NCBI GenBank assembly: GCA_949128025.1
Contig: CASBRD010000268.1
Span: 1 to 34,582 of the forward strand
Direction: 5' to 3'
Source of the DNA: Oscillatoriales cyanobacterium PMM_0008
GTDB taxonomy: Bacteria > Cyanobacteriota > Cyanobacteriia > Cyanobacteriales > Aerosakkonemataceae
DNA: 34,582 bases
The translations under genes were made by a program, and so were the position numbers. Each line of letters opens with the position of its first letter. Positions within the stretch are counted from its first letter, which is position 1. The notes below the pieces were generated by a model. It was not told the origin of the DNA, ran no database searches, and worked only from the letters and a program-made list of their open reading frames with translations. Positions 1-34,582 of the stretch are shown here, one piece after another.

Positions 1-51
1 CAAGGGCCCAACCTACAAAGAAATGGCGAAGGAGGGGGGAAATTTCTTGTC

Positions 52-73
52 CCCTCCCCGTGGACGGGGAGGG
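52..73. terminator. GC-rich hairpin downstream of the receiver gene
   Basis: Nine-base inverted repeat (CCCTCCCCG at 52-60, CGGGGAGGG at 65-73) with a four-base loop. It lies about 75 bases past the stop of the minus-strand receiver gene at 149-529, in the position of a terminator for the kinase cluster. There is no clean U-run, and similar G/C-rich palindromes are dispersed repeats in cyanobacteria, so it may be a repeat instead. Confidence 0.4.
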
Positions 74-148
74 TTAGGGTGGGGTTCCAAATCTTTTGGC
101 AACAGGTCTATTCATGAACAATACTATTTTATCGTATCCCCAAATCTC

Positions 149-529
149 CTACTTAAAACCCAGAATCTCCATAGATTTTTCCAGCACTTCATCTGGATCG
201 AAAGGCTTGGTCATATATAAATCCGCACCCACATCATTCCCTTTTTGTTTATCAAACTCCTGCCCTTTTGCCGTCAGCATGATGATATAAACATCCCGCA
301 TTCCCAGATCTTTTTTGACAGCCCTACAAACCTCAAAACCGCTCATTTTAGGCATCATCACATCCAAGAAGACAAGTTGAGGTTTTTCTCTTTTGATAGT
401 TTCAAGGGCTTTTTCGCCGTTTTCTGCCATCAGTAATTCCACACCTTCGTCTTCCAGTTCCTCTAGAGTTTGTTCCATCAGAACTCTAATGTGAGGTTCA
501 TCATCAACAATCAATACCTTTTTAGTCAT
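149..529 (-). CDS. Single-domain response regulator (CheY-like receiver)
   Basis: A 126-residue protein consisting only of a receiver domain. It would accept a phosphoryl group from a histidine kinase and signal by protein contact, since it has no output domain. The acidic pocket DDEPH is near the N-terminus, the phospho-acceptor Asp is in LVFLDVMMPKMSG, the Thr is in IIMLTAKG and the conserved Lys is in MTKPFDPDE, so all catalytic residues are present. It is the last gene of a minus-strand run of three histidine kinases and starts 45 bases after the permease-kinase stop. It is therefore probably a diffusible target of one of them, which is inference from position. No strong Shine-Dalgarno is visible before the ATG. 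Confidence 0.93.
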   Translation of the reverse strand: MTKKVLIVDDEPHIRVLMEQTLEELEDEGVELLMAENGEKALETIKREKPQLVFLDVMMPKMSGFEVCRAVKKDLGMRDVYIIMLTAKGQEFDKQKGNDVGADLYMTKPFDPDEVLEKSMEILGFK

Positions 530-574
530 ACAGTTTTCTAATTTCCATCCTTACAAATGCCAACCTTTTAACTT

Positions 575-3500
575 TTAATTTTCTCCATCTGCCAATACAA
601 AAAACACATTTTCCATTCCCTTTTCAAAACGCAAGGTTTTAACCAAATTGTGCTGTTCTAAAAACACCGAGTCTACAATTATCATATCAGGTTTTAGTGC
701 CAATGCCTTTTCGATGCACTCTGGGCCAGTAGATGCCTCTACAACGCTGTATCCCTTGGCTTGCAATACTTCCGACAAAGTTTTTAGATTTGAAGCATTT
801 TCATCCACAACGAGAACTTTCTTTTTAGACGTTCCCTGAGACAACAGTACATCAATATCTTTCAGTAGTTCTTCTGCGTTTATTGGCTTTTTCAAATAGC
901 GGTCAATGCCCAAGCGATAACCTCTCTGTTTATCTTCCACGATCGATAAAATAATTATCGGGATGCCCATACTCTGGGGGTCGCTTTTCAGCACTGCTGC
1001 CACATCAAATCCATTGATTTGGGGCATCATCACATCTAGGATAATTAGGTCTGGTTTTTCTTGTTTAACTTGGCTAATGGCATCCACCCCATCTATTGCC
1101 TCATTGACTTGATGGTTCTGTGCTTCTAGTTGCTGTCGGAGCAAGTTGCGAATGTGGGTATCATCATCGACAACGAGGATCTTTTTGCGATCGTCTGCTG
1201 TATTAGAGGCTGTTTGTATAATACTTTGTTTGAGTTGCCTGACGAGGATATCGATGTTGATTTTTGCTATGTCAGTTAGGTGCGTACTAGCGATCGGTAG
1301 GGCGAATGAGAAGTTACTACCTATGCCTAGTTGGCTTTCTACCCAAATTTTACCGCCATGATGTTCTACTATTTGCTTGGAGATGGGCAATCCCAGTCCG
1401 GTACCTTTGGGTTTATCTGTGAGGGTGTCTCCAACTTGTTTAAATTTTTCAAATACTTTTTGTTGGTCATCTGGGGCAATCCCGACCCCGGTATCGATGA
1501 GGCTCACAATGATTTCCTCGTGGCGCTGAATTGCTCGACAAGTTATAGAACCTTTATCGGTGAATTTAACAGCGTTGGAAATGAGATTGATTAAGACTTG
1601 GAGCAACCGATCGCTATCGCCCATCACTTGAGGCAATCCATCTTGGATATCCTGGATAGGCTCAAGCCCATTTTGTTCAAATAAAGACGATGTGGCTGCG
1701 AACGCCCGCTCAACAAGATCTGGCACAGAAACAGCCTGCATTTGCCAATCTACCTTACCAGCTTCCATCTTGGCAATATCTAGAACATCATTGATCAAGG
1801 ATGTCAGTCGCTCACCCTCAGATACGATGATGTTCATATTTTCTGTCACTTGTCTGATGGTTTTTTGAGTTTTGCGCTCCTCAGATTGGATTAAGGGGAA
1901 TATCCCTTCTTCGAGTTTTTTCTGAATCAGTTTAGCAAAACCGATTACTGAAGTTAGGGGCGTCCGCAGTTCGTGGGAAACAGTAGAAATAAAATCGGTC
2001 TTCATCCGGTCAATTTCTTTTTCTGCGGTGATATCTCGAAGCAGGATAACCGAGCCGATACAGTTATAACTTTGATTTTCTGATGACTGGGAGTTTTTCA
2101 GGATTGCAGTAGCCACTGCTTTGCCAGAGCGATTATTTGTAAGGTTTATCTCTGCTGCAAATACCTCTTGGGGCTGTTTGATAGTCTGCGCGACTAGGTT
2201 TCCTATCTCGCTACCAAACACTGTCTTGCAGTCTTGACCGATCGCATCTGTTTTTATAATACCAAACATGGGTAGCAAGGCGAGATTCAATCGGGCGATC
2301 TTGCCTTCTGTATCTGTTACTAAGAGACCATCTGCCAGGTTATCTATGATAGCAGTCAGGTAGGCATTGGCCTGTTGGAGGGCTGCTTCGGAAAGCTTGC
2401 GATCGGTGATATCCCGCAGGATGGCAATATATTCTTGGTATTTGAGATTTTTTCTGTGTGAGATCGTGGCATCAATCGTGCGGACAGACTGGGAAATGTC
2501 GGTCTCTACATTACTTTGGGTTAGCGTCTGTTCGCTTCTGTTTGGCCAATCCTCCGGATCGTTACCCAACCCGAAAAGGAACTCGTTGAGGCGATGACCG
2601 ACCAGATAATTGGTATTCATCCCCAAGAGTGCAACAGAAGCAGGGTTGGCTTGATAAATTACACCGTTTTCATCCAGCACTAGAACGGGATCGAGAGCGG
2701 TAATAAATAAACTTTCAGCGTGTTCCCGCGCCTCGTCAATGGCAGCAATCTGGGGTAGGCTCGTCCAGCAGGCGATCGCGATCGCGACAAAGGCGACTGT
2801 CATCAGCAACACGACCAAGAGATTGTTGCCAGCATTTTCAGAGATCCGCTCTAAGTTATCCCTCATCTCCCAGCCTATTGTGGTAGCGCCACAAACTAAT
2901 ACGATCAGGACGATCACCTGGAATGCCACAAAATCTTCGATCTGGCGGCTTCTTGTCCGCACACGCCTAAGCCACCAAGCTGGATGGAAGGGGGCATAAG
3001 GGATGCGACGGATAGCCTCATCGATAACGAAAATAGCGAGAGGAAGCAAAAGCCCGATTAGCACGTCTTGCCAGCCCCAGGCGAAGCCTGCCATCACGAG
3101 GACGATCGCCTCTACTATCAAGAAACCCAGAGACCACCAAGGCCATCTGACTTCCGGCCTGCCTCGGCGCAGCCAAAGTCCCAGATGGAGAGCCATTATA
3201 GACAACAGGTAACCTGCACAACCCACCGCCACAAGACCGGCTACATCTCCCCAAATCAGACCGAGCAGATTCACTAAAACGCAAAATATCAGAGCAGGTT
3301 GCAAGACCCCTGCCTTTGAGACGATGGCGAAGACAGGTGAAAGGTATCCGTCTAGGGAGAGTTGGTACAAAATGCGAGGTGAGTTGGAAACCGCAGTGGC
3401 GGAAGACAGAAGACAGCCTGAGACCAGCAGGAGTGTGACGATAAATGAAGCCTGGTGACCCCAAAATGGCTGGGCAGCCGCTAACAGGTTCAGGAAAGGG

Positions 3501-4345
3501 TTGTCGCCAAGTCCAGGTTCTGTAGCTAACCGCATGAGAACCCAGCTGCTACCCAAGTACACAACAGGAATTAGCCCAGCGGCAAAGGTGAGAAATTGCA
3601 AAGTGTTACGGGGTCGTCGGCTGTCGGCGACAAACGAGGAAGCAGTTTCGCAGGCGTAAGGCCCGTAGATTGCGAAGAACGACCACTTCGCCCAATCAAC
3701 AAATGTTGGGGGCGACCAGCTGGTGGGTAAAAGTCCGGGACTGGTTGGCGAAAAGGTTAACCATCCGATGCCTTGAAAGGAAAATATCAGTAAAAATCCT
3801 ATGGCCGGAAGAATGAAGGATGTGTGTAGTATCCCCAAGGCGCGGGTGCCACTAAACGCCACGATGTAGGGGATGAGGGTGAATCCAATTTTTAGAATGG
3901 TTTCGGGACAAGCAATGCCGAAGGGTTCGAGGTTGACCTTGATTAGGTCTGTGAGGATGATGGCGTTTACTGCCGGATACATTGCCCAGGCGTAGAAGTA
4001 GGCCAATGCTGCATAGCGACCCACACTGGGATAGTTCCTCAGTAGCCTGGTTGTATAGTTGGGCGTTCCTCCTGACATCTCTGGCCACTGTTCCCCTAAG
4101 CGTTTCACCTGGAGGTTTAGCAGCATTCCCACAATTACTGCGGGCAACCACACAAAGATGGCTTGTGGCCCAAGCGCTGTGTGCATCGCAGGAGCAATGG
4201 CAGTCCATGAGATAAGACTTGCGAGACCGAAGCCCCAGGTTTCTAGGTAGCTCAGGCTCCGGGGAAGGCGCATGAGCGATCGCGTAGCGTGTTGCGAAGC
4301 AAGGTATTGCTGATTCACTGACAAATTATTATTAGTTTCAGGCAT
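575..4345 (-). CDS. Amino acid permease-hybrid histidine kinase fusion (APC-PAS-PAS-HisKA-HATPase-REC-pseudoREC)
   Basis: A 1256-residue hybrid sensor kinase whose input region is a transporter. Residues 1-445 are a polytopic APC-superfamily amino-acid permease-like domain (N-terminal LSYLETWGFGLASL, SGGTPNYTTR and YGPYACETASSF segments). Two more hydrophobic helices lie near 472-492 and 508-528. PAS domains follow at about 543-655 and 660-775. HisKA has phospho-His791 in HELRTPLTSV, and HATPase has the N box LINLISNAVKF, DTGVGIAP and GTGLGLPIS. REC1 (1054-1173) has acceptor Asp1104. The last receiver (1174-1256) keeps Asp1225 but stops after strand 4, without the Lys/strand-5 half. The membrane region probably senses, and may transport, an amino acid or related solute, as the SLC5 domain does in CbrA; the ligand is unknown. 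Residues 660-1256 parallel the C-terminus of the upstream kinase. No close Shine-Dalgarno is visible. Confidence 0.9.
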   Translation of the reverse strand: MPETNNNLSVNQQYLASQHATRSLMRLPRSLSYLETWGFGLASLISWTAIAPAMHTALGPQAIFVWLPAVIVGMLLNLQVKRLGEQWPEMSGGTPNYTTRLLRNYPSVGRYAALAYFYAWAMYPAVNAIILTDLIKVNLEPFGIACPETILKIGFTLIPYIVAFSGTRALGILHTSFILPAIGFLLIFSFQGIGWLTFSPTSPGLLPTSWSPPTFVDWAKWSFFAIYGPYACETASSFVADSRRPRNTLQFLTFAAGLIPVVYLGSSWVLMRLATEPGLGDNPFLNLLAAAQPFWGHQASFIVTLLLVSGCLLSSATAVSNSPRILYQLSLDGYLSPVFAIVSKAGVLQPALIFCVLVNLLGLIWGDVAGLVAVGCAGYLLSIMALHLGLWLRRGRPEVRWPWWSLGFLIVEAIVLVMAGFAWGWQDVLIGLLLPLAIFVIDEAIRRIPYAPFHPAWWLRRVRTRSRQIEDFVAFQVIVLIVLVCGATTIGWEMRDNLERISENAGNNLLVVLLMTVAFVAIAIACWTSLPQIAAIDEAREHAESLFITALDPVLVLDENGVIYQANPASVALLGMNTNYLVGHRLNEFLFGLGNDPEDWPNRSEQTLTQSNVETDISQSVRTIDATISHRKNLKYQEYIAILRDITDRKLSEAALQQANAYLTAIIDNLADGLLVTDTEGKIARLNLALLPMFGIIKTDAIGQDCKTVFGSEIGNLVAQTIKQPQEVFAAEINLTNNRSGKAVATAILKNSQSSENQSYNCIGSVILLRDITAEKEIDRMKTDFISTVSHELRTPLTSVIGFAKLIQKKLEEGIFPLIQSEERKTQKTIRQVTENMNIIVSEGERLTSLINDVLDIAKMEAGKVDWQMQAVSVPDLVERAFAATSSLFEQNGLEPIQDIQDGLPQVMGDSDRLLQVLINLISNAVKFTDKGSITCRAIQRHEEIIVSLIDTGVGIAPDDQQKVFEKFKQVGDTLTDKPKGTGLGLPISKQIVEHHGGKIWVESQLGIGSNFSFALPIASTHLTDIAKINIDILVRQLKQSIIQTASNTADDRKKILVVDDDTHIRNLLRQQLEAQNHQVNEAIDGVDAISQVKQEKPDLIILDVMMPQINGFDVAAVLKSDPQSMGIPIIILSIVEDKQRGYRLGIDRYLKKPINAEELLKDIDVLLSQGTSKKKVLVVDENASNLKTLSEVLQAKGYSVVEASTGPECIEKALALKPDMIIVDSVFLEQHNLVKTLRFEKGMENVFFVLADGEN

Positions 4346-4396
4346 AGGCGTTTAGATAACCAGCCCTCTTTAATTCTTACATTTATTGCTGAGTTG

Positions 4397-4425
4397 GCAA
4401 CCTCAGAATCCGGTGCTGAGGTTGC
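4397..4425. terminator. Hairpin in the gap between the two giant kinase genes
   Basis: Inverted repeat with ten-base arms (GCAACCTCAG 4397-4406, CTGAGGTTGC 4416-4425) and a nine-base loop, in the 163-base gap between the stop of the 2101-residue kinase and the start of the permease-kinase. It could attenuate or stabilise read-through mRNA. No U-tract follows on the minus strand, so a strong intrinsic terminator is doubtful. Confidence 0.4.
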
Positions 4426-4508
4426 TCATCCACGAGCGATATTTTCGATCGTACCACCCTGAGAGAATTTACAAATCAAAACCTTAACATAACTTTTTAA
4501 CCTTTCAT

Positions 4509-7500
4509 TTATTTAAGCTCTGCTAGTAAGACAAAAAAGACATTTTCCAGTCCCTTTTCAAATTTCAATAACTTGACAAGATCGTGTTGTTCGGAAACTA
4601 CGGAATTGACTATAATCATATCAGGCTTTACTGATAACGCCTTCTCAATGCACTCTTGTCCGTTAGACGCCTCGACAACACTGTATCCCTTCGCTTGCAA
4701 CACATCAGAAACACTTTTCACGACTGAGGCATCTTCATCCACTACTAAAACTTTCTTTTTCGATGTTCCTTGAGAGAGCAACAATCCAATATTATTAAGC
4801 AGGTCTTCTGCATTAACAGGCTTAGTAAAATAGCGGTCTATTCCCAGTCGATACTCCCTCTGTTTATCCTCGATGATTGACAATATGACGATGGGTATAC
4901 TCATCGTTTGGGGGTCATTTTTCAGCACGGCTGCTACATCAAAACCATTGATCTGAGGCATCATCACATCAAGGATAATTAAGTCTGGTCTGGCCGTTTT
5001 TACCTGGGTAATGGCATCCATTCCATCTTTAGCTTCTCTGACTTCATAACCTTCTGGTTCCAGTTGCTGTCTGAGTAATTGGCGAATGTTGGGATCATCA
5101 TCGACGACGAGAATTATTTTACCATGCTCGGATGCAGAGGGTGCTGCTTGTACCAAGCTTTCCTTCAATTGTCTAACCAAGATATCGATAGAAATTTTGT
5201 CTGTCTCCACATTGTTGCTGTTAGCGATCGGTAGACTGAATGAGAAATTACTTCCTTGTGTAAGTTGACTTTCCACCCATATTCTGCCACCATGATGTTC
5301 GACAATTTGTTTGCATATAGGTAGTCCTAAACCGCTTCCTTTGGGTTTGTCTGTGAGGGTATCACCCACCTGCTGAAATTTTTCAAATACCTTGTCTCGA
5401 TCCCCTGGGGCGATCCCAATGCCAGTATCGATGACGCTGATGACTATTTGGTTATTTTGTTGTTTTGCTTTCACAGTACAACTACCTGTTTCTGTGAATT
5501 TCATGGCATTGGAAATTAGATTAATTAAAACTTGGAGTAAGCGATCGCGATCGCCAATCACATCAGGTAATCCTTCTTCTACTTCTTTGTGTATGGCTAG
5601 TCCTCCGGCTTCAAATAAATTCGAGGTGGCTGCATAAGCTCGGTCAATTATGCTAGCGATCGAAGTAGGCTCCATCTGCCACTCTACCTTACCAGCCTCC
5701 ATCTTGGCGATATCGAGTACATCATTAATCAGGGTTGTCAGTCGTTCGCCTTCAGACACGATGATGTTGATATTGTCGCCCACTTGCTTGACAGTTTTTT
5801 GCGTTTTGCGATCGCTATCTGGCAGTAAGGGAAAGACCCCTTCCTCCAGTTTTTTCTTAATAATCTTGGCAAATCCCAGCACAGAAGTCAGAGGTGTCCG
5901 TAGTTCGTGGGAAACCGTAGAGATAAAATCCGTCTTCATCCGGTCAATTTCAATCTCGGTAGTGATATCCCGGATGACTATAACCGAACCTAGACATTCA
6001 TCGATCGCATCTTCCCCTGAAGTTAAGCCTCTGGAAATTGCAGTTGCCACAGCCTTGCCAACCCTACCTTTTGCTAGTTCTATCTCTGCGGTTAACACCT
6101 CCCTGGGAGATTTCAAAGTCATAGTTACCAGTTCTGTCATTTCACTGCTAAAGGTATCGTTACAGCTTTTACCAATCAGATTGCTACCTGAAAGATCGAA
6201 CTGAAGTAACAAAGATGGATTAAATCGAGAGATATTACCACGGGCATCCGTTACCAGCAGACCATCCGCAATATTGTTGATGATGGCGGTAAGATAAGCC
6301 ACGGTATTCTGGACTTCTTTGGCAGCTTGTGCTAGTTCGAGGGAGATAGCCGCCTGTCCTGAAAGCAGTCGCAAAACTTCCAGCCGCTCTGGTGTAAAAG
6401 CATCCGTTGTCAAATTGTTTTCCAGGTAAAAGATGCCGACTCGTTTTCCTTGATGAAGGATGGGAGCACACAAGAGAGACTTCGTTTGGTTATTTGTGAT
6501 ATAGGGGTCGCTGCTAAACATTCCCTCGCGAGCGGCATCTTTTAAAACGACACTTTTTTGAGTTCTTTCTACATAATTGATAATCGCCTGGGAAATATTC
6601 TCACTGGTTTCCACAGGAATATTTGGCAGTACTACACAATTTTCTTGCTCAACGCTCCCTGACGCAGCCAGCACTAATTTTCCCGATTTATCCAACAGGA
6701 GGATACCTTTCTGCGCGCCTGCATTTTCGATGAGAATGTGCGTCAACTTTGATAGCAAATTGTCGAGAACGATTTCCGAGGAAATCGCTTGTGATGCTTT
6801 GAGTACTGTCGCCAAATCCAGCGTATTCGCTCCCCATAAACTCGTAGAATTCGCTGTGTCTGTTACCTCTAGACCAGTTTTTTCTTGCTTCCTGATCTGG
6901 GATAATAACTGAGGATATCTTGCCTCTAAGTCTCTGACTTTTGCCTTTGCTCCCCAGCGGATATAGCCATAGTAGGCATCAGTTAGATATACTTGAGCAA
7001 CCTTATCTCTAGTGCGAGAGAAATAAAACTCAGATGTTAGTTCATTGGCGAGTGCTTCTTCTTGGATGTATCCTTGTTCACCAGATCCTTTGATGGCACG
7101 TTCATAATATTCCATTGCTAGGACATCTTGGTTCAACACTCGCGCTTTCTCTGCTTCTACTAAATCATACTTGTGTTGATAATTGGATGGAGCATGAGAC
7201 ATCCAGAGTTTCATTCTATTCTGATTTGATAATACTTTTTTGATATTTTTTACTTGTGCATCTTTTGAAACTGTAGGATATAAAGCCAGGATAGCTAAAG
7301 AATAATAAAAATTGGTTTCGGCGCTATACATCGTAGCTAGTCCGCCACCTGCGTATTTTTCTGCTAAGGAGGCATTTTCAGCAGACTGAGTATAATCCTT
7401 AAACAAATAAAAGAGTATAGATTTAGCAATATAGATAGGATAAATCAACATATAATTATTGCTTTTAATCAAAGATGGTAGCATTTCATCTTCATTAAAA

Positions 7501-10500
7501 CTTTCACCAATCAAGCGGCATTTACCAGGAGATTTATCCAATAAATTCAACACCATTTGTCTACATATACTTGCATAGTTACTCTGAAATTCCTGTTTTA
7601 GCTTTTGCATCATCCCAATATATTTTGTCTGCTTATCAGCTACAATCTCTAGATTTTCGCCTACAAAAAATATGTGGGTACAATAGAAACAAGCCCCATA
7701 ACAAGCATATTCTACATCACCAATTTCTAGCCCAGCTTGAATTCCTTCAATAAACGCTTCTAGGGTGTTCCTAGCTGGCTCTTTCCAGTGTCTAATAAAA
7801 TTGTTAAATGTCTCATAGATTTTAGCTTTGGCTTCTTGGGCATTGAATTGCTCCAACAGCTTCAAACCCAGTTGGCCAAATTGATAACCAGAATCTATAT
7901 CTCCGAACGCCCCAATCAGAAGCATACCATAAAGAGTATAGGCGTAAGCCGATAAGGGGGAATTTCCATATTTCAAACAGAGGTTAGTAAATTTAAATAC
8001 AACTAGAGGATAAAGCTCAGGAGCTACTATATAAACGGGAGGAATAAGATTAATTAAGATCCGTAGTGCCGCTATTTTATAGGGATCAGTCATTTCTGGC
8101 AGTTCAGCTAAATCCTCTATTCTCTTTGTTCCCAAGTTAAATTTTGTGTGAATAAGTCCTAACAAAATATTTATTTTTCTGGGTTTTTTGGGTAAGAATA
8201 CTCCCAGTAGTCTCAGAACTTGCAGTGCAGTATCTAAGGCTAATTGCATTTCATTTTGAGCAATATAAAATTGCATTCTTATCTCATATATCTTAACTTT
8301 ATCAAGTAATTTTTTAGCCTGCTCAATAATTTTTTCTGAAATAATTTTTGCCTGTTCAAAGTTGGTGTTTAAATATTCTGCTGCCGCTATCTCCACATGG
8401 ATTGCGAGTGTTAGGTCATAGTGATTTTGCCAGCTGGATTCGGTGAGGAGTCCTAGACCCAATGATAAATACTTGACAGCCGCTTGATAAGCTGTAGCTG
8501 TCTTCGCTTTCCGACCTGCAACTAGGTTTAATTGAGCTAGCTGATATCTTTCTTCCTCCAAAGGGATAAATTCAGCACCAACATTCAGTTGATTTACAAT
8601 TTCAAAGATGTTCTCTTCAATCTCTGTTTCTGGGGTATTTTTCAGCAGCAGTTGACCAATTTTCAGGTGAGTTTCTTTTTTATGATCTTCAGGAATCAAA
8701 GAATAAGCTGCTTGCTGCACCCGGTCATGGAGAAATTTGTAGGAAATTTTAGTAATTGGTAATTGGTAGGATTGTTCATTTTCCATTGTCGATGACCAAT
8801 TACTCATTCCGACTAGGGGAATTTTATATGCCTCACTGAGAGGCAGAATCAGACCCTCCTGAAGGGCATCCCACAAATCAGCCGCCGTTTCTGATTCAGA
8901 TTTTTCATTTACAATCGCTAGAACATCTAAATTAAATCTATCGCCAATACAGGCGGCTAATTTTAATACCTGCTGAGTTTGTGCAGGCAATTTTTGAATA
9001 TTTCTGGCAATTAGTTCGACGACATTATAATCCGTAATCCCAATGGTTTGAATTTGCTTGATGTCACACTGCCAACAACCGGAACTAAAGTCAAATGTCA
9101 ACAGCTTTTCACGGTGAAGGGTAGAGAGCAATTGCGTCAAGAAGAAAGGATTACCTTGGGTTTTATTGAAACCTAATTCGGCTAGGGGCAAAGACTTTTG
9201 TGTTTCATCGTGAAGGGTATCGGCAACTAATTGACTGACGTTGCCAATATCCAAAGGCTGGAGGATGATATTATTAACGATTGCCCCGAATGATTCAATT
9301 TCTTCCAAGGTCTGCATCAACGGATGAGTCGGACTGACCTCATTATCTCGATACGCTCCAATTAGTAATAGATATTGGCTATCGGGGTCAGTCACAAGTA
9401 ACTGAATCAACTTCAAAGATGCCGAATCCGCCCACTGTAAGTCATCTAGAAAAACGACCAACGGGTGTTCTGGTTTAGTAAATACATGAATGAACTGTTG
9501 AAATACCCGATTAAATCGATTTTGTGATTCTGATGGCCCCAATTGAGGAACATCTGGCTGAAAACCAATAATTAGTTCGACTTCGGGAATAACATTAATG
9601 ATGACAGAGCCATTGGAACCGAGTGCTTCTAATAGTTTGGTTTTCCAAATAGCTATTTTTTCTGAACTTTCTGTTAACAGTTGCCGCATCAATTCCTGGA
9701 ATGCTTGAATCATTGAAGCATAAGGAATATTCCGCTTAAACTGGTCAAATTTGCCAGCGATAAAATAACCCCGCTGCCGGACTATGGGTTTATGAACTTC
9801 ATTAACTACTGAGGTTTTACCAATCCCTGAGTAGCCACTGACAAGCATCATCTCACTCTTTCCTTGACTAACTCGGTCAAAGGCATCCAGCAGTGTATGC
9901 ACTTCCGCGTCGCGCCCATAGAGTTTTTGCGGGATCAGAAAAGAGCCAGATTTATCCCGTTTACCGATTGAAAAGTCAGAAATCTTGCCAGTTGATTGCA
10001 GTTGATTCAGACAGGTTTCTAAATCGACTTTTAGTCCTAAAGCGCTTTGGTAACGGTCTTCAGCGGTTTTGGATAGTAACTTCATTACTATCGAAGAAAT
10101 TGCGCCGGTCATCTCTGCATTCAGTTGGTCAGGCGACACTGGTTGTTTGGCTATATGACAGTGAACTAATTCTAGAGGGTCGGTGGCATTAAAGGGCAAT
10201 TGTCCCGTCAGCATTTCATAGAATGTTACTCCTAATGAATAGAAGTCGGTGCGGTAGTCAATCGACCGATTCATTCTCCCTGTCTGTTCTGGTGATATAT
10301 AGGCTAGGGTTCCTTCTAATAAATTGGTATTGCTGATTCCTGTCTCTCTAGACAGGCGCGAAGCTATGCTAAAGTCGATAATTTTAACTTGGCCTGTAGA
10401 GGGGTTGATCAGGATATTTTGGGGTTTAATATCTTTATGTATAATCTGATTTTGATGCAACTGAGCTAGGGTTGAAGCTAGCTGAATGCCGATTCTGAGG

Positions 10501-10814
10501 AAGAGAATTAATTCAATTTTCTGAGTACCTAAAAAATCTTTGAGGGATTGTCCTAAAAAGTCTTCTAATATGAGTGCTAGACTGTTATGATAGTTTTCTA
10601 AGGCGTAGGGTTTAATAATTCCTTCAATCTCCAATTTTTGGAGGATTTTATATTCATGTCTGAGTCGGGTGATTTGTTCGAGGGTGGGATAATCGGCTAG
10701 GAGGGTTTTAATAATCACCGATGTTTGAGACTGTTCTCTTACTCCTCGATAGATAAGAGTATTGAGACCAGCTTGAATTTGTTCGGTGATTCTGTAACCT
10801 GGAATGGAAATCAT
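4509..10814 (-). CDS. HstK-like dual kinase: Ser/Thr kinase-AAA ATPase-helical repeat-GAF-PAS-histidine kinase-REC-pseudoREC
   Basis: A 2101-residue cytoplasmic multi-sensor protein. The Ser/Thr kinase domain (about 1-270) has Lys36, catalytic HKD (126-128) instead of HRD, Asn133 and DFS (147-149) instead of DFG. Next come an AAA/NACHT-like ATPase with Walker A GYSGIGKTS (327-335) and Walker B LVVFLDDLQWAD, a long alpha-helical TPR-like region, GAF (about 1220-1370), PAS from about 1503, HisKA with His1636, HATPase with GSGLGLPIC, and REC1 (1898-2018) with Asp1949. The final receiver (2019-2101) is cut short and has Asn2070 where the acceptor Asp belongs. Cyanobacterial HstK-type proteins couple Ser/Thr and His phosphorylation, but the signal is unknown. 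I chose this start because AGGAGA lies eight bases upstream and the next residues match the family (ISIPGYRITEQ). The frame runs 29 codons further upstream, overlapping the preceding gene, without a better start. Confidence 0.93.
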   Translation of the reverse strand: MISIPGYRITEQIQAGLNTLIYRGVREQSQTSVIIKTLLADYPTLEQITRLRHEYKILQKLEIEGIIKPYALENYHNSLALILEDFLGQSLKDFLGTQKIELILFLRIGIQLASTLAQLHQNQIIHKDIKPQNILINPSTGQVKIIDFSIASRLSRETGISNTNLLEGTLAYISPEQTGRMNRSIDYRTDFYSLGVTFYEMLTGQLPFNATDPLELVHCHIAKQPVSPDQLNAEMTGAISSIVMKLLSKTAEDRYQSALGLKVDLETCLNQLQSTGKISDFSIGKRDKSGSFLIPQKLYGRDAEVHTLLDAFDRVSQGKSEMMLVSGYSGIGKTSVVNEVHKPIVRQRGYFIAGKFDQFKRNIPYASMIQAFQELMRQLLTESSEKIAIWKTKLLEALGSNGSVIINVIPEVELIIGFQPDVPQLGPSESQNRFNRVFQQFIHVFTKPEHPLVVFLDDLQWADSASLKLIQLLVTDPDSQYLLLIGAYRDNEVSPTHPLMQTLEEIESFGAIVNNIILQPLDIGNVSQLVADTLHDETQKSLPLAELGFNKTQGNPFFLTQLLSTLHREKLLTFDFSSGCWQCDIKQIQTIGITDYNVVELIARNIQKLPAQTQQVLKLAACIGDRFNLDVLAIVNEKSESETAADLWDALQEGLILPLSEAYKIPLVGMSNWSSTMENEQSYQLPITKISYKFLHDRVQQAAYSLIPEDHKKETHLKIGQLLLKNTPETEIEENIFEIVNQLNVGAEFIPLEEERYQLAQLNLVAGRKAKTATAYQAAVKYLSLGLGLLTESSWQNHYDLTLAIHVEIAAAEYLNTNFEQAKIISEKIIEQAKKLLDKVKIYEIRMQFYIAQNEMQLALDTALQVLRLLGVFLPKKPRKINILLGLIHTKFNLGTKRIEDLAELPEMTDPYKIAALRILINLIPPVYIVAPELYPLVVFKFTNLCLKYGNSPLSAYAYTLYGMLLIGAFGDIDSGYQFGQLGLKLLEQFNAQEAKAKIYETFNNFIRHWKEPARNTLEAFIEGIQAGLEIGDVEYACYGACFYCTHIFFVGENLEIVADKQTKYIGMMQKLKQEFQSNYASICRQMVLNLLDKSPGKCRLIGESFNEDEMLPSLIKSNNYMLIYPIYIAKSILFYLFKDYTQSAENASLAEKYAGGGLATMYSAETNFYYSLAILALYPTVSKDAQVKNIKKVLSNQNRMKLWMSHAPSNYQHKYDLVEAEKARVLNQDVLAMEYYERAIKGSGEQGYIQEEALANELTSEFYFSRTRDKVAQVYLTDAYYGYIRWGAKAKVRDLEARYPQLLSQIRKQEKTGLEVTDTANSTSLWGANTLDLATVLKASQAISSEIVLDNLLSKLTHILIENAGAQKGILLLDKSGKLVLAASGSVEQENCVVLPNIPVETSENISQAIINYVERTQKSVVLKDAAREGMFSSDPYITNNQTKSLLCAPILHQGKRVGIFYLENNLTTDAFTPERLEVLRLLSGQAAISLELAQAAKEVQNTVAYLTAIINNIADGLLVTDARGNISRFNPSLLLQFDLSGSNLIGKSCNDTFSSEMTELVTMTLKSPREVLTAEIELAKGRVGKAVATAISRGLTSGEDAIDECLGSVIVIRDITTEIEIDRMKTDFISTVSHELRTPLTSVLGFAKIIKKKLEEGVFPLLPDSDRKTQKTVKQVGDNINIIVSEGERLTTLINDVLDIAKMEAGKVEWQMEPTSIASIIDRAYAATSNLFEAGGLAIHKEVEEGLPDVIGDRDRLLQVLINLISNAMKFTETGSCTVKAKQQNNQIVISVIDTGIGIAPGDRDKVFEKFQQVGDTLTDKPKGSGLGLPICKQIVEHHGGRIWVESQLTQGSNFSFSLPIANSNNVETDKISIDILVRQLKESLVQAAPSASEHGKIILVVDDDPNIRQLLRQQLEPEGYEVREAKDGMDAITQVKTARPDLIILDVMMPQINGFDVAAVLKNDPQTMSIPIVILSIIEDKQREYRLGIDRYFTKPVNAEDLLNNIGLLLSQGTSKKKVLVVDEDASVVKSVSDVLQAKGYSVVEASNGQECIEKALSVKPDMIIVNSVVSEQHDLVKLLKFEKGLENVFFVLLAELK

Positions 10815-10894
10815 TCGTGTTCTCCTATCGCTTTGTGAGGTTATTTTAGTCTGGTATATTAATAACCAAAATTTGCAGAGTGTTCTACAAGTGG

Positions 10895-13249
10895 TTAACA
10901 ATATTGAGTTTGATGGCGGTATGTCTGCAAATTAGGAGTAAAATCAACCAGATGGTGATTGTTACTCTCAGGACGACTTAGTGCGATCGCTTTGAGGGGA
11001 ATCTGAATCAAAAACTCTGCACCCTGACCTGGTTCGGATATACACTTCAAAATGCCTCCATGTTTTTCCACGACAATCTGGTAGCTAATGGACAAACCTA
11101 GCCCTGTCCCTTTCCCTACTGGTTTGGTTGTATAGAAGGGGTCAAACAATCTCTTTTTGACCTCATCTGTCATTCCTGGGCCGTTGTCGCGAATGCGAAT
11201 CACAACAGCGTCCAGAGCGCGGACTACTTCAGTATGAATGGTAATCTGAGGTTGAGGTTGGTTTTCAAGGGCGTCGATCGCATTGCTGAGGACGTTCATG
11301 AAAACTTGGTTCAACTGACCGGGATAACACTCTACAAGCGGCAAGTCGCCATACTCTTGACTTGCTTGAATTGCAGGACGTTCTGTTGTCGATTTCAAGC
11401 GATGGTGCAATATCATGAGGGTGCTATCGATACCTTCGTGAATGTCCACTGGCTTCATCTCTGCTTGATCCAGACGGGAGAAGTTTCGCAGGGATAAGAC
11501 AATTTGACGGATGCGATCGACTCCCACTTGCATTGAGGATAGTATTTTGGGTAGGTCTTCAACCAGAAAGTCGAGTTCGATCGCTTCTAGGAGAGCTTGA
11601 ATTTCCGGTACTGGTTGCGGATAGTGCTTGCCATAAAGTTGGACAAGATCGAGTAAGCCGTGGGAATATTGATGGGCGTGGGAGAGGTTTCCGTAGATAA
11701 AATTGACGGGGTTGTTGATTTCGTGGGCTACACCGGCAACCATACAGCCAAGGCTGGACATTTTTTCGCTCTGAATCAGCTGGGATTGGGTTTGCTGTAA
11801 TTCGTGCAGAGTTTGCTGTAATTGTCGGGCTTGGGCTTGGGCTGTGGCGGCAGCAGTGGCAGCTTCGCGGTAAAGTTCTGCTTGATCGAGGGCGATCGCC
11901 AGTTGAGTAGCCACAGCCTGCAACAATTCTACTTCATGGTCGCTCCACGATCGCACTTCTGTACTGTGACCGCAGCTAATTACACCAATCGTTCCAGAAC
12001 GAGTCTGAATCGGTAGTGCGAATACAGAGCTAAATTCCCGATCGACGAAGAACTTTTGCATGACCGGATCGCTGACGGTGACGATATTATCTGCACAAAC
12101 TACTTCCATATCTAGAAGCTTCTGCGTAAACGAACCAACCTCTACAGCGGAGTAGTAACCCATTAAGCTCGGTAAATCTGGGTTTTTGGCTTCTTTGACA
12201 ACTTCCCAGCTAGCACAAGAACGATCGATGTACTCCGTAGGGATTTCCGAAGGATGAATGAAGTTTTCTGTTTTACTTTGGTTTTTTGACCTTGTTCGCT
12301 GGTTCTGGCTGGGAACTATTTTTCCTTCTTCCGGTCTATACCAGATGAATTGGCAGCGATCGATTTGCAGGAGACTGCGGATCTCGCTCACAGCTGTTTC
12401 TAAAATGGTATCGAGGTTCAGGGAATGACGGATTTGGCTTGCCAAACGAAAAAGCAAAGCTTCCCGGCGGCTTTCGCGCAGCTGGTTTTCATGGAGAAGG
12501 GCATTTTCAATGGCCGATCCGGCTTGAAATGCCAGCATGGTGAGCAGTTTCAGATCTGCTGCTGTATAATTGACTGGTGTCTTGCTGCTGATTTCGATCG
12601 CACCAATTACTTTATCTTTCGTCTTCAAAGGAACGCAAATTAGAGATCTTACTCGCTCTTGATTTTCTACATATCTGGGATCGGATAACACATCGTTGAC
12701 TATTTCTCCCGTTCCTCTTATAACTACGTTACCGATGATGCCTTCACCTAGTTTTAAGGTTGCTCTTGGCTGGCATTCTTTACCAAATGCCGAGATGACT
12801 TCAAGCCAGCCCGTGACTGGATGAACTAACACGATCGAGCCGCTGGTTGCTTCGAGCAGCTCCCTTGCTTCATCAAGAGATAATTTGGCAACTTCTTTTA
12901 GTTCTAAAGTAGCCGTTATCTTTTGCGAAATTTGATATAATACGGTGATTTCTCTATAGCGATCTAATAATTCGTTGGCAAGTGATTTCTTTTCTAGTTC
13001 TTTATTGGCTAAATAGGATATAAAAGCAGCTACAGTAGACGCTTTTTCTGACCCAATTACCCATCCGATCGTTTCTCCTGAAACTTCGATCGGACATCTA
13101 TTTAATTCATTCTCACTTGCCACTCCAAGCAGCGTATTGCCTTCGGCATCCCGAATGCTGATACTATTATCAATAGTATTTACAAGGTTGGCGATCGTCG
13201 ATGAACTTTCTTTTTTAGATAATAGCTTCTTGAGGCCGATTTGAATCAT
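10895..13249 (-). CDS. GAF-GAF sensor histidine kinase
   Basis: A 784-residue soluble kinase. The N-terminal 90 residues look like a small sensory module I cannot name. GAF1 is about 117-250 and GAF2 about 278-450. A Q/A-rich coiled-coil linker (455-495) leads to the dimerisation domain with phospho-His509 in AHEINNPVNF, of the 4-helix type that contains a long insertion. HATPase follows with NVLSNAIDAL, DNGPGM and GKGTGLGLSIS. There is no receiver, so it must signal to a separate regulator; candidates are the receivers encoded further along the same strand. It is the first gene of the run, its ATG is preceded by GAGGAAAGG about ten bases upstream, and 80 bases separate its stop from the next start. 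GAF ligands (bilin, cyclic nucleotide or other) cannot be read from sequence. I see no obvious Cys-His bilin-attachment motif. Confidence 0.92.
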   Translation of the reverse strand: MIQIGLKKLLSKKESSSTIANLVNTIDNSISIRDAEGNTLLGVASENELNRCPIEVSGETIGWVIGSEKASTVAAFISYLANKELEKKSLANELLDRYREITVLYQISQKITATLELKEVAKLSLDEARELLEATSGSIVLVHPVTGWLEVISAFGKECQPRATLKLGEGIIGNVVIRGTGEIVNDVLSDPRYVENQERVRSLICVPLKTKDKVIGAIEISSKTPVNYTAADLKLLTMLAFQAGSAIENALLHENQLRESRREALLFRLASQIRHSLNLDTILETAVSEIRSLLQIDRCQFIWYRPEEGKIVPSQNQRTRSKNQSKTENFIHPSEIPTEYIDRSCASWEVVKEAKNPDLPSLMGYYSAVEVGSFTQKLLDMEVVCADNIVTVSDPVMQKFFVDREFSSVFALPIQTRSGTIGVISCGHSTEVRSWSDHEVELLQAVATQLAIALDQAELYREAATAAATAQAQARQLQQTLHELQQTQSQLIQSEKMSSLGCMVAGVAHEINNPVNFIYGNLSHAHQYSHGLLDLVQLYGKHYPQPVPEIQALLEAIELDFLVEDLPKILSSMQVGVDRIRQIVLSLRNFSRLDQAEMKPVDIHEGIDSTLMILHHRLKSTTERPAIQASQEYGDLPLVECYPGQLNQVFMNVLSNAIDALENQPQPQITIHTEVVRALDAVVIRIRDNGPGMTDEVKKRLFDPFYTTKPVGKGTGLGLSISYQIVVEKHGGILKCISEPGQGAEFLIQIPLKAIALSRPESNNHHLVDFTPNLQTYRHQTQYC

Positions 13250-13403
13250 TTTATTTTACCTTTCCTCAGTTTTGCATTACCAAGTTTTATCATGATTCAT
13301 AGGTAGTTTCTTCATCATCTACCTAAAGATATGTTCTAATGTACACTATATTATCATATCCATTATATTTCACAACTACGTATATTTGCGTAACCCATTC
13401 AAT

Positions 13404-13431
13404 TTGGGATTTGGGATTTGGGATTTGGGAT
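13404..13431. repeat. TTGGGAT heptanucleotide tandem repeat (4 copies)
   Basis: Four perfect tandem copies of TTGGGAT lie in the 273-base AT-rich gap between the divergent GAF-kinase and GNAT genes. Such heptamer short tandem repeats are characteristic of filamentous cyanobacterial intergenic DNA. The rest of the gap (13250-13522) is AT-rich and must hold both divergent promoters, but no convincing -35/-10 pair stands out. Confidence 0.85.
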
Positions 13432-13522
13432 TAGCCCCACGGATGAATCCAGACGGTTGAAATCAATAATTTATTGGTAAGTTAATATTAAAATAAATAA
13501 TTGTAGAATAATTATATTTAAA

Positions 13523-14032
13523 GTGAAAACTCACTATCGCGATTTTGTGATTCGTTCCTGGGAGGAGCGCGATCGGGCCTTTGCTGCCGATGTCATCCAT
13601 TCCGTGTTAACCGAGTACGGCTTGCCTTGGGAACCAACAGAGGCAGACAGAGATGTATTGGAGATCGAAGAAAGTTATCTGGCAGTTGGGGGAGAGTTTT
13701 GGGTGGTGGAACAGCAGGGACAAGTGGTAGGAACAGCTGCTTACTATCCCATCAAAAGAGCCCAAGACGCAGTAGAAATTCGCAAAATGTATCTGTTGCC
13801 ATCTGCAAGGAGAAAAGGACTGGGGAAATTTTTATTGAAAGAGTTAGAAAGTGCGATCGCATCTAGAGGTTTTCAACAAATTTGGATAGAAACTGCCTCT
13901 GTTTTAAAAGAAGCAGTGCAACTATATGAACTCAGCGGGTATCAAGCAGCATCTGGAGTGGAGACAGCGAGATGCGATCGCGTCTATGTCAAATATCTGA
14001 CTGTTTGGTCAGGTGCGTTACCCTCAAGCTAA
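13523..14032 (+). CDS. GNAT family N-acetyltransferase
   Basis: A 169-residue GCN5-related acetyltransferase that would transfer acetyl from acetyl-CoA to an unknown amine. It shows the central strand EFWVVEQQGQVVGTAAYYP, the strand VEIRKMYLLPSAR leading into the pyrophosphate-binding loop RRKGLGKFLL, and the later IWIETASVLKEAVQLYELSGY segment typical of the fold. Translation starts at GTG, with no clear Shine-Dalgarno and no upstream in-frame ATG seen. The last residues and the stop codon lie inside an inverted repeat (14012-14038), so the natural C-terminus was probably replaced by repeat sequence. It is convergent with the DUF1995 gene. Confidence 0.85.
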   Translation: MKTHYRDFVIRSWEERDRAFAADVIHSVLTEYGLPWEPTEADRDVLEIEESYLAVGGEFWVVEQQGQVVGTAAYYPIKRAQDAVEIRKMYLLPSARRKGLGKFLLKELESAIASRGFQQIWIETASVLKEAVQLYELSGYQAASGVETARCDRVYVKYLTVWSGALPSS

Positions 14033-14038
14033 CGCACC
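14012..14038. repeat. GGTGCGTTA inverted repeat, possible bidirectional terminator
   Basis: GGTGCGTTA (14012-14020) and TAACGCACC (14030-14038) form a nine-base stem with a nine-base loop. It spans the stop codon of the GNAT gene and sits just before the convergent DUF1995 stop. The core resembles the GTAGGGTGCGT element at 15722-15786, a common cyanobacterial dispersed palindrome. Confidence 0.65.
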
Positions 14039-14045
14039 CTACGCA

Positions 14046-14789
14046 CTATCGGCTCAATGCCCGTAAGAAACGTTCCATATTGGTGAAAAGTCCGGTTTTT
14101 TTGGGACGTGGGGCATCACCTGCATTGGCGCTGTTAGGCTGAGTTGCCTTGAATAAAATTTGATCGAGTTCGTCGCCTACAGGTTTTTTAGGCAATTCGG
14201 CAATTAAATTGTAGTCTTCGCCATTTTGTAGCCAAACCTGCCAAGGAGAGGGATAGCAGCGAAACAAAGCTGCCCCTTCTACGGGTTTGACATAGTAGCA
14301 AGATTCCAAGGTATTGAGTAACCGTTCCCGCAGTTGACGGGCAGTATAACCGATACCGACAGTAGCGGCATCTTCCAAGTGGGGAATGAGTAAAATAACG
14401 GGCCGATCGCCCGCTGCGTTGCACAGCTTTTCTACTTCCCCCACTTCCACCGCACTGAGGTCAACCAATAAGAATACCTCATCTTCCGGCTCAATTTTGT
14501 TTTGGATGGGAGTTCTACCCATGCCAATGTCTTGAATTTTAAAAGGAACTTCTCCCCAGTCGCGGCGGGCCAATGCGGCAGCACCGGCATCGGGGAAGAA
14601 AACTTTCAGGTGGGAAAGGCGGTCTTCAAAGACGGGGATGAATTGCTGGGCGATGGACTGTGCTTGGAGTGCGATTTCTGGGAAATTTAACTCTACTTGC
14701 AGCCTAGTGTAGCCATTTGCGATCGCAGCCAGGGTAGCTTCGCGAGATTGTGCGATCGCTTCTTCAAGACTTTGGGGTAGTTCTGCCAT
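14046..14789 (-). CDS. DUF1995 family protein
   Basis: A 247-residue protein matching the DUF1995 family found in cyanobacteria and plastids; plant members include the photosystem II accumulation factor LPA3. Recognisable blocks are LPQSLEEAIAQSREAT at the N-terminus, the YTRLQVELNFPE strand, the DVLLVDLSAVEVGEVEKL-like segment (here EVFLLVDLSAVEVGEVEKL) and PVILLIPHLED. The C-terminal 30 residues are a variable tail with a basic end. No catalytic motif is evident and no biochemical function can be assigned from sequence. The gene is divergent from the nuclease-like gene at 14879, with 89 bases between the start codons. Confidence 0.82.
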   Translation of the reverse strand: MAELPQSLEEAIAQSREATLAAIANGYTRLQVELNFPEIALQAQSIAQQFIPVFEDRLSHLKVFFPDAGAAALARRDWGEVPFKIQDIGMGRTPIQNKIEPEDEVFLLVDLSAVEVGEVEKLCNAAGDRPVILLIPHLEDAATVGIGYTARQLRERLLNTLESCYYVKPVEGAALFRCYPSPWQVWLQNGEDYNLIAELPKKPVGDELDQILFKATQPNSANAGDAPRPKKTGLFTNMERFLRALSR

Positions 14790-14878
14790 AATGTATTTTT
14801 TTGCTTACAGGTTATTGTACTGTGATAGTACCAGCACAAACATTGATATTTATCTATCCAGCTTCCCCAGAAAATTCA

Positions 14879-15691
14879 ATGGCATTAAATCAAGAAGTAT
14901 TAGTCGCGATCCTAACCAATCGACTGGATTTAGAAATTGCCCGCGATCGGCATTGGTATCGCATTCCTGTAGATAGTGTGCATAAATTTCTCAATAAGCG
15001 TTGGCCTCCTCAATGGATTGCTTTTTACCAACCAGGAACTTTTGGCAAACAAGCATACGCCGTGAGATATTACGCCAAAATCGAGCAGATTAGCGAAGTT
15101 TCCCGTTGGGAATTATTTCCCGATCTTCCCAAAGATCGCAAAAGCCGCAAGCGTTATTACAAGTTAGACTTATCGCCACTAGAACGTTTTTCAACACCAA
15201 TATTGAGCCGCCGCTTACGTCGCATTGTCTTTATCCAAACTACCTGGCAAAAGGTAAGTAATGCAGTTGAAATTAACGATTTGTATGATGAAAGCCCTCT
15301 AAAAGATCGACTATGGCAAGAGTTTAAACAATTAGAAATCAACGCTGAACGTCAGGATTTTGTGACAGCTAAAAATAATAATTATGCCCTTGATTTTGCC
15401 ATTTACTGCACTTATGGCAAAATCAACGTTGAAACTGACGGCGATACCTGGCACGCTGATAAAGAACGTATCCCTTTGGATAATCTGCGAGACAACGACC
15501 TGCAAACAGAAGGTTGGCATACGTTGCGATTCAATACTTATCACATCCAAGAAAAAATGGCTGAGTATTGTATACCGACAATTATTGAAAATATTAATCG
15601 TTTGGGTGGTTTTCAGGAAGAAGGCAGAGTTTTCCCGCGTTTGATTAAGTCGAATTCATCGGCAGAATTTGTCCAGTTGACTTTGTTTTAA
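14879..15691 (+). CDS. DUF559/Vsr-like PD-(D/E)XK endonuclease-domain protein
   Basis: A 270-residue protein. The N-terminal 130 residues are an unassigned region rich in Arg, Trp and Tyr (RWPPQWIAFYQPGTFGKQAY). The C-terminal half carries a DUF559/Vsr-like nuclease core: LDFAI with Asp172, INVETDG with Glu185, Trp191-His192, and the RDNDLQTEGWHTLRF block. These match the family pattern of acidic metal ligands and a conserved His. Many cyanobacterial members are uncharacterised and a DNA-repair or mobile-element role is only inference. I chose this ATG because the residues upstream of it, reached only from a TTG at 14801, look non-coding. No Shine-Dalgarno is visible. Confidence 0.8.
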   Translation: MALNQEVLVAILTNRLDLEIARDRHWYRIPVDSVHKFLNKRWPPQWIAFYQPGTFGKQAYAVRYYAKIEQISEVSRWELFPDLPKDRKSRKRYYKLDLSPLERFSTPILSRRLRRIVFIQTTWQKVSNAVEINDLYDESPLKDRLWQEFKQLEINAERQDFVTAKNNNYALDFAIYCTYGKINVETDGDTWHADKERIPLDNLRDNDLQTEGWHTLRFNTYHIQEKMAEYCIPTIIENINRLGGFQEEGRVFPRLIKSNSSAEFVQLTLF

Positions 15692-15695
15692 CATG

Positions 15696-15707
15696 AGGAC
15701 TTACGCA
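15696..15707 (+). repeat. AGGACTTACGCA dispersed motif
   Basis: This 12-mer is commonly seen beside mobile elements and palindromes in cyanobacterial genomes (general knowledge). Here it follows the nuclease stop and precedes the long inverted repeat at 15722. It may mark the edge of a decayed element. Confidence 0.35.
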
Positions 15708-15721
15708 AATGGCAGATTATG

Positions 15722-15786
15722 GTAGGGTGCGTCAGAAGTCCAAACCCTCAATAATCTCTCTATAACGAAAGTCTGACGCACCCTAC
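15722..15786. repeat. Inverted repeat with 15-base GTAGGGTGCGTCAGA arms (MITE-like)
   Basis: GTAGGGTGCGTCAGA (15722-15736) is repeated perfectly inverted at 15772-15786 around a 35-base interior. It lies in the gap between the DUF559-like and Rpn-like genes. No target duplication was found. It may serve as a terminator or mRNA structure upstream of the nuclease gene. Confidence 0.75.
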
Positions 15787-15835
15787 AAGTTGGTTTAAGT
15801 GTGACACTGGATTATCGCAGAGGAGGATATACTGA

Positions 15836-16780
15836 ATGGAAGATGAAGTGCGAGCCGACTACGACAGCGCTTGGAAAGAAGCCCTAACTGTCTATTTTGA
15901 GCCATTTATGGCTTTTTGTTTTGCAGATACTCACAGCGATATTGATTGGGAGAAAGGTTATGAAACTCTAGACACCGAATTGCAAGAAGTGATTCGCGAT
16001 GCCGAGACAGGCAGGCGTTTAGCAGATAAGCTAGTAAAAGTATGGCTGAACTCCGGCGAAGAAGCGATTGTGTTAATTCATGTCGAAATTCAAGGACAAG
16101 AGCAGTCAGATTTTGCCGAGCGGATGTATATTTACAATCATCGGTTATTCGATCGCTATCGGCAAAAAGTCTTCAGCTTTGCCGTATTGGGAGACGAAAA
16201 CACCAATTGGCGACCGACAGGCTATAGTTATAGTCGATGGGGATTTGAGAGCAGTTTGCAGTTTCCGGTAGTGAAACTGCTCGACTATCCAGCAGCTACC
16301 CTAGAGGAAAGCACTAATCCCTTTGCTACCATTATCGCCGCACACCTGGAAACCCAAGCAACGCGCAGTGATTTACCGCGTCGTTTTCAGTTAAAATTGA
16401 GGTTAGTGCGACGACTGTACGAGCGCGGCTATAGTAGAAATCAGATCTTGGAGTTGTTCCGGTTCATTGAATGGATAATGGCATTACCGGCAGCAGTTCA
16501 GCAGGAGTTTAAAACTGAAATCAAGCGAATAGAGGAGGAAAGGCGAATGCCATACATTACCAGTTTTGAGCGGGATGGTATACAGCAGGGTCGCCTGCAA
16601 ACGTCTCGCGAGGATGTCATTGATGTTCTGGAAACGCGGTTTTTAACTTTGCCAGATGCCTTAAAAAATCGCATTTTTGCGATCGAAGATTTAGCAATGC
16701 TGAAACGACTACTTAAACGCGCTATTACTGTTACTTCGGTGCAGGAGTTTGAGGAGTTGTTGGCACAAGGAGAGTTTTAA
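15836..16780 (+). CDS. Rpn/PD-(D/E)XK family nuclease (putative transposase-related)
   Basis: A 314-residue member of the Rpn/transposase-31-like nuclease families. The core is RLADKLVKVW with Asp64, then IHVEIQGQ with Glu84 and Gln86, followed by the highly typical FAERMYIYNHRLFDRY helix. E. coli Rpn proteins are DNA endonucleases; toxicity and phage defence are reported for some. AGGAGG at 15821-15826 supports this start. The gene also has an internal AGGAGG (16533-16538) eight bases before in-frame ATG 16547 (Met238), which would produce a 77-residue C-terminal protein. That C-terminal unit is duplicated immediately downstream. The tail FERDGIQQGR resembles linkers seen in cyanobacterial DUF4351-type relatives. 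Confidence 0.87.
   Translation: MEDEVRADYDSAWKEALTVYFEPFMAFCFADTHSDIDWEKGYETLDTELQEVIRDAETGRRLADKLVKVWLNSGEEAIVLIHVEIQGQEQSDFAERMYIYNHRLFDRYRQKVFSFAVLGDENTNWRPTGYSYSRWGFESSLQFPVVKLLDYPAATLEESTNPFATIIAAHLETQATRSDLPRRFQLKLRLVRRLYERGYSRNQILELFRFIEWIMALPAAVQQEFKTEIKRIEEERRMPYITSFERDGIQQGRLQTSREDVIDVLETRFLTLPDALKNRIFAIEDLAMLKRLLKRAITVTSVQEFEELLAQGEF
16547..16780 (+). CDS. Possible intragenic C-terminal product of the Rpn-like gene
   Basis: In-frame internal ORF of 77 residues starting MPYITSFERDG. It is preceded by a perfect AGGAGG (16533-16538) with an eight-base spacer, a stronger ribosome site than most genes in this window have. In E. coli rpn genes, comparable internal starts make small C-terminal proteins that block the toxicity of the full-length nuclease. 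Here this is inferred from the ribosome site and from the duplication of exactly this unit. Confidence 0.5.
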   Translation: MPYITSFERDGIQQGRLQTSREDVIDVLETRFLTLPDALKNRIFAIEDLAMLKRLLKRAITVTSVQEFEELLAQGEF

Positions 16781-16802
16781 TGGGATAGAGGAGGAAAGGC
16801 GA

Positions 16803-17036
16803 ATGCCATACATTACCAGTTTTGAGCGGGATGGTATACAGCAGGGTCGTCTGCAAATGTCTCGCGAAAATGTTATTGATGTTCTGGAAACGCGGTTTTC
16901 AACTGTGCCAGATGCCTTAAGAAATAGCATTTTTGCGATCGAAGATTTAGCAATGCTGAAACAGCTGCATAAACGCGCTATTACTGTAAATTCGGTGCAG
17001 GAGTTTGAGGAGTTATTGGCACAAGGAGAGTGTTAA
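16803..17036 (+). CDS. Free-standing duplicate of the Rpn C-terminal unit (candidate antitoxin)
   Basis: A 77-residue protein, MPYITSFERDGIQQGR onwards, differing from the C-terminus of the preceding nuclease at ten residues, with no frameshift or premature stop. AGGAGG at 16789-16794 sits eight bases before the ATG. It is out of frame with the nuclease, so it can only be made from its own start. Of the 17 base changes between copies, six codons changed silently and ten changed the residue, which suggests weak to moderate constraint. It has no nuclease motif. It is either a stand-alone antitoxin-like partner or a harmless by-product of tandem duplication. Confidence 0.6.
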   Translation: MPYITSFERDGIQQGRLQMSRENVIDVLETRFSTVPDALRNSIFAIEDLAMLKQLHKRAITVNSVQEFEELLAQGEC

Positions 17037-17051
17037 ATATATCCTCAGAAT

Positions 17052-18218
17052 TCAATGCCCAACTAATGCCACCTCTGGTATCAATCTTTGCAACAGTTGC
17101 TTAAGTACGATCGCAGTCCAGTCCACATCAGCTTCCGTCGTGTCATGCCCCAAAGTGAGGCGAATTCCCGCTTTTGCCATCTGGGTACTGTACCCCATTG
17201 CCAGCAGAATAGGACTGGGGTTGAGTTTCCCGCTACTGCAAGCAGCACCAGCACTAATACCAATACCAGCTAAGTTCATTTGCCGCACGATGGTTTTGCC
17301 GCTAAGCTTTTTACCATCGGCATCCTGCAAGCAGAAACTGACATGGTGAGGCAAACGGTGCCAACGGTGACCTGTCGGTGTCAAACTGCGAGTATCGGAA
17401 AGTAAGTCAAAAAGACGATCGCGCAACCCAATTAATCTTGGCGTCTCCACAACCATTTCTTGCGCCGCCAGTTCCGCAGCTACTCCAAAACCGGCAATAA
17501 TTGGCACAGCTTGAGTTCCAGAACGCAAGCGCATTTCTTGTCCTCCACCACCCAACAAAGGAACTAATTCCACGCCAGGACGCACATAAAGCGCCCCAGA
17601 CCCTTGAGGGCCATAAATTTTGTGACTGGAAAGGGAAAGTAAATCTACCGGCAATTTTTGCACATCGATCGGCAAACGCCCAGCTACTTGGACTGCATCT
17701 GTGTGGAACAGCACTCCGCGATCGCGGACAATATTTCCCAAAGCTTCGATCGGTTGTAATGTCCCAACTTCACTCTGACCGTAGATAATCGAAACTAAAA
17801 CTGTATTCGGTTGCAGCGCATTTTCCAAGTCATTTTCGTTGACTCGTCCCCACCTATCCACCGGCAAGCGCGTCACTTCCCAGCCCCATTGTTCCAGCAA
17901 TTGTACTGGTTCTGTCACAGCCGAATGCTCAACGCTGGAAATAATGATGTGTTGAGGTTTGGTGTAACATCGAGCCACACCCATAATTGCCAGATTGTCT
18001 GCCTCAGTGCCGCCAGATGTAAATACAATCGACTCTGCCGGGGCCTTAATTAGCCCAGCTACCTGCATTCTGGCTTGTTCTAATATCGTTGCTGCCCGTT
18101 GTCCCCACTCGTGCAAGCTGGAGGGGTTGCCCCAAGAAAGGGTGAGGATTTCTTGCATAGCTGCTAGAGCCTCTGGGCGGGTCGGTGTTGTAGCGCTGTA
18201 ATCTAAATAAATTTGCAT
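17052..18218 (-). CDS. Cysteine desulfurase (NifS/IscS-like, class I)
   Basis: A 388-residue PLP enzyme that takes sulfur from L-cysteine to form a protein persulfide for Fe-S clusters or tRNA thiolation. The start is YLDYSATTP. His98 in SSVEHSAV, Asp174 in FHTDAVQ and the PLP Lys200 in SSHKIYGPQG are present. The catalytic Cys327 lies in the class I loop GISAGAACSSG. RSGTQAV stands where RSGTxNV is common. The usual NNE before GT is replaced by QSE (148-150), a variant at a PLP-contact position. AAGGAT lies a few bases before the ATG. It converges on the Rpn-duplicate mini-gene with only 15 bases between stops, and no Isc/Suf partners are nearby. Confidence 0.92.
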   Translation of the reverse strand: MQIYLDYSATTPTRPEALAAMQEILTLSWGNPSSLHEWGQRAATILEQARMQVAGLIKAPAESIVFTSGGTEADNLAIMGVARCYTKPQHIIISSVEHSAVTEPVQLLEQWGWEVTRLPVDRWGRVNENDLENALQPNTVLVSIIYGQSEVGTLQPIEALGNIVRDRGVLFHTDAVQVAGRLPIDVQKLPVDLLSLSSHKIYGPQGSGALYVRPGVELVPLLGGGGQEMRLRSGTQAVPIIAGFGVAAELAAQEMVVETPRLIGLRDRLFDLLSDTRSLTPTGHRWHRLPHHVSFCLQDADGKKLSGKTIVRQMNLAGIGISAGAACSSGKLNPSPILLAMGYSTQMAKAGIRLTLGHDTTEADVDWTAIVLKQLLQRLIPEVALVGH

Positions 18219-18289
18219 AATCCTTAAGCGTTAGAGGTCGTGGCGACCGACTGGCTCTCTAATTTCAGCATATACCGCCAACGTCTAAC

Positions 18290-18421
18290 AACTAACGCAA
18301 GTTGCTAGTTAGAAAACTTTGAGAATTAAAAACCCGGCTTCTTGTGTTTGCAAGTCGCAGTTAATGATAAAATCACCGACAGAAACCGGGTTTTTACTAT
18401 AACTAGCAACTTGCGTAACTA
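18290..18421. mobile_element. MITE-like nested palindrome with 5-bp target duplication
   Basis: A 122-base element with perfect 17-base terminal inverted repeats (18295-18311 and 18400-18416, starting ACGCAAGTTGC). A second inner pair, AAAAACCCGG (18328-18337) and CCGGGTTTTT (18386-18395), lies inside. It is flanked by a direct AACTA duplication (18290-18294 and 18417-18421). There is no coding capacity. The right duplication ends one base before the stop codon of the minus-strand gene at 18423, so the insertion sits exactly at a gene end. Confidence 0.7.
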
Positions 18422-18422
18422 G

Positions 18423-18803
18423 CTAACTTCCCGGTTTGCGGACATTGTAGTCCTCATGGGATAAGACTACTTGGGGAATTAGGATATTACCGCAGTCCCG
18501 GCAGAGCATCCGATAGTTGCGGGTGATGGGAATGCTGATCACAAAGCGATCGTGCCGCAATCGCTTGCCGCCAAATTCTGTGTAATTTTTGTGCTGCTGT
18601 AAAGCAGCAATCACAGTACGTGCCTTGACCACCACATGGATGGGTAAAGCCCTTAAATCTATGGGGTCATCGGCAAAAGTGGACTCCCACTCGTTTTTTA
18701 GCTGTCTTTTTTGTTCCAGTACGGCTTTTTTTTGGGCACACTGATGGCACATTTGACCATAGCCCTTGTGGCCGCACGGAAATTGCTTTTTTCTTCTAGG
18801 CAT
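18423..18803 (-). CDS. Small Zn-finger protein with RelE/ParE-like core segment (hypothetical)
   Basis: A 126-residue protein. The N-terminus MPRRKKQFPCGHKGYGQMCHQC offers Cys10, His12, Cys19 and Cys22 as a probable zinc site, and CRDC (Cys101, Cys104) may be a second. The segment KRLRHDRFVISIPITRNYRMLC resembles the strand pattern of RelE/ParE-fold toxins, but I see no antitoxin partner and this is only a resemblance. The family occurs in cyanobacteria with unknown function. I prefer Met at 18803, where the conserved-looking basic and Cys region starts, over an upstream ATG at 18878. Neither has a Shine-Dalgarno. Confidence 0.7.
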   Translation of the reverse strand: MPRRKKQFPCGHKGYGQMCHQCAQKKAVLEQKRQLKNEWESTFADDPIDLRALPIHVVVKARTVIAALQQHKNYTEFGGKRLRHDRFVISIPITRNYRMLCRDCGNILIPQVVLSHEDYNVRKPGS

Positions 18804-18900
18804 AACAAAAGTGTGGATTGATACTAATACATCCACTTCAAATGCGGCAAGGTTGGCCATGTACCCGACTGTATTCACTTTCCGTGGGCCACACGGTAGT

Positions 18901-18932
18901 TTTTGACAACTGCTTGAAAGCGGCTGTCAAAA
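18901..18932. repeat. Imperfect inverted repeat in intergenic gap
   Basis: TTTTGACA (18901-18908) and TGTCAAAA (18925-18932) form a hairpin extended by partly matching inner bases. It lies in the 18804-19042 gap between the divergent Zn-finger and PLD genes. It might be an operator-like dyad or a small repeat; nothing else is recognisable in the gap. Confidence 0.3.
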
Positions 18933-19042
18933 TAATAAACTTTAGATTACAGAATTTTAGCAAGAAAGCTCACCGCTTCTAGCTGTGGATGAATTGCTTG
19001 CCGCTAAATGGGTAAAAATAGACTGCTGTTACCTATTGACTT

Positions 19043-20713
19043 ATGGATATTAATCTGAAACGTGCAACCGTGAGGCAAGTAGCAACGATTCTTCTAGCGC
19101 TGACCCTAGCTGCTTGTCAACGGGCTGGGCCGCAAACCCAACGACCGACTCCTCTGCCCCAAGATCCTGTTGTTAAAGTTTACTTCAACCACTCTGAGTC
19201 GGGTTCGTACAGGGAACCCTACCGCAAGCAAACGCGATCGGGAGATGACTTGGAACAACTTATAGTCGATGCGATCGCAACCGCCAAATCTACCGTGGAT
19301 GTGGCGGTTCAGGAGTTGCGCTTACCAAACATTGCCAAGGCTTTGGTCGATCGCAAAAAAGCTGGAGTTAAGGTAAGAGTAATTCTGGAGAATACTTACA
19401 GCCGTCCTTGGAGTAAATTTACACCAGATGAAGTGGCGAAACTACCGGAACGGGAACGCGGACGCTACAACGAATTTGTCAAGTTAGCAGACCAAAATGG
19501 CGATAATAAACTCAGCAAAGATGAGATCGATCGAGGGGATGCGATCGTCATGTTGCAAAATGCCGGTATTCCCATCATTGATGATACCGCTGATGGTTCA
19601 AAAGGCAGTGGTTTAATGCACCATAAATTTGTCGTCGTTGACGATCGCACTCTCATTATTACATCAGCAAATTTTACAACTAGCGACATTCACGGCGATT
19701 TCATATCTCCCAGCAGTTTGGGAAATGCCAACAATCTTCTCAGCATTGATAATTCCGAATTAGCAACTCTTTTCACAGCAGAATTTAACATTCTATGGGG
19801 CGATGGCCCTGGTGGTAATCCAGATAGCCAATTTGGTATAAAAAAGCCGTTTCGACCAGTTCAACAAATCACTCTAGGAACTACTACCATTGCAGTTCAT
19901 TTCTCTCCAACATCATCAACACAGCCTTGGGAACAAAGCAGTAACGGTTTGATTGGAAAAACTTTAAATACAGCTACACAATCTGTAAATATGGCGTTGT
20001 TTGTATTTTCAGAACAGCGACTTGCCAATATCTTAGAAACAGACAATCAACGCGGTGTACAAATACGAGCTTTAATCGATCCCGACTTTGCCTATCGCCC
20101 ATACAGCGAAGCGCTGGATATGATGGGAGTTGCTTTGCTTAATAATTGCAAATACGAAGTTGATAATCGTCCTTGGCAAAATCCGATTACCACTGTAGGC
20201 ATTCCTCAACTAAAAAAAGGCGATCTGTTGCATCACAAATTTGGTGTTGTAGACAAACAAATTGTTATTACTGGTTCCCACAACTGGTCAGCAGCAGCCA
20301 ACAGTAATAATGACGAAACAGTTTTAGTAATTCAAAGTCCCATCGTAGCAGCCCATTTTGAGCGCGAGTTCGATCGGCTTTATGCTGATGCTATACTCGG
20401 TTTACCAGATGGAATTAAGCAAAAAATTAAATTACAGCAGCAACAATGTTCGCAGATAAAAACGGTGTCTTCACCTTCTTCGACAAGTTCAACTACAGCT
20501 AAAGTTAGCGAAAATACTATTAGTCAGAAAGTTAATCTCAATACTGCTAGTCAACAGGAATTAGAAGCGTTACCAGGGGTGGGGCCGAAATTGGCGCAGC
20601 AAATTATTCAGTCACGTCAAAAGAAACCTTTCACTTCTTTAGAAGATCTTGACAAAGTGCCCGGAGTCGGGCCGAGTTTGCTGGATAAGTTGAAAGACCG
20701 AGTTACTTGGTAA
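19043..20713 (+). CDS. Lipoprotein with two PLD (HKD) motifs, EF-hand loop and C-terminal ComEA-type helix-hairpin-helix
   Basis: A 556-residue predicted lipoprotein. The signal peptide ends in lipobox LAAC with Cys25. A phospholipase-D-superfamily nuclease has HKD motif 1 at H193/K195/D200 (HHKFVVVD, then SANFT) and HKD motif 2 at H397/K399/D404 (HHKFGVVD, then SHNWS). Between the start of the first PLD half and its HKD motif lies DQNGDNKLSKDE (150-161), a perfect 12-position EF-hand calcium loop. A Ser/Thr-rich linker (about 475-490) leads to KVNLNTASQQELEALPGVG and a second hairpin KVPGVGPSLL, the ComEA DNA-binding repeat. It is probably an envelope-anchored, calcium-dependent nuclease acting on incoming or external DNA; substrate and calcium dependence are inferred. 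The gene is monocistronic and has no Shine-Dalgarno. Confidence 0.9.
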   Translation: MDINLKRATVRQVATILLALTLAACQRAGPQTQRPTPLPQDPVVKVYFNHSESGSYREPYRKQTRSGDDLEQLIVDAIATAKSTVDVAVQELRLPNIAKALVDRKKAGVKVRVILENTYSRPWSKFTPDEVAKLPERERGRYNEFVKLADQNGDNKLSKDEIDRGDAIVMLQNAGIPIIDDTADGSKGSGLMHHKFVVVDDRTLIITSANFTTSDIHGDFISPSSLGNANNLLSIDNSELATLFTAEFNILWGDGPGGNPDSQFGIKKPFRPVQQITLGTTTIAVHFSPTSSTQPWEQSSNGLIGKTLNTATQSVNMALFVFSEQRLANILETDNQRGVQIRALIDPDFAYRPYSEALDMMGVALLNNCKYEVDNRPWQNPITTVGIPQLKKGDLLHHKFGVVDKQIVITGSHNWSAAANSNNDETVLVIQSPIVAAHFEREFDRLYADAILGLPDGIKQKIKLQQQQCSQIKTVSSPSSTSSTTAKVSENTISQKVNLNTASQQELEALPGVGPKLAQQIIQSRQKKPFTSLEDLDKVPGVGPSLLDKLKDRVTW

Positions 20714-21049
20714 ACACCTATGTCATCTTCAATGAAGGATGTTCTGGATATCGGACTGTTGCGATCGTTGGTTAAATTTTTACCGCAGATAAGGAAGGAC
20801 TGATGAACGCAGATAAACGCAGATAAGAATAATCACAGGAATTTTTTAGGTAACCGATGCGTAAGGATATGATATGAACACTCTCTGGTGTAGAGTCAAT
20901 TCATGAATTGACTCTACATCTGTAGCAAACATTTAAGTAATCCATATTATTTAGTATCGTCTCGCCATTATCATCGCCATCCCGATTTTAATTATTGCTG
21001 CAATTGTCTTCCTCGTTTTTTTATTCATCAGATAGTAGGGGTGAAATAT
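20714..21049. other. Gene-free 336-bp interval with small repeats
   Basis: Between the PLD lipoprotein and the Uma2 gene I see three copies of CGCAGATAA (20784-20792, 20808-20816, 20818-20826), one perfect 30-base palindrome (20889-20918) and an open stretch of hydrophobic codons without a start (20955-21035). No full gene, tRNA or promoter is recognisable. It looks like decayed repetitive DNA. Confidence 0.6.
20889..20918. repeat. Perfect 30-bp palindrome
   Basis: TGTAGAGTCAATTCA (20889-20903) is followed directly by its reverse complement (20904-20918) with no loop. It lies between the 3' ends of the PLD and Uma2 genes, which converge here. It may be a bidirectional terminator or a dispersed palindromic repeat. 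Confidence 0.7.
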
Positions 21050-21637
21050 CTAATCTGCCAACATTTGTTCAGCCGTCAGAGGGAATTCTGAGAAAGCCTG
21101 AGAGACAATTCGCTGATTTCCTGTAAACTCTGCTATCTGATAGTTCCCATTCACCAGAAACAAAACTGAAACCTTGAACTTGCGGAGGTCTACAATCCAA
21201 TATTCGGGAATTCCAATAGTTTTATATTCAGATTCTTTGGTTTCGTAGTCTGTCTTCTTGGAGCCAGGACTAACTACTTCAACCACCAGCAACGGCGGGG
21301 TTCTCAAAACAGCTGCTGCTTTCTTGTCGGCTTTAAGTCCATTCCACTGCGCTTGAGTTATAAGACACAGGTCTGGGGTACGAGAGCGGTCTTTTCCAGT
21401 ATCTGGAGCGGTTCCTACATACACCCCTACATCGCGTTTAACAATCCAAGGGTGGGACTTTGTTCTGATTTCTGCCCTAAAAGTGTCAGACAATAAATCA
21501 ATTACATCTGAGTGGTCGGCAGTTGGTAGGGGAACCATTACTAACTCCCCATTAACAAGTTCGTAACGGTTATCGGTTCCGTCATCGTAGGTTAGATACT
21601 CCTCAAAGGTCAAGGTGGGGTTGGGTGTTTTAATCAT
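21050..21637 (-). CDS. Uma2 family (DUF820) PD-(D/E)XK endonuclease-fold protein
   Basis: A 195-residue Uma2 protein. The family signature is complete: LTFEEYLTYDDGTDNRYELVNGELVMVPLP, then RTPDLCLI with the core Asp, LLVVEVVSP with Glu, and the later IPEYWIVD strand. Uma2 proteins have a restriction-endonuclease fold and are massively multiplied in cyanobacteria, with no established role. GGAG lies about ten bases before the ATG. It is divergent from the NDH-2 gene. Confidence 0.92.
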   Translation of the reverse strand: MIKTPNPTLTFEEYLTYDDGTDNRYELVNGELVMVPLPTADHSDVIDLLSDTFRAEIRTKSHPWIVKRDVGVYVGTAPDTGKDRSRTPDLCLITQAQWNGLKADKKAAAVLRTPPLLVVEVVSPGSKKTDYETKESEYKTIGIPEYWIVDLRKFKVSVLFLVNGNYQIAEFTGNQRIVSQAFSEFPLTAEQMLAD

Positions 21638-21899
21638 GGCGTAAGCTCCTTAAGCAGACGCTTCTTTAGCTATCCTAGCAGAGCAAACTGGCATCTTTTC
21701 CTAAGATTATTTCTCGTTCGTTGGCGATCGCTTTTTGAGACAAAAGCCCTTGGGCTGTACCATTCTCTACAAAGCGGAATTTAAACGAAATCTCAGAAGT
21801 TGTCGGGGACATCAGAAAACTCCTTACCGTTCAATACAGACTACTACAGCTTGTTATCCTGAAGAAAGTTCCCCTGCTACCACTCCCGCGCAATCAACC

Positions 21900-23096
21900 A
21901 TGACCCAACAACCTGCACGCATATGTATACTCGGCGGAGGCTTTGGCGGTCTGTATACCGCTCTGCGATTGAGCCAGCTACCTTGGGAAAAGGCGTCTAA
22001 ACCCGAAATTGTGCTGGTGGATAAAAGCGATCGCTTCGTTTTCACCCCCCTCCTCTACGAACTCCTCACCGGCGAACTGCAAACCTGGGAAATTGCTCCA
22101 CCCTTTGCAGAAATTCTACATAACACAGATGTGCGTTTTTGTCAAGGCGTAGTGGCGGGGATTGATGTAGAACAGCACCGGGTTTATTTGCAGGATAGCC
22201 CCGAAATACCCTACGACAAGTTAGTCTTAGCCTTGGGTGGAGAATCTCCCCTAGATATCGTTCCTGGTGCTAGTTCCTACGCTTTTCCCTTCCGTTCCCT
22301 TGCTGACGCCTATCGCCTGGAAGAAAGACTGCGAGTTTTAGAAGCATCAGAAGCAGATAAAATTCGAGTAGCGATCGTCGGAGCTGGTTATTGCGGCGTC
22401 GAGTTAGCTTGCAAACTGGCAGATAGACTGGGTGAGAGAGGACGCTTGCGGTTGATCGAACAAAGCGATCGAATTCTGCGAACATCGCCCGAATTTAACC
22501 GAGAAACAGCACGCAAAGCCTTAGAGGCGCGGGGTATCTGGATAGATTTGGAAACCACCGTTGACTCGATCGGGCCAGAAACCATCTCCCTGCTGTATAA
22601 AGCACAGCTAGACACCATCCCAGCCGAACTGATACTGTGGACTGTGGGAATGCAAGGATCTGCTGTCGTGCGTAATCTCCCCCTCAAACAAAATCAGCGT
22701 TCACAGCTAACCACCACACCTACCTTGCAAGCGATCGACCATCCAGAAATCTTTGTTTTGGGAGATTTAGCAGATTGTCGCGATGCTGAAGGTCAGCAAG
22801 TACCCGACTCAGCACAAGCAGCTTACCAGCAATCCGACTTTGCAGCTTGGAATATTTGGGCTTCCCTGTGCGATCGTCCGTTGCTTCCCTTCCAATATCA
22901 GAATTTAGGAGAAATGCTCACTCTGGGAACTGACAGCGCCACTATCAGCAGCATGGGAGTGCAATTAGACGGTCAGTTAGCTTATCTTGCCCGTCGCCTC
23001 GCCTATCTGTATCGGATGCCAAATTCAGAACATCAGTTAAGAGTCGGCGTAAACTGGATAGCTAATCCTATTTTGGAATTAATCAATCGTAGTTGA
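21900..23096 (+). CDS. Type II NAD(P)H dehydrogenase (NDH-2 family FAD oxidoreductase)
   Basis: A 398-residue flavoprotein that would pass electrons from NAD(P)H to a quinone at the membrane surface without pumping protons. The N-terminal FAD-binding GGGFGG is at 12-17, the second Rossmann fold has GAGYCG (161-166), and the C-terminal FAD contact is IFVLGDLAD. The length matches cyanobacterial NdbA/NdbB proteins, and there is no C-terminal membrane extension as in NdbC. NdbB-type members have been linked to vitamin K1 synthesis, but I cannot tell the subgroup. The start is the ATG nearest to the FAD motif; the frame is open 55 codons upstream to a TTG without conserved features. It is followed by a hairpin. 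Confidence 0.88.
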   Translation: MTQQPARICILGGGFGGLYTALRLSQLPWEKASKPEIVLVDKSDRFVFTPLLYELLTGELQTWEIAPPFAEILHNTDVRFCQGVVAGIDVEQHRVYLQDSPEIPYDKLVLALGGESPLDIVPGASSYAFPFRSLADAYRLEERLRVLEASEADKIRVAIVGAGYCGVELACKLADRLGERGRLRLIEQSDRILRTSPEFNRETARKALEARGIWIDLETTVDSIGPETISLLYKAQLDTIPAELILWTVGMQGSAVVRNLPLKQNQRSQLTTTPTLQAIDHPEIFVLGDLADCRDAEGQQVPDSAQAAYQQSDFAAWNIWASLCDRPLLPFQYQNLGEMLTLGTDSATISSMGVQLDGQLAYLARRLAYLYRMPNSEHQLRVGVNWIANPILELINRS

Positions 23097-23109
23097 TTGT
23101 TGTAGAGTA

Positions 23110-23139
23110 GGTTGGGTTGAGTCATAGCAAAACCCAACC
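23110..23139 (+). terminator. Hairpin after NDH-2
   Basis: GGTTGGGTT (23110-23118) pairs with AACCCAACC (23131-23139) over a 12-base loop, starting 14 bases after the NDH-2 stop. An A/T-rich stretch follows. It is a plausible terminator, though the same palindrome type occurs as a dispersed repeat in cyanobacteria. Confidence 0.5.
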
Positions 23140-23187
23140 CATATATTTTTACTTTGCCGAATGTAAAGCGCCTTATCAACGTTAAAT

Positions 23188-23505
23188 ATGACACAACAAC
23201 CTACTAAACGTCCTATCCGTCGCGGCAGAATTTTCCCAGAATATACTATACCGCCGGAAGAATTAGCACGAAGCGAAGCCGAACGAAAAGCACGATATCA
23301 ACGCTGTCGCCCAGTTTTTGAACGAGTGCGGGATGAATTAATAGCTGACCATTACAATTGGTTTATGATTATTGAACCAAATAGTGGCGATTATTTCATC
23401 GATCCTGATGAAATAATCGCCATCAAAAAAGCTCGTCAGAAATACTCTTCTGGCAGACTTGGTGTTTTCCGGCTCAATGAAACAGGAGCCTGTGGTAAGA
23501 TATGA
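23188..23505 (+). CDS. Hypothetical 105-residue protein coupled to retropepsin-like gene
   Basis: A small basic protein with an N-terminal RPIRRGRIFPEYTIPPEEL stretch, then a helical E/R-rich region and a C-terminal mixed region (NWFMIIEPNSGDYFIDPDEI). I do not recognise a named domain. Its stop overlaps the start of the next gene by four bases (ATGA), so the two are translationally coupled and probably work together. There is no canonical Shine-Dalgarno before the ATG. Both gene order and coupling recall two-gene modules of cyanobacterial accessory DNA, possibly toxin-antitoxin-like, but nothing direct supports that. Confidence 0.7.
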   Translation: MTQQPTKRPIRRGRIFPEYTIPPEELARSEAERKARYQRCRPVFERVRDELIADHYNWFMIIEPNSGDYFIDPDEIIAIKKARQKYSSGRLGVFRLNETGACGKI

Positions 23506-23870
23506 TTTCCGGTAAATTTGGCGAAATAGGAGAGCTATTTTTTGAAATAGATTTAATGGCAGCCACCGACGATATATTTACAGTTGATGCGTTACTAGAT
23601 ACTGGCTTTACAACTGGATACTTAGCCATCAATATCCAAGACTTAGAAGGATTAGGTTGGATTGTTATTGAACTCGATCGAACTATGCAAACAGCCGAAG
23701 GAGAGAAGTTTTTTGATATCTATGAAGGAAAGATCTTACTAGATGGAATTGAATATATTATTCCCGTTCATGTTGGTGCGGGAATTCCCGAACCTTTGCT
23801 CGGTTTGCAATGGCTTACAAATATGAGATTATTAGTAGATTCACCACTGGGAGTGCTAACGCTGGGATAA
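23502..23870 (+). CDS. Retropepsin-like aspartyl protease family protein
   Basis: A 122-residue single-domain protein of the retropepsin-like fold. The catalytic DTG (Asp33-Thr34-Gly35) sits in VDALLDTGFTTGYLAI, and the later hydrophobic-hydrophobic-Gly flap-support segment is EPLLGLQWL. It would act as a homodimer, each chain giving one catalytic Asp. Cyanobacterial clan AA proteins of this size have no defined substrate. It starts inside the stop of the preceding gene. The gene is followed by a 15-base palindrome at 23870-23884. Confidence 0.82.
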   Translation: MISGKFGEIGELFFEIDLMAATDDIFTVDALLDTGFTTGYLAINIQDLEGLGWIVIELDRTMQTAEGEKFFDIYEGKILLDGIEYIIPVHVGAGIPEPLLGLQWLTNMRLLVDSPLGVLTLG

Positions 23871-23884
23871 GAAACCGGGTTTCT
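23870..23884. repeat. AGAAACCGGGTTTCT palindrome
   Basis: Perfect seven-base arms around one central base, directly overlapping the last base of the protease gene. A near-identical copy (central C in place of G) lies at 24563-24577, and a partial version forms the inner arm of the MITE-like element at 18380-18395. It is probably a dispersed cyanobacterial palindrome also usable as a terminator. Confidence 0.75.
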
Positions 23885-23915
23885 GAGTGTTGCAAGTGCT
23901 GACTATGGAATAAGT

Positions 23916-24509
23916 TTAAATATTTAAAATTAGCCCTAAATCTAAAATAAATCCAGGTAAAATATCTTCGCCAGAAAGCGTCGGTGGTTGTTCCAAAGAA
24001 AAATTGATAGTTTGTACATCTGTACCAGGTCGATAAATTTCCACTAACGGTGTTTGAGGGTCAATTAACCAACCCAAACGCATCCCGTTCGCGAGGTAAT
24101 CGCGCATTTTTGTGCGTAATTTGGATAAGGAATCAGTTTCAGAACGCAATTCAATTATAAAGTCGGGACAAATGGGAGGGAAGCGCCGCCTTTCCTCACG
24201 AGATAATGCTTCCCAGCGTTCTTTTGTCACCCAAGAAACATCGGGAGAACGATAAGCACCATTAGGTAATCTGAACTCAGTAGAGGAGTCAAAGACTTTT
24301 CCTAACTTAGTTTGCTCATTCCAAATGTAAACTTTAGCGTTCAAGCCAGAATTTCTAACACCGCTTTCGCCGCCAGTAGGTGACATGATAATCAATTCTC
24401 CTTCCGAAGTTAGTTCTAAGCGCCATTCTTGATTAGCCAGACACAGCTGATAAAATTGCTCGTCTGTCAGACCTACGGCGGGTGGTACATTGAGAGTGAG
24501 TGTTTCCAT
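23916..24509 (-). CDS. Uma2 family (DUF820) PD-(D/E)XK endonuclease-fold protein
   Basis: A 197-residue Uma2 protein of a different subgroup from the one at 21050. It shows GLTDEQFYQLCLANQEWRLE, ELIIMSPTGGESGVRN, the core YRSPDVSWV with Asp and DFIIELRSETDSLSKL with Glu, then LGWLIDPQTPLVEIYRPG. The start is METLTLNV. The frame continues 36 codons upstream, but that stretch translates the AGAAACC palindrome and overlaps the neighbouring MBL gene, so it is unlikely to be coding. It lies downstream of the MBL gene on the same strand with a 76-base gap. Confidence 0.9.
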   Translation of the reverse strand: METLTLNVPPAVGLTDEQFYQLCLANQEWRLELTSEGELIIMSPTGGESGVRNSGLNAKVYIWNEQTKLGKVFDSSTEFRLPNGAYRSPDVSWVTKERWEALSREERRRFPPICPDFIIELRSETDSLSKLRTKMRDYLANGMRLGWLIDPQTPLVEIYRPGTDVQTINFSLEQPPTLSGEDILPGFILDLGLILNI

Positions 24510-24562
24510 CGGTGTATTGGCAACGAGGTTAGTTTTATTATGAGCGATCGCACCATTGAGCG

Positions 24563-24577
24563 AGAAACCCGGTTTCT
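24563..24577. repeat. AGAAACCCGGTTTCT palindrome, second copy
   Basis: Seven-base arms around a central C, matching the palindrome at 23870-23884. It lies between the MBL gene and the Uma2 gene and could end MBL transcription. It creates a spurious N-terminal extension of the Uma2 frame. Confidence 0.75.
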
Positions 24578-24585
24578 GAAGCGCC

Positions 24586-25242
24586 TCAAAGCACAGCTTT
24601 CGCCAAAAGTAAAGCATCTAAATCCAAACAAGCCAAGTGCTGATAAGCTCGATCGATCGCCCTCTTCCCCCGCAAAAACCCAGTATTCGCACCCGGACAG
24701 ATAAAATTAAGCGTTTCGGGCGAAAACCGTGCTAACAATAACTCAATACTGCGAATTTGTCGCGGCCAATGAAAAGTTTTCGATGTCCGCAACGGTACGG
24801 GTAAGCCTTCCAGATTAGGCAATAAGTGACGCCCAGAGAACAACACGCCACCAAAAGCACTGTAATATAAGCAAGATGAACCAGGAGAATGTCCCGGCGT
24901 CCAGATGACTTGGCTGTGGGGCGTAAGGCTGAATTCTGACCGAAACGTATTGACTTCCAGTTTCGGCAACAAATAAGCTTCCTGTTCTTGAATCAAAACC
25001 TTGCAGCCAAAAGCCTGCTGAATCTCCTCCACCTTGCCAATACCGCCTCGGTGGGTGATAACTAACCACGATACACCACCTCGATCGCGTAAAAATTTCT
25101 GATTTTCCTCATCCCAAGCGGGACAATCAACCAGAATATTGGTTTCATTTTCTACAATAAGATAGGCTGTTGCTCCCAACGTATCTCGATTGGGTGGAAA
25201 GGCAAAAATAGTGTCCAAGACAGCCCGTGGTTGTTTGGGCAT
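24586..25242 (-). CDS. Metallo-beta-lactamase-fold protein with degenerate metal site
   Basis: A 218-residue MBL-fold protein, recognisable by TAYLIVENETNILVDCP, the strand VSWLVITH, VIWTPGHSPGSSCLYY and GVLFSGRHLLP. The metal-binding HxHxDH is reduced to THRGGIGK: only His64 remains, and Gly, Ile and Gly replace the second His, the Asp and the last His. SGRH stands where SGD is usual. The TPGHSPGS His is kept. It is therefore probably not a normal two-metal hydrolase and may be a structural or binding protein, or use a single metal. Its start codon is three bases from the divergent site-2 protease start. Confidence 0.8.
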   Translation of the reverse strand: MPKQPRAVLDTIFAFPPNRDTLGATAYLIVENETNILVDCPAWDEENQKFLRDRGGVSWLVITHRGGIGKVEEIQQAFGCKVLIQEQEAYLLPKLEVNTFRSEFSLTPHSQVIWTPGHSPGSSCLYYSAFGGVLFSGRHLLPNLEGLPVPLRTSKTFHWPRQIRSIELLLARFSPETLNFICPGANTGFLRGKRAIDRAYQHLACLDLDALLLAKAVL

Positions 25243-25245
25243 AAG

Positions 25246-26754
25246 ATGAATATATTGTTACTTGTACTACTGGGACTGGCTACCTACTTCATTGTGAAGC
25301 GCAGCGTGGCCGACATCACTAAAACGCCTGTCTGGATACTGTGGCTGGCCATGATGGCACCGCCCTTTGCGTGGACTGGGTGGATCTTGGTCTATGGCAG
25401 GAATAAGCCTATGCCAGTCGCTTTGATGATCGGGGTATTCGCAATCAGCATATTTTTGTACTGCTGGCTGATTCAGCTTGGACGTAAAGACATTAAACCG
25501 CCAGCGCCTCAGAGTTCCGATCGCGCAACTTCACAAGAGACGGCTAACTCAGATAATGGGGCAGCTAAGGTACGTCCCATCAATAAGGAGGAAGAAACCC
25601 AGCTGCGGGAGTGTTTCCCCTGGGGAGTCTACTACCTGCAAAATCTGGAGTTCAGACCCCAAGCGGTGATTTGCCGAGGACACCTGCGAACCAAGCCGGA
25701 AGTGGCATACAAGACTATCCGGGAGAATATTGAAGCCAAATTTGGCGATCGCTTTCTAATTATCTTTCAACAAGGTTTAAACTCCAACCCCTTTTTTGCC
25801 CTAGTTCCCAATCCCCAAAGCCATCACCTAGATGCTAAGCGCAACAAGGAAGTCTTGACGCGACCCGGTTTGGCTTTAGGACTGTTGGCGGCAACCTTAT
25901 TCACTACACTCTTAGTTGGGGCAGAAATAGCAGGCGTTACCCCGCAAGCAGTGGAATCCAACTCAGCCGTTATCCTGAAAGGACTGCCCTATGCTTTGGC
26001 GCTGATGGCTATTCTGGGGACTCACGAAATGGGTCACTACCTGACGGGCAGGTTCTATAAACTTCGCTCGACTCTGCCCTATTTTATACCTGTGCCGTTT
26101 TTTCCAGGTACTTTTGGGGCGTTTATTCAGCTGCGTAGTCTCCTGCCCGATCGCAAAGCTTTGTTTGACGTGGCAATTGCTGGCCCGATCGCAGGTTTTG
26201 TGATGACCTTACCTTTGCTGATTTGGGGTCTAGCCAATTCTACTGTAGTTCCTCTGTCTAACAAGGCGGTCATATTGAACTTCGACGCCTTCAAACCCAC
26301 CTTTTCCCTATTGCTAACTTTGCTGAGTAAGTTGGCGCTAGGCACTGCTTTGACGGCAGATAAAGCGATCGATCTTCATCCCGTCGCCGTGGCAGGATTT
26401 TTGGGCCTAATCGTCACCGCCTTCAACCTGATGCCCGTCGGCCAACTCGACGGCGGTCACATTGTCCATGCCATCTTTGGGCAACGACAAGCCGCTACCA
26501 TTGCCCAAATTGCCCGATTCCTACTGCTGATAGCTTCTCTGATGCCTTGGTTGGTAGGAGTTTCTCTAATTCCGCCCTACTATTTATATTGGGCAATTTT
26601 CCTCTTCTTAATCCCCATAAACGATGAACCCGCTTTGAACGATGTCTCCGAACTCGACAACCAACGCGACTTCTGGGGTTTAGCATCGCTGGGCCTCTTG
26701 CTGATCGTCATCTTGCCCGCTCCCAGTTTTCTGATCCATCTGTTGAATATGTGA
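25246..26754 (+). CDS. Site-2 protease family metalloprotease (EGY-like, M50)
   Basis: A 502-residue intramembrane zinc protease. Two N-terminal membrane helices (about 1-20 and 25-48) and a third near 58-78 precede a soluble domain (about 80-205). The catalytic helix has HEMGH (260-264), and the third zinc ligand Asp402 is in NLMPVGQLDGGH. Further hydrophobic helices run to the C-terminus. The length and N-domain resemble plastid EGY proteins and their cyanobacterial homologues, which cleave membrane-bound regulators; substrates here are unknown. I chose the ATG, not a TTG 15 bases earlier, since the TTG overlaps the divergent MBL start. The tRNA-Arg gene follows 32 bases after the stop. Confidence 0.9.
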   Translation: MNILLLVLLGLATYFIVKRSVADITKTPVWILWLAMMAPPFAWTGWILVYGRNKPMPVALMIGVFAISIFLYCWLIQLGRKDIKPPAPQSSDRATSQETANSDNGAAKVRPINKEEETQLRECFPWGVYYLQNLEFRPQAVICRGHLRTKPEVAYKTIRENIEAKFGDRFLIIFQQGLNSNPFFALVPNPQSHHLDAKRNKEVLTRPGLALGLLAATLFTTLLVGAEIAGVTPQAVESNSAVILKGLPYALALMAILGTHEMGHYLTGRFYKLRSTLPYFIPVPFFPGTFGAFIQLRSLLPDRKALFDVAIAGPIAGFVMTLPLLIWGLANSTVVPLSNKAVILNFDAFKPTFSLLLTLLSKLALGTALTADKAIDLHPVAVAGFLGLIVTAFNLMPVGQLDGGHIVHAIFGQRQAATIAQIARFLLLIASLMPWLVGVSLIPPYYLYWAIFLFLIPINDEPALNDVSELDNQRDFWGLASLGLLLIVILPAPSFLIHLLNM

Positions 26755-26765
26755 GCGTTTAGATA

Positions 26766-26774
26766 TGCTATAAT
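26766..26774 (+). promoter_or_regulatory. Extended -10 promoter of tRNA-Arg
   Basis: TGCTATAAT is an extended -10 (TGN followed by TATAAT at 26769-26774), 12 bases before the mature tRNA 5' end. The best -35 candidate, TTGAAT at 26743-26748, lies 20 bases away, inside the site-2 protease 3' end. Confidence 0.65.
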
Positions 26775-26786
26775 TTGGGAATATAA

Positions 26787-26859
26787 GGGCGCGTGGCTCA
26801 GTGGATAGAGCATCAGGTTCCGGTCCTGAGGGTCGGGGGTTCAAATCCCTCCGCGCTCG
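26787..26859 (+). tRNA. trnR(CCG): tRNA-Arg (anticodon CCG)
   Basis: A full cloverleaf can be folded. The acceptor stem GGGCGCG pairs with CGCGCTC (one G-U), and the D arm is GCTC-AGTGGATA-GAGC. The anticodon stem TCAGG/CCTGA encloses loop TTCCGGT with anticodon CCG. The variable loop has five bases, and the T arm GGGGG-TTCAAAT-CCCTC and discriminator G complete it. CCA is not encoded. It reads CGG codons. A T-run follows directly. Confidence 0.96.
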
Positions 26860-26883
26860 TTTTTAGTTTGTTATTGGTACGTA

Positions 26884-26924
26884 GTTGCGCTTCAGCGCTA
26901 TCTTAAAGAGATCTGAAGCGCAAC
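26884..26924. repeat. GTTGCGCTTCAG inverted repeat
   Basis: Twelve-base arms (26884-26895 and 26913-26924) with a 17-base loop, starting 24 bases after the tRNA gene. This is a cyanobacterial dispersed-palindrome type and possibly the tRNA transcript terminator region. The remainder of the gap to 27123 is non-coding DNA with three HIP1-like GCGATCG sites and a 28-codon open frame at 27015-27101 (MSDRTVNTGKPER), which I cannot assign. Confidence 0.6.
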
Positions 26925-27123
26925 AACATACCTGAAAAGTTTTATTATGGGCGATCGTCGGGACACCATATCATTGGCGATCGCATTTCGGGCTAGAATA
27001 ACAAAGACTCGCAGATGAGCGATCGCACCGTCAACACAGGAAAGCCAGAGCGAGAAATTGTCATTGACCAATTTCCCACACCAGATAAACTTTGGCAATG
27101 AAAGCTTTAGGAGGGGAGTAGAG

Positions 27124-27738
27124 ATGGCTTACGGAGATTTTGATTTAGGGAAAGTAAAAAGGGATTTTGGGCTAATACTGCAAGAAGATCGAAATTTATT
27201 TGCAGGTGTACGTGGGGTAGAGGCTTCTGAACTTTTGCAGATGATTTTGCCAGAAAATTTGCCCTTAGCGATCGCAATTAATAGTGAGAAAGCAAAATCC
27301 GAGTTTTTGATTGCACCCATTTTAGGAGAAGTCCGCCGCCAGTTGGATTTTAAAGTTAGTTTGTTTTCGGGAAAAGATTTTACTGTTGATATTAGTAGAG
27401 GGCTAAATGGCTTTTGCGACTTTATCTTGAGCGCATCAATAGAACAGTATTTCATTGATGCACCAGTTCTCACTATTATTGAAGCAAAAAATGATAATAT
27501 TATTGCTGGTTTGGGACAGTGTATTGCGGCTATGGTAGCAGCACAAATTTTTAATCAACAGCAGGGTAACGGGATTGATAAAATATATGGTGCCGTCACA
27601 AATGGAACAATTTGGAAGTTTTTGACTTTAGAGGAAAAAACAGTTTGTATCGATCTGATTGAATATTATATTAAGGAAATTAATCAAATTTTGGCTATAT
27701 TGATGCAACCTTTTAAACCTGTTTTGACTGCTGTTTGA
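27124..27738 (+). CDS. Putative PD-(D/E)XK nuclease-like protein, tandem copy 1
   Basis: A 204-residue protein of a family I know only as hypothetical in cyanobacteria. Conserved acidic residues follow a restriction-nuclease pattern: Glu60 in KSEFLIAPIL, Asp99 in LNGFCDFIL and Glu120-x-Lys122 in TIIEAKNDN, then a helix GLGQCIAAMVAAQIFN. This is the E...D...ExK arrangement of PD-(D/E)XK folds; nuclease activity is inference. AGGAGG at 27109-27114 supports the ATG; the upstream in-frame extension looks non-coding. The next gene is an equal-length paralogue 38 bases downstream. Confidence 0.75.
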   Translation: MAYGDFDLGKVKRDFGLILQEDRNLFAGVRGVEASELLQMILPENLPLAIAINSEKAKSEFLIAPILGEVRRQLDFKVSLFSGKDFTVDISRGLNGFCDFILSASIEQYFIDAPVLTIIEAKNDNIIAGLGQCIAAMVAAQIFNQQQGNGIDKIYGAVTNGTIWKFLTLEEKTVCIDLIEYYIKEINQILAILMQPFKPVLTAV

Positions 27739-27776
27739 GTAGGGGCAATTTTGGATAACCGGGTAATGGTGAAAAG

Positions 27777-28391
27777 ATGGCTTACAGTGATTTCAGTCTT
27801 GCTAAGGTTAAAAATGATTTTGGTTTAACACTAGATGAAAGTCGTAATTTATTTGCTGAGACAAAACCAGTATCACCATCAGAAATGTTAAAATTTCTTC
27901 TGGGTGATTACATTCCGTTGGCAACTTCTATTTCAACTGAAAAAGCTAGATCGGAGTTTTTAATTGCTCCAATTTTAGCTGAAATGAGACGGTCACTAAA
28001 TAACCAGATTTCTTTGTTTTCTGGCAATGAGTTTAATGTCGATCCAAGAAGAGGTTTGCAAGGATTTTGTGATTACATTATTAGTAATTCTAAGGAGCAA
28101 TTGTTTATTACTGCTCCGGTGATAATAATCCTTGAAGCTAAAAACGAAGATATTATCGGGGGTCTTGGTCAATGTGTTGCGGCAATGGTTGCGGCTCAAT
28201 GTTTCAATCAAAACCAAGGTTATGAAGTCGAACGCATTTATGGGGCTGTTACTACTGGAACTAACTGGAAGTTTTTAATTCTAGAAGGAACTATTGTGTA
28301 TATTGATGAAATTGAATATTACATCAAAGAAGTTGATAAGATTTTAGGGATTTTGCTGCAACCTTTCCAGCCTGCTTTAACGGCTGTTTAA
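27777..28391 (+). CDS. Putative PD-(D/E)XK nuclease-like protein, tandem copy 2
   Basis: A 204-residue paralogue of the preceding gene, alignable without gaps from MAYSDF to the shared C-terminus LTAV. Glu60, Asp99, Glu120 and Lys122 are all kept, while surface positions differ widely, so both copies appear functional and old. There is only a weak purine-rich stretch before the ATG (GGTGAAAAG). It probably shares a transcript with copy 1. Partners or homodimers cannot be distinguished from sequence. Confidence 0.75.
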   Translation: MAYSDFSLAKVKNDFGLTLDESRNLFAETKPVSPSEMLKFLLGDYIPLATSISTEKARSEFLIAPILAEMRRSLNNQISLFSGNEFNVDPRRGLQGFCDYIISNSKEQLFITAPVIIILEAKNEDIIGGLGQCVAAMVAAQCFNQNQGYEVERIYGAVTTGTNWKFLILEGTIVYIDEIEYYIKEVDKILGILLQPFQPALTAV

Positions 28392-28415
28392 CGATCAAAA
28401 CGAGGTATTCCCTGT

Positions 28416-29036
28416 TTGACAGCACGTGGGTCTTTACTAGAAGCCAGCACTTTGTTACAGGCAATTCAAGTTGCTGCCGGTATGACCTATAAGCCCAGTA
28501 TTTTAGTGGCAGATATCTCGATGCTGCCAGATTTGAACGGACGTTTTGGATCTAAGCTCGAACAGCAGACCGGAGAGTCTACTTGTTTGGAACCCAGCGG
28601 CCAATCCGAGGTGAAGCCGACAATGCCTGAAATGGCGGCTGGCAATAAAAAGCGGGCTGAGTGGCTGCAAGCGCTGATCCAGTATTTGCAAACGGCTGGA
28701 TTAAAAGGTGTTTTAGGCCATTCTTGGGAGGAAGTTTTGCAGCAAGTTCAGCACCGCAGTGTCGATTTGCTGCTGATCCACTTGGGTGACTCAATAGCCA
28801 ATCCGGCAATGCTCAACGAGCTTTATGCTTTGAAACAGTTTACACACAGACCTCCTACGTTGGTGCTGGCGAGGCGATCGAATGCCGATGAATCCTCCTC
28901 AAGTCTTCCTAGTTCGGTTGCTTCGTCGCTGGAGTTTTCAGAGGTTTTGGGGGAAGTTGCAACGCAAATTTTGCCTGCTTCTTTGTCGATGGAGGAGTTG
29001 TTGGAGCAAATTCGTCATGCTTTAGGTAGTGGGTAG
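28416..29036 (+). CDS. Receiver-like fragment or hypothetical protein
   Basis: A 206-residue open frame starting at TTG. The frame is open to the stop of the preceding gene with no ATG or GTG near its beginning. The C-terminal half (LKGVLGHSWEEVLQQVQHRSVDLLLIHLGD, then RPPTLVLARRS and SMEELLEQIRHALGSG) has the strand-helix rhythm of a receiver domain, but no acidic pocket or conserved Lys is evident. It may be the C-terminal remnant of a larger regulator whose 5' part was lost, or a diverged pseudo-receiver with an unusual start. The function is unknown. Confidence 0.5.
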   Translation: MTARGSLLEASTLLQAIQVAAGMTYKPSILVADISMLPDLNGRFGSKLEQQTGESTCLEPSGQSEVKPTMPEMAAGNKKRAEWLQALIQYLQTAGLKGVLGHSWEEVLQQVQHRSVDLLLIHLGDSIANPAMLNELYALKQFTHRPPTLVLARRSNADESSSSLPSSVASSLEFSEVLGEVATQILPASLSMEELLEQIRHALGSG

Positions 29037-29063
29037 TGGGCATTGGAAAATTTCAAATTTAAG

Positions 29064-29118
29064 ATTTCAGATTTCGGATTGAATGACAATTTAAAATTTA
29101 AAATTTGCAATCTGAAAT
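29064..29118. repeat. ATTTCAGATT...AATCTGAAAT inverted repeat after the Gld-type operon
   Basis: Ten-base arms (29064-29073, 29109-29118) in the AT-rich 175-base gap between the convergent receiver-like frame and DUF4340 gene. The same core palindrome occurs at 30031-30080 and 31861-31904, each inside the operon. Confidence 0.75.
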
Positions 29119-29211
29119 TAGTCATTCGGCATTCGGCATTGGGCATTGGACGAGAGGAACGGGAAAGTGGCTAATGACTAATGACCACTACCTAGAAGTT
29201 GGCTTTTTCTC

Positions 29212-29967
29212 TTATTGTTTCCATTCAGATAAAGGTCGATTCACCGCATACTCAAACTCCTTAGATACCAAAACTATTTGTAGCGGCTCCTTAACTTGTT
29301 CGGGAGGGTCGGCTAAAGCATACAAAGAAGTATCGTTAAAGTTGGGCTTACCCAAAATCAGTTTATGGGTTTCCTTGTTATTTAACTTTACTTCTACAGT
29401 TGCTAGAGGCTTATCCAGACCATCTTCTAAGCGCGGATCGACAGGAATGCGATCGCCCTTAGCCTTCACTATCTTATCCAGCAAATAAGCTACATATGCC
29501 TCATTCGCTGGCATTTGGGTCGGAACAGTTGCTTTTGCCTGCTCAGTTGGTTTAGGATCGGGAGATTTAGTTGCCTTCACCTCTTTTGGCGACTCAGTTG
29601 GTTTAGGATCGGGAGATTTAGTTGCCGCAGCATCTTTTGGCGACTCAGTTGGTTTAGGTTCAGGAGATTTAGTTGCCGCAGCATCTTTTGGCGACTCTAT
29701 TTTCTTTGGATTTTCCAATATCTTCAGCAACCATTTGGATGCAACTGAATTGTTTTTCTGCTGACTATTTCGCTCAAACTGTAGCGTCCGTTCTTTTGTT
29801 GTCAAAATTACAGTCCGAACATCTTTCTCCTGAAAGTCAAAAATTAAGTTTTCCTTCGTCTTCGCTGCTTCTAGCTGTGGTCTGCCTTCTGTCTCGAAGA
29901 CATAAACAATACCACCAAAAAACAGCGCCGACAGCATCAAAATTAGAGTAGACTTCTGGAATTTCAT
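29212..29967 (-). CDS. DUF4340 domain protein of Gld-type ABC operon
   Basis: A 251-residue membrane-anchored protein: one N-terminal helix (about 5-24), then an extracytoplasmic DUF4340 region (NLIFDFQEKDVRTVILTTKERTLQF and, at the end, HKLILGKPNFNDTSLYALAD). DUF4340 proteins commonly accompany GldF/GldG-like ABC components and probably act with them in the envelope. Residues 91-141 are three tandem 17-residue repeats (ESPKDAAATKSPEPKPT and variants), a Lys/Pro-rich spacer that splits the domain. It is the last gene of the operon, 153 bases after the GldG-like gene. Confidence 0.82.
   Translation of the reverse strand: MKFQKSTLILMLSALFFGGIVYVFETEGRPQLEAAKTKENLIFDFQEKDVRTVILTTKERTLQFERNSQQKNNSVASKWLLKILENPKKIESPKDAAATKSPEPKPTESPKDAAATKSPDPKPTESPKEVKATKSPDPKPTEQAKATVPTQMPANEAYVAYLLDKIVKAKGDRIPVDPRLEDGLDKPLATVEVKLNNKETHKLILGKPNFNDTSLYALADPPEQVKEPLQIVLVSKEFEYAVNRPLSEWKQ
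29545..29697 (-). repeat. Three 51-bp in-frame tandem repeats in the DUF4340 gene
   Basis: Three adjacent 51-base units, each encoding 17 residues of the ESPKxxxATKSPxPKPT type. Units 1 and 2 differ at one residue; unit 3 has EVK in place of DAA. The length is a multiple of three, so copy-number change would lengthen or shorten the spacer without a frameshift. Confidence 0.9.
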
Positions 29968-30030
29968 ACAGGGGATAAGGAAGAGGGGATAGGGAAGAGG
30001 GGCTAGGGGCTAGGGGAAAGAGGGGAAGAG

Positions 30031-30080
30031 AATTTCAGATTTGAGATGTTAGATATCAGATTTGTTTTAAATCTGAAATT
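30031..30080. repeat. AATTTCAGATTT...AAATCTGAAATT inverted repeat in operon gap
   Basis: Twelve-base perfect arms (30031-30042, 30069-30080) between the GldG-like and DUF4340 genes. Further AT-rich half-copies follow up to about 30100. Confidence 0.75.
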
Positions 30081-30120
30081 TTAAATCAGAAATTTTAAAT
30101 TACCGTTTCCCTCACTTTTT

Positions 30121-31839
30121 CTATCGCCGCCGCCACCAAAGCCATCCCGCCGTTCCAAATCCAATTAAAGGCAAAATTATTATACTTATCCAAAACAACA
30201 AGCTGGCTTGCGAAATAGTCATTTTGAGACGACGGTTGTTCGCCTGCTTAGGACGAATTGAAAGAGTTTGATTCTCCTGCTGACGCAACCAACTGACGGA
30301 GTTGAGAAACACATCTCCATTTAACTGCTGGCTAAATACGCCATCTGTGGCAAACTCAGAATTACCAAACACTACTAACCTAGCCATATCCGATCGTTTT
30401 TCTGACTTTTCATCCGATTTTAGATCTGTTTTTGCTGGTGACTCAGTAGGAGAAGGAGATGCCTTTGGACTTTGAGATGTCGTCGGTTTATCCGATGATT
30501 TATTTGGCGATGCAGCGGGAGATGGAGATGCGTCTGACTGCTTGACATCGGGGATGGATTCCACCTTGCGAGTGAAAGCAGCGCCCAAAATCAGTGGCCC
30601 TCTGCGATCGCTTTTTGGATCGAAAGTTAATTCCTTGTTTTCTAGATCGCTTTCTGCCCAGCTATCCTGGGAAGTAAACAGCAGCGGACTTGCCTCAACA
30701 CCTTTCACCGGCTGTATATCCAGCGGTCGTGCCAGCTGATAGAACGATATACTATTGCCAAAATCTTTCGTAATCGGATGATTTCCGTAGTCAGTCACTA
30801 CGGGAGTAGCGGGGCCCAATCCGATCAAACGCCCATCATCAGAGGCATCGACAGCAAAGCGGTTTTCCAACTTAACTCCCCATTCATCCAATAAACCTGT
30901 CAGTCCCGGATCTGTGTTAGGGTCGATCATCAGCAGCAAACTGCCACCTTGCTTGAGGTAATCCCGCAAAACATTCACTTCTTGAGCGAATAGGGGACGT
31001 TTTGGCCCTGCCACAACGATCGCCACAGCATCCCTGGGAACAGATGCGCGTTCTGCCAAGTTGAGCGATTTACTGGTAAAGTTTTTCTGCTCCAGATATT
31101 TCATCGCCTCAGACAAACCTTCTTTGACAGACTCCATCGGACGTTCGCCGTGACCTTGCAGGAAGTAGACTGTGGAAATGCGATCGAGAGTGAAAATCTT
31201 TTCTATGCTACTGGTCAGCTTTTCTTCCGAAAGCCGCTCATCCTGATTGACTTTTTGGATAAACTTTCGCTGTTCACCATATTCTAGGTAAGCTTCGCCT
31301 CTTTCCTTGACATTAAACTTCCTAGCCAGTCCGGGGTTAGTATTTGGCTCAACATACTCAAAGCTAAACTTCGATCCCTGACGCCGATAATTCTGCAATA
31401 ATTCCTGGTCTTGGGGATTCGGATTTCGATCGAATATCCACACCTTTACTGGTTGCGTTAAATTCCGCGCCACCTCCTGGGACTGGGGCGAAAGGGTAAA
31501 CAGTTTATTATCCGTGAAGTCGATCCGCCCTGAATAGCGGACGCCCAAAAAGTTTACGATCGCCAAAATCATCACAGCTGCCACTGTCGCCGCCAAAGCA
31601 TTAGTTCCTGCTTGTGTGGAACGGCGTCCCCAAAAAGTTTGTGAAGCCGACGTTAAATCGCCGCTACCCTGAGTTAGCAGCCAAAACCCTAGAGCCACAA
31701 TCCCCAAAATTATCAGCGTTAGGGGTATGGGCACCCACTTATCCGATACCACTCCAGCGGATATGCCCATCACGATCAGGAATGGCCCGATCCACAACAG
31801 ATATTTCCAATATTTACCGCTGAATTTGAATGTTTTCAT
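30121..31839 (-). CDS. GldG-like ABC transporter auxiliary protein
   Basis: A 572-residue membrane protein matching the GldG/ABC-auxiliary family. Membrane helices lie at about 13-31, 36-56 and 83-103. A large extracytoplasmic domain starts RIDFTDNKLFTLSPQSQEV and contains the IAVVAGPK-like Rossmann segment (AIVVAGPKRPL) and GGSLLLMIDPNTDPG. A final helix near 545-567 ends in WWRRR. A Ser/Pro/Lys-rich insert (about 435-485) precedes the RLVVFGNSEFATDG block. In Bacteroidetes GldG works with GldA and GldF in gliding; in cyanobacteria the cargo is unknown. It is third in the operon, 80 bases after the permease gene. Confidence 0.86.
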   Translation of the reverse strand: MKTFKFSGKYWKYLLWIGPFLIVMGISAGVVSDKWVPIPLTLIILGIVALGFWLLTQGSGDLTSASQTFWGRRSTQAGTNALAATVAAVMILAIVNFLGVRYSGRIDFTDNKLFTLSPQSQEVARNLTQPVKVWIFDRNPNPQDQELLQNYRRQGSKFSFEYVEPNTNPGLARKFNVKERGEAYLEYGEQRKFIQKVNQDERLSEEKLTSSIEKIFTLDRISTVYFLQGHGERPMESVKEGLSEAMKYLEQKNFTSKSLNLAERASVPRDAVAIVVAGPKRPLFAQEVNVLRDYLKQGGSLLLMIDPNTDPGLTGLLDEWGVKLENRFAVDASDDGRLIGLGPATPVVTDYGNHPITKDFGNSISFYQLARPLDIQPVKGVEASPLLFTSQDSWAESDLENKELTFDPKSDRRGPLILGAAFTRKVESIPDVKQSDASPSPAASPNKSSDKPTTSQSPKASPSPTESPAKTDLKSDEKSEKRSDMARLVVFGNSEFATDGVFSQQLNGDVFLNSVSWLRQQENQTLSIRPKQANNRRLKMTISQASLLFWISIIILPLIGFGTAGWLWWRRR

Positions 31840-31860
31840 AAATTGCTAATTGCAGATTTG

Positions 31861-31904
31861 AGATTTCAGATTGCAGATTGAATTCAAGTTGAAATCTGAA
31901 ATCT
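31861..31904. repeat. AGATTTCAGATT...AATCTGAAATCT inverted repeat in operon gap
   Basis: Twelve-base perfect arms (31861-31872, 31893-31904) between the permease and GldG-like genes. It shares its core with the palindromes at 29064 and 30031. Confidence 0.75.
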
Positions 31905-31919
31905 TCAATTTGAAATTTC

Positions 31920-32714
31920 CTACGACCTTTGGAAACGGAAAGCATCGATCGACTGAGCGGTGAGAAACACTCCCAACACAATGAAGCTAGCAAAAAATAC
32001 CAAACTGCTAGTATCTAAAACCCCTTGCACTAGGTTGCTGTAATGTCTGAGCAACGATAAATAACCAAATACTGCGCCTACCACACCGCCAAACATTTGA
32101 CCGAACAAATCGATCGTCCACAGCAGCAATACTCCCACAAAAGTGAAGATTGCCGCCAGAACGGTACTATCGGTCAGGGAAGAAATAAACATCCCTAAAG
32201 ACAATACGCTAGCAGCCACCAGAATTAATCCTAAATGCCCCAATAACGGCACGACAAAAGGCACTGGGGAGTCAGATGCACTCAACGCGATCGCTTCATA
32301 CCCCAATACTGGCGTCACTATCGCCGTGAAAAACGTTACCACGCCTAACAACTTGCCCACTGCTACTGCCCAGTTAGTAATTGGCGACGTTGCCAACAAC
32401 TCCAGAGTACCGCGCTTGCGTTCTTCGGCATAAAGACCCATCGAAAGCATCGGCAATATAAACAAGGAAAATGAGCCCATCACGTTCAAAAATCCCTGCA
32501 ATACTCTGTAGGGGACATCAAACGGCGGTACAGTTCCTCCGTATTGTTGATCGACAATGGCGGCTTGGTTAATTTCTCCTAGCAGAATTGTCATAAAAAA
32601 GCAACCAGCTACAAACCAGAAGACAGCTGCGATCGCATACGCCAAGGGCGAAGCAAAATAGCTCAGCAACTCCTTGCGGTAGATAGCCATAATATTTGCC
32701 AGGATTATCCGCAT
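31920..32714 (-). CDS. ABC-2 type transporter permease (GldF-like)
   Basis: A 264-residue permease with about six membrane helices. The N-terminal IMAIYRKELLSYFASPLAY is the typical interface helix of ABC-2 exporters, and GLYAEERKRGTLELLATSPIT is the ATPase-coupling motif. The start codon follows the ATPase stop with no gap (TAAATG), so translation is probably coupled. It works with the ATPase and GldG-like protein encoded by its neighbours; the substrate is unknown. Confidence 0.9.
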   Translation of the reverse strand: MRIILANIMAIYRKELLSYFASPLAYAIAAVFWFVAGCFFMTILLGEINQAAIVDQQYGGTVPPFDVPYRVLQGFLNVMGSFSLFILPMLSMGLYAEERKRGTLELLATSPITNWAVAVGKLLGVVTFFTAIVTPVLGYEAIALSASDSPVPFVVPLLGHLGLILVAASVLSLGMFISSLTDSTVLAAIFTFVGVLLLWTIDLFGQMFGGVVGAVFGYLSLLRHYSNLVQGVLDTSSLVFFASFIVLGVFLTAQSIDAFRFQRS

Positions 32715-33866
32715 TTAAAGATCTCCTTCTTGCTCTTGGTTTTCGCCTTCTTCAAAAGAAGAGGGCTGGGACTCCCTAAGTGCTTCGTCTTTAGTGCTGA
32801 GTGCTGAGTGAGAATTCTCTTCTGCTCCTCTGCTCCTCTGCTCCTCTGCTCCTCTGCTCCTCTGCCCCTCTGCCCCTCTGCTCCTCTGCTCCTCTGCTCC
32901 TCTGCTCCAATCATCAGCGATCGCTTTTTCCGAGGTAGTCAGTTGCAGGAATACATCTTCTAGACTGGCTCGCGTGCGTCGCATTTCGCATAACCCCAAT
33001 CCAGATGAAACCAAAGCTGTCGCTATCTCCCGACCCGGTTCTGCTCCCGTTGCCGATACTATACGGTAAACAGACCGATTATCTCTGAGATGCTCCATCG
33101 CCATAGATTCTACCAAACGTATCCCCGGCACCGCTCTTAACCTTTCCAAGGCGGTCTCTGGATCTCCCTCTACCTCGACTTCATACCCCGATCCCTCAAC
33201 CAGACTAGCCTCAAGATTTTCCGGCGTATTAGTTACCACAATTTTGCCGCGATTGATGATTACCACGCGGCTACAAGTCATGCTGACTTCCGGCAAAATG
33301 TGAGTTGAAAGAATAATCGTGTGGCTACCGGCAAGACTCTTGATCAACTTTCGCATCTCGATAATTTGACGCGGATCGAGGCCAACCGTCGGCTCATCTA
33401 AAATAATTGCAGGCGGATCGTGAACTAGAGCCTGGGCAATTCCCACTCGCTGGCGAAACCCTTTGGAAAGCTTGCGGATCAGTACTTTGCGTTTTTCTTC
33501 CAGATTGCAACGTTTTAAGGCCGAGTTAACCGCAAGAGCGCGATCGCCCGCCGGTACTCCCTTAATCTGCGTCACAAAGTACAAAAATCCCTCCACCGTC
33601 ATTTCTGGATACAGGGGCGGCACCTCCGGCAAATAACCAATTCGCTGCCGAACTGCGATCGAATCCTCATGGACATCATACCCAGCAATACGAGCCGTGC
33701 CGCTGCTAGCCGGTAAGTACCCAGCCAAAATCCGCATCGTCGTCGTTTTCCCAGCTCCATTCGGCCCCAAAAACCCAACGATTTCCCCAGGCTCCACAGT
33801 AAAAGTTACATCTTGGATCGCTGGGGTCGAGCCGTAGATTTTGCTCAAATGCTCAACTTCAATCAT
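32715..33866 (-). CDS. ABC transporter ATP-binding protein (GldA/NatA-like) with repeat-encoded tail
   Basis: A 383-residue ATPase. Walker A is GPNGAGKTT (34-42), the signature LSKGFRQRV (133-141) and Walker B AIILDE (153-158), and VDxHIL-type HILPEVSM follows. A DUF4162-like C-domain runs to about residue 310. Residues 321-383 are foreign to the family: four SRGAEEQR-type octapeptides coded by an 8-bp microsatellite, then a tail of translated intergenic-type sequence (SHSALSTKDEALRES). The family normally ends near DVFLQLT. The tail might be a neutral read-through product. It is the first gene of the operon. Confidence 0.9.
   Translation of the reverse strand: MIEVEHLSKIYGSTPAIQDVTFTVEPGEIVGFLGPNGAGKTTTMRILAGYLPASSGTARIAGYDVHEDSIAVRQRIGYLPEVPPLYPEMTVEGFLYFVTQIKGVPAGDRALAVNSALKRCNLEEKRKVLIRKLSKGFRQRVGIAQALVHDPPAIILDEPTVGLDPRQIIEMRKLIKSLAGSHTIILSTHILPEVSMTCSRVVIINRGKIVVTNTPENLEASLVEGSGYEVEVEGDPETALERLRAVPGIRLVESMAMEHLRDNRSVYRIVSATGAEPGREIATALVSSGLGLCEMRRTRASLEDVFLQLTTSEKAIADDWSRGAEEQRSRGAEGQRSRGAEEQRSRGAEENSHSALSTKDEALRESQPSSFEEGENQEQEGDL
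32822..32908. repeat. 8-bp microsatellite CTGCTCCT, about 10.9 copies
   Basis: Ten full copies plus seven bases of CTGCTCCT (two copies read CTGCCCCT), inside the 3' end of the ABC ATPase gene. Read on the minus strand (AGGAGCAG) it is open in the coding frame and in at least one other. Three units make 24 bases, giving an eight-residue peptide period. Confidence 0.95.
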
Positions 33867-34043
33867 CTCGCCTCACTTACTGCCCTCGGTCACAAACTAA
33901 CATTTTCGCCTCCGGTCTGTTCATCACTCATTGTGAATTGTTCCGAAAAGTACCCCTAAAATTGGCTTGGGGGGTTGGCGTATTCCGCTGCAAACCCTTG
34001 CCTTTTGCCTCTATGTCGTTTTTTCTTGCCCTATTGACAGTTG

Positions 34044-34582
34044 ATGAGCGAACTAAAAAAAGGCTTTACAGCACAAGAAGACGAACCGGCTGCTGCCGCC
34101 GCTGCATTGCTGTTGGCTAACTACAGTTTCGACGTGGGCGGCTATCGGGCTAGTGAATTGGTTGAGCGGTGGATCGGCCATTACCCCGCTAACTGGGTGC
34201 GTCTTGCCGTCATTGAGGCACTCTATCAAGGACGGTATAAAGCCGTTTCGGTCGAGCAGATTTTAGTTATTTGGCTGCGGCGTAACCAACCGCTTTACCA
34301 TTTCAAGTACGAATTTGAACGCCTTGTTTGCAGCAAATTACCCAAAGAGCTTCAGGAGCAGTTTTTTACCAGTTCCGCAGACTCACTAGAGGCGTCCCGC
34401 CAGCACCAGATCGACGCTGTTGATAGACCGGCAGCAGAGATTTCCAGATCCTCTAGCTCTGGCGATCGGTCAACCGCCCCTACCTTAACCCCCTTTGAGG
34501 CGCTGGCGCAGCCTGTTTTGGAGGAAAATATCGCCAAATCAAGTATCGCAGTCGCGGCAGTTCAGGAAAGTCACCCCAGCCC
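34044..34582 (+). CDS. Conserved cyanobacterial hypothetical protein (3' end beyond window)
   Basis: An open frame of 179 codons runs off the window end without a stop. After an Ala-rich start (DEPAAAAAALLLANYSFDVGGY) comes a compact helical domain: ELVERWIGHYPANWVRLAVIEAL, YQGRYKAVSVEQIL and HFKYEFERLVCSKLP. A Ser/Pro-rich, probably disordered linker begins near residue 115. The N-terminal block is familiar from cyanobacterial hypothetical proteins, but I know no function. It is divergent from the ABC operon, with a 177-base gap. No Shine-Dalgarno is visible. Confidence 0.72.
   Translation, partial: MSELKKGFTAQEDEPAAAAAALLLANYSFDVGGYRASELVERWIGHYPANWVRLAVIEALYQGRYKAVSVEQILVIWLRRNQPLYHFKYEFERLVCSKLPKELQEQFFTSSADSLEASRQHQIDAVDRPAAEISRSSSSGDRSTAPTLTPFEALAQPVLEENIAKSSIAVAAVQESHPS

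Follow-up and report, generated by a model that had tools for sequence, protein, structure and literature searches.

A putative transporter-derived receptor family in cyanobacteria: an APC-type permease module fused to exchangeable signalling outputs

The window, by which we mean the whole stretch of DNA analysed, comprises 34,582 nt of Oscillatoriales cyanobacterium PMM_0008 (contig CASBRD010000268.1, positions 1 to 34,582) and carries on its minus strand (575-4345) a gene that is one ATG-started reading frame of 1256 aa with no internal stops. The predicted features of this gene and of its neighbours are as follows.

575..4345, minus strand: permease-sensor hybrid histidine kinase, 1256 aa; single intact ORF, with an 81% identical ortholog in genome G388
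2963..4345, minus strand: APC-type permease domain, residues 1-461; PF00324/PF13520 matches in relatives, hhalign, LysP 9eyd
2726..2962, minus strand: linker carrying two additional helices, residues 462-540; conservation, hydropathy, coupler profile
2402..2704, minus strand: PAS 1; Pfam PAS_9 at 552-648, akin to PAS domains elsewhere in the family
2036..2383, minus strand: PAS 2, limits approximate; second Pfam PAS stretch, PAS_8 at 662-706, where the apparently replaced kinase cassette starts
1757..2005, minus strand: HisKA, phospho-acceptor His791 in SHELRTP; Pfam HisKA at 781-863 and motif position
1292..1621, minus strand: HATPase_c, residues 909-1018; Pfam, GTGLGL at 981
854..1180, minus strand: receiver domain 1, probable acceptor Asp1104; Pfam Response_reg at 1056-1164, motif at 1104
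578..826, minus strand: receiver domain 2, short and probably vestigial, start approximate; second Response_reg stretch
149..529, minus strand: CheY-like single-domain response regulator, 46 nt downstream; Response_reg 1.1e-28, same neighbour in G388
4509..10901, minus strand: Ser/Thr kinase-AAA-GAF-PAS-HisKA-HATPase-REC-REC protein, upstream; Pfam
10895..13249, minus strand: GAF-GAF histidine kinase, 784 aa, first gene of a conserved four-gene run; Pfam, G388 order

Pfam matches and motifs identify a HisKA domain with its acceptor histidine, a HATPase_c domain and a C-terminal receiver (REC) domain, which make the product a hybrid histidine kinase. The sequence-only reading of this locus had proposed an APC-type permease joined via two extra helices to such a kinase, and this is borne out by the reading frame, Pfam, hydropathy and family profiles. 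PAS 1 shares about 33-54% identity with the PAS domains of homologues, among the matches listed. Receiver domains usually carry a conserved lysine; on a reading of the sequence the window protein stops at residue 1256, inside the second REC and short of this position, and that domain is probably truncated and vestigial.

A full-length ortholog (1265 aa, 81% identity) is present in another species of the genus (G388), which keeps the same four-gene order as the window. The kinase half of the window protein is, by alignment, the sister of that of the upstream protein (4509..10901), to which it is identical at 67.6% of amino acids over 604 aa and 73.9% of nucleotides over 1474 nt, the match beginning at residue 650; it looks as though the native kinase in the window's lineage was replaced by a cassette also present in the upstream gene. 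Such resemblance between adjacent genes could provoke misjoining, but the chance that the fusion stems from a chimeric contig or a frameshift is negligible, since the G388 ortholog with its matching gene order excludes an origin by frameshift or misassembly and the DNA of the two kinase halves is 26% divergent. The CheY-like regulator (149..529) is the likely phosphorelay partner of the window protein, and elsewhere in the family seven of eight loci with the HEIRNP type of kinase have a CheY-like regulator gene directly next to it, the contig of the eighth ending before that point. Crp-type, ParA-type and thymidylate-kinase neighbours were set aside, their recurrence being mainly among close relatives.

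The relationship of the membrane part to APC permeases is real but distant, and is visible through its homologues rather than from the window protein alone, for which Pfam yields no permease match at E≤10 and a phmmer search of the PDB nothing at E≤1. Among the modules of 49 family members, a set that includes the window protein, AA_permease (PF00324) matches 35 (best 1.9e-13) and AA_permease_2 (PF13520) six (best 3.8e-20) at E≤10; with full-length proteins at E≤0.001 the numbers are 29 and two of 49 respectively, and in single-sequence scans five of eight members score above the PF00324 gathering cut-off. Profile-profile comparison of the family with seven APC permeases (hhalign) gives a probability of 98.9 and an E value of 1.7e-17, and the top solved-structure match of the family profile is LysP (9eyd, E 3e-6). 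The model matching most modules is NCBIfam NF053774 for TMAO-permease-like APC transporters (44/49, best E 1.2e-15), to which the window module scores 36.6 bits relative to a cut-off of 690. Structure prediction of the membrane module from four sequences reached a pLDDT of only 38.6, so the fold assignment rests on profile homology.

Hydropathy places two strong extra helices past the permease (472-490 and 509-527), and the linker ends in a conserved ACWTSLPQ-type motif (about 525-532) that is retained regardless of output type. A profile of this coupler has 32 strong matches, 31 of them at a full-length module and the remaining one at a gene that retains little of its permease. Mean column identity across the 49 modules is 62%, and comparison with the G388 ortholog indicates purifying selection on both permease (dN/dS 0.23) and linker (0.20).

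Genome sampling for the family was centred on the cyanobacterial phylum, in which full-length relatives correspond to 46 genes in 35 of 386 sampled genomes; 47 of the 145 genomes sampled from one other family contribute 61 places, and seven of the 10 from the window's own family contribute 11, giving 99 distinct full-length places across the three samples. The open frames that hold the full-length homologues all have room for a fused output (732 aa in the shortest), and no stand-alone family member was found among the 386 phylum, 145 other-family and 10 own-family genomes. A contig scan with six short peptide patterns yielded three loci, all cyanobacterial, one scan of viral contigs yielded no relatives, and a plasmid scan gave three weak APC matches with 25-30% identity. 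The search for homologues with the same domain order, suggested by the sequence-only reading, finds the permease followed by a signalling output in all 49 full-length members including the window protein, this being HisKA in 43 and GGDEF-EAL in six. All 79 genes that were read, drawn from the three genome samples plus three named loci, are fused, and their outputs are PAS-HEINNP kinases (36), GGDEF-EAL (15), HEIRNP kinases (10), HELRTP-REC (8), HEINNP kinases without PAS (7), the window type (2) and one other kinase; a tree of these genes requires at least 10 output changes. Many cyanobacteria appear to have turned an amino-acid or amine transporter into a sensor by permanent fusion to signalling enzymes. 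The breadth of the family, its exchangeable outputs with c-di-GMP enzymes among them, and the kinase replacement in the window protein go beyond the sequence-only reading. One candidate for a second fused APC type (G118:C1, 872 aa) was rejected, its permease being different-looking and no kinase motif being seen by eye in the long stretch that follows it.

A PAS match (PF00989) is found in 38 of the 49 members. Nine kinases (the seven HEINNP, L006 and L075) have about 30-60 residues between the membrane part and the start of the HisKA motif and so no room for a PAS, the Pfam check of this absence covering L039; a GGDEF-EAL member (L057) likewise keeps the module without a PAS. In two genes (G030:C55 and G470:C1) the initial portion of the permease is gone with the kinase frame still open.

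Of the pocket positions, W120 is kept in 79/79 family genes, an aromatic at 227 in 78/79, Y230 in 72/79, and an acid (E or D) at position 233 on TM6 in 79/79. The nearest stand-alone permease in the same genome also has the W, Y, Y and E, and an acid at 233 is common among ordinary APC permeases and so is no marker of a receptor. The GxG motif is absent from TM1 positions 41-50 in all 79 genes; many carry a GFG at 38-40 (G38 67/79, G40 69/79), but this is aligned ahead of the GTG of LysP. The motif is also missing from PuuP and from the own-genome stand-alone relative, so lacking it does not in itself mean that function is lost, and glycine loss in TM1 was dropped as a mark of receptor conversion. 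Similarly, the proton-coupling lysine of LysP on TM5 (K162) aligns with Pro180 in 79/79 genes, which weakens the case for symport only, because AdiC and PotE lack an equivalent lysine too. Loss of substrate-pocket residues across homologues, against which the earlier proposal was to be judged, is therefore seen for the TM1 GxG and the LysP lysine and not for positions 120, 227, 230 and 233.

In one clade, 12 of the 15 genes have a histidine decarboxylase gene close by in tail-to-tail orientation, as does one gene outside it; in the window's own family this decarboxylase is missing (none of 10 genomes over the cut-off), a point against the receptor reading. Histidine and histamine are the substrate and product of this enzyme, and the linkage provides a concrete first candidate ligand. 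We give even chances to the full proposal that this unnamed cyanobacterial APC module with its two-helix coupler is an exchangeable amine or amino-acid receptor that serves two-component as well as c-di-GMP signalling and is, in one lineage, specialised for histidine or histamine.

With fair confidence we favour the more general reading, in which a modular receptor derived from a transporter detects a small amine or amino acid in the manner of CbrA and Ks-Amt5, though with another kind of transporter and of linker. The receptor would consist of the 14 N-terminal helices, permease and coupler together. Its ligand, a small solute and most probably an amine or amino acid, would bind a central site between TM1, TM3 and TM6 and bias the APC core towards its outward or inward state. 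Helices 13-14 and the ACWTSLPQ-type motif on the inner face of the membrane would relay this change to PAS 1 and the HisKA dimer, altering autophosphorylation of His791, from which phosphate may pass in cis to Asp1104 and then to the CheY-like regulator encoded next. Because the same module in relatives drives other kinases or a GGDEF-EAL pair, it may be regarded as a portable input device.

A possible though less probable alternative is a true transceptor of the kind proposed for CbrA, with a permease that continues to carry its substrate and a kinase that signals flux or occupancy. In its favour are the retained gating aromatics of TM3 and TM6, the purifying selection acting on the core, and the pocket W, Y, Y and E that recur in the nearest stand-alone permease; kept aromatics are equally expected of a transporter, which counts against the receptor reading. 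Transport is made less attractive by Pro180 at the K162 position and the missing GxG at TM1 41-50 (the lysine bearing on symport only), and by the lack of a stand-alone family member in the three genome samples.

It is unlikely that the permease is a mere membrane anchor or vestige beneath PAS domains that sense an internal signal. The PAS domains could be true sensors, a point against the receptor reading, and both their presence in most members and the two open kinase frames lacking the first permease part would fit an anchor; the module is nonetheless kept by the nine kinases without room for a PAS and by L057, and its column identity and permease dN/dS are stricter than expected for an anchor. 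Sequence does not fix the direction of signalling, and the kinase part could instead regulate the permease in a self-regulated transporter, which we regard as quite improbable given the response-regulator genes directly beside several members and the c-di-GMP enzymes among the outputs.

The receptor reading places the family beside several known systems. CbrA, CrbS and RpuS combine a membrane transporter domain, PAS and a histidine kinase in one chain and are proposed transceptors (PMC13022988, PMC9100948, both in excerpt), and the window protein shares this combination. It is distinct from the SLC5 domain of CbrA, as the sequence-only reading had held, in its APC matches and two-helix coupler; the SLC5-STAC kinases have an SLC5 domain of 13 helices with a soluble four-helix STAC linker, and no SLC5 or STAC family is among the Pfam and NCBIfam matches listed for the window protein and its family. 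In the ammonium sensor kinase Ks-Amt5 a transporter domain is repurposed as the receptor for a fused HisKA kinase (PMC5764959, in part), although there the fold is Amt, PAS and STAC are absent and loss of transport was measured. The APC permease LysP interacts with the membrane regulator CadC and feeds in lysine availability (extracts of PMC12764776), but these are two separate proteins with no kinase, and GTG is kept in TM1 of E. coli LysP and K162 is present in LysP, with no counterpart of either at the aligned positions in the window family. The 5TMR or S-component-fold kinases also join a transporter-type fold to PAS, GGDEF, EAL and kinase outputs in modular fashion (PMC11109136, excerpted), with an ECF S-component fold in place of APC, and the TMAO-permease-like transporters of NF053774 are stand-alone rather than fused. 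Transporter-kinase fusions are described as rare in the excerpted account of CbrA (PMC13022988), and no APC-kinase fusion is named in the titles and abstract openings of the open-licence PMC papers listed by the searches. The window family further differs from the SLC5-STAC kinases in the GGDEF-EAL outputs of its members, and its about one hundred genes in the sampled genomes, with one input module and several outputs, offer natural swap experiments on how a transporter fold may signal to a kinase or a cyclase.

On the minus strand, 575-4345 encodes 1256 aa in one uninterrupted reading frame, and the arrangement proposed by the sequence-only reading, a permease, two extra helices and a hybrid kinase in a single protein, is borne out by the open reading frame, Pfam, hydropathy and, for the permease, its homologues. 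The features of this protein are:

Residues 1-461, membrane domain
Residues 472-490 and 509-527, two strong hydrophobic helices following the membrane domain (hydropathy)
PAS domains (Pfam)
Residues 781-863, HisKA (Pfam)
Residues 909-1018, HATPase_c (Pfam)
Two receiver stretches (Pfam)

Motif reading identifies SHELRTP with the phospho-acceptor His791 and DVMMPQING with the probable acceptor Asp1104. A conserved Lys is a usual feature of receiver domains, and the sequence of receiver 2 stops at the end of the protein, ahead of this residue. Simple hydropathy scanning of the permease does not separate twelve helices, and that count is taken over from the APC family; with the two-helix coupler this gives a 14-helix module.

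Judged from its ortholog, the fusion is not an artefact. A frameshift or misassembly, envisaged in the sequence-only reading, is excluded by the ortholog in G388, a genome of another species of the same genus, which shares the gene order: a 784-aa kinase, a ~2.1-kaa Ser/Thr-His kinase, the permease-kinase and a 126-aa regulator. This ortholog (locus L112; 1265 aa, 81% identity across 1262 aligned positions) has the same signalling domains by Pfam, and NG86 dN/dS values between the two genes are 0.23 (permease), 0.20 (linker), 0.11 (PAS1), 0.28 (PAS2), 0.19 (HisKA-HATPase) and 0.16 (receivers). Comparison of 575-4345 with L112:13800-17597 also shows dS dropping along the gene: it is about 0.84 for the permease but 0.23 for the receivers, which suggests recombination or gene conversion in the C-terminal part. 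Elsewhere in the window, 30121-33866 contains an ABC-2 type export run (ATPase, membrane protein and ABC_transp_aux protein).

The APC identity of the window permease is settled through its homologues. Searched by itself, the window protein has no match among Pfam permease models (E<=10) or PDB chains (E<=1). Among 49 members, the window protein included, 35 match AA_permease (best 1.9e-13) and six match AA_permease_2 (best 3.8e-20) at E<=10, and full-length scans at E<=0.001 give 29/49 and 2/49 respectively. Five of eight members scanned singly (L050, L046, L061, L039 and L057) exceed the PF00324 gathering score; the other three (L112, L122 and L004) match no permease model. The profile built from all 49 modules finds lysine permease LysP (9eyd; E 3e-6, profile positions 45-342), the sole credible one of two matches, and its comparison with an alignment of seven APC permeases gives a probability of 98.9 (E 1.7e-17). 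The NCBIfam model with most module matches is the TMAO permease NF053774 (44/49, all far under cut-off); G000:C218, which is the closest stand-alone relative within the window's genome, reaches 545.9 bits on it (cut-off 690) and is the top scorer among seven single hhalign partners. Because AlphaFold2 on four sequences gave a pLDDT of 38.6, the module fold is drawn from homology.

With the permease part as query, 40/386 phylum genomes have a match, and 46 full-length places lie in 35 of them (row count), leaving out G022, G300, G334, G371 and G385, which hold short pieces only. One other family has 61 full-length places in 47/145 genomes (row count), and the window's own family has 11 in 7/10 genomes; the named relatives are Microcoleaceae, Microcoleus and Stenomitos. 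After overlap removal the three samples give 99 distinct full-length places. All of them lie in open frames of 732 aa or more, from which fusion is deduced at unfetched places, and no stand-alone family member is present among the full-length places of the three samples. Five rows (G129:C6, G045, G033, G101 and G393) reported a stop inside the match; the fetched loci there have intact ORFs of 819-959 aa. The shortest fetched member, L114:7047-9242 (731 aa), ends right after HisKA and may be truncated or frameshifted; a 231-aa gene lies 13 nt downstream. Broken fragments include G030:C55, G300, G385 and G167. Loci L153:7221-9191 and L080:9377-10888 have lost the permease start but still encode the later helices, the coupler and an uninterrupted kinase frame, L152:7742-10360 encodes a different APC-like permease with a long further stretch in a single 872-aa frame, and in L037:52-12745 three tandem permease-kinase genes precede a CheY-like regulator and two REC-kinase-cluster genes.

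A coupler profile (residues 462-545, built from 20 members) was searched in 194 genomes, scoring up to 28 candidates per genome, and gave at least 32 strong matches in 22 genomes. Thirty-one of the 32 sit at full-length modules; the remaining one, G030:C55, has a mostly missing permease and a 503-aa kinase frame. A further weak match in G038 (E 0.005) is probably chance. The ACWTSLPQ-type end of helix 14 is among the most conserved stretches in 79 modules, with A525, T528, L530 and Q532 invariant or nearly so, and is alike whether a PAS-containing kinase, a PAS-less kinase or GGDEF-EAL follows; we infer that it is the coupling element.

The 79 complete modules (49 plus 30 added later, with part of the second family's 61 places fetched) precede, by motif, PAS-HEINNP kinases (36), GGDEF-EAL (15), HEIRNP kinases (10), HELRTP-REC (8), HEINNP kinases without PAS (7) and the window type (2); L046 lies outside these types and is a PAS-HisKA kinase by Pfam. 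A quick tree requires at least 10 output changes (floor six given seven labels, one held by L046 alone), a soft number given several long branches and several labels differing by kinase subtype or PAS alone. GGDEF-EAL members form a single clade (support 100). The window protein appears to have a native input half and an output half that is a cassette common to its upstream neighbor, replacing its own kinase. This reading rests on identities and tree position: residues 650-1251 share 67.6% identity with the C-terminal half of the product of 4509-10901 (73.9% in DNA over 1474 nt), whereas among the matches listed the window's kinase part is about 20-36% identical to those of other members (stretches of at least 130 aa) and its PAS1 (541-660) about 33-54% to their PAS domains, and the window and G388 proteins group with four HEIRNP kinases (support 98). 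The only other close cassette copy in the genome is on C250 (67%; next 38%). The direction of copying is one that we infer.

The putative pocket was mapped by aligning the 49-module profile with P. aeruginosa LysP, for which PMC12764776 describes TM3 gate Trp105, TM6 gate Phe215, Lys162 and contact Glu112. Loss of pocket residues, posed as a refuting condition by the sequence-only reading, is partial. Trp105 corresponds to W120 (79/79), Phe215 to Y227 (aromatic in 78/79, Ile in L046) and the TM6 acid to E233 (E 75, D 4), but Lys162 falls on Pro180 (79/79) and no module has GxG at TM1 positions 41-50, where W47 is present in 77/79. GFG at 38-40 is common, yet aligns ahead of LysP's GTG, TM1 being the least certain part of the alignment. 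Given the kept aromatics and acid and the lack of TM1 GxG, a candidate binding site is retained in part and the usual TM1 carboxylate binding is unlikely. The stand-alone G000:C218 has the same pocket W, Y, Y and E and likewise lacks the TM1 GxG. At position 127, no more than one residue from the Glu112 contact, 56 of the 79 modules have Asn and 18 have Tyr; the Tyr group takes in 14/15 GGDEF-EAL members, a hint that their ligand differs.

In the GGDEF-EAL clade the neighboring tail-to-tail gene encodes histidine decarboxylase (at L050, NF002748 522.6 bits, cut-off 305). It lies beside 12/15 GGDEF-EAL genes, with a 254-256-aa gene between in L054, L127 and L128; for the remaining three it is elsewhere in the genome (G474, G493) or none is over cut-off (G436). 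Beside L122 (G427), a separate kinase-type member from another genus, a more divergent decarboxylase (420.9 bits) lies tail-to-tail at a distance of 146 nt. In the 386-genome sample six of eight decarboxylase genomes have the module, all six adjoining or one gene away; co-occurrence has Fisher p 9e-6 there and 9e-4 in the 145-genome sample, both post hoc and ignoring relatedness. Against the linkage, the module is absent from 10 of the 26/145 genomes over the NF002748 cut-off, G416 has module and decarboxylase on separate contigs, the 12 linked genes span three genera only (g16, g52, g55), and L122 has Asn at 127, not Tyr. No decarboxylase is over cut-off in the window's family (0/10 genomes). 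AdiC/GadC-type antiporters adjoining histidine decarboxylases are a known pairing, according to PMC8465708, and histidine or histamine is the best first guess as ligand, for the GGDEF-EAL clade only.

HEIRNP kinases have a ~123-aa regulator overlapping or within 23 nt at 7/8 loci (L004, L037, L038, L052, L113, L115 and L117; the L005 contig ends first), which supports a phosphorelay to the adjoining regulator. In the mechanism proposed by analogy with Ks-Amt5 and CbrA (PMC13022988), ligand binding to the module would shift the APC core; helices 13-14 would then move and act on PAS1/HisKA, and phosphate would pass to Asp1104, then to the 126-aa regulator encoded next to it. The open-licence PMC literature searched yielded no report of an APC-kinase fusion. 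In Ks-Amt5, according to PMC5764959, the transporter domain has lost its transport activity and signals to a fused kinase. The family is proposed to work like the known transporter-kinase fusions CbrA and Ks-Amt5, although by sequence it is neither an SLC5-STAC nor an Amt member.
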